Shown in pieces: positions 1-57,669 of a DNA stretch of 57,669 bases. Source of the DNA: Nitrospirales bacterium. Its GTDB lineage: Bacteria > Nitrospirota > Nitrospiria > Nitrospirales > UBA8639. Positions within the stretch are counted from its first letter, which is position 1. Each line of letters begins with the position of its first letter. Position numbers and translations under genes: made by a program. The notes beneath the pieces are model-generated. The model saw only the letters and a list, made by a program, of their open reading frames with translations. It had not been told where the DNA came from and searched no databases. The DNA lies in contig BQIZ01000003.1 in the NCBI GenBank assembly GCA_021604365.1, positions 1 through 57,669 on the forward strand. The letters are read 5' to 3'.

Positions 1-99
1 TAGAACCAATACGTGAGGCAGCAAATTATTTATCTCACTGGGGTAAGAATGGCCCCACCGAATACAGGCAATTTCTATTGAAAAATCAACTTAGCCTCG

Positions 100-1353
100 T
101 TATCGCAATTTCAATCGACGGATTTTATTTTCATTTCGTTCACAAATATACAAATACCCCTGTGAGTCCAAGGTTAAACCCGCTGGAGTGTTCACTATCG
201 CCTCTATGGCAATGAGGCCATCACCATGCTTCAGCATCCCAGCGTCTTCTTTTGCCACAAAGCGAGCAGCACCGCATCCACCCATATTCTTATCATCATA
301 GCCACTATCCCCATTTCCCGCTATGGTAGTAATCACACCGGTCTGGCTATCAACTCTACGAACCCGGTGATTCATCGAGTCGGAAATATAGACATTTCCC
401 TCTGAGTCCACCACAGCGCCTTCAGGGACATTAAGCATGGATTTCACCGCTAATTTTCCATCACCGTCAAACCCATAGCGGCAGATTCCAGCCACGGTGG
501 ACATCGTGCCAGTTTTCCGATCTAGCTTTCGAATACGGTTTGTTCCCTTATCCGTGAGATACAAATCCCCATGCCGGTCCACATCGATATCAACCACATC
601 GTACAATTTGCACTCTAAGGCAGACTTGCCATCGTCAAGATATAACGATAAATCCAGTCCATCTGAACACCGCGGCCTCAGTAAACCTTCATCATTGCTA
701 AAATCAATCCCAATCGCATCGCCGGAAAGGACAATAAGATTTTGGGCCGTCAAAGGACTCACGCGCTCATCATCTTCTGCCGTCCAACACCCAGCAATTG
801 TCGTAATCATTCCTGTCTGAGGATTATAATGCCGAATGCGATGGGCTTGCGTATCTGCAATATAAAGATGATCCTGATCGTCAATAGCTATGGCTGCCGG
901 ATACGTTAAATTGCATTCCAGTGCTGGCCCATCACCATTAAATCCCCACTGCCCCGTACCAACGATGGTTGTAATAATTCCCGAATCCGCGTCAATTTTT
1001 CGAATTCGATTGCTACCTGAATCACATACATAAATATGATTTTGTGAATCACACAAGACATCTAATGGAAGATAGAGCCCAGCTTCCCCACATGGTCCGT
1101 AATCGCCGCTATAACATGTCTCACCAGTCCCCGCGAAGTTATGCAACAGACCAGTCTCCATGTCCACTCGCCTGATTCGGTCAGACCCAGATTCCGCAAT
1201 GTAGAAAAACAGCCCATCTCGATCAACGGTGACATGGTTAGGCAACGGAATTCCAGATTTCACCGCACGCTTGCCATCCCCTGTGCTCCGTGATTTTCCG
1301 TTGCCGGCGAAGGTTTCAATTACCCCGATTTCCAACGCGGTCTCTATGCTCAT
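100..1353 (-). CDS. NHL-repeat beta-propeller protein
   Basis: A 417-residue protein made of repeated NHL units: the pattern 'D..G.lYi.D...hRIRkvd..TG.i.TiaG' recurs about six times (for example near residues 43-75, 98-130, 153-185, 255-290 and 310-345), interleaved with 'G.G..G..GDG' loops. Repeats of this kind fold into a beta-propeller that binds protein, RNA or sugar. No signal peptide or membrane segment is visible, so a cytoplasmic scaffold is possible, although many bacterial NHL proteins are exported. It ends a minus-strand run after TatA, 91 bases downstream, and may be independently transcribed. The propeller assignment is secure; the biological role is unknown. Confidence 0.85.
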   Translation of the reverse strand: MSIETALEIGVIETFAGNGKSRSTGDGKRAVKSGIPLPNHVTVDRDGLFFYIAESGSDRIRRVDMETGLLHNFAGTGETCYSGDYGPCGEAGLYLPLDVLCDSQNHIYVCDSGSNRIRKIDADSGIITTIVGTGQWGFNGDGPALECNLTYPAAIAIDDQDHLYIADTQAHRIRHYNPQTGMITTIAGCWTAEDDERVSPLTAQNLIVLSGDAIGIDFSNDEGLLRPRCSDGLDLSLYLDDGKSALECKLYDVVDIDVDRHGDLYLTDKGTNRIRKLDRKTGTMSTVAGICRYGFDGDGKLAVKSMLNVPEGAVVDSEGNVYISDSMNHRVRRVDSQTGVITTIAGNGDSGYDDKNMGGCGAARFVAKEDAGMLKHGDGLIAIEAIVNTPAGLTLDSQGYLYICERNENKIRRLKLR

Positions 1354-1444
1354 AGAAAATTTACCCTTTATGGTTATTCCGAAAACAATCTGGTTCGACG
1401 ACCACTACGAAAAAGACTTTTGCCCCATTGCCGTTTAAGCAAAA

Positions 1445-1768
1445 CTAGGCTTTAGAAGACGCAGGAACCTGTTCTTGTGGAGCAGGCTTGGCTGTCTCCG
1501 TTTGGATTGGGGTAACCGTTTCAGTCGGGACAGTCTGCATAGGCTGTGAAATCTGTTCTTGAGGATTGCCATGGTTGGCTGAGGCCGTGTTTTCGGCCTG
1601 GGTTTGGGGATCCAAGTCATACGCCTCTGCCTCATGGACAGATTTTTTGAAACCTTTAATCGCTTTTCCAACCCCTTCGCCCAATTGTGGCAATTTCCCC
1701 GCCCCAAAAATGATCAGCACAATCATGAGGATGAGAATTAATTCTGTAAATCCTAAGCTTCCGAACAT
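1445..1768 (-). CDS. tatA: Sec-independent translocase subunit TatA
   Basis: A 107-residue protein with the TatA/TatB plan: one N-terminal membrane helix (about residues 5-22), the hinge and amphipathic start '[20 protein letters not shown]' at 21-40, then a polar, glutamine- and proline-rich tail. The FG motif after the membrane segment and the KLPQLG..GKAI sequence favour TatA over TatB. TatA forms the oligomeric pore of the twin-arginine pathway, which exports folded cofactor-containing proteins. A good ribosome site (AGGAGAGGT) sits seven bases before the ATG. It follows the TPR gene by 22 bases, in the same island as a twin-arginine polyferredoxin and a TorD-like chaperone, suggesting a shared export task. 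No tatC is visible. Confidence 0.9.
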
Positions 1769-1790
1769 GGTACCTCTCCTTGTTGGGGTA

Positions 1791-2606
1791 TCACTTTTTT
1801 ACCATTTCTCTCGAACGCTTGCTAAACCGATCTTTGAGACGATTTCTGGCCTCTTCCGCTTGCTCAAACATCTTACACTTTTCATAGGTGTTAATTAGAT
1901 TATAATAGGCCAATGGTTCATCAGGATTATTTTCAACGGCATCTTCCATTATTTTAACTGCCAGGTCGGATTTCTTGAGATTTAAGGCAATTTCCATAAG
2001 CTTAAAACTCGATTCTAAATTACTTGGATCAAACTGGAGTACTTTCATATAAGCCTGCATTGCCATGTCTAAGGTATTAAAGTCGGAGATATTAGGGTCA
2101 TCTAATTTTTCATAGACTCCGGCCAAATTATACCAGGCAATGGGATCTTCCGGTGAAATTTCAATCAGACGTTCGAAATATTCCTTGGCCTCTAAAAATG
2201 CATTTTTGTCATTATAGAGTCGGCCGACATTAAAAAGAGCAAGTACATCATAGGGGTTTAATTCCAATGCTCGTTTAAATTGACCCGTGGCCTCATCCAG
2301 CATCCCCTTCGTTCCATAAATCGTTCCAAGATTCGAATAGTACATAGCCAGAGACCTATCCATTTCTACCCGAATGCCTTCTGCCATCTCAATCGACTTC
2401 TTTACTTCTGCCAAGGCTTCATCCATCCGACCTTTATTGAAATAGAGTTCGCCCAATCGACACCGTGCTTGAAAGTCGTCCGGCTCCTCGCTCAACAACT
2501 TTTCAATCTCAGCAATTTCCTCATCAACCGTTAATGGGCGTTCTTCTGTGGTCGTCTCGCCGGACTGCGGTTCCATCGTTTGGCTTGCAGCACTTTGTTC
2601 TTCCAT
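1791..2606 (-). CDS. Tetratricopeptide-repeat protein
   Basis: A 271-residue soluble protein. After an acidic N-terminal 35 residues it consists of TPR units, seen as repeats of 'A...LG.iY...G..deA...f..al.l.P....a..nl' at about residues 40-75, 82-122, 123-156, 157-195, 196-230 and 230-262. TPR arrays mediate protein-protein contacts. There is no signal peptide or transmembrane helix. It lies between a polytopic membrane protein (14-base gap) and tatA (22-base gap), so all three are probably cotranscribed. It could be an assembly or targeting factor for exported proteins, but nothing in the sequence identifies the partner. Confidence 0.85.
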
Positions 2607-2620
2607 TGCGTGTGTCCTAA

Positions 2621-3745
2621 CTACTGTGTTTGCCCGTAAACGGGACGAATTGGTTGATAGACTACCCCTTCTTGGGCTTTCTTACGAAGCCTTCCCAAAG
2701 TTCCTTTTTTATCAATATTTAGCAACATTAACCCAAGCACTACCATCAAGGTCAAATGGGATAATTGGAGCGCATAGCCAGCCATAAACATGAGACCCAG
2801 CCCATATCCTGCTAACCGACCGATCAACACCAACTTAATCACGGTATACGCCCAACAGGTAAAGCCCAACACATAAAATGCAAAGGGGAGATAAAAGGTA
2901 TAGCCCATTCCCATTTGAAAAATCCAGCCTATCCCCTCGCCAGCCTTTCTGACTTCTTTCGCCACTTCAGGGTTCCAGAGAGAAAGGAAAAAATCCATGA
3001 AAAGTAGGGCTAGGAAGGCACTCCCCCCGCTAATAACCAAGGTTAATCCCCACCGGCGCTGTTGCTTATTTTTGGTGATAATCGACGTGGTCCCATAGGC
3101 CCAAAACACCAGAATGCTTGAAAGCACCATTAATGCCTCCCCAAGCCTATTACCTTCATGCACCAGAGGTGGGGCATCAAAAATATTGAGCCATCCATAA
3201 GTCGTTGACATCGTCTGATAATACAACCATCCGCTAATCCCAAGGAAAAAAGTACCCACCATGAGCCGTTGGCTCAATACCCGGTGAGTAGCCCAGTATT
3301 CCAAAACAAGAAAAACGAGCAATCCAAACGCCAAAATATTATAGACAATCGTTCCGACCATAACCGGAGGAAAGAGTAAATAGCCCACCGTACAGGTTAC
3401 CAATAAGGCCGCCAATGGAATAACAAACTTATCCCACTCTCCCACCCAAAGCTTTGTCCGTATTTTTTGAACCAGCAAAATCCCTAAAATCAGAAAAACC
3501 AAAATCGCAGTCATATTCAATAGTACAAACCCTAAGGAAGAGAGCGTGCGAAATCCTATTCTGACCGCTTCATATTTTTCGGCTAACTTGCCAAGGTGCA
3601 TACCCAACCGTGAAACCAGCCGATACAACACCAATTCAAAAAAGGCTGCAAACAACAAACTCTTGAGACCCCATTCAAAAAGAAGCCCTGGGCCGTCTAT
3701 TCTTTCTTGGCTCTTTCCAGTAGTAGAAATCATATTTTTGTACAT
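2621..3745 (-). CDS. Polytopic inner-membrane protein, unknown function
   Basis: A 374-residue protein with roughly eight to nine hydrophobic helices (for example around residues 27-47, 73-98, 107-127, 132-152, 158-178, 203-222, 235-258 and 290-350). I see no heme, quinone, transporter or enzyme signature. The N-terminus is soluble for about 20 residues and the C-terminus is basic ('KKGTLGRLRKKAQEG'). The ATG lacks a strong ribosome site; the fifth residue (ATG near 3733) is an alternative start. It lies between the radical SAM gene (57-base gap) and the TPR gene, and is probably part of the same transcript. It could be the membrane anchor of whatever the radical SAM and TPR proteins do; this is inference only. 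Confidence 0.7.
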   Translation of the reverse strand: MYKNMISTTGKSQERIDGPGLLFEWGLKSLLFAAFFELVLYRLVSRLGMHLGKLAEKYEAVRIGFRTLSSLGFVLLNMTAILVFLILGILLVQKIRTKLWVGEWDKFVIPLAALLVTCTVGYLLFPPVMVGTIVYNILAFGLLVFLVLEYWATHRVLSQRLMVGTFFLGISGWLYYQTMSTTYGWLNIFDAPPLVHEGNRLGEALMVLSSILVFWAYGTTSIITKNKQQRRWGLTLVISGGSAFLALLFMDFFLSLWNPEVAKEVRKAGEGIGWIFQMGMGYTFYLPFAFYVLGFTCWAYTVIKLVLIGRLAGYGLGLMFMAGYALQLSHLTLMVVLGLMLLNIDKKGTLGRLRKKAQEGVVYQPIRPVYGQTQ

Positions 3746-3802
3746 TAGAAATTGAAGCGCATGTGTGTATTGAGATGGCTAGATTTTCATCCCAGATAAT
3801 TT

Positions 3803-5575
3803 CTAAACCCTAGAGGGTTCCACATCAACCTGTTTGTTATGGCGGGTGATATATAGCAACCCATCCGCCATGGAGTAATTAAATGGCAATTCACACACAA
3901 CTTCGCTGATCTTTTCATACACGTATTGGTACACTTTTTCAGCTTGCTCCGGAGTCATGCCTGATTTCACTTCATAAAAGAACCCTAAGCTCAGGTCTTC
4001 CGAAGCTGGCCGCATAATTCGTTGAATCCCATATCCCCCTGGATCACTCATAATGGGAGCTTCCTTTTCTAGATCAAACAGACAAGGTTGACAGGAAAAT
4101 CCATAGGAAGAATGCAGCTTTGTATTATTGACAATAAAATTCAATGTTTCCAAGGACTCTTCTTCCGTTTCAGTCGGAAATCCCACGATCACGTAGCAAT
4201 GCACCGCAATTCCAAGGTCAACACAATCGGAACAGATTCGATCAACATTTCCTTGTGTAATCCCCTTCACCATAAAATCCATCAGCCTGGCATTATAGGT
4301 TTCCAATCCAAAGACAATTTTCTGACATCCTGCCTCACGCATGGAGGCCAGTAACTCACGAGATAAATTCTTCTCAAATCTCAACTCGGCCGTCCACTGT
4401 AAATCCAACCCTCGATGAATGAGTTCCTTACACAGCCGTTTAGTTGGTGAAAGTGCCAGGCATTCATCAGTAAAGAAAAAATACCGTGTTTCATATTTAT
4501 TGGATAAGGCTTCCAATTCATCAACAACTTTCATCGGATCCTTTTGACGAAAATTCTGATGATCTAAGGTCAGTGCACAAAAAGCGCAATCCTTATAATA
4601 ACACCCTCTAGAAAATTGTACTGGCAACACCGTATGTGGCGCTAAATATTCACCTAAAGGAAACCCATCATAATTCGGTGCTGGATGCTCCGCGAGGTTT
4701 TCCGAGTAAAATGGTTGATTCACAATTATTTTTCCATCTTGCCGCCAAATGAGATTTGGCACTTTACTGAAATCTCTTTTTCCGTCTAACTGATTTATCA
4801 GTTCCAAAAGGGCCGTTTCCCCTTCAAAAACAATGAAATCATCAGTCAATTGGAATAGCCGATCACATCGCCTGAGATTATCAACCAGCCTCGTAAAAAT
4901 ACTTCCTCCGACCGTTACATGCACATCAGGATGCTCTTCCTTAATTAATTTACAAAGGGTTAACCCAGGGATAATCTGTGATGTTGCGGTAATAGAGACC
5001 CCAACAAAGTTTGGAAGGTCTTCACCAAAGGCAGGAAGAAAGAATTTCCGGTAAAGATCCAGATAAGGATTTTGGCTTTCATCATGGATAGCTTGAAGAA
5101 TTTCGCGTGAAGAATAGATAGAATACGCAAATTGGTTGTCAACTACCGTCAGCCTGGTCGGAAAATATAGGGAAGAGACAACCTCCAACCACCGATCAAT
5201 CAAAAAGAGGCATTCTCGGTACCGCTCAAGATCGTAAAAATCTTCACTCCGCAAGGAAGCTTTAACTGGCTCGATTTCATCTATTAAATAAGGAAAACGA
5301 TCAAGGGATTCCACCACACGAGCGTAATGCTCCTTACTCCCATAGCCGGTTTCTCCCGAAACCGACTCTTCCAGCTTTTTCACCAAATCAACTAACCGAG
5401 GATGAATATCCAACCCAAAACCCTTAGTTAAGACCCTATCAAGTAACTCAATATTTAAATCACGTTGCTGATGAACAGGAACACCGGATTTTTCAAGAAA
5501 GGCTGAAAGGCAGGGCACACTCAAATAGGGCTGTGAGGGATGCCAACTTGGAGGGAATAAAAGTGAAATTTTCAC
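3803..5575 (-). CDS. B12-binding-type radical SAM enzyme
   Basis: A 590-residue protein with the two-part plan of cobalamin-type radical SAM enzymes. Residues about 1-300 form a long N-terminal region with a B12-binding-like Rossmann section ('VGVSITATSQIIPGLTLCKL' followed by 'VTVGGSIFTRL'). Next comes the cluster motif 'RGCYYKDCAFC' near residue 325, then the TIM-barrel strands 'YFFFTDECLAL', 'WTAELRFE', 'CQKIVFGLETYN' and 'HCYVIVGFPTETEEES'. The cysteine spacing is C-x4-C-x2-C, seen in B12-type maturases, rather than the commoner C-x3-C-x2-C. It starts at GTG with GGGAG upstream. The substrate is unknown; possibilities are methylation, thiomethylation or peptide modification. It lies downstream of the nxrC-like gene but is separated from it by a terminator. 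Confidence 0.85.
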   Translation of the reverse strand: MKISLLFPPSWHPSQPYLSVPCLSAFLEKSGVPVHQQRDLNIELLDRVLTKGFGLDIHPRLVDLVKKLEESVSGETGYGSKEHYARVVESLDRFPYLIDEIEPVKASLRSEDFYDLERYRECLFLIDRWLEVVSSLYFPTRLTVVDNQFAYSIYSSREILQAIHDESQNPYLDLYRKFFLPAFGEDLPNFVGVSITATSQIIPGLTLCKLIKEEHPDVHVTVGGSIFTRLVDNLRRCDRLFQLTDDFIVFEGETALLELINQLDGKRDFSKVPNLIWRQDGKIIVNQPFYSENLAEHPAPNYDGFPLGEYLAPHTVLPVQFSRGCYYKDCAFCALTLDHQNFRQKDPMKVVDELEALSNKYETRYFFFTDECLALSPTKRLCKELIHRGLDLQWTAELRFEKNLSRELLASMREAGCQKIVFGLETYNARLMDFMVKGITQGNVDRICSDCVDLGIAVHCYVIVGFPTETEEESLETLNFIVNNTKLHSSYGFSCQPCLFDLEKEAPIMSDPGGYGIQRIMRPASEDLSLGFFYEVKSGMTPEQAEKVYQYVYEKISEVVCELPFNYSMADGLLYITRHNKQVDVEPSRV

Positions 5576-5721
5576 AATGCGGCTCCCAGGTAATGGGGAA
5601 AATAAGAAACGCGAAAATGGCCTATTTTAAATTTATACACGTCGCATTCTCTTCAATGCAACAATTGGGCACTCCCTGCCACATAAATTTTTATATCATT
5701 TCATAAGGAGTATGTGCCTAT

Positions 5722-5773
5722 AAAAAAAAAACCTCCGGTAACTTTCCCCATTACTGGAGTCCATTACCGGAGG
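5722..5773 (-). terminator. Rho-independent terminator after the nxrC-like gene
   Basis: A ten-base perfect inverted repeat, CCTCCGGTAA (5732-5741) and TTACCGGAGG (5764-5773), is followed on the minus strand by a run of nine or ten T. It lies about 60 bases past the stop of the NxrC-like gene and separates it from the radical SAM gene. The 22-base loop is long but includes further pairing. Confidence 0.85.
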
Positions 5774-5832
5774 TCTTCAAAGCCAATCAGAGTCCTAAAT
5801 GAAAATGGACCTGATCAAGAAAAGGCTGGAAC

Positions 5833-6789
5833 TTAGTTTGGCATTTGAGCCGTAAACCAAGTGGAAATCCCTTTCATTCCGTTTCGTTCTACGTTGGAAC
5901 CGTCCCAGACTGCAAAAGCTACCGGGAAGCTGGCACCTGCCGCGAATTGAACATCATTGGGGTCTTGGGTTTTGAGGCTTCGCTTCATAACCACCCGCCA
6001 GGTTGGACCGCTGCAGCAGCCACCCTTCAATGATCCATACGGCTCCCATAGTCCATTTCCCACTACGTCTTGTGACGCTTGGGTAGTCAACGTGCTAAAT
6101 CCATTTGCATTCAAATCTTCGACTGATCCCAACCGCAGGTTAGGATCTGACATAATGTTGCCAGACCAAATTCCTGGGTTAAACGGCCCTAGGCTCCGAC
6201 CAATTCGGTCAGGATAGGTCACACCACCAGCTGGCTCTTCATAGTAATAATCCCAGGCTATGGATGGATATTGATTGTCAACATCCCACATGCCCGCTAC
6301 GCCAGCCCCAAGATCTTTTTGCCACTCCGCATTCCAACGCCATATGTTGACCGTCCCACCAGACTGTCCCATACATTGGAATGGAGGAGCCCCTGCAGAT
6401 TGCACAGGGAATTGCACCGCCACTTGATCCCTGAAATCCTGGGGACCAATGGTAGTATTATTTAATGTTTGATCACCCCAGTTGGCCCAAACTCCGATTT
6501 CCTCGCCATTTGTTGCCATTTTGATCATCACAGTTTTCACTGAGATGTTCGGATGCATTGGGGTCGTTATCGTCTGCCCACTTAATGGTGCAACGATACC
6601 AGGAACTGATTCCCATACAGGATTTGCCGCATCCATAGGGATTGGGCCAGTAATTTTGCCAACCGGAATTGTTACCGGTTGCGAGACGGCCAGCGGAATC
6701 TGTCCCATGGTCAAACCTACACAGACCACCAAGACAGACAGAAGAACGCCAAACACCAGTCGTTTGTTACGCGTCTGCACCAATCTCAT
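5833..6789 (-). CDS. nxrC: Nitrite oxidoreductase gamma-type subunit (ethylbenzene dehydrogenase-like heme protein)
   Basis: A 318-residue exported protein. Residues 1-36 form a Sec-type signal peptide (KR charge, hydrophobic core, cleavage near 'AVSQP'); there is no twin-arginine. The mature part resembles the heme b-binding gamma subunit of complex iron-sulfur molybdoenzymes (ethylbenzene dehydrogenase gamma / DOMON-like fold): 'PANPVWESVPGIVAPLSG'-type start, 'VKTVMIKMATNGEEIGVWANW', 'FRDQVAVQFPV', 'VNIWRWNAEWQKD', and a C-terminal 'WRVVMKRSL' and 'FPVAFAVWDGSNVER'. In Nitrospira such proteins are candidate NxrC subunits carrying electrons from nitrite oxidation to cytochromes. A strong AGGAGG site precedes the ATG. 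It follows the TorD-like and ferredoxin genes. Several paralogues usually occur per genome, so this may not be the one in the active enzyme. Confidence 0.8.
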   Translation of the reverse strand: MRLVQTRNKRLVFGVLLSVLVVCVGLTMGQIPLAVSQPVTIPVGKITGPIPMDAANPVWESVPGIVAPLSGQTITTPMHPNISVKTVMIKMATNGEEIGVWANWGDQTLNNTTIGPQDFRDQVAVQFPVQSAGAPPFQCMGQSGGTVNIWRWNAEWQKDLGAGVAGMWDVDNQYPSIAWDYYYEEPAGGVTYPDRIGRSLGPFNPGIWSGNIMSDPNLRLGSVEDLNANGFSTLTTQASQDVVGNGLWEPYGSLKGGCCSGPTWRVVMKRSLKTQDPNDVQFAAGASFPVAFAVWDGSNVERNGMKGISTWFTAQMPN

Positions 6790-6911
6790 AATGACGCATC
6801 CTCCTTTGATAAAAGATTAAAACCGAAAAGACTGCTAACTAACTGTCTCCTCAAACCTATCACCACTCAAAACAAAACTTAAAAATGACTTTTCCAAAAA
6901 TTCCCAAATCA

Positions 6912-7883
6912 TTACCCATTACCCGATTGCTCGGATGCTCCACTTTCCTTATCTAAAAATGCATCAGCCCCAACTTCACTCATAAGGAGGCTAAGTTCGT
7001 TCCCTTTATCTTGAGCTCCACATTCAAAGCTTTGACCCTCGGGATTATTATATGTTGCAGGGCGATAATCAGTTTCTGAATAAGGCTGAGGAGTTACCCC
7101 TAAAAATGCAATATCGAAGGCCATCCAATTTGAGGTGAAATCTGCAAGTATTTTATAAAAACCATAATCGGCTTTTCTAATTAACATTCCCGAAAACAAC
7201 GGAACCCATCGACCAATATGCTCTTTGACGAATTTCTTCTCCGCTTCAATGACTGTTTTAAGTTTTTCTGCTCCATCATGAAGAATGGCATATGATTCTT
7301 TATAGGCCAAATAATGCATAAATTCTAACTCTACACTCAAATGATCAAGGCGCTCATGAATATCAGGAGAAAGCTGAAGGCCAAAGGCACTATAAAAACC
7401 AGAAATATCTCCCATTACGTATGACTGGCCAAACACATGATCATTGCCAAACAACGTTTCATACGGCGGACAATCCAAGGCAATGACATTACTAAACACC
7501 CTTCGATGCTCATCACGTAAATCTTGCAGGCTCCAGTTTTCCCCTTCGGATGATATCCAAGCTTCAATCGCATTAAAATTGCCCACCAATGCAACAAGGC
7601 GCTCCTGCGCCTCTTCTCCACCTATACTTTGCAGTTCTTTTTTCAAACCTTCTAGGGCTAATTTCCCATCTTCAACAAATTCTCCACTTTGAAGATAATC
7701 CAAAAATTCCTCATCTTCTGGATAGAGATAACCCCATGACACAAGAAGATAGAGCTTACTCCGACAAAGTGCTCGATCAACAGCTGGCGCATCCTTCGGA
7801 GATATCTTGACGGCCTTTTCACCTCCGGAAACTGTCATTCCGTTTTTTCCTGTTTTTTTCCCCTCTTTAACGCCTGATGTCAT
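6912..7883 (-). CDS. TorD/NarJ-like molybdoenzyme chaperone
   Basis: A 323-residue soluble, helix-rich, acidic protein. After a lysine-rich, poorly conserved first 35 residues it shows the TorD/DmsD/NarJ-type fold: 'ALCRSKLYLLVSWGYLYPED' near residue 39, 'LRDEHRRVFSN...LDCPPYETLFG' around 122-150 (the E..Y..LF substrate-recognition element), and 'DHLSVELEFMHYLAYKE' near 185. Such chaperones bind the twin-arginine leader or apo-form of a molybdoenzyme until the cofactor is inserted. The family member is longer than the usual 200-230 residues, with additional N- and C-terminal tails. The start has AGGTGA upstream. Its place just before the nxrC-like gene suggests a nitrite oxidoreductase-type client; the client itself is not in the window. 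Confidence 0.8.
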   Translation of the reverse strand: MTSGVKEGKKTGKNGMTVSGGEKAVKISPKDAPAVDRALCRSKLYLLVSWGYLYPEDEEFLDYLQSGEFVEDGKLALEGLKKELQSIGGEEAQERLVALVGNFNAIEAWISSEGENWSLQDLRDEHRRVFSNVIALDCPPYETLFGNDHVFGQSYVMGDISGFYSAFGLQLSPDIHERLDHLSVELEFMHYLAYKESYAILHDGAEKLKTVIEAEKKFVKEHIGRWVPLFSGMLIRKADYGFYKILADFTSNWMAFDIAFLGVTPQPYSETDYRPATYNNPEGQSFECGAQDKGNELSLLMSEVGADAFLDKESGASEQSGNG

Positions 7884-8204
7884 ATTTCACCTAACTTTTA
7901 AAAATTTTCATATCACAAGCTTTTACTTCAATTAGGATCATCTCAGGACCAACTATAATTCATGAAAAAGGGATCAGATAATAGGACAACAGGCCTATGA
8001 AGTCAAGACTCCAATATCCCTCATAGCCCCACAGATTTCCAGAATTTTTGATCAACCCGAATCCCCTACTCTTAACTTAAAAAATCCACAAAAGACTCCC
8101 ATTTTATCCCTCCATCCATTTCCCATACCCCCAATCTAAACACTCCATTTTCGCATTTTTCTTTCCCAAAGCATGCCATCCATCCAAACGATGCCCTCGA
8201 CCCA
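7884..8204. other. Intergenic stretch, no gene seen
   Basis: This 321-base gap separates the polyferredoxin gene from the TorD-like gene. It is AT-rich with C-rich patches on the plus strand. I see no open frame with a ribosome site, RNA gene or convincing hairpin. It probably holds the promoter for the TorD-like/nxrC pair, but no clear -35/-10 pair stands out. Confidence 0.4.
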
Positions 8205-8810
8205 TTACCTGGGAACAATTCGAATAGCTGTACGGTCATTTACTGTTCCACAGATATATTGGCATATTCCACAACCCACACATACCGAATCATCTACACG
8301 AATATGATATGAGGCAAAATCCATCGAGAGAGCATCAGTGGGACATTTAGAAACACACGCATTGCAGCCGGTTCCTGCTGTACACATTTTTGCCCAAACT
8401 TTCGCTACTCCCATATTAACCTGAAAACCATCCTCAACAGGTAAAAGGGCCTCCGTAGTACACGCCCCAATACAAGGAAGGTCATCACATAATTTGCATG
8501 GGGATTCTCCAGGATAGATAACTGGAGTGTCATTACTCGATAAGACTTGAATGGCGTCGTGAGGACAGACTTCGACGCAATCAGCGCATCCGGTACAGCG
8601 CTCCAAAAACAAGTTCTCCTCCACGGCCCCTGGTGGACGAAGCCACCCCGTTTTTTCAGGAACAGGTTGCTCCTTTTTTATCGGGGAAGGAGCATCTCTG
8701 TGCTTCACAAATTCATGGACAGTCGCGCCAATGGAAATTGCCGATTGTCGAAGAAACATTCTCCGACCTAATCTCGGATTAGATGAAGGCTGTCTTGACG
8801 ATTCCGCCAT
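8205..8810 (-). CDS. Tat-exported 4x[4Fe-4S] polyferredoxin (NapG/NapF-like)
   Basis: A 201-residue protein with a twin-arginine leader, RRMFLRQ at residues 16-22, followed by a short hydrophobic stretch. It has four cysteine groups: 'CTGCADCVEVC' (about 73-83), 'CKLCDDLPCIGAC' (about 104-116), 'CTAGTGCNACVSKC' (about 140-153) and 'CVGCGICQYIC' (about 177-187). This is the layout of the periplasmic ferredoxins NapG and NapF, which pass electrons to or help mature molybdoenzymes. Residues 40-65 form a proline-rich linker. It lies upstream of the TorD-like chaperone and nxrC-like gene but across a 321-base gap. The gene could serve electron transfer from, or iron-sulfur maturation of, a nitrite oxidoreductase-type enzyme. 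Confidence 0.85.
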   Translation of the reverse strand: MAESSRQPSSNPRLGRRMFLRQSAISIGATVHEFVKHRDAPSPIKKEQPVPEKTGWLRPPGAVEENLFLERCTGCADCVEVCPHDAIQVLSSNDTPVIYPGESPCKLCDDLPCIGACTTEALLPVEDGFQVNMGVAKVWAKMCTAGTGCNACVSKCPTDALSMDFASYHIRVDDSVCVGCGICQYICGTVNDRTAIRIVPR

Positions 8811-8869
8811 TATGCCACTTTCAATAGCTTATAAACCAAATTGGACAAGAGGAAAGGCATTTTATGAAT

Positions 8870-9868
8870 TTATACCACTCCAGAGGCCCGCAGCTTATAC
8901 ACCTCGACACATCTGTCACATGCCCCATACTCCACATCCCATCCTGGATGGTTTTCGCGAATATAATCTAAAACAAAACCTTCTAGGGTCTCATCCATGT
9001 TTTCTACCCAGGTATAGGTTGGGAATCGACAAAGGGGGCAAGGAAACCCTGGGAGAAGCATGGGCTTGGTTGGCACATCAGGAACTTCACTGTCCTCAAC
9101 CTCAATAGCTCTCTCGATAACTCGTATCGTATCCGAAGCCATCTCTACTAATTCAGCATGAGTGAGATAATCTGCCTGCCAGATCCCTTCAAACACGGAT
9201 TCCACCTGACCGGGAAGAATCTTTCGATACCAGGAACGGAACTCCCGAAACCGATATTCCTTGGAAAACATCGGCTCTTTTCCTGTTCGGGCAATACGGC
9301 TATCGACATGAAGATTCCACAGCACACGGTAACGATTTAAAATCAAATGTTCTTCCCCGGGGTTCAACCCCACCTTTGTGTCAGGATCATAACCAAAGGC
9401 CTCATCTAACATGTCAGAAATATGCGTTAACTCATGTCGTAGGTAACGGGTAATGGCTGGATCATAAAATCGCCGGGGGATCAATTTAATTCCCACCCCT
9501 TTTTTCCCAGCCTCCTCAAATTGTCGGGATAGTTTCTCCTCGACCACCCCCCATTTCCGGAGGACATCAACCCCTTCCTGATCTTCTTTCAATACCCCTC
9601 GCACCAACACAATCCCAGTTTTATCTCGCAAAACCGGGAAGTCGTCAAAAGCATCCCTGAGAATTTCAGCGAACCCCCATTTAGCAAATAAATGTTGATA
9701 GAGCCGCTTGAACTCTGGATCCCGGTCATCAAGAGAAAACTTCTCGTAAATGGGATCCGCAAACTCATGAAACTCATTAAAATAAGTCGGATCGCCCTCA
9801 CGCTCAGTCTTTTCAGCAAACGAGTCAATCACCTCCTGAAGGAGGGCGGGTTGAAAACGAATTTCCAT
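8870..9868 (-). CDS. HExxH metalloprotease-like protein with C-terminal zinc ribbon
   Basis: A 332-residue soluble protein I cannot assign to a named family. Residues about 145-165 carry 'YLRHELTHISDMLDEAFGYD', an HExxH zinc-protease-type motif within a predicted helix. The C-terminal 60 residues contain two CxxC pairs ('FPCPLCRF' and 'YGACDRCVEVY'), a zinc-ribbon pattern. The rest is mixed alpha/beta with many acidic residues and no signal peptide. I chose the ATG at 9868 over a TTG six bases upstream because GGAGG lies at good spacing before it. It is divergent from the WD40 gene and 59 bases upstream of the polyferredoxin gene. A cytoplasmic protease or unusual metal-binding protein is possible; no function can be given. 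Confidence 0.75.
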   Translation of the reverse strand: MEIRFQPALLQEVIDSFAEKTEREGDPTYFNEFHEFADPIYEKFSLDDRDPEFKRLYQHLFAKWGFAEILRDAFDDFPVLRDKTGIVLVRGVLKEDQEGVDVLRKWGVVEEKLSRQFEEAGKKGVGIKLIPRRFYDPAITRYLRHELTHISDMLDEAFGYDPDTKVGLNPGEEHLILNRYRVLWNLHVDSRIARTGKEPMFSKEYRFREFRSWYRKILPGQVESVFEGIWQADYLTHAELVEMASDTIRVIERAIEVEDSEVPDVPTKPMLLPGFPCPLCRFPTYTWVENMDETLEGFVLDYIRENHPGWDVEYGACDRCVEVYKLRASGVV

Positions 9869-10123
9869 GAGCAAAACCTCCGTTTACCGCAAGATCACCC
9901 CAAGACGAGTTTGATTTCTCGAAAGATGATCACCGTAATTATAAATTCGCATTGGATTTGGGAGGTAGCTATCTTGACTCCCTCGAAAAGCGCCGTTTAG
10001 TATCATAACTAGTTGAATTATAGGAATGAGTTTTCCCCTTTGGCAAGAGAATTCCCTTGATCCATTCCCGAGGCCAAATAACCGACCTTTTATTGTCAAT
10101 CTGTTTCCGAAGCGAGGAATTTC

Positions 10124-11218
10124 ATGACCCAGCCGACAAGCCCTGACACACTAAGCTCCAATCCCGGGTTCATCCATAATCCCGATTTCCAACCCACGCC
10201 ACTCATTGATTCACTCGCCTATTGGAAAAGCGGTGTTAGAGAACTGAAGTCATTCCGTGGTCACACACAAGAAATATGGTCTGTCTCCTTTTCCCCTGAT
10301 GGCCTGACATTAGCAAGCGGAGGAAATGATCGTTTTATCAGGATTTGGGATATTGAAACCGGCCGTCTTCTTCGATCTCTACGAGGCCACACCCTTACCG
10401 TTCGAGAGGTCAAGCATAGCCCTGATGGCCAAATGATCGCTTCAGCAAGTGAAGACCGGACCATTCGGCTTTGGAATCCTCAAACGGGGGAATCCCTTCG
10501 ATTACTCTTTACTCGTTACGACCATGGCGTAACCAGCATTTCATTTTCCCCAGATGGCCTCATGCTCGCTAGGGCTGGCCAGAATAAAGACATTAAAATC
10601 TGGGAAGTAACCACAGGCACTGAACTCATGACGCTTCTTGGTAAAGACCAATACGACCATAATTGGAGCGTCTGCACAGCGTTCTGCCCAGACGGTATTC
10701 ACCTAGTGGCTGGTACCGATGTCGGGAAAATCAAGATCTATGAAGTTTTACCAAGCGGAGAAGAAAAAATTGTTCACAACGGCCATTGGAGAGATGATGC
10801 CGACGACGAATCGACTGAAAATCGTGGTTTCTACGTAGACGATCAAGGCGGATTTCAAAAGCCCATGGAATATTGGATTGGGGCACTCACCTTCACTCCT
10901 GATGGGGGAACCATGATTTCCGGAAGTCGCGACTGTACGATTAAATTCTGGGACATGCCGACGATGGAAGAACGCCGCACACTGAAAGGCCACTCGGCAT
11001 GGGTTAGAAATCTTCTTGTGACCCAGGATGGACAGGTGCTTATCAGCGCTAGTGATGATGGGACCGTCAAAATGTGGGATATTCAAACCGGGCGTCAATT
11101 CAGAACGATTCGGTCACACAATGGACCCGTTAGAGGGATTACCCTTTCATCTGATGGGAAATACCTTGCTACGGCTGGAAACGACCGGATCATCACCCTC
11201 TGGGAGGGTGGAGAATAA
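10124..11218 (+). CDS. WD40-repeat beta-propeller protein
   Basis: A 364-residue cytoplasmic-type protein with seven WD40 repeats. They are recognisable as 'FRGHTQEIWSVSFSPDG..LASGGNDRFIRIWDIETG' (about 44-82), a second copy at 86-124, then degenerate blades around 128-170 and 175-215, and clear blades at about 258-300, 303-340 and 342-364. One blade carries an insertion (about residues 215-255, 'NGHWRDDADDESTENRGFYVDD') that interrupts the usual spacing. WD40 propellers are protein-interaction platforms; no catalytic domain is attached. It starts with GAGGAA before the ATG, is divergent from the metalloprotease-like gene and convergent with the response regulator. It is one of very few plus-strand genes here. 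Confidence 0.9.
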   Translation: MTQPTSPDTLSSNPGFIHNPDFQPTPLIDSLAYWKSGVRELKSFRGHTQEIWSVSFSPDGLTLASGGNDRFIRIWDIETGRLLRSLRGHTLTVREVKHSPDGQMIASASEDRTIRLWNPQTGESLRLLFTRYDHGVTSISFSPDGLMLARAGQNKDIKIWEVTTGTELMTLLGKDQYDHNWSVCTAFCPDGIHLVAGTDVGKIKIYEVLPSGEEKIVHNGHWRDDADDESTENRGFYVDDQGGFQKPMEYWIGALTFTPDGGTMISGSRDCTIKFWDMPTMEERRTLKGHSAWVRNLLVTQDGQVLISASDDGTVKMWDIQTGRQFRTIRSHNGPVRGITLSSDGKYLATAGNDRIITLWEGGE

Positions 11219-11262
11219 TCTATTTTCCGACAAAGAAACCCTAAGCGGCAAGCACTCATGGC

Positions 11263-11288
11263 GCAGCTCTTTTCATAAAGAGAGCTGC
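11263..11288. terminator. Hairpin between convergent genes, probable terminator
   Basis: GCAGCTCT (11263-11270) pairs with AGAGCTGC (11281-11288) across a 10-base loop, in the 74-base gap between the WD40 gene and the convergent response regulator. The following T-run is weak on both strands, so it may act bidirectionally or need Rho. Confidence 0.55.
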
Positions 11289-11292
11289 CCTT

Positions 11293-12753
11293 TCAATCGT
11301 CATACAGATCATCCTTCTCAGTGTTCGTGTCGTCGCATGCCCGAACAATCCCATACCGTTTACATTTTTCCCAAAGACCTTTTCTGGATAATCCCAAAAC
11401 CCTCGAAGCCGTCATCCGACTCCACCCTGTTCGATTGAGTATTTCGAGAATATGACCCCGCTCAAAATTTTCTCGCGCTTCGGCCAAGGTTTCCATCGCC
11501 CCGTTCTTCACGCCTTTCCTCCCTTCCTGATCCCCGCATAACCCACATCCTTTTTGAGGTTCCCCACCCGCATATGGACATCGACTCTGCCCACAGAGAT
11601 CCCAAACCTGGATTTCTTGAGTGTGTTGTGCCAAAGCTAACGCACGTTCAATGGTATTTTCTAATTCTCTGACATTCCCCGGAAAGGAATACTGCAACAA
11701 CACCTCGCGAGCTTGCCGTGACAAGGCTTTTGGTTCCTGGTGATTTCGATCTGACATCGTCTTTAAAAAATGCTGGGTAATCATGAATATATCTTCTCGA
11801 CGTTCTCGGAGAGGGGGAAGCTGAACCGGCACCACATTCAATCGATAATAGAGATCCTCCCGGAATCGTCCTTGTTCAACCTCTTTCCGTAAATCCTTTT
11901 GTGTTGCACACACCAATCGCACATCCACTTCAATCGTGTCATTTCCCCCGACTCGTTCAAATTGCCGTTCCTGTAAGACACGAAGCAATTTGATCTGGAC
12001 CAACGGGGAAATTTCGCCGATTTCATCCAAAAAGAGCGTTCCCTGATGAGCAAGCTCGAATCGACCATGCCGTTGCCGGAGAGCCCCCGTAAACGCCCCT
12101 TTCTCATGGCCAAACAGCTCAGCCTCCAATAGCGTTTCCGGTAGCGCGGCACAACTCACTTTGACCAAAGCATGATTTCGGCGGGCGCTATTGGCATGTA
12201 TGGCATTTGCGATCAACTCTTTTCCCGTTCCACTTTCACCAACCACTAACACCGTCGCGTCGGTGACCGAAACTAACTTGATCTTTTCCAGTACTTGTCG
12301 CATTCGCTCGTTTTTTCCCACAATCCCTTGAAAACTAAATTTCTTTTCCAATTCATCCCGTAAGACCCGATTCTCTTCCCGAAGAGCCACCACTGCGCAG
12401 ACCCGCTCCACACTCAACAACAATTCATCCATGGAAAAAGGTTTCGTGATGTAATCGTAAGCACCGCTTTTCATCGCATCCACGGCCGTGTCAACAGAGC
12501 CATGGGCAGTAATGACAATCACTTCCGTGCCAGGGCAATGCTCCTTACACTGCTTTACAATATGAAGGCCGTCCACACCGGGTAATCGCAAATCAGTAAT
12601 CACCAAATTAAACCGAGAAGTCCGCAACCGCTCCAGTCCCTCCAACCCTGAACTGGCTTCCTGTACCACATAGCCGATCGCCTTCAGCGCATCCACCATA
12701 GAGACTCGCATCAAGGGCTCATCATCAATTATCAGGATTGAACCGTGAGTCAT
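11293..12753 (-). CDS. NtrC-family sigma-54-dependent response regulator
   Basis: A 486-residue regulator. It has a receiver domain (1-120; DD at 10-11, phospho-acceptor D54 in 'VITDLRLPG', T and K later) and an AAA+ sigma-54 activation domain (about 140-370) with Walker A 'GESGTGKE', the sigma-54 loop 'GAFTGA' and 'LFLDEIGEI'. The C-terminal Fis-type helix-turn-helix is 'TASRVLGLSRKGLWEKCKRY'. Between AAA+ and HTH sits an unusual cysteine cluster (C-x4-C-x10-C-x2-C, about residues 394-411). It overlaps the kinase stop by four bases (ATGA), so the pair is translationally coupled. It should activate sigma-54 promoters after phosphorylation by the kinase; target promoters could not be located by eye. 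Confidence 0.93.
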   Translation of the reverse strand: MTHGSILIIDDEPLMRVSMVDALKAIGYVVQEASSGLEGLERLRTSRFNLVITDLRLPGVDGLHIVKQCKEHCPGTEVIVITAHGSVDTAVDAMKSGAYDYITKPFSMDELLLSVERVCAVVALREENRVLRDELEKKFSFQGIVGKNERMRQVLEKIKLVSVTDATVLVVGESGTGKELIANAIHANSARRNHALVKVSCAALPETLLEAELFGHEKGAFTGALRQRHGRFELAHQGTLFLDEIGEISPLVQIKLLRVLQERQFERVGGNDTIEVDVRLVCATQKDLRKEVEQGRFREDLYYRLNVVPVQLPPLRERREDIFMITQHFLKTMSDRNHQEPKALSRQAREVLLQYSFPGNVRELENTIERALALAQHTQEIQVWDLCGQSRCPYAGGEPQKGCGLCGDQEGRKGVKNGAMETLAEARENFERGHILEILNRTGWSRMTASRVLGLSRKGLWEKCKRYGIVRACDDTNTEKDDLYDD

Positions 12754-15700
12754 GTGCCTACCTTCACAGGAATGCCCGAACGAGATTGAACCAATGGCAA
12801 ACGAATGGTAAACCGAGTCCCTTTTCCCTCTTCACTGTTCACCAACATCTCACCTGCATGCCGCTGGACAATTCCCAAACTCACCGACAATCCCAACCCG
12901 GTCCCCTCGCCGGTTCCTTTCGTCGTAAAAAAAGGATCAAAAATATGAGGACGAATTTCCGGAGGTATTCCGCACCCAGTATCCTCAACCTCAATTTCAT
13001 ATCCATCCTCCTGTTTTCGAGTCCGCAACGTCACCTGGCCACCTTCTTTGAGTGCCTGAACCGCGTTCAGGACTAAGTTCATAATCACCTGCTCAATCAT
13101 ATGCGCATCGACCATCACCAAAGGAAGTGTCTCATCATAGAACTTACTCAACGTAGCATGTTTGACCAAAAATACATGCTCGGTCAATACCAGGACCCGG
13201 TCTAAAATTTGATGAAGATCTGTGATGGCTAATTCCGGTTCGCGTTGCTGAGAAAAATCCAGGAGCTGTCGAACAATACGTTGAACTCGTCGCAACCCAT
13301 CCTCCATAAAATGCAAATATTCCTGAGATCGCTCAGGCGTCAACGTCCCTTTCCGTATATTGTATAAACAATTCAAAATTCCCCCTAACGGATTGTTGAT
13401 TTCATGAGCCACCCCGGCAGCCAGCTTCCCAATGGACGCTAATCGCTCAGAATTCTGCACCTGGCGTTCCAAATGCTTTCGCTCCGTTATATCCCTGGCG
13501 ATGCCCAAGACTCCTGTGTAGACGCCAGCATCATTGAGAAGCGGAGCCACACTCACCATCACCGCCCGCAACTCTCCCTCTCGACTAACCACCTCCACTT
13601 CGTAGACTTGCTTCGTCCCGAGATCCAATGTCTCTTTCAAATACCGTCCACGATACCGCTTCGAGAGTAACGAGAGATACGGCTTACCAATCAAGTCCTC
13701 TTTTCGATATCCCCAGGCATCAACTTTTCCATTGACATAAGTAAACCGTAAATCAACGTCCAATGTATAAATCACGTCATTCGCATTTTCCAACAAACTT
13801 TCAATGTACAGCTTGGCTTGTTCAATTTCCCGAGTACGCTCAGAGACTTTCTCTTCCAAGACTTCATTGTATCGTTGTAGTTCAGCTTCAAACTTTTTAT
13901 GCTCGGTAATATCTCGTAACTGGACCATGATTGAGGCTCTTCCTCCCATATCAATCCGAACCAAGTCCATTTCCACGGATTTCATGACGCCATGCCGATC
14001 ATAGACTTCAATCTCTGTCGTGGGCACCTTTGGCTCCTCACCGCTGACCCGATCCAACAAACTCTGACTGACGACTTGGAACGCCGGTGGAACAAGCTTC
14101 GCGAAGGAAGCACCCTCTAAATCAGAAGGGACATACCCTAGAATATCCCGTTCACGGGCGTTGACATCCAAGATCCGGCCTTCCGAATCGACCACAAAAA
14201 TTGAATCGGCAGCCAAATTGAAAAGCGCCTTATATCCCGCCTCTGATTCAGACAATTGTTGGGTACGTTCGGCCACAATTCCTTCCAGTTGGTTGGTATA
14301 CCGCTCAACTTCACGCTCCAGAGCCTTTCGCGCCGTGATATCCCTCACAAATCCTCTCGAATACACCACCAAATGGGTTCCTGGATCCATCAAAGTCGTT
14401 GAATGAATTTCCACATCCATCACTTCACGCGATTGCGTCCGGAAGACGGTTTCGATGGAACGAGCCCCGCCTAAGGCTAACCCTTGGACGTAGGCCTGCA
14501 CCACTTCTTGTTGTTCCGCCGGAACAATATCCCAAAGCGACATCTCAAGCATGTCGGCTAGCGAGTACCCCAGCTTCTGCAACTCGGTCGTATTGACATG
14601 CACGAACCGCCCTGCAGGATCTAATTGATGAATCATTTCCGGAGCATTTTCAATGAGATCACGATATTTCTGTTCCAATCGCCCAATTTCATCGACTTTC
14701 TGATTCAACTCAAAAAACGAATGTTGAAGATTGTCGGCCATGGCATTAAATGTATCAGCCAAACGTTCGATTTCATCACCGGAATGGATTGCAATCTTTT
14801 CCGAAAGATTCCCCCCTCCAAATTGCTCAACTCCTTGCGATAAGACCTGAATGGGCTTCACAATCCGGCCAGCAACCACGACCCCCGCCCCCCACAAGAT
14901 GACAAAAACGGCGATTCCATAGAAGATGACCTTGCTTAATAATTGATCCAGCGGAGCATACGTTTCGGCAGAGTCTTGACTGGTCAACATATGCCAGGAC
15001 TTACCTCCAAAACTTTCTGGAGCAAGTGGCATACCCAAGTGGAGAGGAGCATAGCCAACTATGGCATTCGGCATACCATGTGAATCTGGATCAGCAACCA
15101 ACCACCCCACACCACCTTGTTGAAACGCACTGACCACATTAGAGGGCATCACGTGCTCTTCCAATGAAAATGCGGGGCAGAGAATTGGCATCCCATCAGA
15201 AGCAGTTAACATGGCATGACCTGTTTTCCCGGCGGCCACTTCAGAAATCGACCGAAATAACGAGTCTCTCCTCAGAAGAATACTAATGGCTCCCACTACA
15301 TGCTGACGAAGATCATCCCAAATAGGGACACCAACATTCAGGACATGAGTCCCAAACTCTGGATCAAATGACAAATCGCTCACAAATGCTTGGCTCTCAT
15401 GATTTTGAACGACCGCCTCCCACCAGAGACTGTTTCCATGGAAAAAATTGACTTGTGGGAAAGAACTTAATACCAGCGCTCCTTGCGCATCGACCACAAC
15501 TATGGCGAGATAATCCGATTTTCTGATCGCATGCCATTGAATCAGGTAGTCCGTGGCATATTTGTTCAGAAATACCGGAAACTCATCCAGACTGGATTGG
15601 ATCCGCCAACTTTCCTGCCACTGTTGAATAAGGGCTTGAATTTCGTCTGGATTTTTATCAGCATAACTCCGGTTCGAATTTAGGACGGCACTTCGAATAA

Positions 15701-15974
15701 ACGGAATGGTGGCCAGCTGTTGCGCTTCATTGATCCCACGAATAATCTGTGTCTCGACTTTACGAGCCACTTCCACCGCAATCCCCTTCATGGTGATACC
15801 AGCGGCTTCCCGTAGTGCACGTTTTTCTTCAAAATATGTGAGGAGCAGAGAAAGAATAAGGGGCAATAGACCAACCAGCACCATGGCCAGGATCGTCTTG
15901 CCCTTCAGTTGGAGGGGAAACCCAAAGCTTTTCACTTTGGTAACAATGAAAAATCCATAAAGAACATCTAACAC
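12750..15974 (-). CDS. Cache-HAMP-PAS(3) sensor histidine kinase
   Basis: A 1074-residue membrane sensor kinase. TM1 is at about 29-47, a periplasmic double-Cache-like sensor at 50-345, TM2 at 349-369 and HAMP at 370-422. Three PAS domains follow at about 437-550, 585-690 and 715-830. HisKA then carries 'AGVAHEINNP' with phospho-accepting His857, and the HATPase domain shows the N box 'NLVLNAVQAL', G1 'EDTGCGIP' and G2 'GTGEGTGLGLS'. It starts with GTG. The periplasmic sensor suggests detection of a small external ligand, while the PAS domains could sense redox or other internal signals. It is coupled to the downstream NtrC-type regulator by overlapping stop and start codons. Neighbouring secF is 63 bases upstream in the same direction. 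Confidence 0.93.
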   Translation of the reverse strand: MLDVLYGFFIVTKVKSFGFPLQLKGKTILAMVLVGLLPLILSLLLTYFEEKRALREAAGITMKGIAVEVARKVETQIIRGINEAQQLATIPFIRSAVLNSNRSYADKNPDEIQALIQQWQESWRIQSSLDEFPVFLNKYATDYLIQWHAIRKSDYLAIVVVDAQGALVLSSFPQVNFFHGNSLWWEAVVQNHESQAFVSDLSFDPEFGTHVLNVGVPIWDDLRQHVVGAISILLRRDSLFRSISEVAAGKTGHAMLTASDGMPILCPAFSLEEHVMPSNVVSAFQQGGVGWLVADPDSHGMPNAIVGYAPLHLGMPLAPESFGGKSWHMLTSQDSAETYAPLDQLLSKVIFYGIAVFVILWGAGVVVAGRIVKPIQVLSQGVEQFGGGNLSEKIAIHSGDEIERLADTFNAMADNLQHSFFELNQKVDEIGRLEQKYRDLIENAPEMIHQLDPAGRFVHVNTTELQKLGYSLADMLEMSLWDIVPAEQQEVVQAYVQGLALGGARSIETVFRTQSREVMDVEIHSTTLMDPGTHLVVYSRGFVRDITARKALEREVERYTNQLEGIVAERTQQLSESEAGYKALFNLAADSIFVVDSEGRILDVNARERDILGYVPSDLEGASFAKLVPPAFQVVSQSLLDRVSGEEPKVPTTEIEVYDRHGVMKSVEMDLVRIDMGGRASIMVQLRDITEHKKFEAELQRYNEVLEEKVSERTREIEQAKLYIESLLENANDVIYTLDVDLRFTYVNGKVDAWGYRKEDLIGKPYLSLLSKRYRGRYLKETLDLGTKQVYEVEVVSREGELRAVMVSVAPLLNDAGVYTGVLGIARDITERKHLERQVQNSERLASIGKLAAGVAHEINNPLGGILNCLYNIRKGTLTPERSQEYLHFMEDGLRRVQRIVRQLLDFSQQREPELAITDLHQILDRVLVLTEHVFLVKHATLSKFYDETLPLVMVDAHMIEQVIMNLVLNAVQALKEGGQVTLRTRKQEDGYEIEVEDTGCGIPPEIRPHIFDPFFTTKGTGEGTGLGLSVSLGIVQRHAGEMLVNSEEGKGTRFTIRLPLVQSRSGIPVKVGT

Positions 15975-16037
15975 CTATAATTCTCTACATTTTGGTGCTC
16001 CTTTTTCCTTGATGTCAAGAAACGGTAACAGAGAAGT

Positions 16038-16958
16038 CTATTTACCTCGACCTATTAGCTTTCCCTCTGCACCAGGCCAAAGTAAGAGGAGCGGACTCGC
16101 GACAAAAATCGAGGAATAGGTTCCAATAAGGACGCCCAACAATAAGGCCAAAGAAAAATCGTGTAACACTTCTCCTCCCCAAATGGTCAATGGAACCAAG
16201 ACCAGAACAACAGTCAATGTCGTAATTAATGTCCGGCTTAAAACCTGATTAATCCCGTTATTGATCATCGTCGTCGTCGTCTCACGTCTCCTCTGACGAA
16301 GATTTTCACGAATACGGTCGAACACAATCACGGTATCGGTCAAAGAATATCCTGCCAGGGTCAATAGTGCCGTCACCACCAGCAACGTAATTTCGGTATT
16401 CAACAAAAAATAAATCCCCAATACTGCAAGAACGTCATGAAATGTGGCAATGGCCGCAGCCACCCCAAAACGAAACTCAAAACGAACGGCAACATAAAGA
16501 ATAATTCCTGCGAGCGAAAGTATGACGGCAATCAAGGCATCTTCTTGTAGTTTCTTCCCAATCGTGGGACCTATTGAAGTACTGGAGTCCACCACAAACC
16601 CATGATCAGGAAATTCAGCTTGAAAGGCCTGAATGATTTTCTTACTGACGCCCTCTTCAATTGTGGTTTCAGTTTTCACGCGTATCAAAAGTTTTTGATC
16701 CTGGGGAAACTCCTGAAGTTCCGCAGCACCCAATCCATGCGCATCCAAGGCTTTCCTGGCGTCGGCTATCAGGAGGGGCTTATCAAACTTCAGTTGGACG
16801 GCCGTCCCCCCGGCAAAATCAATCCCCAAATTGGCCCATCCCACCAGAATGGCGATAACGGCCAACAATCCCAGAGAAACCAGAAAGCCTGATACCATGA
16901 AGGCAATGTTCCGCTTTCCCATGAAATCAATATCTGTTTTCCCCAGAATTTCCATCAT
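16038..16958 (-). CDS. secF: Protein translocase subunit SecF
   Basis: A 306-residue SecF. It has TM1 at about residues 17-38, then 'WANLGIDFAGGTAVQLKF' (the SecF D-F-GG motif), a periplasmic P4-like domain to about 140, and five more helices with 'FHDVLAVLGIYFLL', 'TLAGYSLTDTVIVFDRIREN' and 'RTLITTLTVVLVLVPLTIWG'. SecF with SecD uses the proton gradient to pull exported proteins out of the SecY channel. The length is normal. A 158-base gap from secD, larger than the usual few bases, lies upstream; a second in-frame ATG at residue 2 is the alternative start. Confidence 0.96.
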   Translation of the reverse strand: MMEILGKTDIDFMGKRNIAFMVSGFLVSLGLLAVIAILVGWANLGIDFAGGTAVQLKFDKPLLIADARKALDAHGLGAAELQEFPQDQKLLIRVKTETTIEEGVSKKIIQAFQAEFPDHGFVVDSSTSIGPTIGKKLQEDALIAVILSLAGIILYVAVRFEFRFGVAAAIATFHDVLAVLGIYFLLNTEITLLVVTALLTLAGYSLTDTVIVFDRIRENLRQRRRETTTTMINNGINQVLSRTLITTLTVVLVLVPLTIWGGEVLHDFSLALLLGVLIGTYSSIFVASPLLLLWPGAEGKLIGRGK

Positions 16959-17116
16959 AATCTATCAGCGCTCCTCCCCAAAGAATGTCTCATCTCCATA
17001 TACTTGCATTGACGCCCCGCATGAAAGAATGCCCATTTCCAATAAATCCGCATGGCTATTCTCCGACCACCCACGATAATTAAGGTCACGAAGCACTTCT
17101 CAATCCAGACGACCCA

Positions 17117-18751
17117 TTAGATACTGAGCGTATCCAACTTTCGTCGATTCATGAAATCAAATACCACCTTTGTCCCGACCAACGCCGTAAACAAGTTAAT
17201 AGCAATTCCCAAACACAAGGTTACTGCAAACCCTTTAATAGGTCCCGTTCCAAATAAAAACAGCGCCAACCCCGTAATCAGGGTCGTCACATGGGAATCT
17301 ACGATAGTCAAAAAGGCTTTATTATACCCACTATCTACGGCTAGACGAACGGGACGGCCCTGCCGAAGCTCCTCTCTAATTCGCTCAAATATTAACACAT
17401 TGGAATCGACTCCCATTCCAATGGTCAAAATAATTCCGGCAATACCCGGCAAAGTTAATGTGGCATTGAGCCCAGATAAGGCTCCCAGCAAACAGATTAA
17501 ATTAAGAAAAACGGCCATATTCGCAATGACACCGGAAAGTCGGTAATACACAATCATAAAAATGAGGACCAGCGTCCCGGCAATAATAGTTGTCCGTAAC
17601 CCTTTCTCAATTGAATCCTGCCCCAGTGAGGGCCCCACCGTTAAATCCTGCAGGGTTTTTAACGGTGCCGGTAATGCACCGGCTCGGAGCACCACTGCCA
17701 GATCATTCGCTTCTGCCGTTGAAAAGGTACCTTCAATGATCGCCCGGCCACCACTGATCCGATCTCGAATGACGGGCGCTGAATACACCTTTCCATCCAA
17801 GACCACAGCCATCCGATTACCGATATTAGCAGCCGTCAGCTCATCAAATTCTCGTGCCCCTTTACTGTCAAAGGTAATACTGACAATCGGCTCATTGAAC
17901 TCACCAATTGACACACGTGCATCCTGCAACACATCCCCAGTGAGAACCGCATCTTTTTTTACAAGATAGGGAATGCTATACGCCCGACCCTCCGGTTCCG
18001 AAATCGCCGTTTCAAAGAGAATTTCTGCCCCATCAGGAATTTTACCTTCTAAGGTCTTTCTCACCGTATCCTCTTGGCCTTTTTCGACTTGAGGCGGTAA
18101 ATCCAATGCGGACTTGGACTCCTCCAATAATTTAAATTCTAAAAGAGCCGTTTCTTGAATGAGATCTTTAGCCCGTTGAGGGTCCTTGACCCCAGGCAAT
18201 TGAATCGCAATTTGGTTGAGCCCCAACCGTTGGATAAGAGGTTCGGCAACCCCAAATTCATCAATCCGGTTTCTGAGGGTTTCAAGGGCCTGGTTGATGG
18301 CTGAGGTTTTGATTCGATCCACCTCAGTAGAGCGAAGTTCGTATACCAAACGCGTTCCTGACGGATTTTGCGACTCAAAGTTCGGGAAAGCCTCATCGAG
18401 CAGCGTTCGGACTTTCTCCCCATCGGCTTCTTGTTGAAGGGTGATGACAATCATCTTCGACCCCTCACGGCGAACACCCTCCACCACGATCGCCTTGTCC
18501 TTCAGCAGGTCCTCAACAGCCTTACGAATTCGATCAACGGCAATCTCGACCGCTCGTTCCTCTTCGACTTCCAAAACCAGGTGAATGCCTCCCTGAAGAT
18601 CGAGACCCAAGGAAAGCCCACGATGACTTAATACCCGCTTGACCCCATCAGGCAAAGATTGGAACAGCCCTGGGAACGAAGGCAGGGCCAGGATGACAGA
18701 GACCACCGTGACTACAAAAAGGAGAAACAACCTCCCACGAAGCTTTTTCAT
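17117..18751 (-). CDS. secD: Protein translocase subunit SecD
   Basis: A 544-residue SecD. It has an N-terminal helix (7-27), the signature 'LSLGLDLQGGIHLVLEVEEE' (residues 46-65), a periplasmic P1 region with 'LRNRIDEFGVAEPLIQRLG', and five C-terminal helices starting at about 375. 'ITIGMGVDSNVLIFERIREE' holds the conserved proton-relay aspartate. It acts in the inner membrane with SecF and YajC to release exported proteins. yajC lies 19 bases upstream, giving the conserved order tgt-yajC-secD-secF. GGGGTAGATGA precedes the ATG. Confidence 0.97.
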   Translation of the reverse strand: MKKLRGRLFLLFVVTVVSVILALPSFPGLFQSLPDGVKRVLSHRGLSLGLDLQGGIHLVLEVEEERAVEIAVDRIRKAVEDLLKDKAIVVEGVRREGSKMIVITLQQEADGEKVRTLLDEAFPNFESQNPSGTRLVYELRSTEVDRIKTSAINQALETLRNRIDEFGVAEPLIQRLGLNQIAIQLPGVKDPQRAKDLIQETALLEFKLLEESKSALDLPPQVEKGQEDTVRKTLEGKIPDGAEILFETAISEPEGRAYSIPYLVKKDAVLTGDVLQDARVSIGEFNEPIVSITFDSKGAREFDELTAANIGNRMAVVLDGKVYSAPVIRDRISGGRAIIEGTFSTAEANDLAVVLRAGALPAPLKTLQDLTVGPSLGQDSIEKGLRTTIIAGTLVLIFMIVYYRLSGVIANMAVFLNLICLLGALSGLNATLTLPGIAGIILTIGMGVDSNVLIFERIREELRQGRPVRLAVDSGYNKAFLTIVDSHVTTLITGLALFLFGTGPIKGFAVTLCLGIAINLFTALVGTKVVFDFMNRRKLDTLSI

Positions 18752-18770
18752 TCATCTACCCCTTGATCCA

Positions 18771-19094
18771 TCATGATTCATTCGACGTACGGATGTTCGC
18801 GATATGATCGCGTTGCAACCGAATTTTTGTATTATCCGCGACTTGTAGGGTAGCCGTTTCCTTATCCAAATTGGTCACGGTTCCCCATATCCCCGAAGAC
18901 GTAATAACCTTATCGCCTTTTTTTAAGCTATCCAACAATTCCCGTTGTTTTTTTTGCCGACGTTGTTGCGGCAAAATTAGCAAAAAATAAAACACCACAA
19001 AAATTAGAAGAAAAGGGATGAGCGACAATAAGCCGGCGGAGGAATCGGGACCGGCTCCCCCGGCTTGAGCCCAAGCATAGGAATCTAGGTTCAT
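18771..19094 (-). CDS. yajC: Sec translocon accessory protein YajC
   Basis: A 107-residue single-span protein: a short periplasmic N-terminus, a membrane helix at about residues 22-42 ('LLSLIPFLLIFVVFYFLLIL'), then the YajC signature 'PQQRRQKKQRELLDSLKKGD' and the beta-rich 'VITSSGIWGTVTNLD'. YajC associates with SecDF in the holo-translocon. GAGGTACTT precedes the ATG. Position between tgt and secD matches the conserved bacterial operon. Confidence 0.96.
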   Translation of the reverse strand: MNLDSYAWAQAGGAGPDSSAGLLSLIPFLLIFVVFYFLLILPQQRRQKKQRELLDSLKKGDKVITSSGIWGTVTNLDKETATLQVADNTKIRLQRDHIANIRTSNES

Positions 19095-19135
19095 AAGTAC
19101 CTCAATATAAATGTTTCTGTGGTCAATTCATTCGA

Positions 19136-20311
19136 TCAGGTCGTCACATCCTGAATGAGCGTTTCACTCGGATCACATTCGCGTCGCCGGTAAAATTCTC
19201 TCAGGTAGTCGTCAAACTGATTCGCGCTGATAGCTTGTCGTAACCCCTTCATGAGCGAACTATAGTACCAAAGATTATGGACCGTATTCAGACGTACGCC
19301 CAACATTTCATGCGATAAAAACAGGTGTCGCAAATATGCCCTGGAAAACCGTTGACATACCGGACACCCACATTCGGCATCAATCGGATTTGGATCACGG
19401 GAGTAGCGGGCCTGTTTAATCAACACTTTCCCTGTAGAGGTAAACAGCCAGCCAGTTCTTCCATGCCGGGTCGGGATGACGCAATCAAATAAATCCAATC
19501 CTCGAGCTACCCCTTCCACAATATCTTCAGGAAGCCCAACTCCCATTAAGTAACGCGGGTGGCTAGGGGGAAGCTGATCAATTACCGTCTCGATCATGGT
19601 CAACATGGCCGGCTTTTCTTCTCCCAAGGATAATCCACCCAAGGCATACCCATCCAAGTTCAGATTAACCAACTCCTGAGTCGACTCTTCTCTTAACTGG
19701 GTAAAGACTCCACCCTGAACAATTCCAAATAACCATTGGTGCTCTTTTCTCGGCACCACCGCACATCGCTTGGCCCACCTGGTCGTTCGCTGTACGGCTT
19801 CACGCGCTTGCTGCTCGGTACAAGGAAAGGTCGGACAATGGTCAAGAACCATCATAATATCTGATCCAAGTGCGACCTGGATGGCCATACTTTTTTCCGG
19901 TGAGAGTAAATGCCACGCTCCGTCGATATGGGAACGAAAGCCGACTCCCTCCTCCGTCACCTTACAAAGATCGGCCAGGCTCACCATCTGGTAGCCACCA
20001 CTATCAGTCAAAATCGCTCCAGACCATTGCATAAAGGCATGAAGCCCTCCAAGAGATTCAATGAGTTCATGGCCAGGTCGCAAAAACAGATGATAGGCAT
20101 TCGCCAAAATCATATGAAACCCGCATTCGCGGACTTCCTTCGGGTCCAGTCCCTTGACCGTCCCCTGTGAGCCAACCGGCATAAAGGCCGGAGTCTCGAT
20201 CTCTCCATGGGAGGTACATAATCGTCCAACCCTCGCACGACCCGAAGGCACAGTATGCTGAACATGAAAACGATTTGGACCTGACGGTGAGATGGATGGG
20301 TCTTTAGACAT
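19136..20311 (-). CDS. tgt: Queuine tRNA-ribosyltransferase
   Basis: A 391-residue tRNA-guanine transglycosylase, which swaps guanine 34 of GUN-anticodon tRNAs for preQ1 on the way to queuosine. Visible motifs are 'ETPAFMPVGSQGTVKGL', the active-site 'AILTDSGGYQMVSL', 'FGIVQGGVF', 'ALGGLSLGE', 'YLMGVGLPEDIVEGV', 'FDCVIPTRHGRTG', and the zinc site 'CGCPVCQRFSRAYLRHLF'. The frame is open to 20386, overlapping argS by 44 bases, but the ATG at 20311 gives a family-typical N-terminus and leaves a 31-base gap, so I chose it. It precedes yajC and secD as in many genomes; queA is absent. Confidence 0.95.
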   Translation of the reverse strand: MSKDPSISPSGPNRFHVQHTVPSGRARVGRLCTSHGEIETPAFMPVGSQGTVKGLDPKEVRECGFHMILANAYHLFLRPGHELIESLGGLHAFMQWSGAILTDSGGYQMVSLADLCKVTEEGVGFRSHIDGAWHLLSPEKSMAIQVALGSDIMMVLDHCPTFPCTEQQAREAVQRTTRWAKRCAVVPRKEHQWLFGIVQGGVFTQLREESTQELVNLNLDGYALGGLSLGEEKPAMLTMIETVIDQLPPSHPRYLMGVGLPEDIVEGVARGLDLFDCVIPTRHGRTGWLFTSTGKVLIKQARYSRDPNPIDAECGCPVCQRFSRAYLRHLFLSHEMLGVRLNTVHNLWYYSSLMKGLRQAISANQFDDYLREFYRRRECDPSETLIQDVTT

Positions 20312-20342
20312 TATCTCTGCGAATGCTTGACCTTCACGCACG

Positions 20343-22124
20343 TTACATTTTCTCCGGTGCGGATATTCCCAGGAGAGACAGACCATTACCTATAACCGTC
20401 TGGACTTGCCGAAGCAGGGCTAAGCGAGCGGCGGTCAAATCCGGCGAAATACTTTCGTACCTGAGCTCCTGATTCAACGCTCCAGTATTCCCACTTGTCC
20501 CGAATTTAATGTTTTCTCCCGTACCCCCGGTGTCCCTCTCAGGATCCAATGAGGGAAGGACCCGATTTTTGTTGTAGTAGGCATGCAATTGCGCAGCAAG
20601 CTCTTGGAGATAAAACGTAACCCGATGAGGCTCTAACGCGAGAGCACTGCTTTCAATCACTAAAGGATACTGTGCCAATGTTTTAATTAGCCCTAACTCT
20701 TCATCCTGAATCAATAATACCTGATCGACGTCCTGGATGACCGGAAGGCGTACTTGGCGTTCCTGAGCCACTCGAAAGAGACTGGCTAATCGAGCATGCG
20801 CATACTGAACATAATAGACGGGATTATCCGAAGAATGTTGTTTGGCTAAATCCAAGTCAAAGTCCAAATGCGTATCGGCCCGTCTCATCAGGAAAAAGAA
20901 CTTAGCGGCATCTGGACCCACCTCATCAATCACCTCGCGTAGGGTCACAAATTCACCAGCTCGCTTCGACATCTCAATTTTTTGCCCACCACGTCGCAGA
21001 CTCACCATTTGCACCAAAACGATCCGCAAAGTCTCCTTGGCAAAGCCAAACGCTTGAACTGTGGCTTCCATCCGTGGAATATAGCCATGATGATCAGCAC
21101 CCCAAATATTTATTAAGGTATCAAACCCACGTTCTAATTTTTGTTGATGGTAGGCTATATCGGCCGCTAAATAGGTATAGCTCCCATCCTGTTTTTGAGC
21201 CACACGATCCTTTTCATCTCCAAACTGAGATGAACGAAACCACCAGGCTCCCTCCTCTTCTATGAGCAGCCTTTTCTGTCGAAGTTCGTCCAACGACTGT
21301 TGGATAAGACCCGCCGTATGCAGGGATGTCTCGCTAAACCAGGTTTCAAATTCAACACCAAATGTGGCCAAATCTTCTTTGATTCGATCCAAAAGCATCT
21401 GACTGGCCAATTGCGCACAGAGCGTCTCCGCCTTATCCGATGAGTCATCCAGTAAGGTTTGCCCATGAGTCTTCGCCACCGACTCAGCCACAATTTTTAT
21501 ATAGTCTCCATGATAGCCATCCTCGGGAAAGGATGACGGTTTGCCCCAATGCTCTCGATAACGGGCATGGACGGAACGACCCAACAACTGTAATTGGCGA
21601 CCGGCATCGTTAATATAATATTCACGAGAAACCGAAAAGCCGCTAGATTTCAATAATCTGGCAATGGCTTGCCCCAATGCCGCTCCTCGTCCATGGCCGA
21701 CATGTAACGGCCCTGTCGGATTCGCACTCACAAACTCCAGGAGGATGCGTTTCCCTTTTCCGATGTGGCTGGTCCCATATAACGATCCTTTGTCCTGAAT
21801 CATCCGTAGGACTTGAATCCACCGGGGAGGATGGAGGGTCAAATTCAAAAATCCTGGAGGGACAACGTTTACGTGGTCGAATAGATCTGAAAACTGCGCA
21901 CGAAGGCCTGCTGCCAACAGTTCGGCTACTTTCAAAGGTGGTTGTCGAACTTGTGAGGCCAATGTCATCGCGACACTAGAAGAAAAGTCTCCCCATTCCG
22001 GGCGTTTAGGAGGTTCCACAACGATGGTAGGAATGGTGTCCACCCTTAACTCGCCGGATTCCTTGACCGTGCTAAGGATAACCGCGATGGCCTCAATGAC
22101 TTGGTTTTGGAGGATTTTCTCCAC
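20343..22124 (-). CDS. argS: Arginyl-tRNA synthetase
   Basis: A 593-residue class I synthetase charging tRNA-Arg. It has an N-terminal additional domain (1-115) typical of ArgRS, the HIGH-type motif 'NPTGPLHVGHGRGAALGQ', 'YVVDGR'-equivalent 'YYINDAGRQLQLLG', 'WGADHHGYIPRM', and the KMSK-like 'KIEMSKRAGEFVTLRE'. A C-terminal DALR anticodon-binding domain begins near 'YYVQYAHARLASLFR'. About 40 residues (524-563, rich in G, T, N) are inserted in the DALR domain between the 'YYNKNRV' helix and 'TAARLALLRQ'. It starts with GTG preceded by AGGA. It probably heads the argS-tgt-yajC-secDF transcript. Confidence 0.96.
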   Translation of the reverse strand: MEKILQNQVIEAIAVILSTVKESGELRVDTIPTIVVEPPKRPEWGDFSSSVAMTLASQVRQPPLKVAELLAAGLRAQFSDLFDHVNVVPPGFLNLTLHPPRWIQVLRMIQDKGSLYGTSHIGKGKRILLEFVSANPTGPLHVGHGRGAALGQAIARLLKSSGFSVSREYYINDAGRQLQLLGRSVHARYREHWGKPSSFPEDGYHGDYIKIVAESVAKTHGQTLLDDSSDKAETLCAQLASQMLLDRIKEDLATFGVEFETWFSETSLHTAGLIQQSLDELRQKRLLIEEEGAWWFRSSQFGDEKDRVAQKQDGSYTYLAADIAYHQQKLERGFDTLINIWGADHHGYIPRMEATVQAFGFAKETLRIVLVQMVSLRRGGQKIEMSKRAGEFVTLREVIDEVGPDAAKFFFLMRRADTHLDFDLDLAKQHSSDNPVYYVQYAHARLASLFRVAQERQVRLPVIQDVDQVLLIQDEELGLIKTLAQYPLVIESSALALEPHRVTFYLQELAAQLHAYYNKNRVLPSLDPERDTGGTGENIKFGTSGNTGALNQELRYESISPDLTAARLALLRQVQTVIGNGLSLLGISAPEKM

Positions 22125-22212
22125 GATGAAATATCCTATCTACGCAGAATATATGGGTTTTTCAATAGCCGCGGCGAATGTAGCACAGCATTCTAGCCAA
22201 GGCAAGGAAGAG

Positions 22213-23271
22213 TTAAGTCTCCATCACACACTCAAAGGCTGGGTAATTTACGACTGTCTTCACTCCACATAATACCTCTTCAACCTTTCCGAGGACTTCA
22301 AGTGGAGAAATAGAAAGACATTGTCTATCCATACAACCAGCAATGGACGCCTTCCCAATGCAATGACAGGATTTTCGTATTATGGTTACATGTGCTCCCT
22401 TCGGCGCCCATTTTGCCGGATCAGTGGGCCCAAACAACAATACCGAAGAAATGCCAAAACTTGCAGCGAAATGCGAAAGCCCGGAATCATGTCCGATAAA
22501 TATTTGAGCATATTGTAAATATTTTGCGACCTGAAGCAGGTTCATTCCGGTCAGAGTGGCATACTCAAGGTGAGTCAGTAACCCTTGCACATTTGGAAGA
22601 GAGTCAATATCTGCGGGTCCTCCTACAAGACAAATCTTACGATTCGGATTCGCCAGCATCAGGCCATTGACAATACTCGCCCATAACATCGGAGAGGCAC
22701 ATTTGTATCGACACCCGCTTCCAACATGAAGAACAATAAGGGGCTCCTCGATGGGAGAATGGACTCCCAACGAGGTTGATTTGTGGAGAACAAGATGCCG
22801 TGCAGGCCTCTCATGTGCTTCGATGGCACACCGGACCTGGGTCGTCCTAGCCCACGGTTGAAGTATTTCAACATACCGATCAACCATATGTTTACTAATC
22901 AATGTCGGGTCATGAGGAGACCGAACAATACAGTTTGGAATTCCCGTGGTCTTCAACCAACTTAGCCAAATACCGTCTGTGTCCTCGAACCAACATATGA
23001 CTCTATCGCAACAACGGACAATCGACAAAAAATTCTCTTGAAGGGAATCATTTCTCCCACGATATGCCAAAAATTCAAGTCTATCGAAAGAATAGGCCTG
23101 ATGAACCTCCTGCGTATGCACAAGTACCTCACCCAATTCCTTATGACCAAACCAAATTATCCGATGGCCAGGAAATGTAATATGCAATACCCGAAGAGCA
23201 GGTAGAGCTAATAATCCGTCCCCTAATGCTCCAGGATGAATAATCAATAAGTTTGGGCGGGAAGGAGGCAT
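22213..23271 (-). CDS. Glycosyltransferase family 9 (heptosyltransferase-like)
   Basis: A 352-residue GT-B-fold enzyme resembling ADP-heptose:LPS heptosyltransferases. The N-terminus is 'LLIIHPGALGDGLLALPALR' (residues 8-27), the classic GT9 start. The C-terminal half shows 'IVLHVGSGCRYK', 'ICLVGGPADID', and 'FIGHDSGLSHFAASFGISSVLLFGPTDPAKWAP', which is the nucleotide-sugar-binding region. It should add a sugar to lipopolysaccharide core or another envelope glycan on the cytoplasmic face. It follows mobA by four bases and has no clear ribosome site, so translation is probably coupled. Sugar and acceptor cannot be told. Confidence 0.87.
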   Translation of the reverse strand: MPPSRPNLLIIHPGALGDGLLALPALRVLHITFPGHRIIWFGHKELGEVLVHTQEVHQAYSFDRLEFLAYRGRNDSLQENFLSIVRCCDRVICWFEDTDGIWLSWLKTTGIPNCIVRSPHDPTLISKHMVDRYVEILQPWARTTQVRCAIEAHERPARHLVLHKSTSLGVHSPIEEPLIVLHVGSGCRYKCASPMLWASIVNGLMLANPNRKICLVGGPADIDSLPNVQGLLTHLEYATLTGMNLLQVAKYLQYAQIFIGHDSGLSHFAASFGISSVLLFGPTDPAKWAPKGAHVTIIRKSCHCIGKASIAGCMDRQCLSISPLEVLGKVEEVLCGVKTVVNYPAFECVMET

Positions 23272-23275
23272 TCTA

Positions 23276-23896
23276 TTATTTCAGATGAGAAGCAGCTTTT
23301 CTAGCGAATTCATAATCAAAGGGGGTATTAATATTCAAAAAAGAATACCCATGAGGATCGATATCATCAAATAAAGATTTCTCAACAATTTGGACCGAGA
23401 GAGATGAGTCCTGAACCAGGCTATGAATTCGAAGATTCCCGTCCTGAATCATTTTCTCCATTATGAGGGAGCAACGTTTGGAATATCGTGCATGAAGAGG
23501 TTGATATCCAGTCGAAAGATTCGCCATCACCACATCATTATCAGGTAGAGCACAAAGCCTGGAAATAACCGAAGGATTTAAAAATGGCATATCACAGGCC
23601 ACTACAAATACAGAAGGATGAGAGGCTTCCTTAATCCCGGTAAACATTCCCCCTAAGGAACCTGTATGAGGAATGGCGTCAGTCACTGATCTGACAGGGA
23701 GATGTCCGCAAGGGTAATCTTCAATGGCAGTTACCACAATGATCTCATCAAATAATTCACCGAGGGTGAGACAAACTTTATCGAGAAATTTAACCCCCCC
23801 CCATTCGAGGTTTCTCTTATCTTTTCCCATCCTCCGGCTTTTCCCGCCAGCTAAGACCACTCCGGAAATGTTGGAAATTTTTTTTATATTGGCCAT
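23276..23896 (-). CDS. mobA: Molybdenum cofactor guanylyltransferase MobA
   Basis: A 206-residue nucleotidyltransferase that joins GTP to molybdopterin, making the guanine dinucleotide form of the cofactor needed by DMSO-reductase-family enzymes such as nitrite oxidoreductase. The start 'SGVVLAGGKSRRMGKDKRNL' holds the LAGGxSxRMGxDK signature; 'VTDAIPHTGSLGGMFTGI' and 'VFVVACDMPFLNP' follow. The start is uncertain. The ATG at 23896 gives the normal length but directly abuts the T-run of the upstream terminator. A GTG at 23953 would place the hairpin inside the coding region (encoding a GGG..PPP segment). It lies next to the cytochrome/oxidase operon. Confidence 0.9.
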   Translation of the reverse strand: MANIKKISNISGVVLAGGKSRRMGKDKRNLEWGGVKFLDKVCLTLGELFDEIIVVTAIEDYPCGHLPVRSVTDAIPHTGSLGGMFTGIKEASHPSVFVVACDMPFLNPSVISRLCALPDNDVVMANLSTGYQPLHARYSKRCSLIMEKMIQDGNLRIHSLVQDSSLSVQIVEKSLFDDIDPHGYSFLNINTPFDYEFARKAASHLK

Positions 23897-23923
23897 AAAA
23901 AAAGGGGGTGGTTGCCCACCCCC
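23897..23923 (-). terminator. Rho-independent terminator abutting the mobA start
   Basis: GGGGGTGG (23904-23911) pairs with CCACCCCC (23916-23923) across the four-base loop; on the minus strand the stem is followed by seven T, which run straight into the ATG of mobA at 23896. It ends the oxidase/cytochrome transcript. Confidence 0.85.
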
Positions 23924-23960
23924 TTCATTTTTTCGGATATTTCCGATGTTCACATTTTTC

Positions 23961-25835
23961 TTAGACTTTACCCTTACGACGATTCGCCCGTCTGGTTAAA
24001 ATCCACCCTTCAACAAGAACCAACCCAATAGCAGCAATGGTTGGATAAATATATGTTTCTTTTTCAATGGGTGGCTCTAACACAAGATAGTAGAATGCGG
24101 AGACCGCCATCTTTCGCCCAACATCCCCATTGTGACCATCCCAAACAAAGAAATTGATGGGAATATATTTTCCCAATTCAATGTAAGCATCTTCTTCATA
24201 GTCACCTTTGAGTGGGCGCGTGACGATAACCGTCCATCGTCCATCTTTCCATTCAGCCTTCACCATTTTCAGTTCTTCGGTGAAATCGTCACGATCTTCA
24301 AAGTCCATATCCCAACCTTCACCCTGGTAAGCTTTCAATTCTCCATCAGCCGTCCATTTGGTGATGTCCACAGGATACCCCTCATCTCCCCAGAAATATC
24401 TAGGCTTTCTTGGCGCTGGCAATTCCTGCCATTTTATAGGAAACTGAAAAGCCAGCCCATCATTAAACACTTGATAGGCCGTTTGTTTGGCGGCGATGGA
24501 TTCAGGGTGTTCAGGATCATCGGCAAATTTTGATCCTCCTGGTTCCTGCTCTTCTATACCGTAATCACCAAGATTAACCTCATAGGGTTCCCAGTCAACG
24601 CTATCTTCCTGCACACTATTTGTCCGGTCATCCCAACGGAACATAAATGAGATATGGGTTTCATTGTATAAAGACTGAACCCAAACATCGTCAATTCTTG
24701 TCACAAAGTTTCTAGGTTTATGGGTAATCTGCCCTCCCATGGCTACAATCCGACGGTCAACAAGTTTCCACCGCTCATCATGCTCATCAGCAGGCAACTC
24801 TCCTTCGACAAACTTAGAAGGAACAACGAAATCGACTTTCGGCTTATCGGTAAGAGGATCAATTCCCCTAGGCTTTGCTGCTAGCAAAGCCGTAGCGATT
24901 TCATCCGTTACGTCACCGCCGGCAATATCAACATCAACATCACGTTCACAAAGATGATTAACGTAATTGGCAATATGCCACCTATCCTCAACGGTGGTAT
25001 TATCCGCAAAAGAAGGCATCGGCGTTCCACTTACTCCTGTAGAAAATGTCCGGAATATGTTTTTCACATTATAGGCATCTTGCCGGCTTCCTCTGAAATT
25101 CCAGCATTTATGCCAGTCTGCAGGTTGAATGGAAAAGCCCCAGTCATCTTTGAGATTAAAGGCATTCCCATCTCCGCGACCTTCAACCCCATGGCATTCG
25201 ATACACTTCATTTCTTTTACCAACTCTGAACCGCGTTTGATTGATTCAACCGAAGGAGCAACGGGTTGAATTTGATCTAATTGCAACACATGAAATTCCT
25301 CAAACTCAGTATCTTGCCAACTACGATCTTTGACTAACTCAGTTGTTACAAAAGCCAATACATCCCTGCGTTGATCTTCTGTCAAAATACCTTCCCAGGA
25401 CGGCATGGCCGATCCAGGCAATCCATGGGTAACGGTTTGAAATAAATCCACGTCGATTAGGGGCAATTCACCGCTGGCAGTATGACGAATTTTAAACGTC
25501 CCGGCATTAAAATTACGTGGACGCGGCCATAATCGATCCGCTCCTGGTCCGTCCCCAGCCCCCTCGACGCCATGACACCATACACATTTGGTGAAATACA
25601 CTCGCTTTCCTGCTTCAACCTGTTCCGCAGGTGGCGGGGCAGGGCGACTCCCTTCGGCAAATCCTTCCGCCATTTCCGCGTGGGAGGTGGTGGCTAGGCC
25701 TAGGCCACCAATCAGGAGACCGCAACTCAGAAGCCAGGCTCCTAAACCCCGCCTATCATACTCGGCTGGTGTCGTCGTTTCGTTCATGACCATCCTCTTT
25801 TCAAAAAGTCCAGTTTGGGATTTATTACCATTCAT
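23961..25835 (-). CDS. Diheme cytochrome c fused to ethylbenzene dehydrogenase gamma-type domain
   Basis: A 624-residue exported protein. A signal or anchor segment ('GAWLLSCGLLIGGLGLATTS' then 'HAEMAEG') lies at about residues 30-53. It is followed by two cytochrome c domains, with heme motifs CVWCH (about 82-86) and CIECH (about 210-214) and likely axial Met in 'SAMPSWEG' and 'TPMPSFAD'. Residues about 340-590 form a heme b-type domain like the gamma subunit of NXR or ethylbenzene dehydrogenase ('RNFVTRIDDVWVQSLYNETH', 'FMFRWDDRTNSV', 'WKDGRWTVIVTRPL', 'NFFVWDGHNGDVGRK'). A C-terminal membrane helix plus basic tail ends it. AAGGAGGA precedes the ATG at 25835, 13 bases after the previous stop. 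It probably links an electron donor to the oxidase upstream. Confidence 0.85.
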   Translation of the reverse strand: MNGNKSQTGLFEKRMVMNETTTPAEYDRRGLGAWLLSCGLLIGGLGLATTSHAEMAEGFAEGSRPAPPPAEQVEAGKRVYFTKCVWCHGVEGAGDGPGADRLWPRPRNFNAGTFKIRHTASGELPLIDVDLFQTVTHGLPGSAMPSWEGILTEDQRRDVLAFVTTELVKDRSWQDTEFEEFHVLQLDQIQPVAPSVESIKRGSELVKEMKCIECHGVEGRGDGNAFNLKDDWGFSIQPADWHKCWNFRGSRQDAYNVKNIFRTFSTGVSGTPMPSFADNTTVEDRWHIANYVNHLCERDVDVDIAGGDVTDEIATALLAAKPRGIDPLTDKPKVDFVVPSKFVEGELPADEHDERWKLVDRRIVAMGGQITHKPRNFVTRIDDVWVQSLYNETHISFMFRWDDRTNSVQEDSVDWEPYEVNLGDYGIEEQEPGGSKFADDPEHPESIAAKQTAYQVFNDGLAFQFPIKWQELPAPRKPRYFWGDEGYPVDITKWTADGELKAYQGEGWDMDFEDRDDFTEELKMVKAEWKDGRWTVIVTRPLKGDYEEDAYIELGKYIPINFFVWDGHNGDVGRKMAVSAFYYLVLEPPIEKETYIYPTIAAIGLVLVEGWILTRRANRRKGKV

Positions 25836-25848
25836 GTCCGCGTCCTCC

Positions 25849-26817
25849 TTATTCCCAGGTCCGCGGGTAATACCCGGTGTGCCAGTATTCAAACATGATG
25901 ACTTTCCATATTTCATCAACGGTTAAATGCTGTTCCCACGGTGGCATAACGGATGCCCATGGAAACCCTTCACCGGGAAGGCCAATTCCACCTTTAGCAA
26001 CCCTCCAGAACACAAAGGTTTCTTGTAGCTGGGCGATGGTACCTGCATCCGTAAAATTGGCAGGAATTGGATTGAACGCGAAAGCCCAAAGACCACGGCC
26101 ATTCAAGTTATCCCCATGGCAAAAATGGCAATTTTGGAAAAAGATCTCCCCCCCCTCACGAACATGTTTGATGTAGCCTTTCGCATTGGGATCCCAGGGG
26201 TTATCTTCCGGGTTTTTCACATCTTTCATTAATCGCCCCATATCCTGGCTGACGATATGAGCGTTGCTGTATGCCTGATCGTATTTTCCTTCAGGATTAA
26301 TACGAAATGGATTAGCTGCAGTTTGTAATACATAGGTTTTCCCATGCACTTTTGTTGTGGCCGGTGGGGCCGGATGCACAGTTCTCAGCTCAATGGGTTC
26401 ATCAAAACTCGGCAAAAAAGAGTTGTAGGCAAATCCCCAGAGTCCGATAGGCAATAAAATCAATAGGGCGGTACGAACGAACTTAGTCAATCCCGTTTTT
26501 GCGTCCAACACATTGATAATGGGTCGCTTGAATTCTTCCCACTCCTGCTGTGATCCAGAAACCCACATAAAAATCCCGCAAGCGGCCACAGTGCCATAAA
26601 TAGCACGAACACTAAACGGTATAGGTGGGTAAATTCGGTATTTTAAGTAAAACAAATTCACGAAACACCAGACAAAGATTCCTGCCCAAAACTTTGGTAA
26701 ACCCATGCCTGCTCTCTTGAGAGAGTAATTAATAATAGAAAACACAAGGATGCAGATCGCCAACTCGGTAATCATCTGCATCGGCATGTAGCCTTCAACT
26801 AATTTAAGCCACGTCAT
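25849..26817 (-). CDS. Membrane-anchored monoheme cytochrome c
   Basis: A 322-residue protein with four membrane helices in the first 145 residues (about 13-30, 42-60, 66-84, 114-132) and a periplasmic C-terminal cytochrome c domain. The heme motif is CHFCH ('IFFQNCHFCHGDNLNGRG', near residue 230), and the likely distal ligand lies in 'FPWASVMPPWEQHLTVDEIW'. It sits between the 437-residue cytochrome and the cytochrome/gamma fusion, with small gaps, and has a good ribosome site (AGTAAGGAAGA). The arrangement suggests an electron-delivery module for the bd-like oxidase encoded first in this operon. I know no named family with this exact membrane plan. Confidence 0.85.
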   Translation of the reverse strand: MTWLKLVEGYMPMQMITELAICILVFSIINYSLKRAGMGLPKFWAGIFVWCFVNLFYLKYRIYPPIPFSVRAIYGTVAACGIFMWVSGSQQEWEEFKRPIINVLDAKTGLTKFVRTALLILLPIGLWGFAYNSFLPSFDEPIELRTVHPAPPATTKVHGKTYVLQTAANPFRINPEGKYDQAYSNAHIVSQDMGRLMKDVKNPEDNPWDPNAKGYIKHVREGGEIFFQNCHFCHGDNLNGRGLWAFAFNPIPANFTDAGTIAQLQETFVFWRVAKGGIGLPGEGFPWASVMPPWEQHLTVDEIWKVIMFEYWHTGYYPRTWE

Positions 26818-26862
26818 TCTTCCTTACTCCTTATAAAGGGTTATACCCTAAATTAATATTTC

Positions 26863-28176
26863 TTATTCTTTTGGAGGTAAAGGTTGGCCTTCTTTTAATT
26901 GCGCCAAGTAATCGACCATTTTACTAAGTGCACCGCCTGTAAGCCTTACACCAAAGTCCTTTGGCATTTGATTGTCAGGAAAATCTTTCACAACGTAAGC
27001 ACTTGGGTCTAATATCGATTCCGTAATGTACTCCTTGGGCGATTTTGCTTTACCCTTATAGCCAGGATCTTTTATACGATTTGGGGCATTCGTTCCCTCC
27101 ATGAGAAGAGGACCAACTTTTCCCGTTGCTCCTTCAATCCCTGGAATCGTATGACAGGCAGGACATCCGGCTTTCATAAAGAGCTTGTCGTATGGTTCGC
27201 TCCCATCAGCTAAAAGATTCCCACCAGCACCACCAGCTTCTTCTTCTCCACCCGCGGCGGGGCGATCAGCTTCTGGAATGAACTTTTCATATGAAGTAGC
27301 AATCACATCATAAGCCGGAGATTCTTTCCCTTCCCTCGTATACATCCAGGTGTCTACAGCCGCCATTTCGCCTATAGTTAAGGATATCGGCGGTTTATGA
27401 ATCTTAGGCATGGGACTTACTGTATCATTTGATCCTTTGACGCCAAACCCCGTCACAACAAAACAACTCGGACATGCATGTGACTCCGCAATATACTCCT
27501 GAGCATTTGTAGCCGTACCCGATCCTTCAAAAGCTTCCTTTTGTTCGGTGTTTCGAGCAGCAGCATTATCCATATGGTAATTAGGCTCTTTTAACCTCTC
27601 TGTTGCTCTATCAGGAATGCCAAAGAGATTAGGTGCCCGCTCACTTAAAAATCCCTGCTGGAAACCATGGCACAACGGGCATTGGCCCTTCCCAATGGCT
27701 CCCTGGGTCTTACTTTGGCCAATTCCCCCGAAAATGATCTTTTCGCCCTCATCCCCTAATTGCTGAGGTGACATGCTTTGGAAATCCAATTTTACGACCG
27801 GTGGAGGAAATCCCCCCTCGACCTGAGGCAGCCAATTTCCGTATCCGGAGAGGGCAGCCGCTACAAAGAACATGAAACCCCCAATTTTCATCAGTGCACT
27901 AATATTGGGAAAATAGAGTCCCATCACAAAAGTCATGATGGTAATCATGACCAGAGAAACCGGCAATAAACCGCTGTTCGCTTCAAAGTTATCTACGTAA
28001 TTGGAAATAGCGATAAACGCCAAAAACGCACAGAAAATTCCAATTAACGTCTGGAAGCTCGCCCGTTTCTTTTTTACCGGGTCCGAAATAGATGCCTGGA
28101 AATACAGCAGCAGCCCAACCAGCATGAGCAATACTGGCCAACCCATTTCTATGGCCCGTCCCATTAACTCAACCAC
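26863..28176 (-). CDS. Membrane-anchored diheme cytochrome c with an additional CxxC
   Basis: A 437-residue protein with four N-terminal helices (about 10-27, 40-58, 70-90, 95-114) and two tandem periplasmic cytochrome c domains. Heme motifs are CPLCH (near residue 166) and CPACH (near 341). The two domains are internal repeats: 'EYIAESHACPSCFVVTGF' in the first corresponds to 'EYITESILDPSAYVVKDF' in the second, so the CPSC there is a substitution within the fold and not a broken heme site. An alanine/glycine/glutamate linker (about 305-325) joins them. It starts with GTG after GGAGGATTGCACT. The gene directly follows the bd-like oxidase gene and probably feeds it electrons. Confidence 0.87.
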   Translation of the reverse strand: MVELMGRAIEMGWPVLLMLVGLLLYFQASISDPVKKKRASFQTLIGIFCAFLAFIAISNYVDNFEANSGLLPVSLVMITIMTFVMGLYFPNISALMKIGGFMFFVAAALSGYGNWLPQVEGGFPPPVVKLDFQSMSPQQLGDEGEKIIFGGIGQSKTQGAIGKGQCPLCHGFQQGFLSERAPNLFGIPDRATERLKEPNYHMDNAAARNTEQKEAFEGSGTATNAQEYIAESHACPSCFVVTGFGVKGSNDTVSPMPKIHKPPISLTIGEMAAVDTWMYTREGKESPAYDVIATSYEKFIPEADRPAAGGEEEAGGAGGNLLADGSEPYDKLFMKAGCPACHTIPGIEGATGKVGPLLMEGTNAPNRIKDPGYKGKAKSPKEYITESILDPSAYVVKDFPDNQMPKDFGVRLTGGALSKMVDYLAQLKEGQPLPPKE

Positions 28177-28243
28177 AGTGCAATCCTCCAGCTTGGGGGC
28201 TGCCTATCGCAGCCCCACGATTGTTTGTAATTGTATGTATCAT

Positions 28244-30211
28244 TTAATGACCAGTTGCAGACTGAGGAGATGGAACTGGCTGCCCTGCAGGCGAAGGAAC
28301 CGGTACTTTTTTCGCACCTAATGTGCCTAGCCAAAAGACAAACATTATACTGATCCAGAAAAATAGCACATTAAACGAAATAACGTTTGCCGCAAAACCA
28401 ATTGTATGGGTATATGCCCATGGAGAATTATCCCGCATTACTTCATTAACGTGCCAGAATAACCTCACCGAAGAACGGATATACCCCATTAATCCCATCA
28501 TCCACGTGAATGCGGTCGCTAACATTATGATCGCATATTGTGAACGGGGTGGAATTTGGCCCCATCTGATCGGTCCCAATTGTCTTCCATTTTTCAACAT
28601 AGCCAGGTTGAGTGGCGTCATTAAGAGTAGACAAGACAACGTTCCCGCCACCTGAGGCACAGACAAACCGATTCGTACGTTTGCAGGTATGAAGTAGCCA
28701 TAACAAGCCAACCAAACATTATTTAACTGTGCTATGACAAAAAAACAGCCCATAAAAATATTACCAAACTTAGCCCAGCTGACTGTGGGGACCCTGTTCC
28801 CTCGCTGGTACCAAATAAAACTCAGAATGGTTGTCATGATAATGGCGTTAATTCCACCATTTTTGGCAGACATGACGCCATAATTTCCAAGGACCGGATG
28901 CTGCTGGCCCCCCATGGCTTTCAATTCTGCAGGAGACATTACGATCGTGTGCGGGGTAATAAATACCAGAAGCCCTACCACTAAGATAAACACGAGATAC
29001 TTAATATACTTTTGGAAACGCTCTCCACCTGTCATCCGGCCAAGAGCTTGCCACAAATAATAATTTGTGGTGAGGAAAAGAATTCCAATCATGGTGGCTT
29101 GAATAATAAACAACCAAGCCAGCAACCCACCCATTAAGGTAATTCCCATTTGCTGACGGTAGGCATACACTTCCCGCATCAACCAATATCCGGCAAAGGG
29201 TAGCGGGATTAAAAACGCCACACCTAAACTCATCGCGATGTAGCCCATCCAGTCATAATGAGCACGCTCTTCATCCGTTTTTGAAGAAAGGAAGCGATAG
29301 GCGGCATAGGCAGCCACAACACCACCCCCAAAAGCCATGTTCCCAAGAATTCTATGAACATTCAAAGGGTTCCAAAGGGCCGTATGAATCACATGCCAAA
29401 TATTTCCAAGATATCTCCCCTGCTCATCAACTCCCGCCGGCGACATCATAAACGCAATCCATGAATTGGCAAGGAACATCAGCACCGTTCCAATCACATT
29501 CAGAATCACAGACATGCTGAGATGAACCCACTTGAGGACACCCTCCCTCATCTTGTCCCATCCGTAATAATAAATGTAGAGAGTTGCACTTTCCGCCACG
29601 AACGTTAATGCATAAATGTGCATGACAGGACGGAAAATACTAGATAAGTACCCAAAAAAGGCAGGATAAAGAGTCAGGAAGGTAAAGATCAGGATCCCAC
29701 CCAGGATCGCAGTTAGAGAATAGGCCGTCAGACTGATCTTGATAAAATCATAAGCCAATTGGTCATACTTTTTGGCCATCGCCTTATCTTTGCTTACCAT
29801 ACCGGCAAATTCGATACACATACAAAAGATTGGAACCGCCAACACAAAACTACCGTAATAAAGATGCTGCTGGTTGGCTACCCAAAGGAGGACACGACTC
29901 TCGAAGTTATACCGAGGATAAAAAGTTTCGTTGTCGGCCGTTACCGGTGCGCCCTCTCCAATAACAGGGCCTTCCGTCTTGTAATAAATGTCACGGCCCA
30001 TTTCCACTTTTTCCGCCTCGCCTTCCTCCCCCGCCTTTTGTGCGGCAACGACATCTGCTGGAGGACCACCTGCTGGAGCCCCACCACCACTCGCCACAGC
30101 TGAGACTGACAGGAAAATTGGCAGCAAAAGCAGACCGCTCATTACCATCAGGGCCGAAACGGCGAACAACTTTTTCTTCCCCCGGGTCATTTGATTGAAC
30201 AGGCGACCCAT
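28244..30211 (-). CDS. Cytochrome bd-like oxidase large subunit, copy 1
   Basis: A 655-residue polytopic membrane protein with a signal-like N-terminal helix, a periplasmic loop (about 40-105) and some 13-14 further helices. It resembles the Nitrospira 'bd-like' oxidase candidate more than true CydA. Conserved-looking elements are 'WVANQQHLYYGSFVLAV' (His116, a heme-ligand position as in CydA), 'AGVDEQGRYLGNIWHVIHT', 'NPLNVHRILGNMAFGGG', 'FITPHTIVMSPAELKAMGG' and 'QQHPVLGNYGVMSAKNGG'. No CydB is encoded. I moved the start to the ATG at 30211 because AAGGAGGT lies seven bases upstream. It may reduce oxygen or act with the cytochromes c downstream. It is paralogous to the protein at 33946-35817. 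Confidence 0.85.
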   Translation of the reverse strand: MGRLFNQMTRGKKKLFAVSALMVMSGLLLLPIFLSVSAVASGGGAPAGGPPADVVAAQKAGEEGEAEKVEMGRDIYYKTEGPVIGEGAPVTADNETFYPRYNFESRVLLWVANQQHLYYGSFVLAVPIFCMCIEFAGMVSKDKAMAKKYDQLAYDFIKISLTAYSLTAILGGILIFTFLTLYPAFFGYLSSIFRPVMHIYALTFVAESATLYIYYYGWDKMREGVLKWVHLSMSVILNVIGTVLMFLANSWIAFMMSPAGVDEQGRYLGNIWHVIHTALWNPLNVHRILGNMAFGGGVVAAYAAYRFLSSKTDEERAHYDWMGYIAMSLGVAFLIPLPFAGYWLMREVYAYRQQMGITLMGGLLAWLFIIQATMIGILFLTTNYYLWQALGRMTGGERFQKYIKYLVFILVVGLLVFITPHTIVMSPAELKAMGGQQHPVLGNYGVMSAKNGGINAIIMTTILSFIWYQRGNRVPTVSWAKFGNIFMGCFFVIAQLNNVWLACYGYFIPANVRIGLSVPQVAGTLSCLLLMTPLNLAMLKNGRQLGPIRWGQIPPRSQYAIIMLATAFTWMMGLMGYIRSSVRLFWHVNEVMRDNSPWAYTHTIGFAANVISFNVLFFWISIMFVFWLGTLGAKKVPVPSPAGQPVPSPQSATGH

Positions 30212-30313
30212 TGACCTACCTCCTTGTGAAAACGTGTTGTGTTTAAACCCATCAAATTTACCTAAATTCGTCATAAATGTGAATCTTAAATTTAAATCTT
30301 GTCATTCTTACCA

Positions 30314-30430
30314 CTATCTGAACATGTAGAAATAGTCCAACCCCTGAGCGTCCATCAGTACATAATCCAGTGCCTGAAAATACACAAAACAAATAACTAA
30401 TGAAACTATTACATACAGAGCTGTCTGCAT
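30314..30430 (-). CDS. 38-residue single-span membrane peptide upstream of the bd-like oxidase
   Basis: A short open frame of 38 residues with one hydrophobic helix at about residues 3-20 (sequence start MQTALYVIVSLVICFVYFQ) followed by an aromatic, acidic C-terminal part ending in 'DYFYMFR'. The ATG is preceded by AAGGAGGGGC, a near-perfect ribosome site. It lies about 100 bases upstream of the oxidase gene, in the same direction. Size, topology and position recall the small subunits of other terminal oxidases (CydX, CcoQ), but no sequence relation can be claimed. It is shorter than normal gene-calling limits. Confidence 0.72.
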   Translation of the reverse strand: MQTALYVIVSLVICFVYFQALDYVLMDAQGLDYFYMFR

Positions 30431-30492
30431 GCGCCCCTCCTTGCGTCTAAGAGTATTAAATGATTGATTGTCTTATTGGAAATCATGCTTTT

Positions 30493-30627
30493 TTAGCAGG
30501 GGCACTGAATGCCTGAAAACCAATAGAAAAACCAAAGGCTTACCGAGCAGGTTACATAAAAAATCGCTTTACCAATTTTAGTTTCTAACTCCGTTGACTC
30601 TCTTATGACAGCCGTCGAATCACCCAT
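30493..30627 (-). CDS. 44-residue single-span membrane peptide, first in the oxidase locus
   Basis: A 44-residue open frame. The polar N-terminal half has alternating charged residues ('RESTELETKIGKA'), followed by one membrane helix at about residues 20-38 with many aromatic residues ('LWFFYWFSG') and a cysteine-rich end, 'CPC'. AGGGAGGAAT precedes the ATG at a good distance. It lies 62 bases upstream of the 38-residue peptide, both leading into the oxidase gene. Two consecutive frames with strong ribosome sites and membrane-compatible composition make chance unlikely. Role unknown; oxidase small subunit or assembly peptide is my guess. Confidence 0.7.
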   Translation of the reverse strand: MGDSTAVIRESTELETKIGKAIFYVTCSVSLWFFYWFSGIQCPC

Positions 30628-30755
30628 TTCAATTCCTCCCTGTGCTTAATTCTCATCTGAATCTTAAATGATTTTCCCTAATAAACTTCATTGACATAAT
30701 ATAATTTTTCGTGCTATTCAAACATTTATTGTTCACGTAAAACGAGGGATTGCTC

Positions 30756-30860
30756 ATGCGTACAAATGCAAAAGTGTTCGACATTATAGTTTTGGCCGGA
30801 ATGGTTGTCAATATTCTGCTTGCCGTCTTTCTCATCCTCTACTATTTTGATTTTCTTTAA
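30756..30860 (+). CDS. Possible 34-residue membrane peptide on the plus strand
   Basis: An ATG at 30756, preceded by GAGGGAT, opens a 34-residue frame ending in TAA. The product has a short basic N-terminus (MRTNAKVFD) and then an uninterrupted hydrophobic helix to the end. It lies between the two oxidase loci, convergent with the FGE-like gene and divergent from the 44-residue peptide. The ribosome site is only fair, and the opposite strand has an uninformative open frame. A real micro-protein is more likely than not, but only just. Confidence 0.5.
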   Translation: MRTNAKVFDIIVLAGMVVNILLAVFLILYYFDFL

Positions 30861-30904
30861 TTTTTTTAATGTTTCCCTACAGAATATCGTCACCTTTATT
30901 GTCA

Positions 30905-31777
30905 TTAATTTGAACGTGCACATCTAAAACCAATTGTCTCATCTCGAAAATCAGGAACCATAAAACTCCTATTGGTAATTCGGAGATCTACGCCTCGGCT
31001 CGTATAGCCACTGCCTCTCATTGTCTTGTAAGTTGAGGTTGGCCGATTACCTTCTTGCGAAACTGAATCTTTCTGTAGATAGAGATCTTCGACGTACCAA
31101 TTATCCGTCCATTCCATAACATTTCCTGCCCCGTCAAAGACCCCGAATACACTTTGATCAAGAGGAAACGATCCTACTGGAGCCGACACTTCAAACCCAT
31201 CGCCCTCTCCTGCAAAATTGGCAGGATGTCCGGTCAACCCATCACCCCACGGCCAGGGGCGTCCATCTGTCCCTCGCATAGCTTTTTCCCATTCCTGTTC
31301 AGTAGGGAGACGCTTGCCTTTCCACTGACAATAGTCATTCGCATCGCTCCATGACACATAGGTAATCGGCTGATAAGGCCCTCTTAACAGTCCGAGCTTT
31401 GTGGCATAACGAGATGGTGGGCCAGGTTGCCGATGGCCTGTAGCTTCCACAAATTCCATATACCGTTTATAGGTGACTTCATATTGATCAATCCAGTACG
31501 TCCCTAAATTAGCGACGTGGGCAGGCTTTTCATTAAATCCGCCTTCATTACTGCCAAGAATGAATTCCCCTGCGGGTACTTCAACCATCTTATTCCCTAT
31601 GTCAGGATCAGGACCTATCGAATCTGTGGACGGCTCCAATGTCGAAGAAGGCATCGACTGGGGAGTTGGGTCTGGGAGACTTGGGGGAGTATCGGTGCCT
31701 TTCAAAATCCCCAATAATGGCAGGCCGGTCATAAACAGGACCGCAATCAGAAAAATTAATTTAAATCGACCGTCCAT
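30905..31777 (-). CDS. FGE/sulfatase-modifying-factor-fold protein, membrane anchored
   Basis: A 290-residue protein with an N-terminal membrane anchor (residues 5-25), a proline/serine-rich linker (30-60) and an FGE-sulfatase domain (about 63-288). The family pattern is clear: 'VEVPAGEFILGSNEGGFNEK', 'YWIDQYEVTYKRYMEFVEAT', 'VSWSDANDYCQWKGKRLPTE', 'GVFDGAGNVMEWTDNWY' and 'GFRCARSN'. The catalytic cysteine pair of true formylglycine-generating enzyme, expected just after the RGGSW-type segment, is missing ('MRGSGYTSRGVDLRITNRS'). This makes a structural or ligand-binding role likely. AAGGAATAGGG precedes the ATG. It lies 85 bases downstream of a related gene and ends the second oxidase locus. 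Confidence 0.85.
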   Translation of the reverse strand: MDGRFKLIFLIAVLFMTGLPLLGILKGTDTPPSLPDPTPQSMPSSTLEPSTDSIGPDPDIGNKMVEVPAGEFILGSNEGGFNEKPAHVANLGTYWIDQYEVTYKRYMEFVEATGHRQPGPPSRYATKLGLLRGPYQPITYVSWSDANDYCQWKGKRLPTEQEWEKAMRGTDGRPWPWGDGLTGHPANFAGEGDGFEVSAPVGSFPLDQSVFGVFDGAGNVMEWTDNWYVEDLYLQKDSVSQEGNRPTSTYKTMRGSGYTSRGVDLRITNRSFMVPDFRDETIGFRCARSN

Positions 31778-31862
31778 GTTTCCCTATTCCTTATCCGTCA
31801 ATGTGTCCTATCTCGAGAAACCATGGGCGATTATTCACGCCAGCGAGGAGCCTGCTTATCGC

Positions 31863-32783
31863 TTAGGATGATTGAGGAGTCTCAGTGGCTGGAGGATCTT
31901 TTGCGCACCGAAATCCAACACTGGCATCGTTCCTCCACATTTTAGCTGCAAAACGCTTGGTAACCCTGGCCCCTATACGAGATTCTCGCCAAGAGCCCCC
32001 ACGAATGACTTTATTCTCATCTTCGACTTTTGGTCCTGGGGGATCGCGATACGGGGCCTGTTGATAATAGTCAGCAGCATAACTATCCATGACCCACTCG
32101 GCTACATTGCCGGTGGCATCATAGAGTCCGAAAGGGCTTCTCCCTACCTCAAAGGATCCCACAGGAGCTAAATACTGAAAGCCATCTTCCTTCCCATCAA
32201 CATTGGCAAACTGATATTCGAATTTTTCCCCCCAAGGATAACGACGCTTCCCTTCTCCCCTTGCCGCCTTTTCCCACTCCGCTTCGGTCGGCAACCGCTT
32301 GCCAGCCCACCGACAATACCCAAAGGCATCGTTCCAGGTCACAGCCACCACCGGATAATCCGGACCGACCAGCTTGGCGACATCATCTTCAAAGACCGGC
32401 ACCTTAGGTTTGTCCCGTTTCGTCATCTTGATATACCGATCATAATCTGCCTGTGTGACTTCTTTAAGGTCGATGTAAAACGTTTGGAGATACACCGGAT
32501 GCGATGGCCCTTCATCGGGATCCCCATCCTCAATGCCCATAGTAAACGGCCCTTCAGGAATTTCAACCATTTCCCGGCCATCATCCCCGACGAATGTTTT
32601 ATACATGGAAAAATCTTCTGTGGGCATTGGCTGCAAAACCCTGACGTTGGCCGGTTGGCCGGCCGACAATTCCTCCAAATCAGCCTTCCCTTTATAAGTC
32701 ATATAAATCAACATCACGATCATCATGATAAATGAGCCGAATACAAATAAAATTGAGCCGATGAGGACACGTTGATTTTCCAT
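31863..32783 (-). CDS. FGE/sulfatase-modifying-factor-fold protein, membrane anchored
   Basis: A 306-residue protein: N-terminal membrane helix (about 6-27), then an FGE-sulfatase domain (about 65-300) with 'VEIPEGPFTMGIEDGDPDEG', 'FYIDLKEVTQADYDRYIKMT', 'VTWNDAFGYCRWAGKRLPTE', 'GLYDATGNVAEWVMDSY', 'VIRGGSWRESRIGARV' and 'GFRCAKD'. As in its neighbour, the cysteines needed for copper-dependent formylglycine formation are absent after RGGSW. The ATG at 32783 was chosen because it leads directly into the membrane helix; the frame is open to 32867 and would otherwise overlap the upstream gene. Roughly 40% alike in pattern to the next gene by eye. It is probably periplasmic and associated with the oxidase locus. 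Confidence 0.86.
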   Translation of the reverse strand: MENQRVLIGSILFVFGSFIMMIVMLIYMTYKGKADLEELSAGQPANVRVLQPMPTEDFSMYKTFVGDDGREMVEIPEGPFTMGIEDGDPDEGPSHPVYLQTFYIDLKEVTQADYDRYIKMTKRDKPKVPVFEDDVAKLVGPDYPVVAVTWNDAFGYCRWAGKRLPTEAEWEKAARGEGKRRYPWGEKFEYQFANVDGKEDGFQYLAPVGSFEVGRSPFGLYDATGNVAEWVMDSYAADYYQQAPYRDPPGPKVEDENKVIRGGSWRESRIGARVTKRFAAKMWRNDASVGFRCAKDPPATETPQSS

Positions 32784-32833
32784 GACTATCTTGCCTCTCG
32801 CTTTGACACACTCACCTCGATGATTCAGATTGA

Positions 32834-33202
32834 TTACGGTTGTAAATGATTGGGGTGCTTGTCGCACTCAGGAATGGTTTGGTTCCGTTGTCGCCACGTC
32901 TCTATAAGCATCGAAATCCAAATTCCCAAAAATCCACCCATTGCCGCACCCGAGGCTGCGCCAACCGTCACAGCCTCGGTTCCACTCACCCCTAATGTCA
33001 GCAAGCCACCTAAAATGGTTCCGATAAAAATGCTCAAAAAAAATCCTCGTCCGCCTACCAAGCCCACTCCGGCCCCAAGAATGGCTCCCAATGCTAACGC
33101 AACAGGAAGCCACCCATCCCCCATGAAGACCCCGATCAAGAGACCCACTGTCCCTAATCCCAGGACTCCAAGGAGGACATCAAAAATTTTAGCTGGAGTC
33201 AT
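32834..33202 (-). CDS. Glycine-rich small membrane protein
   Basis: A 122-residue hydrophobic protein with about four membrane segments rich in glycine and alanine ('GLGTVGLLIGVFMG', 'ALALGAILGAGVGLVGG', 'SIFIGTILGGLLTLGVSG', 'GAASGAAMGGFLGIWISML') and a short polar, histidine-containing tail. Glycine-zipper spacing suggests tight helix packing or oligomerisation. GAGGAG precedes the ATG at 33202; a GTG two codons upstream is an alternative start. It is nine bases downstream of the DUF3047 gene, so is cotranscribed with the second oxidase. Function unknown. Confidence 0.75.
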   Translation of the reverse strand: MTPAKIFDVLLGVLGLGTVGLLIGVFMGDGWLPVALALGAILGAGVGLVGGRGFFLSIFIGTILGGLLTLGVSGTEAVTVGAASGAAMGGFLGIWISMLIETWRQRNQTIPECDKHPNHLQP

Positions 33203-33211
33203 CTTCACTCC

Positions 33212-33946
33212 TCATTCCCGCCCAAGTTCATCGTTGGATGATTCAGCCTGAACCTGAATGGAACCAAAGTCCACTTCCACTCCCGGCCCTCCTAATAAAG
33301 AAATGCCCCAGGCATGTGGAGCCGGTTCATGATCATGAATCCTCAGAAAATCTTCATATACATTAACCCGCTCCTCAACCCACGTCCCAAGGGATTCAGT
33401 CCCACTACGAATGACAATTTCTGTGGAGCTAAACATGCCTCCCTCCTTGACTGACCCTACCGGCAATGTTGCACTCCACACATATTTCGTATTCACGGGA
33501 ATAAACATCAAGTCAACATCCAAGGACGGGTAGATTGCGGCCAGGAAATCGGCGTTATCGGGAACTGTCTGTATCCGCCAACGCCAGGTCAGAATAGGGT
33601 GCTGCTTCGGGTCCCACGTCATGTGCTTGGTATATACCCGTTGATTGGCATCTTTTGCCGAAAGAAAAAATGTCCCACCCTCCTTTTGAACTGTATAGGT
33701 TTCATGGGCAGTGACCGTACTCCGCTGCGCTTCCCATCCCTCGGGAAATCCTTTAGCATCAGGATGCTGAAAATCCTCCAACACCATGGAGCTACTGGAA
33801 GACCCTGTGTTTGGAACCTCTTGGGCCCACGCGGCACCACTTCCATATACTAGAATACCCACGATTAAACAGGCCAAGAAAAAAGACCTTGCACGAATTC
33901 GCTTCACATTTCCTAAATTGCTATGTTGCCCATGACAGACTTTCAT
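33212..33946 (-). CDS. DUF3047-family exported protein
   Basis: A 244-residue exported protein. A basic N-terminal stretch and a hydrophobic core (about 22-41) end in 'AWAQE', a signal-peptidase-type site. The mature part is a jelly-roll-like domain of the DUF3047 kind: 'FPEGWEAQRS..AHETYTV', 'WDPKQHPILTWRWRIQTVPD', 'FIPVNTKYVWSATLPVGS', 'VNVYEDFLRIHDHEP' and 'AWGISLLGGPGVEVDFGSIQV'. The start codon overlaps the stop of the oxidase gene by one base (TAATG), so it is translationally coupled to oxidase copy 2. It may bind a ligand or help assemble the oxidase in the periplasm; the family has no known activity. Confidence 0.8.
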   Translation of the reverse strand: MKVCHGQHSNLGNVKRIRARSFFLACLIVGILVYGSGAAWAQEVPNTGSSSSSMVLEDFQHPDAKGFPEGWEAQRSTVTAHETYTVQKEGGTFFLSAKDANQRVYTKHMTWDPKQHPILTWRWRIQTVPDNADFLAAIYPSLDVDLMFIPVNTKYVWSATLPVGSVKEGGMFSSTEIVIRSGTESLGTWVEERVNVYEDFLRIHDHEPAPHAWGISLLGGPGVEVDFGSIQVQAESSNDELGRE

Positions 33947-35817
33947 TATGCGGATTCCTCTTCTGAAATAACCTGAATCACCGGAGAAGGCCTTGCAAAT
34001 TCAGCCGTTCGCCGCTCTACCACCTGTTGATTTCGTCGGCTAAGCCAAAACACGAAAAAGACTGATGACCAAAAAACAATCATATTGAGGGTGACCATTT
34101 TTGCTGCAAATCCCAGGGAAGGGGTAAATGCCCACGAGGATTGATCCGGCATTATTTCGGAAATATGCCACTCCAATCGACCAACGGACCGGATATACCC
34201 CATCAAGCCCATTACCCAGGTAAAGGCGGCAGCCACGACAAACAATGCCACAATCCCACGTGGGGTAATTCTTCCCCAATGCACAGGCCCGTTCATGTGA
34301 GCGCCTCGCAATAACAAGCGATTTAACAATAAACCTCCAACGACCACAGTCGCGGTCGTCATCCCTTGAGGATGTGAAAGGCCCACGCGGACATTTGCCG
34401 GAATATAAAATCCGTAAATAGCCAACCACACAATATTGGCAATCCCCATGAGGAACAACCCCAGAAGAAAGATATTCCCCTTGGATGCCCACGGTACCGT
34501 CATCACATAATTGGCTCGCCGATACAAAATGTAACTCAGTGCGGTTAAACAGATCATGACATTTACCGCACCATTCTTTGCAGACATGACCCCATAATTC
34601 CCAAGTACCGGATGCTGTTGCCCGCCCATGGCTTTCATCTCACTCCCACTCATCGCAATGGTGTGGGGGGTAAACCACACGAGAAAACAGACCATCAACG
34701 CAAAGAGAATGGCCTTAAAATGTGGATGAAAGCGTTCCCCGCCCTGAAGGCGGGCCAAGGATTGCCAAATGTAATAGTTTATTCCTAAAAACAAAACCCC
34801 AACCATAATGGCTTGGAGCACAAACAGCCACGACAACATGCCCCCCATCATGGCCATGCCCATAGCTTGCCGAAACTCAAATACAGACCGCATCAACCAG
34901 TAACCCGCGAGTGGCATGGGCAGGAGCGCACAGACCACAACCACAATAAAGACATGCCCAACCCAATCGTAATACGCCCGATCCTCAGAGGTTTTTGCCA
35001 TGAAATACCGGTAGGTCGCATAGGCGACGACCACGGCGCCACCTGACATAATATCCGCCAGAAAGCGGTGCGTGTTCAGTGGGTTCCATAGTGGAGAGTG
35101 CAAAAGATGCCACACATTTCCTAAAAAGTGCCCTTCCGCATCAACTCCGGCTGGTGCCATCATAAACGAGGCCCATGAATTGGCTAACAACAATAAAACG
35201 ACTCCGGTTGCGTTTGAAAGAACTCCAAGAGTCATATGGAACCACTTTGCCGCCGGAGTTTTGAGGAAATCCCAGGTGTAATAATAGAGGGCCAACAGGA
35301 ATGCTTCACTCACAAATACCGTGGCATACACCGGCATGAGCGGCTTAAACGTCGACCCCATGTAACTCATAAATCCCGGGTAAAGAGTCACAAAGGTTAT
35401 GAGCATGAGACAGCCTAATAAAGCGGTTATGGACAAGGACAACAGGGCCACCCGCAAAATATCACGAGCCAGTCCATCGAACTTCCGTTGGGATGCCGGC
35501 TGTTTTCGAGAAATTCCTATGAATTCCAATAATAGACAAAATAAGGGAATCGATAAGACAAAACCCCCAAAATAGGTATGTTGCTGAGTCACAAACCAGA
35601 CCACCAACCGGTTATCCACGAGAGGGTAGGCGGAATAGTCCTGGTGGGTCTCTGCGACAGATGGACCCTCAATCGTTCCGGGAGTTTTGTAGAAAATATC
35701 CTGGCTTGCCTGCCCATCGGTCGCCGGTAAGGAATGAGCATCCATACCCAACGCAACTCCGGACTGCATGAGAAAGATGAACAGCACACTCATTAATGGT
35801 ATGACAAGATTTTTCAA
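33946..35817 (-). CDS. Cytochrome bd-like oxidase large subunit, copy 2
   Basis: A 623-residue polytopic protein paralogous to copy 1 (28244-30211). It has a signal-like N-terminus, a shorter periplasmic loop with 'DIFYKTPGTIEGPSVAE', then 'WFVTQQHTYFGGFVLSI' (His80, matching the copy 1 heme-ligand position). Further shared elements are 'AGVDAEGHFLGNVWHLLHS', 'NPLNTHRFLADIMSGG', 'FTPHTIAMSGSEMKAMGG', 'QQHPVLGNYGVMSAKNGA' and about 14 membrane helices. The start is TTG with GGTGA upstream; an ATG at residue 9 is the alternative. Unlike copy 1 it has no cytochrome c genes beside it; instead it is preceded by DUF420, PCP_red and membrane-protein genes and followed by DUF3047 and FGE-like genes. 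No CydB is present. Confidence 0.85.
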   Translation of the reverse strand: MKNLVIPLMSVLFIFLMQSGVALGMDAHSLPATDGQASQDIFYKTPGTIEGPSVAETHQDYSAYPLVDNRLVVWFVTQQHTYFGGFVLSIPLFCLLLEFIGISRKQPASQRKFDGLARDILRVALLSLSITALLGCLMLITFVTLYPGFMSYMGSTFKPLMPVYATVFVSEAFLLALYYYTWDFLKTPAAKWFHMTLGVLSNATGVVLLLLANSWASFMMAPAGVDAEGHFLGNVWHLLHSPLWNPLNTHRFLADIMSGGAVVVAYATYRYFMAKTSEDRAYYDWVGHVFIVVVVCALLPMPLAGYWLMRSVFEFRQAMGMAMMGGMLSWLFVLQAIMVGVLFLGINYYIWQSLARLQGGERFHPHFKAILFALMVCFLVWFTPHTIAMSGSEMKAMGGQQHPVLGNYGVMSAKNGAVNVMICLTALSYILYRRANYVMTVPWASKGNIFLLGLFLMGIANIVWLAIYGFYIPANVRVGLSHPQGMTTATVVVGGLLLNRLLLRGAHMNGPVHWGRITPRGIVALFVVAAAFTWVMGLMGYIRSVGRLEWHISEIMPDQSSWAFTPSLGFAAKMVTLNMIVFWSSVFFVFWLSRRNQQVVERRTAEFARPSPVIQVISEEESA

Positions 35818-35818
35818 T

Positions 35819-36892
35819 TTAATTCACCAAATTGCCATGCCCGACTTTGGCATCAGCGAGGGAAGGAAGAGGTTCAGAGGATTTAGAATTTTGGAGTATC
35901 CCCATCACAAAGGGACACCGTTGTATGGATTCAGGAATGCCGACGAGCTGTTCTTCATAGGATTTGCGCCAACCCAGAAAGAGGGTATACAGCGCCATCA
36001 CCATGGCGGTACAGGCGGCTATCCCCATAAATCCTGCTTGAGAAATCTGCTCCACCCGCAAGACAAAGGCGGCCATCCCCATGAGAACTAGAAAATACGT
36101 CGCTGAAAAGGTCAGATTTGGCCACATCCAAAACCAAAGGGATGACAGCAAGGTTCGTGGCCTACTTCCCTGTGTATTTTGAGCATATAACGATTCCCCG
36201 CTGAAAAACGTCTTCATTCCGATGGAGGCGATCATAACGGGAACGAGCAATGATTGAAGGATGGGTTGCAGTTCAATCGGCCCCACTGTGAACAGGAGCC
36301 ACGAACCGGCTATCCCTATCATGGTTGCCAACGCTCCCCATTTCACAATACTTCCTATTTCCTGCGGAATCCATTTTCGTAACGCCTCTCCGTCAGGAAA
36401 GGTTGGGACGACAACTCCTTGTTGCCTCATCCGTTGCACATGACCAATTTCAAAGGCATCCCGGGTCACGGACGTGCATGAAATGATGGTTGCCATCATG
36501 GCTGGACCTTCCGGATGGAGCAAAAAATCATAGGCCACAAATACTTGAAGAATCGCCAAAACCAAAAGGGATAATTGAATCCCATAGACCAGACCAACCC
36601 ATCCCACCAACCAGACCCACTGCCGAGCCCCGTCTTCGCGCCAGGATTCCATGAAAGTGACTCCACGTCCCTGTCGATAGGACCAGATGGCGGTAAGCAT
36701 ACAAATACAGCCGGTGAATGCCAGAAGCACCAATGGATCGGCAAGCGGCAATACAGGCTTGAGAAGGTGATAAATCCCAAAGGCCACTAAGCCGGGAGCC
36801 AGCATCACCAAACGTTTCCGCTTGCGAACGGGTTGATCCGTTACTAAGGCATTCAATTGCGGAAGGACACGGAGGGAAAGTCGATGCAACAT
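35819..36892 (-). CDS. Polytopic membrane protein in the second oxidase locus
   Basis: A 357-residue protein of unknown family with about nine hydrophobic helices: near residues 29-48, 50-67, 90-120, 128-142, 185-205, 210-230, 260-290 and 295-318. A hydrophilic stretch at about 145-180 ('RDAFEIGHVQRMRQQG...DGEALRKWIPQEIG') probably faces the cytoplasm. No catalytic signature is seen. It ends one base before the TTG start of oxidase copy 2, so the two are almost certainly coupled. It may be an oxidase partner or assembly factor. Upstream is the PCP_red-domain gene, 66 bases away. Confidence 0.72.
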   Translation of the reverse strand: MLHRLSLRVLPQLNALVTDQPVRKRKRLVMLAPGLVAFGIYHLLKPVLPLADPLVLLAFTGCICMLTAIWSYRQGRGVTFMESWREDGARQWVWLVGWVGLVYGIQLSLLVLAILQVFVAYDFLLHPEGPAMMATIISCTSVTRDAFEIGHVQRMRQQGVVVPTFPDGEALRKWIPQEIGSIVKWGALATMIGIAGSWLLFTVGPIELQPILQSLLVPVMIASIGMKTFFSGESLYAQNTQGSRPRTLLSSLWFWMWPNLTFSATYFLVLMGMAAFVLRVEQISQAGFMGIAACTAMVMALYTLFLGWRKSYEEQLVGIPESIQRCPFVMGILQNSKSSEPLPSLADAKVGHGNLVN

Positions 36893-36958
36893 ATCGTTAC
36901 TCGCTTCGAAGAGATTTCCAGATATTAATCGTTTGCGCTAAGTCGCTCACAAGGCGTT

Positions 36959-37438
36959 TCATGCCCGCCCTGCGGCCATACCAAAATAACGGGCTTTCAC
37001 CTCTTCCATGAGTTCAACCGTGACCGCAGGCATCCCGCGATCCAAAGCCGTACGCTCCAATTCAATTCTCGCCATTGCCCGAATTCCTGACGGAACATTA
37101 TTGATACGGTGCTCTGCGTCCGGGCTCCACTCCACCATTCCTTTATTTCGCGCCGACCCAACTCGGGCAACCGTCACAACCCTTTGCCCCCTGGTAGAAG
37201 CAAACTCCTCCACCTCTTCCCGAACAAGAGGGAGTAAATAGGGAGGAAGCCGGCTCAACTGATATGAGGCCTCATCTGACCATAAAGTGTGAGAGACCAT
37301 AGAATCCAATTCCTTGGCACTTCCTTCGGCCCCAAAAGAAAATTCACACCGATCGCAATGAAATTTGGCAAACACAGAATCGGAAGGCAACTCTTCAATA
37401 CCCATGATCCGCAAAGAAAAATCACAACCACATTGCAT
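36959..37438 (-). CDS. Small protein with two PCP_red (protochlorophyllide reductase 57 kDa-type) domains
   Basis: A 159-residue soluble protein. The first 45 residues carry cysteines in a zinc-ribbon-like order ('MQCGCDF' and 'FHCDRCEF'). Two PCP_red-like segments follow: about 63-95 ('LSRLPPYLLPLVREEVEEFA') and 110-155 ('WSPDAEHRINNVPSGIRAMA' with 'IELERTALDRGMPAVTVE'). This small domain is found at the C-terminus of the light-independent protochlorophyllide reductase B subunit and in stand-alone proteins of non-phototrophs, often next to redox enzymes. I chose the ATG at 37438; an upstream TTG (37453) overlaps the DUF420 gene. A role in tetrapyrrole handling or iron-sulfur protein assembly at the oxidase is possible but unproven. 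Confidence 0.72.
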   Translation of the reverse strand: MQCGCDFSLRIMGIEELPSDSVFAKFHCDRCEFSFGAEGSAKELDSMVSHTLWSDEASYQLSRLPPYLLPLVREEVEEFASTRGQRVVTVARVGSARNKGMVEWSPDAEHRINNVPSGIRAMARIELERTALDRGMPAVTVELMEEVKARYFGMAAGRA

Positions 37439-37445
37439 AAACGGC

Positions 37446-38171
37446 CTACCCAATTTTTCCCGGATAGAGAATATAGAGCATCGTGTAGGTGAACGTTCCC
37501 GTTACGAACAACACACAGTAAATCACCATGGTGAATCGTCCAAGCACTCGATGCCGTCTGGCCCCATTTGGCCAAATCCGCTGGATAGATATTTCAATGC
37601 CAAATACCAATGCAATGAGAAGAATAAGCCCAAGATACACACTGAATTTCCCCATGGAAAATCCAGAGGTCATGACCCGTGACAGGAAAAATAGGAGGAC
37701 AATAGTGGTCACCCCCCCCAGGATCATCACGATACGTTTCCCGGACGTTTTTAAAATAGCATCCTTCAAGACCCGCTTCCCTTCCACGAAAGTCTGTGCC
37801 CGGAACCCCAACACCATCATATAAATGGCCATCACGAGGCCAATCACGACCAGGAGAATATGAAGGGTCAAGACAGGCACAAACACTTGATCGTATAACC
37901 ATTGAGGTCCGCCAAAGCCTTCCTTGCCCTCAAAAGCCAGGACCCCAAGACTGCGAAACAAATAATAACTGATAAAGAAGGCGAGCATGGCAATCATTCC
38001 ACCGAACATCAGCCAATGGTGCTGATCATTTTTATGCTGTCTCGCCTGAATCCATCCGACAATAAACAATATTGTAAAGAACGTTGCCATGAGTTGGCTC
38101 ACATCCGCTCCAACCGTGGCATGGGTGCCAAAAAATCCTGGTTCTCTCAGCCATACAGCCATTTCATCCAT
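37446..38171 (-). CDS. DUF420-like membrane protein (oxidase assembly candidate)
   Basis: A 241-residue protein with six or seven hydrophobic helices. 'FFGTHATVGADVSQLMATFF' with 'GWIQARQHKNDQHHWLMFGG' and a later 'VFVPVLTLHILLVVIGLVMA' look like the histidine-bearing helices of DUF420 proteins. One DUF420 member, CtaM of Staphylococcus, is needed for a heme-copper oxidase; that is family knowledge, not shown here. The C-terminal third ('RRHRVLGRFTMVIYCVLFVT') holds another His-bearing helix, as in small cytochrome b-like proteins. It lies 22 bases after the methyltransferase gene and just before the PCP_red gene, so an oxidase-maturation role fits the context. Confidence 0.65.
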   Translation of the reverse strand: MDEMAVWLREPGFFGTHATVGADVSQLMATFFTILFIVGWIQARQHKNDQHHWLMFGGMIAMLAFFISYYLFRSLGVLAFEGKEGFGGPQWLYDQVFVPVLTLHILLVVIGLVMAIYMMVLGFRAQTFVEGKRVLKDAILKTSGKRIVMILGGVTTIVLLFFLSRVMTSGFSMGKFSVYLGLILLIALVFGIEISIQRIWPNGARRHRVLGRFTMVIYCVLFVTGTFTYTMLYILYPGKIG

Positions 38172-38193
38172 AAGGTCGTGCCATGCCCTTCTG

Positions 38194-39192
38194 TTATTTC
38201 GTGCCTTGAATCATGGCACGCGGTTCTAACTCTTCCACAATTCGAAAGCCGGCTTGCTCCATCCATTGGCGACTGTCTTGAATTGTAAAACATTCGCCAC
38301 ATTCGGTATTCACCAGGATATGAACAGCAAAGGCTGTCGTCCAAGCAGGACTCGTTTTGGCCTGATCCAAAAACCGGTCTTTAATGATCAGTCGTCCACC
38401 CTCACTCAAACAGGCATATACTTTTTTCACCAATTCCGCATTGGTTTTGCCATCCTGATAATGAAGAATATCCGACATGAGGGCAAGATCATACGTCCCC
38501 TGAAATGCATCAACATGAAAGTTGCCGCTTTGCAAGTGAATACGATCCGCTAATCCCGCACGCTCGATATGTTGTTTAGTCACACTTAAGGTTTGCGGGA
38601 GATCAAAAACCGTAGCGGACAATCCGGGATGTTCCAGGCAGAAGGCAATGGCATTGGTTCCTGCCCCACCGCCAACATCCAGCATTCGTACCGTTTCATG
38701 AATGGGGACACTTTTCGCCAACCCCTGCCCACTTCCTTGCCCGATCCGATCCAAGACGGTAAGCACATGAGCCCCCAATTCCGGATTGGTTTCAAACACA
38801 TGTTGGGTCACTGGTGACCGTCCGGTTCTTACTGTCTGTTCTAGCTGTCCCCAATGACTCCACTCCGCATCATGCAACAGTAATAAATGTCCCACATACT
38901 CTGAGCTTGATTGCACCAAATGTCGTTCGGCCACAGGAGTATTGGCATATAACTTCTCTTCTTTCGTTAATACACGCATCGCCACTAAGGCGTTCATCAC
39001 CAACTCCAACGCCCGCGGGTTGAGCTTTAGGGAATTTGCGATCTCATGGACCGTGAGAGACTGTCCCTTAAGTGCGGTAAAGAGATCGAGCTTCACAGCG
39101 GTGAGGAGAATTTTGGTTTCCCAGTAGTAGCCTATCTGAAAAATATCTGCGAGAGATGATTCGCGAGTCACAGGGAGCCTCAAACTCAACAT
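38194..39192 (-). CDS. SAM-dependent O-methyltransferase (BchU/CrtF/acetylserotonin type)
   Basis: A 332-residue class I methyltransferase. The N-terminal winged-helix dimerisation domain (about 15-85) contains 'SLTVHEIANSLKLNPRALEL'. The Rossmann domain carries the SAM-binding 'RMLDVGGGAGTNAIAFCLEH', followed by 'ATVFDLPQTLSVTKQ', 'DLALMSDILHYQDGKTN' and 'GGRLIIKDRFLD'. The layout matches O-methyltransferase family 2, which includes acetylserotonin methyltransferase, carotenoid CrtF and bacteriochlorophyll BchU. I prefer the ATG at 39192; an in-frame TTG lies at 39249, and neither has a clear ribosome site. It heads the second oxidase locus, 22 bases before the DUF420 gene. The substrate is unknown. 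Confidence 0.85.
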   Translation of the reverse strand: MLSLRLPVTRESSLADIFQIGYYWETKILLTAVKLDLFTALKGQSLTVHEIANSLKLNPRALELVMNALVAMRVLTKEEKLYANTPVAERHLVQSSSEYVGHLLLLHDAEWSHWGQLEQTVRTGRSPVTQHVFETNPELGAHVLTVLDRIGQGSGQGLAKSVPIHETVRMLDVGGGAGTNAIAFCLEHPGLSATVFDLPQTLSVTKQHIERAGLADRIHLQSGNFHVDAFQGTYDLALMSDILHYQDGKTNAELVKKVYACLSEGGRLIIKDRFLDQAKTSPAWTTAFAVHILVNTECGECFTIQDSRQWMEQAGFRIVEELEPRAMIQGTK

Positions 39193-39286
39193 ACAACATG
39201 AAAAATCACTTTCGATGTCGATCTTAACGGGGTCATTTTGCGAGGTCAAATGCTGAACGATCAGAAAAATCGCCCAAGCTTCTCAT

Positions 39287-39325
39287 AAAAAACAAGGGCA
39301 ACTAGCTCGTGGCTAGTTGCCCTTG
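39287..39325 (-). terminator. Rho-independent terminator after the copper-protein gene
   Basis: A perfect 14-base stem, CAAGGGCAACTAGC (39293-39306) with GCTAGTTGCCCTTG (39312-39325), has a five-base loop and is followed on the minus strand by six T. It ends the gene at 39357-40151 and isolates it from the methyltransferase/oxidase transcript. Confidence 0.92.
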
Positions 39326-39356
39326 ACAGAAGAGCGATGCCTCAATCAAAAGAGAC

Positions 39357-40151
39357 TTATTTAATCTCGAAATTGGCTTCGACAGTTCCCCCGTCCTTCA
39401 CATCCACATCGGCTTCCACTTTACCGGCAATAGGATGCCAGGCTACAACTTTATGTTTGCCTGCAGGCACATCTTTAATCTCAAAGGTCCCATCCGCCCC
39501 GGCTACTCCATAGTGAGCATTGGTCACCGGCAAGTACCAGCCTTGCATAAATTCATGCTGGTCACATTGCAACCGCAATACAGACCCCTTTCTCGACATT
39601 TTCAATTTGACCTTTTTCTCTAAAGAATCACCTTTTTTGGCCAGACCAATATTGAACTCGGTGCTGGACTTGGCACCCAATTGATCAAAGCTATGCGGGT
39701 TATGCAACACACCTTCAGCCGATTTAGGATCGCTGGGATCAGCATCATTGTTGACTACCTTAAACAGCCCCTTACTCACGGACACTCCGGTATACGGCTT
39801 AAATGCGCACAATTCCGCCTCCACCAATTGCGGGGACTCCTTGCCGGCTTTGTCAATAAATGCTTTGTCCTTAATATCAGTAACCGCCACCACTGCATTT
39901 TTTAATCCCTTGCTTCCATCTACTTCCACTTCCTTCAGCAACCGAGTCTCACCATCTGCACTTTTGCTCTCATTTTTTTTGCAAAATTCCACATTGGGAA
40001 ATTTTGAAAAAGCAAATTCTTTCGGTGGTGGGACTTCCCCGGCAAACGTGACTTTCCCTTTAATCGTTCCCCCAGCCTGGGCGACTAATGGGGCAGCAAT
40101 AAGCATGCAGCCAACCAAAAAAGACATAGTTAAGGACTGACGTTTCCTCAT
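39357..40151 (-). CDS. Exported cupredoxin-like / carboxypeptidase-regulatory-domain protein
   Basis: A 264-residue exported protein with a signal peptide (1-26, ending 'AQAGG'). The first part is 'IKGKVTFAGEVPPPKEF..K...FC'. The middle carries a cupredoxin-type ligand set: 'GVLHNPHSFDQLG' (first His) and 'LQCDQHEFMQGWYLPVTNAH' (C-x2-H-x2-M). The last 55 residues form a beta-sandwich of the carboxypeptidase regulatory type ('GTFEIKDVPAGKHKVVAWHP'). It is lysine-rich compared with its paralogues at 44589 and 45527. The His/Cys/His/Met set predicts type 1 copper and electron transfer in the periplasm, though heme or no metal cannot be excluded. It is monocistronic with its own terminator. Confidence 0.78.
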   Translation of the reverse strand: MRKRQSLTMSFLVGCMLIAAPLVAQAGGTIKGKVTFAGEVPPPKEFAFSKFPNVEFCKKNESKSADGETRLLKEVEVDGSKGLKNAVVAVTDIKDKAFIDKAGKESPQLVEAELCAFKPYTGVSVSKGLFKVVNNDADPSDPKSAEGVLHNPHSFDQLGAKSSTEFNIGLAKKGDSLEKKVKLKMSRKGSVLRLQCDQHEFMQGWYLPVTNAHYGVAGADGTFEIKDVPAGKHKVVAWHPIAGKVEADVDVKDGGTVEANFEIK

Positions 40152-40446
40152 GATTCTTCCTCCTAGTTAAGAATAAAGTTGAATTGACGTGGGAAAAAAC
40201 CTAACGTGATTAGTAGATCAACCCCTCTTACCCCGGCCAGGCATAAAAAAGCTGATCTTGAAATGGATCGTCCGACAGCACCCACTTCCGTATATATCAG
40301 GAATAAAAAAAACGTGTCAAGAAAACCAACAAAAACTAGGTCCTTTGTGCTAATTCTTAGGCCTTTTAGTTCGGGGAAACATGAAAAAGTTTAAACGGAG
40401 GATATTCCCTCTAAAAATCAATAGAATGGTAATTAGGCAGCATCGC

Positions 40447-42357
40447 TCATTTTTGAACAGGGTCCCTGAGTAGGGCTATCATGTCGGCCACACTCTTTTT
40501 CATGTCCTCTGCATGAAAAACCGGAGCCGAACACATCCGGTCGGTACAGACAAACGCGACAGGTCGTTGGTCATAGGGAAAAACAATGTCACCCCATTTT
40601 GGCGGTCCCTCCTTGGGGTCAAAACTTTTCACAATTTTTCCAGGGCAAAACAATCGCTGGCCTTCCACCAATAAGATTTTGGTCATGGCATCGTCAAAAT
40701 CTCCTACCACCGCAATATGAATAGGGATCCGAAACCATTGATCGATAGCCAATCCGGACAATGCGAGAGGGAGTGGTTGCCGGGACATGACCATGGTCTG
40801 CAAGGCATTCTCAGCCAGAAAACGATATGGTTGCTTCCCCGTCAGATGAAAAAGATCAAGGTACCAAAGGGCTGCTTGAAGATTTTCCTTCACCGGTTTG
40901 GCTGGGAACTTCAGAAGACCCAATTTATCAGGCATCTGTGGATGATCAAAAAATCCCCCATCCACCGAATCGTGCAATAACCGCCGGCTTACATCGGCAA
41001 GGACTTCAGCGTTTTGCAAAAATTGAGGTTGCCCTGTCACTTTAAAGGCCTCAAGTAACGCTTGACCAAAGAGCACATGATCAGACAATAAACCGTAAAG
41101 ACTGGGCACTCCTCCCGTCTCAACATGAGCGAACCCCTTTTCCAAGTCAAAACGCTTCTCAAACAACCGACTCAACATCTGAAGAGCCATATTCCTTATC
41201 TCGACTTTTTCCAATACCAATGAGGCATGCAAATAGGCCCATGCCATCAACGAATTACTCCCTGTGAAAATCCGTTTGTCCACATAGGGAATACCGGTAG
41301 CCAACCGCTTGGTCTCATTGAGAGAATAATACTCGGCCCCAGATATGAAAGCTTCCCCTTCAGTTCCCCGAACGTCGGCATCTTGGCTTTCATACAACAA
41401 CCCTGTTTGTGGATCAGTTAAAAAACGCGAAACATACTCAATAAGCCCTAAGGCTATGCGTTTAAACTGAAGATCTCCGGTGAGTTGGAAGGCCTCAACA
41501 TAATTGCGGAGATTCAGAGCTTGAATAGACAACATCTTTTCAAAATGCGGTTGGGTCCAATCCGCTTGTTCAGCATAGCGGTAGAATCCTCCCCAAACCG
41601 GATCAAATAAGCGCACTTGTCTTTTTAAGGTATCCAACCCTATCTTGAGTAGCTCAGGATCCTCCTCAAAGAAGCCATAGGCAAAAACCATCTGGATGGC
41701 TTCCGGTTCAAAGAATTTAGGGGCATCCCGAAACCCTCCATTGACGGCGTCAAATTGAGCTCTCATCATGGCCACACTTTGCCTTGCCATAGACGCCTGA
41801 AGCACATTCTCTCTGGAAGGATTGTCCTTCACTTTCTCTTTTACCCGCTCCCATAACTGAGAGGCCTGCTTGAGCAACTCACCCTTGTCGGCCACATAGA
41901 TAGATTGCACCTCAAGAAGCATGGCTTCCATTTCCTCAGAACCCAAGGCGTTTGCTTGAAAAAGAATTTCTCCGGTCGGCAGGAGGACGTTGGTCGTCGG
42001 CCACCCTCCCGCTCGGTAACGAGCATCCAAATCGGGACGCTGATCCGTATCGACCCGGACAGGAATAAATTTGGCATTGAGCAACTGTACGATACGAGGG
42101 TTAGCGTAAGTTGTCTGATCCATCACATGGCAAGCATGACACCATACGGCGGTGAGATCCAAAATAATTAATTTATCTTCGGCTTGCGCACGTCCGAATG
42201 CTTCATTTTCCCATTCATACCAATGGATAATTGGATGGTCGGCAGACTCCTCATGAGGCCGTATTTCAGCATGAACGGGACTGACAAGAAGCCATGCGCT
42301 GAGTCCAGCCAGAATCCACAGACTGCAACACCCAGAGGTACGGCATAAGTCATTCAT
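40447..42357 (-). CDS. Exported DUF255/thioredoxin-domain protein (YyaL-like)
   Basis: A 636-residue protein. After a hydrophobic leader (about 11-30, 'CCSLWILAGLSAWLLVSPVHA') comes a thioredoxin-like domain (about 45-165) with the redox motif 'LTAVWCHACHVMDQTTYANP' (CHAC), followed by a long alpha/alpha-barrel-like region ('GGFRDAPKFFEP', 'PVWGGFYRYAEQADWTQPHFEKML', 'DGGFFDHP'). This is the plan of the widespread DUF255/spermatogenesis-associated-20 family, although most members are cytoplasmic and about 700 residues long, so the leader is notable. The ATG at 42357 was chosen over an upstream start at 42465. Predicted role: thiol redox or an unknown carbohydrate-related activity in the envelope. 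Confidence 0.85.
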   Translation of the reverse strand: MNDLCRTSGCCSLWILAGLSAWLLVSPVHAEIRPHEESADHPIIHWYEWENEAFGRAQAEDKLIILDLTAVWCHACHVMDQTTYANPRIVQLLNAKFIPVRVDTDQRPDLDARYRAGGWPTTNVLLPTGEILFQANALGSEEMEAMLLEVQSIYVADKGELLKQASQLWERVKEKVKDNPSRENVLQASMARQSVAMMRAQFDAVNGGFRDAPKFFEPEAIQMVFAYGFFEEDPELLKIGLDTLKRQVRLFDPVWGGFYRYAEQADWTQPHFEKMLSIQALNLRNYVEAFQLTGDLQFKRIALGLIEYVSRFLTDPQTGLLYESQDADVRGTEGEAFISGAEYYSLNETKRLATGIPYVDKRIFTGSNSLMAWAYLHASLVLEKVEIRNMALQMLSRLFEKRFDLEKGFAHVETGGVPSLYGLLSDHVLFGQALLEAFKVTGQPQFLQNAEVLADVSRRLLHDSVDGGFFDHPQMPDKLGLLKFPAKPVKENLQAALWYLDLFHLTGKQPYRFLAENALQTMVMSRQPLPLALSGLAIDQWFRIPIHIAVVGDFDDAMTKILLVEGQRLFCPGKIVKSFDPKEGPPKWGDIVFPYDQRPVAFVCTDRMCSAPVFHAEDMKKSVADMIALLRDPVQK

Positions 42358-42533
42358 AACATCAGTCACCGGAGCAAATGCGAACTTGAAGATCGTACGC
42401 CAGAATTGGCTGAGAGGGGAGCAGTTCCCTATAAACCGCACAATTTGGAGAAAACATGTGAACACCCCTAATCTGGTCGTACCTGTCCATCTTCAGGAAG
42501 ACCCCTCATAGTATAGGGCAGCAACCAAACCGG

Positions 42534-43877
42534 TTAAATACCGATCTCCTTATCCAAAATCCTCACAATGGCGGCAGCGGCGGTCACCCGCACCGCTTCA
42601 TCAGTATCTCGAAGAGTGCGCTTCAAAGTCGGCAAGAGAGTGCGATCGCCAATTCGACCCAATGCGCGCGCAGCCCCAATTCTGGGACGAGGCAACGGGT
42701 CATTGAGAGCCAACATGAGAGCATTGAGAACATCCTGACCTTTCCCATTTCCAAGCGCCTTGACTGCACCGGACCGAATAGCCGGATTTTGTTCGTTGAG
42801 AAGATGCTGAACGGTATCCCGGACCATTGAATAAGACGCTCCTGACTTTAACAAGGACGCCACGGCCGCCGCCTGCACACCGGAATTAGAATCGGCCAAG
42901 GCCCTAGTTAACGGTGTTAATACTTGAGATTGTTCGTAATACCCCATGCTAAAAGCCGCCACACTCCGTACTGCAGGAATACGATCAAACAACATTGCTT
43001 TCAAAGTCGGTAAGGATTCAGGAGACTTCAATTTCCCTAGGGATGCAATAGCCGCGGCACGGATCGAAGGCTGTGAGTCAGAAATAGTTTTTTCCAATAT
43101 CGGTATTGCACGACGATCCCCTAAGTCACCAAATGCACGGATAGCCGCTCCCCGTTCATAACCTTCCTCGCTTGTCGCACCTTGCTCTAAACGAGCCCAG
43201 TATTGCTTGTGACCCAACTCATATAATGCTCTTGCCGCGGCAATTTGGACAAGGTGCTGCTCATCGTCCAACGATGGTTTAATAAGGGGCACCAGACTCC
43301 CGTCGCCAGATTGTCCAAGCCCAACCAACACTTTTGCTCGCACCAAACCAGCTCCGTCTTTCAATGCTTCACGAAACACCTTGGAACGCTGCCCGGCTTT
43401 TCTTTGCCCCAAGGCTTCTGCCACTAATGCTCTAATCATGCCGGTTTCATCAGTTAAGCCTTTTTCCAAATATTCCACGGCATTATCAGAATCGATCTCC
43501 TTTAACGCCGTATACGCAGCGCCTCGCATTTGTTCTCGCATATCGGAACGGAGAGGCAATATACTGGCAATGGCCATCTGCCGTAACAAAGGTTCATCTT
43601 CCCGCTTTGTTACGCCAACCTCTTTATCATAGGTTTCAATGGCTTCGGGAGTCTTTCCCAGATTAGCTAAGGCAAGAATGTACAAGCGAGAAACCTGCGA
43701 GGGGGAGGAGAGATCATTTTGTAATGGCTTAACAAGGTCAACGACCTGCTGAAATAGACCCTGCTCATAGGCTTTTTGCGCCTGAACAACCGTTTCCTCC
43801 TGTGCCTCTTCCGCCCAAACCGAACCTGAGAGAATCCACAATACTCCCAGAAAGAACATAGCATTATAATGATTCAT
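42534..43877 (-). CDS. Exported HEAT-repeat protein
   Basis: A 447-residue exported protein: signal peptide at 1-22, a short TPR-like region (about 25-95, 'AYEQGLFQQVVDLVKPLQ'), then nine to ten HEAT/PBS-lyase-type repeats ('VRAKVLVGLGQSGDGSLVPL', 'IRAAAIASLGKLKSPESLPT', 'IRSGAVKALGNGKGQDVLNA' and others) to the end. HEAT solenoids act as scaffolds. It lies 68 bases upstream of the thioredoxin-domain gene's longest reading frame and 40 bases downstream of the LolA-like gene. No enzymatic residues are visible. A structural role in periplasmic complex assembly is the most I would infer. Confidence 0.85.
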   Translation of the reverse strand: MNHYNAMFFLGVLWILSGSVWAEEAQEETVVQAQKAYEQGLFQQVVDLVKPLQNDLSSPSQVSRLYILALANLGKTPEAIETYDKEVGVTKREDEPLLRQMAIASILPLRSDMREQMRGAAYTALKEIDSDNAVEYLEKGLTDETGMIRALVAEALGQRKAGQRSKVFREALKDGAGLVRAKVLVGLGQSGDGSLVPLIKPSLDDEQHLVQIAAARALYELGHKQYWARLEQGATSEEGYERGAAIRAFGDLGDRRAIPILEKTISDSQPSIRAAAIASLGKLKSPESLPTLKAMLFDRIPAVRSVAAFSMGYYEQSQVLTPLTRALADSNSGVQAAAVASLLKSGASYSMVRDTVQHLLNEQNPAIRSGAVKALGNGKGQDVLNALMLALNDPLPRPRIGAARALGRIGDRTLLPTLKRTLRDTDEAVRVTAAAAIVRILDKEIGI

Positions 43878-43917
43878 CCTTTTTTATTTACCCCCATCTG
43901 CTAACCACATCATATTT

Positions 43918-44592
43918 CTACCCTCTCCGTACCGGGGCTTCCTGGGCCTCAATAATTCGATAGCCCAAAGGTGCTTCAAAGTAATAATCTGGTTGCGAAG
44001 AAAGCACCACATGATGATACTCCACAAACCAATCACGATCCTGGCTTAAGAGTTTCAAGAGAATCTCCCGTTGGGGATCCACCCATTCGAAAAATCGTTC
44101 GAGTTGGCCAAAACGATCTTTGACTTCCACGTCATAGAGCAGGGCAGGTTGATCGCCTACCACGGATTCCCCAATAACCGTTCGACTCGTCTCTCCCTCC
44201 AACCGGATGGAAAATGGTAACAAATAATCCAACGTTAACGGAACGCTTATGATCATTCGCCGTTGCGACAACATATACCAGGTTTTTTGTTTATCCAATC
44301 GAATAATGAGAACGCCCGCATAGCCTAACCCTGTTCGTATTCCCCCTGCCGGCTCAATGCGATAGCGATCCTTTTTCGCAAACAACTGGGCTTTGGTGAT
44401 ATGGCCTCCTGTCTTCCATATGAGTCTTGCTGAAAATTCCGTAGGACTATGGTCAGAGAAATTGGGAGAGTCGGCGAAGGCCCAACCCGGCGGGAACCAA
44501 GCCATCATTCCAAAAATGGCACAACCAACCAAGCCCGCCAATTTTTCATCACAAGTTCGGGAGAAAAGAAGGGAAAAGTCTAGGCATTTCAT
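43918..44592 (-). CDS. LolA-like exported protein, unknown function
   Basis: A 224-residue protein with a hydrophobic segment at about residues 18-40 and a mature part of alternating beta strands ('FSARLIWKTGGHITKAQLFA', 'KDRYRIEP', 'GVLIIRLDKQKTWYMLSQRR', 'YDVEVKDRFGQLERFFEWVD', 'PDYYFEAPLGYRII') typical of LolA/LolB-type or DUF4412-like half-barrels. The first Met overlaps the upstream stop by four bases, so it is coupled to the copper-protein gene at 44589. It could bind a lipid or hydrophobic cofactor. The family call rests only on strand pattern. Confidence 0.6.
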   Translation of the reverse strand: MKCLDFSLLFSRTCDEKLAGLVGCAIFGMMAWFPPGWAFADSPNFSDHSPTEFSARLIWKTGGHITKAQLFAKKDRYRIEPAGGIRTGLGYAGVLIIRLDKQKTWYMLSQRRMIISVPLTLDYLLPFSIRLEGETSRTVIGESVVGDQPALLYDVEVKDRFGQLERFFEWVDPQREILLKLLSQDRDWFVEYHHVVLSSQPDYYFEAPLGYRIIEAQEAPVRRG

Positions 44593-45512
44593 GGTCTTTG
44601 GTGTTCAACCAAAGGCTCTATTAGAACAGGGTGGCCCAAGGCAGCGGCAGAAAATCTAGGCGGGGTCCTGATGGTATGTGCCGTCCAACGGCCTACGGGA
44701 GATTCCAAGGAAAAATCCCTTCTCACGGTTTGATTCGGTTCCACGGAAAATTCATAAACCTGCTCATGCTTCACACTTGGATGCCATGCACGAATGCGAT
44801 AACTTCCAGGCGGGAGTGATGAAATGACATACTCTCCCCTTTCATTGGTAAAATTGAAATAGGGATTATCCACCGCAATCGCCCAGCTTTCCATGTAGGC
44901 ATGGAACCCGCACTGCATCACAAAGGTTTTACGTCCCTTGCTCAGTCGAAATTGATGGACCAAGGATTTCCCCGGCAGATGCTCATGCGTCGCATGTATA
45001 TCTTCACGTTGATGCCGAGGATTAAAGGGCAGAGGAGAATTAAATAACACCCGTGTACCTTGGCTCAACGACGTCTCATAGGCTTGAATATCATGCATAA
45101 CCGGATCCATATTCACCACTTCAATCCCATGCTCATTACGAATAACCGTCGTAAATGGGAGAAATTGACAATCGCGAGCTTCCACCTTCGGAATAGAAAG
45201 GGAAAACGGTTTCCCGGCATTTACACCTTCAACCACAATCACGACCCCTTGAAGTTGATTGTGATCATTCACCACAAAATCCCTAAGGAGCCGCCACCCC
45301 TGGCCATCAGAAATGCGGCCGCAATACTCCGGATCAGGGAACGTCACCAGGTTGTACGCTTTAGGAGAAGGCGGAATGCCCTTGAGAGTCACAGTGCCGA
45401 CAATGGTGGCCCCATCCGTTACGTCAATCACTTCATAACCGAAAACGGTCGAACTGGTGATCCAGAGCAGGCCTATTATCACGACAATTTTCATCACTCG
45501 CTTCTGTATCAT
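44589..45512 (-). CDS. Exported type 1-copper / carboxypeptidase-regulatory protein
   Basis: A 307-residue exported protein. A signal peptide ends near 'TVFGYE'. 'TIVGTVTLKGIPPSPKAYNL' opens an Ig-like domain, and 'VVNMDPVMHDIQAYET' (first His ligand) and 'VMQCGFHAYMESWAIAV' (C-x2-H-x2-M) give a cupredoxin-type ligand set. A second regulatory-type sandwich ('GEYVISSLPPGSYRIRAWHP') follows. The C-terminal 30 residues are a basic, proline-rich tail. The ATG at 45512 is preceded by GGGAAGGGG; a GTG two codons upstream is possible. It is 14 bases downstream of its close paralogue at 45527, clearly a tandem duplication. Predicted periplasmic electron carrier. Confidence 0.8.
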   Translation of the reverse strand: MIQKRVMKIVVIIGLLWITSSTVFGYEVIDVTDGATIVGTVTLKGIPPSPKAYNLVTFPDPEYCGRISDGQGWRLLRDFVVNDHNQLQGVVIVVEGVNAGKPFSLSIPKVEARDCQFLPFTTVIRNEHGIEVVNMDPVMHDIQAYETSLSQGTRVLFNSPLPFNPRHQREDIHATHEHLPGKSLVHQFRLSKGRKTFVMQCGFHAYMESWAIAVDNPYFNFTNERGEYVISSLPPGSYRIRAWHPSVKHEQVYEFSVEPNQTVRRDFSLESPVGRWTAHTIRTPPRFSAAALGHPVLIEPLVEHQRP

Positions 45513-45526
45513 GCCCACCCCTTCCC

Positions 45527-46444
45527 TCAGGGAACTTGTCGTCGTAACGACGGGATAATTTCAACGCCCTCTCCAAGCATCTCCAGCCCGAAATGCGGAT
45601 TTTCCTGCATTTCATGCACGCTTCGCCGTCCTTGGGGAGACTCATATTGAAAGTCTAATGTCAGCGTTTTTCCCGATTCCACCCGGACTGTTTTTTCTAA
45701 ATAGGTTTTCATACCAGGATGCCAGACAGCCACCTCATATTCTCCCGCTGGAATATCGCTGATTTCGTAGGCTCCATCCTCTTTGGAAATCGAATAATAG
45801 GGATTTTCCACCACTAATCCCCAGGAAAACATATAGGGATGAAATCCACATTGCATAACAAACACATCACGGCCCTTTCGCAAATGAATTTTTTCAATCA
45901 TCGGTTTTCCGGGCAGATGGGTATGGACATTTTCCCCAAACATACCAACCACATTATGAAAGGGGTTCATGGGCAACGGACGATTAAACAATACCCTGGC
46001 CCCTCGTTCTCTGGCCGTTTCATATCCCTGGATATCATGTTCCACCGGATCCATATTAATCACGGTGATTTCATCCCGGTCCTTTAACACATTGACAAAG
46101 GGTAAAAAATCACAATCAATGGCTTCAACCTCTACCTTTGGCAAAGAAAACGGTTTACCTTTTTCTACCCCCTTCACCATCACCACAGCATCCTTAAGGG
46201 ACCCCTGAGGCCCAATAATAAAATCCTCAACAATGCGCCACCCTGTTCCGGTAGAAATTCTTCCACAATATACGGCATCCGGGATCGTGACGAGATTAAA
46301 CGCCATCGGTCTTGGGGGTTCACCAAGAATGCGGACATGCCCTTGAATTGCCCCTCCATTGCTGACCGGGCTCTCTTGATAGGCCAACCCCATGGATGAC
46401 ACCATCATCAGGAACATCACAATCACCATAACCCTTATCATCAT
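45527..46444 (-). CDS. Exported type 1-copper / carboxypeptidase-regulatory protein (tandem paralogue)
   Basis: A 305-residue protein with the same plan as the gene downstream. A signal peptide of about 20 residues ends near 'GLAYQES', 'IQGHVRILGEPPRPMAFNL' follows, and ligand candidates are in 'VINMDPVEHDIQGYET' (His) and 'VMQCGFHPYMFSWGLVV' (C-x2-H-x2-M). A 'GAYEISDIPAGEYEVAVWHP' sandwich ends the conserved part. Cysteines in 'DAVYCGRISTGTGW' and 'EAIDCDFLPFV' are shared with the paralogue and could form a disulfide. AGGAGG lies eight bases before the ATG at 46444. Pair duplication with strong conservation of the four ligand positions supports a real metal site. Confidence 0.8.
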   Translation of the reverse strand: MMIRVMVIVMFLMMVSSMGLAYQESPVSNGGAIQGHVRILGEPPRPMAFNLVTIPDAVYCGRISTGTGWRIVEDFIIGPQGSLKDAVVMVKGVEKGKPFSLPKVEVEAIDCDFLPFVNVLKDRDEITVINMDPVEHDIQGYETARERGARVLFNRPLPMNPFHNVVGMFGENVHTHLPGKPMIEKIHLRKGRDVFVMQCGFHPYMFSWGLVVENPYYSISKEDGAYEISDIPAGEYEVAVWHPGMKTYLEKTVRVESGKTLTLDFQYESPQGRRSVHEMQENPHFGLEMLGEGVEIIPSLRRQVP

Positions 46445-46808
46445 TCCAACGCCCTCCTTCCCATCACTGCCAACCAATAAATAGCAATGTGTTATATCTG
46501 CCTTGTTCCCAAAAACACTATGAGCGGGAAGTACTCCCAGTCATAATCTAATAAGACACTCAAGCATTAAAATATCCTTCCGAGCATCTCATTGTGATTG
46601 GATGGCTTTCTTTGGTAAGCCACTCCTCTCATATCACCCTATCATATTCGAATCACCGAAAATTCAAATCTAAGACTTTTGATAACTCAAAACCTCTGAA
46701 GCGAGGACAGCTCACTACGTACAGGAAAAATATCTCAGATTAATAAATAACCTCTGTGAGGAGAAATGGGGAACAGCTCAGGAACAAGAAAGCATCCATT
46801 TCTCACCT
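46445..46808. other. Intergenic stretch, no gene seen
   Basis: A 364-base gap between the FGE-like gene at 46809 and the copper-protein pair. An imperfect inverted repeat, GAGAAATGG (46761-46769) with CCATTTCTC (46796-46804), lies just past the stop of the FGE-like gene; its 26-base loop makes it a weak terminator candidate. The remainder is AT-rich and probably holds the promoter of the copper-protein operon. Confidence 0.4.
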
Positions 46809-47750
46809 TCAGGGGGTAGAAATCGAATGAGTCAGGTCATTTTTCAATTCACCAGCACATCGAAAGCCAAGCCAGTTGGCTTGTGCCTCAGGAGCTTTTC
46901 CATTGCGCTGAGCTGTCCGCACAGTTGGGGTGCTGTCTATCCAGCCACCCCCACGGAATACCCGATGGTCTCCCGTAGAGGGGCCTTGCGGATTCCGGTC
47001 AGGGGCGGTCTGATAATAGGCCGGATCGTACCAATCGTTCACCCATTCTGCGACATTTCCTGCCATTTGGAAAACATTATAGGGACTAATCCCGTTTTCA
47101 TACTTATCAACGGAAATAATAGGTGGATAAAGAAGCAATCGCTCAGGTCGATCACGGACCGGACCGGATATGCCCGACCTCCCAAAATTCGCACGTGTAA
47201 GCCCAGCGGGGGTATTTCCCCATGGATAAATTCGTGCATCCGTTCCCCTGGCGGCTTTTTCCCACTCCGCTTCCGTAGGCAGCCGCCTGCCAGCCCACCG
47301 ACAATAGGCATCGGCTTCATACCAGGAAACATGCATCACCGGATGATGAGCCATACTTTCCTGAAAGTTTCCACCGTCATATTTCCAGTCGGGTAATGGC
47401 TGACGATCCGTGTCCACGACAAAACGCAAATACTCCAAAGCCGTGACTTCATAGGCATCAATTTCAAAAGCATCCAAGTACACCTGGCGTTGGGGCATCT
47501 CAGGCCGGTAGGCCTTCCTATCTATTTTTTTATTACTCCCCATAGTAAACCACCCGGCGGGAATCACCATTCTCTTTTCTTTGGTAGGCCATTGTGCTCG
47601 TTCCAATGCCAATTTTTTTCCCGCCTCTGTCCACTCCGGTCGAATGTCAGACACGTCCAAAGCCCATGCCATCATCCCTGGCATCACAGTAAACCCAGCT
47701 ACCAACAAGCCCATCGCAACAAGGCTTTTCCTACATTGACTTACACGCAT
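46809..47750 (-). CDS. Exported FGE/sulfatase-modifying-factor-fold protein
   Basis: A 313-residue exported protein with a signal peptide (about 1-32, 'MAWALD' end), then the FGE-sulfatase domain: 'MVIPAGWFTMGSNKKIDRKA', 'FEIDAYEVTALEYLRFVVDT', 'VSWYEADAYCRWAGRRLPTE', 'ARIYPWGNTPAGLTRANFG', 'FQMAGNVAEWVNDWYDP' and 'VFRGGGWIDSTPTVRTAQRN'. The last segment lacks the cysteine pair of real formylglycine-generating enzyme, so the fold is probably reused. GGAGGGG precedes the ATG at 47750. It lies upstream of the copper-protein pair and downstream of the multicopper oxidase terminator. It is the third such protein in the window and is freestanding. Confidence 0.86.
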   Translation of the reverse strand: MRVSQCRKSLVAMGLLVAGFTVMPGMMAWALDVSDIRPEWTEAGKKLALERAQWPTKEKRMVIPAGWFTMGSNKKIDRKAYRPEMPQRQVYLDAFEIDAYEVTALEYLRFVVDTDRQPLPDWKYDGGNFQESMAHHPVMHVSWYEADAYCRWAGRRLPTEAEWEKAARGTDARIYPWGNTPAGLTRANFGRSGISGPVRDRPERLLLYPPIISVDKYENGISPYNVFQMAGNVAEWVNDWYDPAYYQTAPDRNPQGPSTGDHRVFRGGGWIDSTPTVRTAQRNGKAPEAQANWLGFRCAGELKNDLTHSISTP

Positions 47751-48172
47751 AGACCCCTCCAAATTAATCCGACGACTAAGACGCCACTGATGGGAAAATT
47801 AGAGCATTCACCATCCCAAGGACCAACTCGGATTTCTTGGGTTCGATCGGGGAAGAAGGCATTTCCCGAAAACCCCAATATTTTCATGTCAGCATGGTCT
47901 TTTAATGGAGCAAATCGTAGCTTCACCTTTCGGCGAGGTCAAGACGTGTTGCAAAAAGCCACTACCGGCTTTTCGGAAATGTCGGAATCTGTTTAATCCA
48001 TCAAAAGCATTTAGAAAAGATCCTTAGAATAAATAATCCGAATACCTCTAAACCAGACGATATTCCTGTAGAAAAACTAAAACAGTTGATCGAACGGGTT
48101 TTTCAATTTCCATTAAGGTTGTCTTTGATTCATTTGGTTCCACACCTTATAGAAAATTGGCCCTTTAGATAC
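47751..48172. other. Intergenic stretch, no gene seen
   Basis: A 422-base region between the multicopper oxidase terminator and the FGE-like gene. Open frames here on the plus strand lack ribosome sites and run antisense into the neighbouring gene. I see no RNA gene. It presumably contains the promoter of the FGE-like gene. Confidence 0.4.
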
Positions 48173-48207
48173 CAAAAAAAAATGGGGGATTCTTACGAAT
48201 CCCCCAT
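48173..48207 (-). terminator. Rho-independent terminator after the multicopper oxidase
   Basis: ATGGGGGATTC (48182-48192) and GAATCCCCCAT (48197-48207) form an 11-base perfect stem with a four-base loop, followed on the minus strand by eight or nine T. It sits 27 bases past the multicopper oxidase stop. Confidence 0.95.
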
Positions 48208-48233
48208 TCTTAAAACCTTAATGACAAAAGTGG

Positions 48234-51200
48234 TTATTTGGCTGCCACCGGCAACACTCTGCCAGGCTCCACCACGTCGATCGAAGCTTGCTTGACCTCA
48301 CTCGCTCCTTTTTCCAGAGGCAGGATCCGTTGGTCGTTTTTCGGGAGCACCCGTAAATAACCCCACTGACCTGATTGAGAGTAAGGCAGGCGTTGATTAT
48401 TCCAGACATAATCTGCGGGAAGCATATCACGCCCTCCAGCGGACGGAATAAATACATCGATCGTTTCCGAACCGGCGAATTCCACCACACTGATTTCGTC
48501 GGCACCCGGCATAAAGGGTTCGATGGGCCATTCATGCTTTTCCACACTAAACATACCGTTTTGCTCGCTACTGGCACCGAACACATGAATCCTCACAGGA
48601 TCCCCTGCATGTGCCTGGATAATCGGAGTGATCGGATCTTGTGGATCATCAACTTCACAAGGTTGGAACATACGTCCAAGCGTACAACCAGCCTCTTCTC
48701 TGTGAAGATAGGGTTCGGAACGATAATTGACACCGGTCAGCCCAGCGACATTCTGGACATACGGCATAAAGCTGGTACCGATAATGTTGTCTTCATCTTG
48801 AAAGAGTAAAGCCACATCACGGTAATTTCTGCGGTTTTCTTGACCTGGAACGGTCCTGTCAATAATCACATCCGCTTCCCAACTATTTTTCATGGAAATG
48901 TCGGCACCGGTCTTTGGATCACGGTATTGTGAACCTTTAGGCCCGATGATGACCGCCCCGAACAGTCCGTTTCGCGGGTTTAACATCACATTTCCCCAGT
49001 CCCATACCAATGATGAAATTTCCCCGTTAAAAGGATCAGCATAATAGGTATAGGTCTTTGACTCACCAGGGGCAATGGTTTGATCCCCTGGGTTATTTCC
49101 CACGTTGGCGCCCAATGAATCCTGTGGATTAAAGGCCAAGGAAATGGCCGAGAACGAAGCCCGGCTCTCCTTCATTTTATTTTTGAGATTCACTTTGATG
49201 CAATCTCCCACGTTTGCCCGAATAGTCAATGGCATCGGGTGGTAATCCTCTGCCACTTTAGTGATTTCATCCTCCAGGACGTAGATCTTGCCATCAGGAT
49301 TTCTCAACTCAATGGTCCTCTCAAAGTCGATCTCAATCGATTCCGGAGCACTAGGATTAAAACTCATCCCCTGAAAGTCCATAGCGACCACATTGAATGA
49401 TTTCACCGGGGCCTCTTCAGGGCAAACAGAAAGAGGCTTTGGAATCTCATCCCGACCTGAATACCCCGCTGGGAGCGGTTTCAGATCCTTCGTCTTCTTA
49501 TCCAAAACTCGGAGGATTCCCCAACTTCCCTCGGATAATTTGGAAGACCGTCCGTTAAAGTGAATATAATCTCCCGGCTGTAGACGAGGACCGCCAGCGG
49601 CCGGGACAACTAGGTCATACCGCTCAGCGATTCCAATATGCATGGAATTTTTCCTATTGGCATCCCCGGCATATCGTTCGCTCAGAAACGTATGTCCAGA
49701 TAATGTCCAGGTCATCGTTTCATTCATGAGGGTATGGAGAAGACGAATCACTACGGTATCTCCCAAATACGCTCGCAATAATGGCGTATCCGGATCTCCG
49801 TGCTCAAGACTACTGAATGCCTTGGAAGCATCAGGATTAACGGCTAATCGTTGGGCAATAGGTTCAGCCCTGAAATTTAGGCCGCTTCCCGTCGTATGCG
49901 TCCCGCCGTTAAGGAACGGCATGGGGGTCATAAGAATTTTCTCCGGCATCATGAAAGACACCGTTTTTCCTGCTTCCAGCGCGACCTCTATGGGTTGGCC
50001 CGGAGGGTTCCCAGCTGTGACAATATTCACCGTATGAGGCACGGTATCATGAACTTGAACGACCATTTCCCGGAAACTATTATTCACACCATAGCCGACC
50101 GGTTCTACCGTATGGATATCTGCGATTGGGCCGCTCCTGACCAGCTTCCCGGTTGTAGGATCATGGTAGGTAGAGCCCACCGGTTCAACGACTAACGTCC
50201 CGAATCCGCCATGTGGCCATGTGGTGGCTCCGAATGCATGGTCATGCCAGAACACCGTTCCTACGTCAGCATCAGCCCAGAGTCGTGACCGCACAAATTC
50301 CACCGTCACGATGTCCCCTACAGGATGGTCATGCAGCAATGGACGAACAAAGGAAATGGTATCTCCTTTTATCGATTTAATGCGACGGATCTCGTTGCCT
50401 TTGACATTATCGGCACCGACCAGCAATTCCGTATTAACATGATATTGCGCCGCATTTTTGACCTTAATGCTGGAATCCCCTTTTTTCGCCTTTGCCGTAA
50501 AGACCGTATTCATCGGCACAGGCAGACCTTTTTTGGTCTTTTTCTCCATCATGGTAAACGGACGGACAGACTGTTCGTAGGAAAAGCCCGTAATCACTCC
50601 ATCCGATGCCTGGTTGTCGAATTGAAGGAAATGAGGATGAATATTAATTTTAGAAGATTGGAAATTAGTAAAGTCGTCATCCAGCCATTCGCTGGTCAAC
50701 GTATAATCAATGCAATCATAAATATTGGCACGAAACACCAATGGTAATTTTTTATCATTGTTTTTTCGTGTTTCCTCTTCCTCCTCATGAAGCACGTAAA
50801 TCAGCCCATAGGGATCAATAACCGGATCTTCTTTCCCCTGGGGACCTGCCATTTCAATGGGCGTATTAATGAAATGTATATTGTAATATTTTCGTCCGGC
50901 ATTCTCCGGGCACAAACTCCACCGGCCATTTTCTCCGGGTTTCGCCGGCTCGGAGGTTCGTAGACCATTTTCATCCTGATGAATCATTTCTAACCAAGGG
51001 GCCGGATTATGATTTGGTGGGAACATGACCCGTTTACCGAAATGCGGAGTCAGATGGGGCCATGATACCTTTCCGGTCCTCGGCTCAAACAGAATCGGCC
51101 GACGCTTCCCGGGTGTCGGTGAATGGTACTTGGGATTCACAATTGTGCTTTCTTTCTCAGACATGGCCTTATTACCATCCCATGCCCAATCCAACACCGT

Positions 51201-53108
51201 CGCATCATAAGAAATGATCTGGCCCTTTTCGTCATCCTTGTGACCGGGCTTCCCTTGAGCAGGCAACTGGATTTCCACCCATTCTTTAATATTGATGACC
51301 GCTGGGTTCGATTTCCAATCGCTCTTACCTTTTTCAACGATGGTGAATTTTTTCCCAAACCAATCGACGGTTTTACCAACCAATTGATCGGAAGTAACAC
51401 CCGTCTTCATCCGTCCTTTTCTATCCGGCAACTCTCTGAGGTTTGGCATGACGTCCGTGCGATTGTCGTCGGTCTGCATGGTGTTATATACCCGCCAATA
51501 CCCCCACATGCCAGCAACATAATGATGGGCGACATGGCAATGAAATAAGAAGTCACCAGCCAGCTGTTGGCATAGGCCTGACCCACATTCCGTCTCCAAA
51601 TCCAAAGCTTCTGACGGCCCGATGACTTCTACATCAACACGGTCCGTTTTCATTCTGATGACCGGATATTTCACGGGACCGTTTTTCGCGGCGTGCCATA
51701 GTGGCATTTCGTCAATCGCCCGTGGACTCCGGGGCCATCGAATCGTTCCTCCATGTGGATGGTGGGAATGAAATACCTCAGACCCTCCATGAATCAATCT
51801 GAATTTGGCAGGATCGCCTAAGTAGGATCGAGGAAGGGTCGTTGGCACATCACCATAGGTATAGGAGCTATACCCCATCGATTCATCTTCAAAACCAAAG
51901 TATTCGTGCTGCACATGCATATTGTTGATACCAAACGGCTCACTCCGATAATTGAGAGCTCGAGCCCCAGGCCTGTACACATCGGTAAGCGGATCGCGTT
52001 GAGGCAGAAAATCACCATGCTTATTTACCGGACGAAACGCTTCATCACCTATTTCATGGTAAATCAACACGAATTCACGAAAATCCGGGCCGGTTCCATT
52101 TTTGATAATGGCCTGCCAACCACTTTTCATAGGCGTGGCATCTCCATCTCCCAAGGGATCCAAATATTCTGAACCTATAGGTTCCACCACAAAGGTCCCC
52201 ATAAGCCCCATGACTGTCAATTCCCGATCGTTGGCAAAGGTATGGAATTGGCGTCCACCCTCCTGGGTGTCAGGATGGATATACCACTCCATCTCCACCA
52301 CTTCACCCTCTTCAGCCACGGTATCACGATTGGTTGTCGTAGCCGGCTGTCCGGTTTCGCTGATAACCATATTCGAGCCATGAATGTGAAGACTAGCCTC
52401 CTCACCAAACTCCAGTTGATTCCGGAGAGTGAATTTCACGCAATCGCCTTGATTTCCTCTGATCACAAGGGGTTGAATCCACTGGTCCTGAAGCCCGTTA
52501 CTGACCGCGCCGGGGTCGCTATGACCATCCACCTCTCTGGCTTCAGCATTTTTGGCTTCCTCTTCGCGTACCTTTTCGATATTTTCCGTCAGGACATACA
52601 TGTAGCCAGGATAGTAATCAAGCCATTGGTTGAGGGTAATCTCGGCATTGATGGCGGAAATGTCATATTCCCTGACAGGGGCAGTTGATGGACAATTTCC
52701 ACCACTTGCCGCAACAGGTTCCACATTCCGATCGGATGCCAAAAGTAAATCCTGGCCTCCTGCGCCATATTGATGCATGTTGGTCATCGTATTGTAAAAA
52801 CCGGTCGCTGTATGGTCAGCATGTTGGGCACCGGATTCGTTTTCCATTCTCAACATGATCCGATCATGTTGGCGTTCCACCATGGCGGCCCGGTTCGGAC
52901 GACCTTCCTGGGTGTCCTCCATGATTGTCTGCCCCTTCAACCGCTCTGCCCATCCAGGTGATTCTTGATGAACCATACCCGTACTGTGGATAACTTTATC
53001 CTTGATTTCTTCGGCCAGGAGCGTTCCCCCTGCCAAAAAACTTGTCCCCCCGATTAACAATCCAACGGAAAGTGTGGTGATGGCTTTCCTAGATTTCACG
53101 TGAAACAT
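48234..53108 (-). CDS. Giant three-unit multicopper oxidase
   Basis: A 1624-residue exported protein (signal peptide about 1-32). It contains three tandem two-cupredoxin units, each starting with a 'CP' segment and ending in 'WG..RV': A about 139-541, B about 733-1205, C about 1229-1591. Copper motifs are spread unevenly. Unit A has HIHG (241-244), H447-x2-H450-x-H452 and 'HCHVAHHYVAGM' (523-534, with the type 1 Cys524, His529 and Met534). Unit B has HPH (824-826) and HDH (955-957). Unit C has none. Together these give one full set of eight trinuclear-site histidines plus one type 1 site. Unit B also carries a beta-rich insert (about 872-945). AAGGAGG precedes the ATG; monocistronic. Substrate unknown: Fe(II), Mn(II) or organic donors are possible. 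Confidence 0.88.
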   Translation of the reverse strand: MFHVKSRKAITTLSVGLLIGGTSFLAGGTLLAEEIKDKVIHSTGMVHQESPGWAERLKGQTIMEDTQEGRPNRAAMVERQHDRIMLRMENESGAQHADHTATGFYNTMTNMHQYGAGGQDLLLASDRNVEPVAASGGNCPSTAPVREYDISAINAEITLNQWLDYYPGYMYVLTENIEKVREEEAKNAEAREVDGHSDPGAVSNGLQDQWIQPLVIRGNQGDCVKFTLRNQLEFGEEASLHIHGSNMVISETGQPATTTNRDTVAEEGEVVEMEWYIHPDTQEGGRQFHTFANDRELTVMGLMGTFVVEPIGSEYLDPLGDGDATPMKSGWQAIIKNGTGPDFREFVLIYHEIGDEAFRPVNKHGDFLPQRDPLTDVYRPGARALNYRSEPFGINNMHVQHEYFGFEDESMGYSSYTYGDVPTTLPRSYLGDPAKFRLIHGGSEVFHSHHPHGGTIRWPRSPRAIDEMPLWHAAKNGPVKYPVIRMKTDRVDVEVIGPSEALDLETECGSGLCQQLAGDFLFHCHVAHHYVAGMWGYWRVYNTMQTDDNRTDVMPNLRELPDRKGRMKTGVTSDQLVGKTVDWFGKKFTIVEKGKSDWKSNPAVINIKEWVEIQLPAQGKPGHKDDEKGQIISYDATVLDWAWDGNKAMSEKESTIVNPKYHSPTPGKRRPILFEPRTGKVSWPHLTPHFGKRVMFPPNHNPAPWLEMIHQDENGLRTSEPAKPGENGRWSLCPENAGRKYYNIHFINTPIEMAGPQGKEDPVIDPYGLIYVLHEEEEETRKNNDKKLPLVFRANIYDCIDYTLTSEWLDDDFTNFQSSKINIHPHFLQFDNQASDGVITGFSYEQSVRPFTMMEKKTKKGLPVPMNTVFTAKAKKGDSSIKVKNAAQYHVNTELLVGADNVKGNEIRRIKSIKGDTISFVRPLLHDHPVGDIVTVEFVRSRLWADADVGTVFWHDHAFGATTWPHGGFGTLVVEPVGSTYHDPTTGKLVRSGPIADIHTVEPVGYGVNNSFREMVVQVHDTVPHTVNIVTAGNPPGQPIEVALEAGKTVSFMMPEKILMTPMPFLNGGTHTTGSGLNFRAEPIAQRLAVNPDASKAFSSLEHGDPDTPLLRAYLGDTVVIRLLHTLMNETMTWTLSGHTFLSERYAGDANRKNSMHIGIAERYDLVVPAAGGPRLQPGDYIHFNGRSSKLSEGSWGILRVLDKKTKDLKPLPAGYSGRDEIPKPLSVCPEEAPVKSFNVVAMDFQGMSFNPSAPESIEIDFERTIELRNPDGKIYVLEDEITKVAEDYHPMPLTIRANVGDCIKVNLKNKMKESRASFSAISLAFNPQDSLGANVGNNPGDQTIAPGESKTYTYYADPFNGEISSLVWDWGNVMLNPRNGLFGAVIIGPKGSQYRDPKTGADISMKNSWEADVIIDRTVPGQENRRNYRDVALLFQDEDNIIGTSFMPYVQNVAGLTGVNYRSEPYLHREEAGCTLGRMFQPCEVDDPQDPITPIIQAHAGDPVRIHVFGASSEQNGMFSVEKHEWPIEPFMPGADEISVVEFAGSETIDVFIPSAGGRDMLPADYVWNNQRLPYSQSGQWGYLRVLPKNDQRILPLEKGASEVKQASIDVVEPGRVLPVAAK

Positions 53109-53384
53109 GGACCGGCCTCCTTAATGTGAAATAAACTGACAAACCAAAGACGTTTCTTACAAATCAAACAGTCGATAATATTCCATCAAAATGTTGGGAA
53201 GGGCAAAAGGTAATCCAATCGATTCAGGCTGTCAAGTCCGAAAGAATTAAGTTTGATTTCATTCGCATTTATCATCAGAAATATTAAAATGGCATAATCG
53301 AAATGAAAATGTGAATATAGCCAAACTGTCGCCGAATGGCCCCCAGTTATTCCCTGCCAGATTAAAAATACTGACTCTTAGAAA

Positions 53385-54239
53385 CTACGACATCGCGAGG
53401 CCGGAAACATGGGCAGTAAACTGCTGTTTCAGAATTGTGGTAATGGGGCCAGGCTTTCCATCCCGCAGAGTTTTCCCATTAACTTGAATGACTGGCAGAA
53501 TTTCAATTGTGGTGCCCACAAGAAAGGCTTCGTCGGATTCCAGAAACTCTGAAATAGGAATAGGTCGAAATTGGACATTTAAACCTTTTGCCTGAGCTAA
53601 GGTCACCACCTGCTGTTGCGTCACACCAGCGAGAACCAAATGATTGCGTTCCGGAGTGATAACTGTGCCATTTTTCACAGCAAAGATATTACTGGTAGCC
53701 CCTTCGGTCACCAGTCCGTCTCTCACAAAAATTCCCTCAAAGGCATTGGCCTCCCGAGCCTTTTGCTTAGCCAATACATTCGGAAGCAAATTCAGGCTCT
53801 TTATATCACAGCGGTGCCATCGTGTATCAGGTAGGGTAATGACATTGACTCCCCGTTGGCAGACTTCTGTTGGCAAGGCAACCATTTTCCGAAATGCCAA
53901 AAAGACCGTTGGTTCTCCAATTGGGGGGAAGGTATGCTCCCGCGGAGCCACCCCTCTGGTCACCTGAATATAGATTTTTCCTTCCTGATACCCACTCTGT
54001 TGAAGGCCGTGAAGTAGGAGACGCTGAAAGTCAGCTTGTCCTAAAGAAAAGTGGAGCTGGATTTCTTTGGCACTCCTAACTAGCCTATTGAAATGCGCAT
54101 ACCAAAAAGCAGGAATCCCATGATAGGCACGAATTACCTCATAGACGCCATCTCCAAATAAAAATCCACGATCATCCGGAGAGATCTTCACCGCTTCTAA
54201 TGGAGAAAAGTGCCCATTGAGATACCCGATATCCGGCAT
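53385..54239 (-). CDS. Class IV PLP aminotransferase (D-amino acid / branched-chain type)
   Basis: A 284-residue fold-type IV PLP enzyme: 'YLNGHFSPLEAVKISPDDRG' then 'GFLFGDGVYEVIRAYHGIPA' at the N-terminus, 'KIYIQVTRGVAPREHTFP', 'HRCDIKSLNLLPNVLAKQKA' with the Schiff-base lysine of 'DIKSLN', 'GLVTEGATSNIFAVKNGTVI' and 'LAGVTQQQVVTLAQ'. Length and 'RGVAPREH' favour D-amino acid transaminase (making D-Glu/D-Ala for the cell wall) over branched-chain aminotransferase, but IlvE or aminodeoxychorismate lyase relatives cannot be excluded by eye. It follows the chagasin-like gene by 13 bases with no obvious ribosome site. Confidence 0.85.
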   Translation of the reverse strand: MPDIGYLNGHFSPLEAVKISPDDRGFLFGDGVYEVIRAYHGIPAFWYAHFNRLVRSAKEIQLHFSLGQADFQRLLLHGLQQSGYQEGKIYIQVTRGVAPREHTFPPIGEPTVFLAFRKMVALPTEVCQRGVNVITLPDTRWHRCDIKSLNLLPNVLAKQKAREANAFEGIFVRDGLVTEGATSNIFAVKNGTVITPERNHLVLAGVTQQQVVTLAQAKGLNVQFRPIPISEFLESDEAFLVGTTIEILPVIQVNGKTLRDGKPGPITTILKQQFTAHVSGLAMS

Positions 54240-54252
54240 TTTGAAAATTCAT

Positions 54253-54567
54253 TCAGGAAGGTAACTGCAGGACAATGACCTTGAAAATCCGTCGATCCTC
54301 TGCTGTAAACTTCCAAGCCATCCTTTTACTAAACTCCAAATGATGTGTCCCTGGTTCCAACGCTTGAAATTCAAATGATCGCCGACCGGAATCTACCGCA
54401 TTATTACTGACAGTTCGAAGAAATTCATCTCCCACCAACCCCAGGGATTTAGGGTCATAACTTGGCACCCATTGTTCCCCGCGGGTCCGATCTTCCCATA
54501 AATGCACCATAAAAGTGGCCGATTGGAAAACCTGAATAGTTTTTGCCTCCACCTGCTCTATGTTCAT
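54253..54567 (-). CDS. Chagasin-like (I42) protease-inhibitor-fold protein
   Basis: A 104-residue protein. The three loops of the I42 cysteine-protease-inhibitor fold seem present: 'EDRTRGEQWVPSYDPKSLGL' (loop 1, like the NPTTGY..W region), 'DSGRRSFEFQALEPGTHHLE' (loop 2 and strand) and 'FSKRMAWKFTAED' in place of the RPW loop. No signal peptide is visible, which is unusual. AAGGTGAGAGC precedes the ATG. Its neighbours are the aminotransferase and the Rieske protein. I am fairly sure of the beta-sandwich fold and less sure of inhibitory activity. Confidence 0.6.
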   Translation of the reverse strand: MNIEQVEAKTIQVFQSATFMVHLWEDRTRGEQWVPSYDPKSLGLVGDEFLRTVSNNAVDSGRRSFEFQALEPGTHHLEFSKRMAWKFTAEDRRIFKVIVLQLPS

Positions 54568-54616
54568 GCTCTCACCTTGACGAAACCTTGACTCCTTGTT
54601 ACGCCTGTAAAATCCA

Positions 54617-55012
54617 TCATTCTCCTGTCAGCCAATCACGTTTTTTTAGACAGATAAAAACATTACCCTTTTCAACCATCACATCATAATTGACCACACA
54701 ATAACCTCCCCCATCTGGCCCGAATCCCGATCGAATGTCAAATTGTTGATGATGCCACGGGCAAGAAACAACAAAACCTTTCAATCGGCCTTTCCCCAAT
54801 GAGGCTCCCTGGTGCGGACAAATATCATTAATAGCAAAGCAGCGATCATCAACACGAAATACAGCTACACTTTTCCCGTCGACCTTGAATACACGTCCTT
54901 TTCCTTTGGCGATATCCTCCAGCTTCCCGACAAACACAAATCCCTCCTTGGGACTCAGTGGTTCATGTATCCTGGAGTCCATACCACGCTCAGAACTGGA
55001 ATCATTCATCAT
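54617..55012 (-). CDS. Rieske [2Fe-2S] ferredoxin
   Basis: A soluble protein of about 131 residues with a Rieske domain: 'FVFVGKLEDIAKGKGRVFKV', the cluster motifs 'CPHQGASLGKGRL' (CxH) and 'VVSCPWHHQQFDIRSG' (CxxH), and 'DVMVEKGNVFICL'. Two Cys and two His ligands are complete. It resembles the small subunit of assimilatory nitrite reductase (NirD) and dioxygenase-type ferredoxins, and would carry one electron in the cytoplasm. The start is uncertain: ATG at 55012, or an ATG at 54982 with GAGCGTGG upstream. It begins 11 bases after the DUF192 gene. Confidence 0.85.
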   Translation of the reverse strand: MMNDSSSERGMDSRIHEPLSPKEGFVFVGKLEDIAKGKGRVFKVDGKSVAVFRVDDRCFAINDICPHQGASLGKGRLKGFVVSCPWHHQQFDIRSGFGPDGGGYCVVNYDVMVEKGNVFICLKKRDWLTGE

Positions 55013-55022
55013 CCGTTCATCT

Positions 55023-55520
55023 TTAGGTGACAAGCAATGTAAAGGTTACTTGCGCACCTATCTTAATTTTGGCTTGGTCCACAAACCCAGCATTGGCTTC
55101 AACAATATAACGCGCATCTTTAGGCGGGGGACCATACCAGGGACATTGCCTTTCACGGCATGGAAGAGCCCCTTCAACTATATGCACGACAATTTTACTC
55201 TCATCGACCCAAATCACATCAACAGGAAATTGAAACTCTTTTGTCCAGACCCGATGGAGACCGGAATCTTCAAAAATATAAATCATTCCCTCATTGGGAG
55301 GAAGAGCATTTCTAAATGCTAATCCGAATAATAGTTTTTCCGGTGTATCCGCAACCTCTGCTTTCAATACACCTCCCTCCGGAAAATTTATATTGATAAC
55401 CTGTGTCTGTTCTGGAGCATTAAACAATAATGCGCCGGAAATCAGGAACAACGCCATTACCAGAAGAAAGAAAATTCGCTTTTTACTTGGGGCCCCTTTA
55501 CCTTGGAGAAAAGATAACAT
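55023..55520 (-). CDS. DUF192 exported protein
   Basis: A 165-residue protein: N-terminal membrane or signal segment (about 15-32, 'FLLVMALFLISGALLFNAP'), then the DUF192 domain with 'VININ.PEGGVLKAEVADTP', 'KLLFGLAFRNALPPNEGMIY', 'TKEFQFPVDVIWVDESKIVV' and 'IVEANAGFVDQAKIKIGAQV'. A four-cysteine-free 'CRERQCPWY' insertion contains two cysteines in place of the usual acidic loop. The ATG at 55520 is preceded by AAGGAAG and gives a normal leader. It may bind a small ligand or metal in the periplasm. Downstream lies the Rieske gene. Confidence 0.85.
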   Translation of the reverse strand: MLSFLQGKGAPSKKRIFFLLVMALFLISGALLFNAPEQTQVININFPEGGVLKAEVADTPEKLLFGLAFRNALPPNEGMIYIFEDSGLHRVWTKEFQFPVDVIWVDESKIVVHIVEGALPCRERQCPWYGPPPKDARYIVEANAGFVDQAKIKIGAQVTFTLLVT

Positions 55521-55748
55521 GATTTTACATACTTCCTTATTTTTCTTCTCCTGCCTCGGTCCATGGAAATTTCCCCAGGCAAGCACAATCCAATCATTTC
55601 CCGATTTGCTCAAACAACAGACGAGGGATAAGATATTAAGATATCATGTAGATGGTTAATATTTCAGCCACAATGAAATTTGGATAAAAATCCCTCTCTC
55701 GACATTCATCAAAAGGTAAACCTTTACCTCATACCATGGAGGCCTCGT

Positions 55749-56081
55749 ATGCGCTACCTCCCAACTCTCGTGCTCGGAATTTCTTTTGTTTTCTTTTCCT
55801 TTACCAGCACCTCAGCTCACCCTTCGATTTCCACCGCCATCGACCGGTTTGTCTCTAACCTCTATCCAAAGGGTAGTCATTACTTCTGGGTGATTAATAA
55901 CACCACAACTGAATCCCATGAAGAAATAATCGTCGACCTCAACACCAGTGTCAGAAATTTACCGGATGAGGCACCGACGGAGAGTCGTTTTTTATTATTG
56001 GTTGTAAAAGGAGAACTGTTTGCGGCTCAGAAAATTCCGTTGAACGCTAATGTGGACTGTCGAAGTGAAGAGGAAGTGTAG
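55749..56081 (+). CDS. Small exported protein, unknown function
   Basis: A 110-residue protein with a signal peptide (about 1-23, 'FTSTSAHPS' end). The mature part has two beta-strand-like stretches ('SHYFWVINNTTTESHEEIIV' and 'SRFLLLVVKGELFAAQKIPL') and one cysteine near the end. I do not recognise the family. GGAGG lies seven bases before the ATG, which I chose over an in-frame ATG at 55680. It is divergent from the DUF192 gene and ends at a shared bidirectional terminator with the copper-protein gene at 56167. Confidence 0.72.
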   Translation: MRYLPTLVLGISFVFFSFTSTSAHPSISTAIDRFVSNLYPKGSHYFWVINNTTTESHEEIIVDLNTSVRNLPDEAPTESRFLLLVVKGELFAAQKIPLNANVDCRSEEEV

Positions 56082-56103
56082 TTGATAAAGGAATTCAGAC
56101 ATT

Positions 56104-56143
56104 AAATAAGCCCCATCCCTTGTAACAAGGATGGGGCTTATTT
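56104..56143. terminator. Bidirectional rho-independent terminator
   Basis: AAATAAGCCCCATCC (56104-56118) and GGATGGGGCTTATTT (56129-56143) form a 15-base perfect stem with a ten-base loop, partly paired further. Flanking A/T tracts suit both the plus gene ending at 56081 and the minus gene ending at 56167. Confidence 0.9.
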
Positions 56144-56166
56144 ATACAGAACTACGTCTAAAAATT

Positions 56167-56664
56167 CTACTTGGTCAAGACCAATAATTGCCCGCCCAAG
56201 TGAGCTGAATGGAGCTGACACTTATAGCTCAATAAGCTGTTGGCAGTCACATACGTGAGATCACTGATGGGTATCCCAATATACTTAGTCTCCCCAGGGG
56301 CCAACTCAAGGTTGATTTCCATCGTAGTCGGACCTGTCTGTGCGGAAGCCGCCGAAAGGGAAAAACCGTGCGCCTCCTTCATAGTATTGGTGACCTTCAT
56401 CAAAACCGGTCTACCTGCTCTACCGCCTGTCGCACTGGAAACAAGACTCAAAATAGACACCGGAGGATACCAGACTTTTTTGCCACCAATTTCCATGGCA
56501 TTCAACTCAATATCCACATCCAACTTTTGGAATGGCTGGCCCACGACAGATCCTGTTTCAAGGTCGCCAATTTCCACACCACCGGACTGTAACGCAAATG
56601 CTGCTGAACTTCCGGCCACAACGAACACTGCACTTAAAAGGACGGATAGAAGCACTCTGTGCAT
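56167..56664 (-). CDS. Exported cupredoxin-like protein with C-x2-H-x2-H motif
   Basis: A 165-residue exported protein with a signal peptide (1-25, 'SSAAFALQ' end). Mature part: 'WYPPVSILSLVSSATGGRAG', then cupredoxin-like strands: 'LMKVTNTMKEAHGFSLSAAS' (first His), 'INLELAPGETKYIGIPISDL', and 'LLSYKCQLHSAHLGGQLLVL'. The last motif is C-x2-H-x2-H, with His in the place where type 1 copper proteins have Met. A His/Cys/His/His set is reminiscent of red or perturbed type 1 sites; this is inference. AGGAGGTAGGCG precedes the ATG. It is convergent with the small exported protein through a shared terminator. Confidence 0.7.
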   Translation of the reverse strand: MHRVLLSVLLSAVFVVAGSSAAFALQSGGVEIGDLETGSVVGQPFQKLDVDIELNAMEIGGKKVWYPPVSILSLVSSATGGRAGRPVLMKVTNTMKEAHGFSLSAASAQTGPTTMEINLELAPGETKYIGIPISDLTYVTANSLLSYKCQLHSAHLGGQLLVLTK

Positions 56665-57046
56665 CGCCTACCTCCTCATTGAGAAGCTGTTGATAATGAA
56701 AGTTTTACCTAAAAAACGCAAGCCAATTTTCTTATTTATACCGTCTTAATTTTCAACAAGAGGGTTGGTTATAGCATATGACATTCTTCGACGCAAGATG
56801 GTATTTATAATTGCAGTTCTTGGAGATAAAAAGTAAGGAAATGTCCTCTATAAACTAAAAAGAGAATTAGAAATACTCAAACATTTTTCATTTTTTTTTG
56901 GATTAAGAGTCCTTTCCTCAATGAAGAATGAGTTTTTGAAACGAGGCAATTATTTTTTTCAGACCATTTTCCTCTTGTTTCTCAATATACTTAAATAGCC
57001 AATCCCAAAAGACCCATTATTTTTTTCGTACATTAATCCTCAATGA
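56665..57046. other. Intergenic stretch, no gene seen
   Basis: A 382-base AT-rich region between the cupredoxin-like gene and the MBL-fold hydrolase. There are long T and A runs but no convincing hairpin, RNA gene or open frame with a ribosome site. It must hold the promoter of the cupredoxin-like gene. Confidence 0.4.
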
Positions 57047-57669
57047 TTATCCATGCACAAACATATTATGCTCTCGTTCCCATCCAATGGACGATTCAGG
57101 CCCATGTCCGGGGATCACAAGCGTGCTTTCCTTGAGGGTGTATAAGCGTTCGCGAATAGATCGCTCGATTATCTGACCATCTCCACCCCAAAGATCGGTT
57201 CGGCCAATTCCGCCCCGAAACAAGGTATCCCCTGAAAACACCAAACTTTGGCTTTCAAAGAAAAAACAAACCGAGCCAGGAGTGTGGCCAGGAGTATGGA
57301 TCACGGTTCCCGTATAGGGACCAACTCGCACTTCTGACTCATCTTTAATCCATTTGTCCGGCGGAGGGACAGGCACATAAGGAATATTAAACATTCGACA
57401 TTGAATTTCCAGCATGTCCCAAAGATCCTGATCTTGAGGATGCAAAAACAGGGAAGCCCCGGTCGCCTCTTTAATATGACCGGAGGCTAGGAAATGGTCA
57501 AAATGGGCATGCGTATGCAAAATGGCAGCGACCGTGAATCCCATGGCATCAATTTCCCCAAGTATGCGCTCAGGGTTTCCCCCTGGGTCCACCACAATGG
57601 CCTGTTTGGTTTCGTTATCACCGATGATCGAACAATTACATGAAAGTGGAGGGACGGGGAAAGTTATTC
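57047..57669 (-). CDS. Metallo-beta-lactamase-fold hydrolase (glyoxalase II-like), start outside window
   Basis: At least 207 residues, with the frame open to the window end. The visible N-terminal part reads 'PVPPLSCNCSIIGDNETKQA' and 'VVDPGGNPERIL', so the start lies beyond 57669. Metal motifs are 'HTHAHFDHFLASGHI' (HxHxDH), 'HTPGHTPGSVCFFF', 'VFSGDTLFRGGIGRTDL' (Asp bridge) and 'VIPGHGPESS' (last His). This is the single-domain hydroxyacylglutathione-hydrolase-like MBL family, probably a thioester hydrolase or persulfide dioxygenase relative. The C-terminus is complete ('GWEREHNMFVHG'). Confidence 0.9.
   Translation of the reverse strand, partial: ITFPVPPLSCNCSIIGDNETKQAIVVDPGGNPERILGEIDAMGFTVAAILHTHAHFDHFLASGHIKEATGASLFLHPQDQDLWDMLEIQCRMFNIPYVPVPPPDKWIKDESEVRVGPYTGTVIHTPGHTPGSVCFFFESQSLVFSGDTLFRGGIGRTDLWGGDGQIIERSIRERLYTLKESTLVIPGHGPESSIGWEREHNMFVHG

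Follow-up and report, generated by a model that had tools for sequence, protein, structure and literature searches.

Introduction

Two-domain laccases are homotrimers of chains of about 280 residues, with three trinuclear copper sites located between units. In three-domain laccase, CueO and CotA, the canonical order along the chain places motifs A and B before motifs C and D.

Six-domain proteins are derived from a tripled two-domain ancestor in the accessible sections of a 2013 analysis (PMC3600357). Every bacterial six-domain oxidase analyzed there has its interdomain site at the junction of domains 2 and 3, with mononuclear sites in domain 2 only and remnants of other sites persisting. A motif order with D ahead of A and B was reported for Bacillus mnxG from primer design, in the available text of PMC3039467.

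Related enzymes have been described from nitrifying bacteria. According to the accessible portions of PMC3578206, a putative Nitrospina multicopper oxidase, encoded in the same gene cluster as NXR and a bd-like oxidase, resembles the SG-1 Mn oxidase and has a highly conserved counterpart in Ca. N. defluvii. Mn oxidation was proposed there for the Nitrospina/Nitrospira enzyme, together with a role for Mn(III) against superoxide. Within the same phylum as the locus studied here, two novel multicopper oxidases occur in each Ca. Manganitrophaceae member (PMC9040806, available text). The open-licence literature, in its accessible parts, yielded no Mn(II) oxidation test on a Nitrospira enzyme of the MnxG-like family; this covers the available text of PMC9797979, PMC6839870, PMC10732223 and PMC13374858, while that of PMC10386581 and PMC10367259 gives only mnxG/moxA annotations in Nitrospirota bins.

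Here we characterize a giant oxidase gene and its surroundings in a 57,669-nucleotide stretch of DNA from a Nitrospirales bacterium (the window). We assign a probability of roughly 0.88 to the reading that it encodes a probably exported, six-cupredoxin, MnxG-like multicopper oxidase, in which a single site across domains 2 and 3 would reduce O2 and the remaining domains would serve as scaffold.

Results

Domain architecture

The open reading frame of the giant oxidase begins with an ATG start codon, with a ribosome-binding-like 'aaggagg' just 5' of it (Table 1), and Pfam places Cu-oxidase_3 and Cu-oxidase_2 on its product. The protein is probably exported, to the periplasm or the cell surface, judging from its sequence. 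It consists of three repeats of a two-domain unit, comprising domains 1-2, 3-4 and 5-6. These tandem units had been proposed in an initial annotation of the DNA, and their borders fall where it expected, with 'CP' starts at residues 139, 733 and 1229 and 'WG..RV' ends at 535, 1196 and 1582. By BLASTP the units are mutually homologous (A-B, 2e-14; A-C, 7e-17; B-C, 6e-31, with the insert omitted from unit B).

The copper ligands quoted in that annotation (H447, H450, H452, H523, C524, H525, H529, M534, H824, H826, H955 and H957) are all in place in the translated frame. Unit C is without a copper set and domain 1 of unit A retains HIH only, also as described. Motifs C and D (447-534) run ahead of motifs A and B (824-957), which is indeed the opposite of the order in ordinary laccases. 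The copper types listed in Table 1 for the residues of motifs C and D are those that we take to follow from the canonical multicopper oxidase motifs.

Domain 3 carries an insert for which a Pfam search gave no match and a PDB search nothing better than E 0.36. Of the ten proteins in the alignment described below, those of Nitrospiria and Streptomyces carry the insert; those of Priestia, Hymenobacter and the haloarchaea lack it. The insert contains a second HDH (926-928), a short distance N-terminal to the one of the active site (955-957). All ten rows of another alignment have H928, yet the insert is missing from MnxG.

Table 1. Features of the giant oxidase and its downstream neighbors, in window coordinates
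Feature	Coordinates	Strand	Evidence
Six-cupredoxin multicopper oxidase, 1624 aa, MnxG-like	48234..53108	-	ORF, Pfam, MnxG 9bxa matches
Probable Sec signal peptide, ~residues 1-32	53013..53108	-	sequence read by eye
Cupredoxin domain 1 (unit A), ~residues 146-335, remnant HIH only	52104..52673	-	repeat alignment; H241/H243 variable
Remnant H241-I-H243, domain 1	52380..52388	-	ORF check, 76-row conservation
Cupredoxin domain 2 (unit A), ~residues 340-545, predicted type-1 copper and half of trinuclear site	51474..52091	-	alignments
Motif C: H447 (type 1), H450, H452 (trinuclear)	51753..51770	-	alignments including 9bxa
Motif D: H523, H525 (trinuclear), C524, H529, M534 (type 1)	51507..51542	-	alignments including 9bxa
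Cupredoxin domain 3 (unit B), ~residues 735-1000, predicted other half of trinuclear site	50109..50906	-	alignments
Motif A: H824, H826 (trinuclear)	50631..50639	-	alignments including 9bxa
Insert of ~86 residues (852-937), between motifs A and B	50298..50555	-	gap in 9bxa alignment
Motif B: H955, H957 (trinuclear)	50238..50246	-	alignments including 9bxa
Cupredoxin domain 4 (unit B), without copper set	49494..50096	-	repeat alignment
Cupredoxin domain 5 (unit C), without copper set	48894..49421	-	repeat alignment; B+C model vs 9bxa Z 22.6
Cupredoxin domain 6 (unit C), without copper set	48339..48836	-	repeat alignment; B+C model vs 9bxa
FGE-sulfatase (SUMF1-like) domain protein, next gene downstream	46809..47762	-	Pfam PF03781 E 3e-55
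CPL3, CarboxypepD_reg protein with H147 / C210-x2-H213-x2-M216, candidate blue-copper partner	45527..46477	-	Pfam, family alignment
CPL2, second protein of CPL3 family	44589..45518	-	Pfam, synteny, family alignment
Protein without Pfam match at E 0.01, recurrent in neighborhood	43918..44592	-	synteny
HEAT-repeat protein, recurrent in neighborhood	42534..43877	-	Pfam HEAT_2 E 2e-51; synteny

Conservation of the copper ligands

Ligand conservation was assessed in an alignment of ten rows, comprising this protein, its two paralogues, one homologue from the same taxonomic order, and one protein each from Streptomyces, Priestia, Hymenobacter and three haloarchaea. These rows span 27-72% identity and five phyla, including Actinomycetota, Bacillota, Bacteroidota and the haloarchaea. 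All 12 ligands (ten histidines, C524 and M534) are invariant in every row, among 85 invariant residues in total, and the predicted co-conservation of the unit A and unit B motifs in homologues thus holds throughout. In contrast, only 1 of the 35 non-ligand histidines from residue 345 onward is invariant (Fisher p 3e-9). For the complete chain the figure is 2 of 47 (p 2e-9), counted in nine rows because one row starts only near residue 333. A chance origin of the motifs is ruled out by this difference between ligands and other histidines, together with the homology of the units.

A wider set of 76 rows, made up of this protein and 75 close relatives, retains each ligand in 75 or 76 rows. The exceptions are a P at position 447 in one locus (L108) and a run of N over 516-535 in another (L101). 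Domain 1 keeps its HIH less consistently (H241 in 62 and H243 in 54 of the 76 rows), and the motif therefore looks like a remnant.

The type-1 set H447/C524/H529/M534 is invariant, and domains 4 and 6 are without it at the matching positions. The eight histidines that make up the trinuclear ligands common to domains 2 and 3 are likewise invariant in 10/10 rows and align with those of the MnxG structure (PDB 9bxa). An arrangement in which the trinuclear ligands would be divided equally between domains 2 and 3, with the type-1 copper also in domain 2, is well supported by these alignments. The earlier proposal of one active site split across units A and B is thereby well supported by homology, with the ligands aligned to those of 9bxa.

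Relationship to MnxG

The best sequence match in the PDB is MnxG, the Bacillus Mn oxidase (9bxa; phmmer E 1.2e-75). A profile of the family matches 9bxa in one stretch that covers chain residues 2-1215 of 1227 (E 0, 1212 bits). Within this alignment, H447-x2-H450-x-H452 falls on H-x2-H-x-H and HCH on HCH, while H824-x-H826 falls on HIH and H955-x-H957 on HDH. H529 stands opposite an alanine in 9bxa, which fits the entry title 'Mnx H340A'. MnxG is also the best NCBIfam match (NF041487), at 131.5 bits against an equivalog cut-off of 3100; with the score so far below that value, it does not follow that the substrate is the same as that of MnxG.

AlphaFold models were built for residues 130-1225 (35 rows) and 726-1624 (37 rows), using rows 68-82% identical to the window protein, which were probably too alike to yield contacts. 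The model of units A and B (130-1225) has a mean pLDDT of 58 and a pTM of 0.55, and most of domain 2 falls below 50, too poor for site geometry. The model of residues 726-1624 is fair (mean pLDDT 69.5, pTM 0.74), with domain 2 outside it. Foldseek places 9bxa first for the A+B model (E 1.8e-35 vs 3.9e-11 for the next), domain 2 of that model being weak. In terms of Z-score, the A+B model gives 13.7 over 484 residues for 9bxa against 12.3 over 183 for a two-domain laccase, and the B+C model gives 22.6 over 681 residues for 9bxa against 21.1 over 533 for ceruloplasmin (1kcw). By this measure the lead of 9bxa is modest.

Distribution and gene copies

Three copies are present in this genome: the window copy, one that is 72% identical, and one that is about 41-46% identical. 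The most divergent copy (L039, G000:C153) scores 205.8 bits against the MnxG model, above the 131.5 of the window copy, and its neighbor encodes a 711-aa protein. The genome also encodes a multicopper oxidase of ordinary motif order (514 aa; L002, G000:C94) and a 323-aa protein that resembles a copper nitrite reductase by eye (L001, G000:C41). A search of the genome for narH returned only a weak match below the cut-off, which does not establish a nitrite oxidoreductase here.

In a sample of the class, a match was found in 145 of 146 genomes (this one included) and in all 132 of good quality; the exception, G295, is 85% complete. The wider phylum sample contained a match in 114 of 295 genomes, all of them within the class except G124. 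Two or three matches per genome are usual in the class, where matches may be pieces of one gene.

The nearest loci come from the Nitrospira/Nitrospirales metagenome-assembled genomes HKST-UBA08 (95% identical) and NPIRA03 (94%), and the copies of N. moscoviensis and Ca. N. defluvii are 75-76% identical to the window protein. The source is probably a member of the order Nitrospirales, perhaps of the marine lineage IV family that PMC12342949 discusses. Four loci that are 70-75% identical (L103, L126, L080 and L108) are filed under Opitutales, Nitrosomonas and Nitrosospira; these are perhaps misbinned or mislabelled Nitrospira contigs.

Gene neighborhood

Downstream of the oxidase lie genes for a candidate cupredoxin-like protein family that we term CPL (Table 1). 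A third CPL paralogue is found at 39357-40151 (minus strand), with a CarboxypepD_reg match below the Pfam cut-off. The pattern H147, C210, H213 and M216 is conserved in 118-122 of the 122 family rows. Such a His...Cys-x2-His-x2-Met pattern resembles that of blue copper proteins, and the CPL proteins may possibly form an unrecognized blue-copper family. Searches gave no Pfam cupredoxin match at E 0.01, and the best PDB hit (E 0.037) was not convincing.

Synteny was counted over the 65 loci with at least 1.2 kb of downstream sequence, 15 of the 80 loci being too short. In 56 of them the oxidase is followed within 3 kb by a CPL gene on its own strand, and 24 have two or more copies. Seven loci have no CPL gene nearby; in L106 and L115 the frames start before the oxidase stop and were left uncounted. 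The gene next to the paralogue on contig C54 is likewise a CPL gene. FGE-sulfatase-domain genes occur near the oxidase in some relatives only; the window encodes three such SUMF1-like proteins (30905-31777, 31863-32867 and 46809-47762, minus strand). Further away, at distances of about 12 and 18 kb, are two genes for a cytochrome bd-like oxidase subunit I (28244-30274 and 33946-35817, both minus strand), and cytochrome c proteins are encoded at 23961-28176, one with an ethylbenzene-dehydrogenase domain.

Discussion

The architecture of this active site is already known and is not in itself news: the giant oxidase joins the known bacterial six-domain oxidases. Its membership of that group as defined in the accessible text of PMC3600357 is supported by the sequence repeats, the predicted type-1 site in domain 2 and the shared trinuclear ligands. 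The fused-trimer origin suggested by the initial annotation agrees with the scheme of that paper and with the internal repeats. The surprise that the annotation implied finds no support, as the domain 2/3 site, the loss of the other interfaces and the order of C and D before A and B had already been described (PMC3600357, PMC3039467, in their available sections). What is added here is the near-universality of the enzyme in the sampled class, the three copies in one genome, the recurrent downstream CPL gene and the insert of about 86 residues in domain 3.

We infer the metal loading, site geometry and catalysis of the giant oxidase from canonical motif assignments and homology to MnxG. A type-1 copper in domain 2 would accept electrons singly from a donor, and H523-C524-H525 would relay them to a trinuclear copper cluster, where O2 would be reduced to water. 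Domains 2 and 3 would contribute four histidines each to this cluster. Domains 1, 4, 5 and 6, with their copper sets lost, may play a scaffold role.

The function that we consider most likely, at about even odds, is that of a metal oxidase acting on Mn(II) or Fe(II), either within the periplasm or beyond it. The accessible parts of the literature surveyed propose metal oxidation more often than any other role. The main alternative donors are Cu(I) or a blue-copper-like protein encoded nearby. The latter could be a CPL protein carrying electrons to or from the type-1 copper, in which case the oxidase would be tied to the respiratory chain and not to metal ions. The same-strand CPL gene that follows the oxidase closely at 56/65 loci, the 118-122/122 conservation of its pattern, and the bd-like oxidases and cytochromes c in the same window are consistent with this, and an energy-conserving role would require a periplasmic carrier (PMC9040806, available text). 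However, the CPL proteins match no Pfam cupredoxin at E 0.01 and find their best PDB relative at E 0.037, 7/65 loci have no CPL gene nearby, and synteny does not demonstrate electron transfer; we regard this explanation as unlikely. A more specific version, in which the giant oxidase forms the O2-reducing end of a copper-only electron path fed by CPL proteins, strikes us as a long shot. If true, the class would have in common a periplasmic enzyme dedicated to O2 reduction and separate from the membrane respiratory chain, on which nitrite oxidizers and perhaps also Mn oxidizers would draw.

Protection from superoxide through Mn(III), as a stand-in for a missing superoxide dismutase (SOD), was proposed for Nitrospina and Ca. 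N. defluvii (PMC3578206, accessible portions). The MnxG-like sequence fits this proposal, as does the lack of SOD and catalase in N. defluvii (PMC3578206, PMC8115632, accessible portions). The only sampled class genome without the oxidase, G295, has an Fe/Mn-SOD match, a single case that decides nothing. Nevertheless, the oxidase occurs in 145/146 genomes irrespective of SOD presence: Fe/Mn-SOD is found in 54/146, Cu/Zn-SOD in 40/146 and, from a manual comparison of these two lists, either in 71/146, and the present genome has two Fe/Mn-SOD matches. Since the enzyme is near-universal with or without SOD, a simple substitution for SOD is not supported; an added superoxide role beside SOD may exist, and the proposal as a whole seems improbable. 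We consider a copper-detoxifying Cu(I) oxidase, like CueO or CopA, to be quite improbable as well. A multicopper oxidase that is probably periplasmic, with a remote copper_res_A match (E 0.0066), would suit such a role, but this match is far below the cut-off, the ordinary-order enzyme on contig C94 could serve instead, and the 20 neighbors scanned include no copper efflux gene. Domains 1, 4, 5 and 6, devoid of copper sets, might recall a structural or inactive protein with a vestigial site, like factor V. The retention of 12/12 ligands in 10/10 distant rows and in 75-76/76 close rows argues strongly against this, and we hold it to be highly improbable.

The weight of these observations lies in the match found in nearly every sampled genome of the class, usually two or three times. 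The class appears to take in the order Nitrospirales, which includes nitrite-oxidizing and complete ammonia-oxidizing bacteria (PMC12342949, accessible text), and the phylum also contains Mn-oxidizing autotrophs (PMC9040806, accessible text). If the enzyme oxidizes Mn(II), nitrifiers could be among the organisms that form manganese oxides. This idea is testable in strains whose genomes are closed, such as N. moscoviensis, which is represented among the loci.

The giant oxidase shares the unit-level fold with two-domain laccases (SLAC, Ssl1), from which it differs in being one 1624-aa chain of three two-domain units with one predicted site. The motif order of three-domain laccase, CueO and CotA is not matched, with C and D at 447-534 and A and B at 824-957. 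Ceruloplasmin and hephaestin likewise have six domains and a common fold (Z 21.1 for 1kcw, B+C model), whereas their trinuclear ligands lie in domains 1 and 6; here domain 1 has only a variable HIH and domain 6 is without HCH. The 'novel MCOs' of Ca. Manganitrophaceae, likened by description, belong to the same phylum and number two per member (PMC9040806, available text), against the two or three matches per genome usual here. Large multicopper oxidases implicated in Mn oxidation, MofA of Leptothrix and MnxG/McoA of Pseudomonas (PMC8218464, accessible text), are alike through the NCBIfam MnxG match, which is below the cut-off. The MnxG-like oxidase of Nitrospina gracilis and Ca. Nitrospira defluvii (PMC3578206, accessible sections) is of the same family; a locus of the N. 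defluvii record FP929003 (L104) is 75% identical, and three copies are found in the present genome. With MnxG (9bxa), the giant oxidase shares six cupredoxin domains, ligand sets in domains 2 and 3, and homology over the full length. It differs in size, at 1624 aa against 1227 aa, having an N-terminal extension of about 135 residues, a longer linker between domains 2 and 3, and the domain 3 insert.
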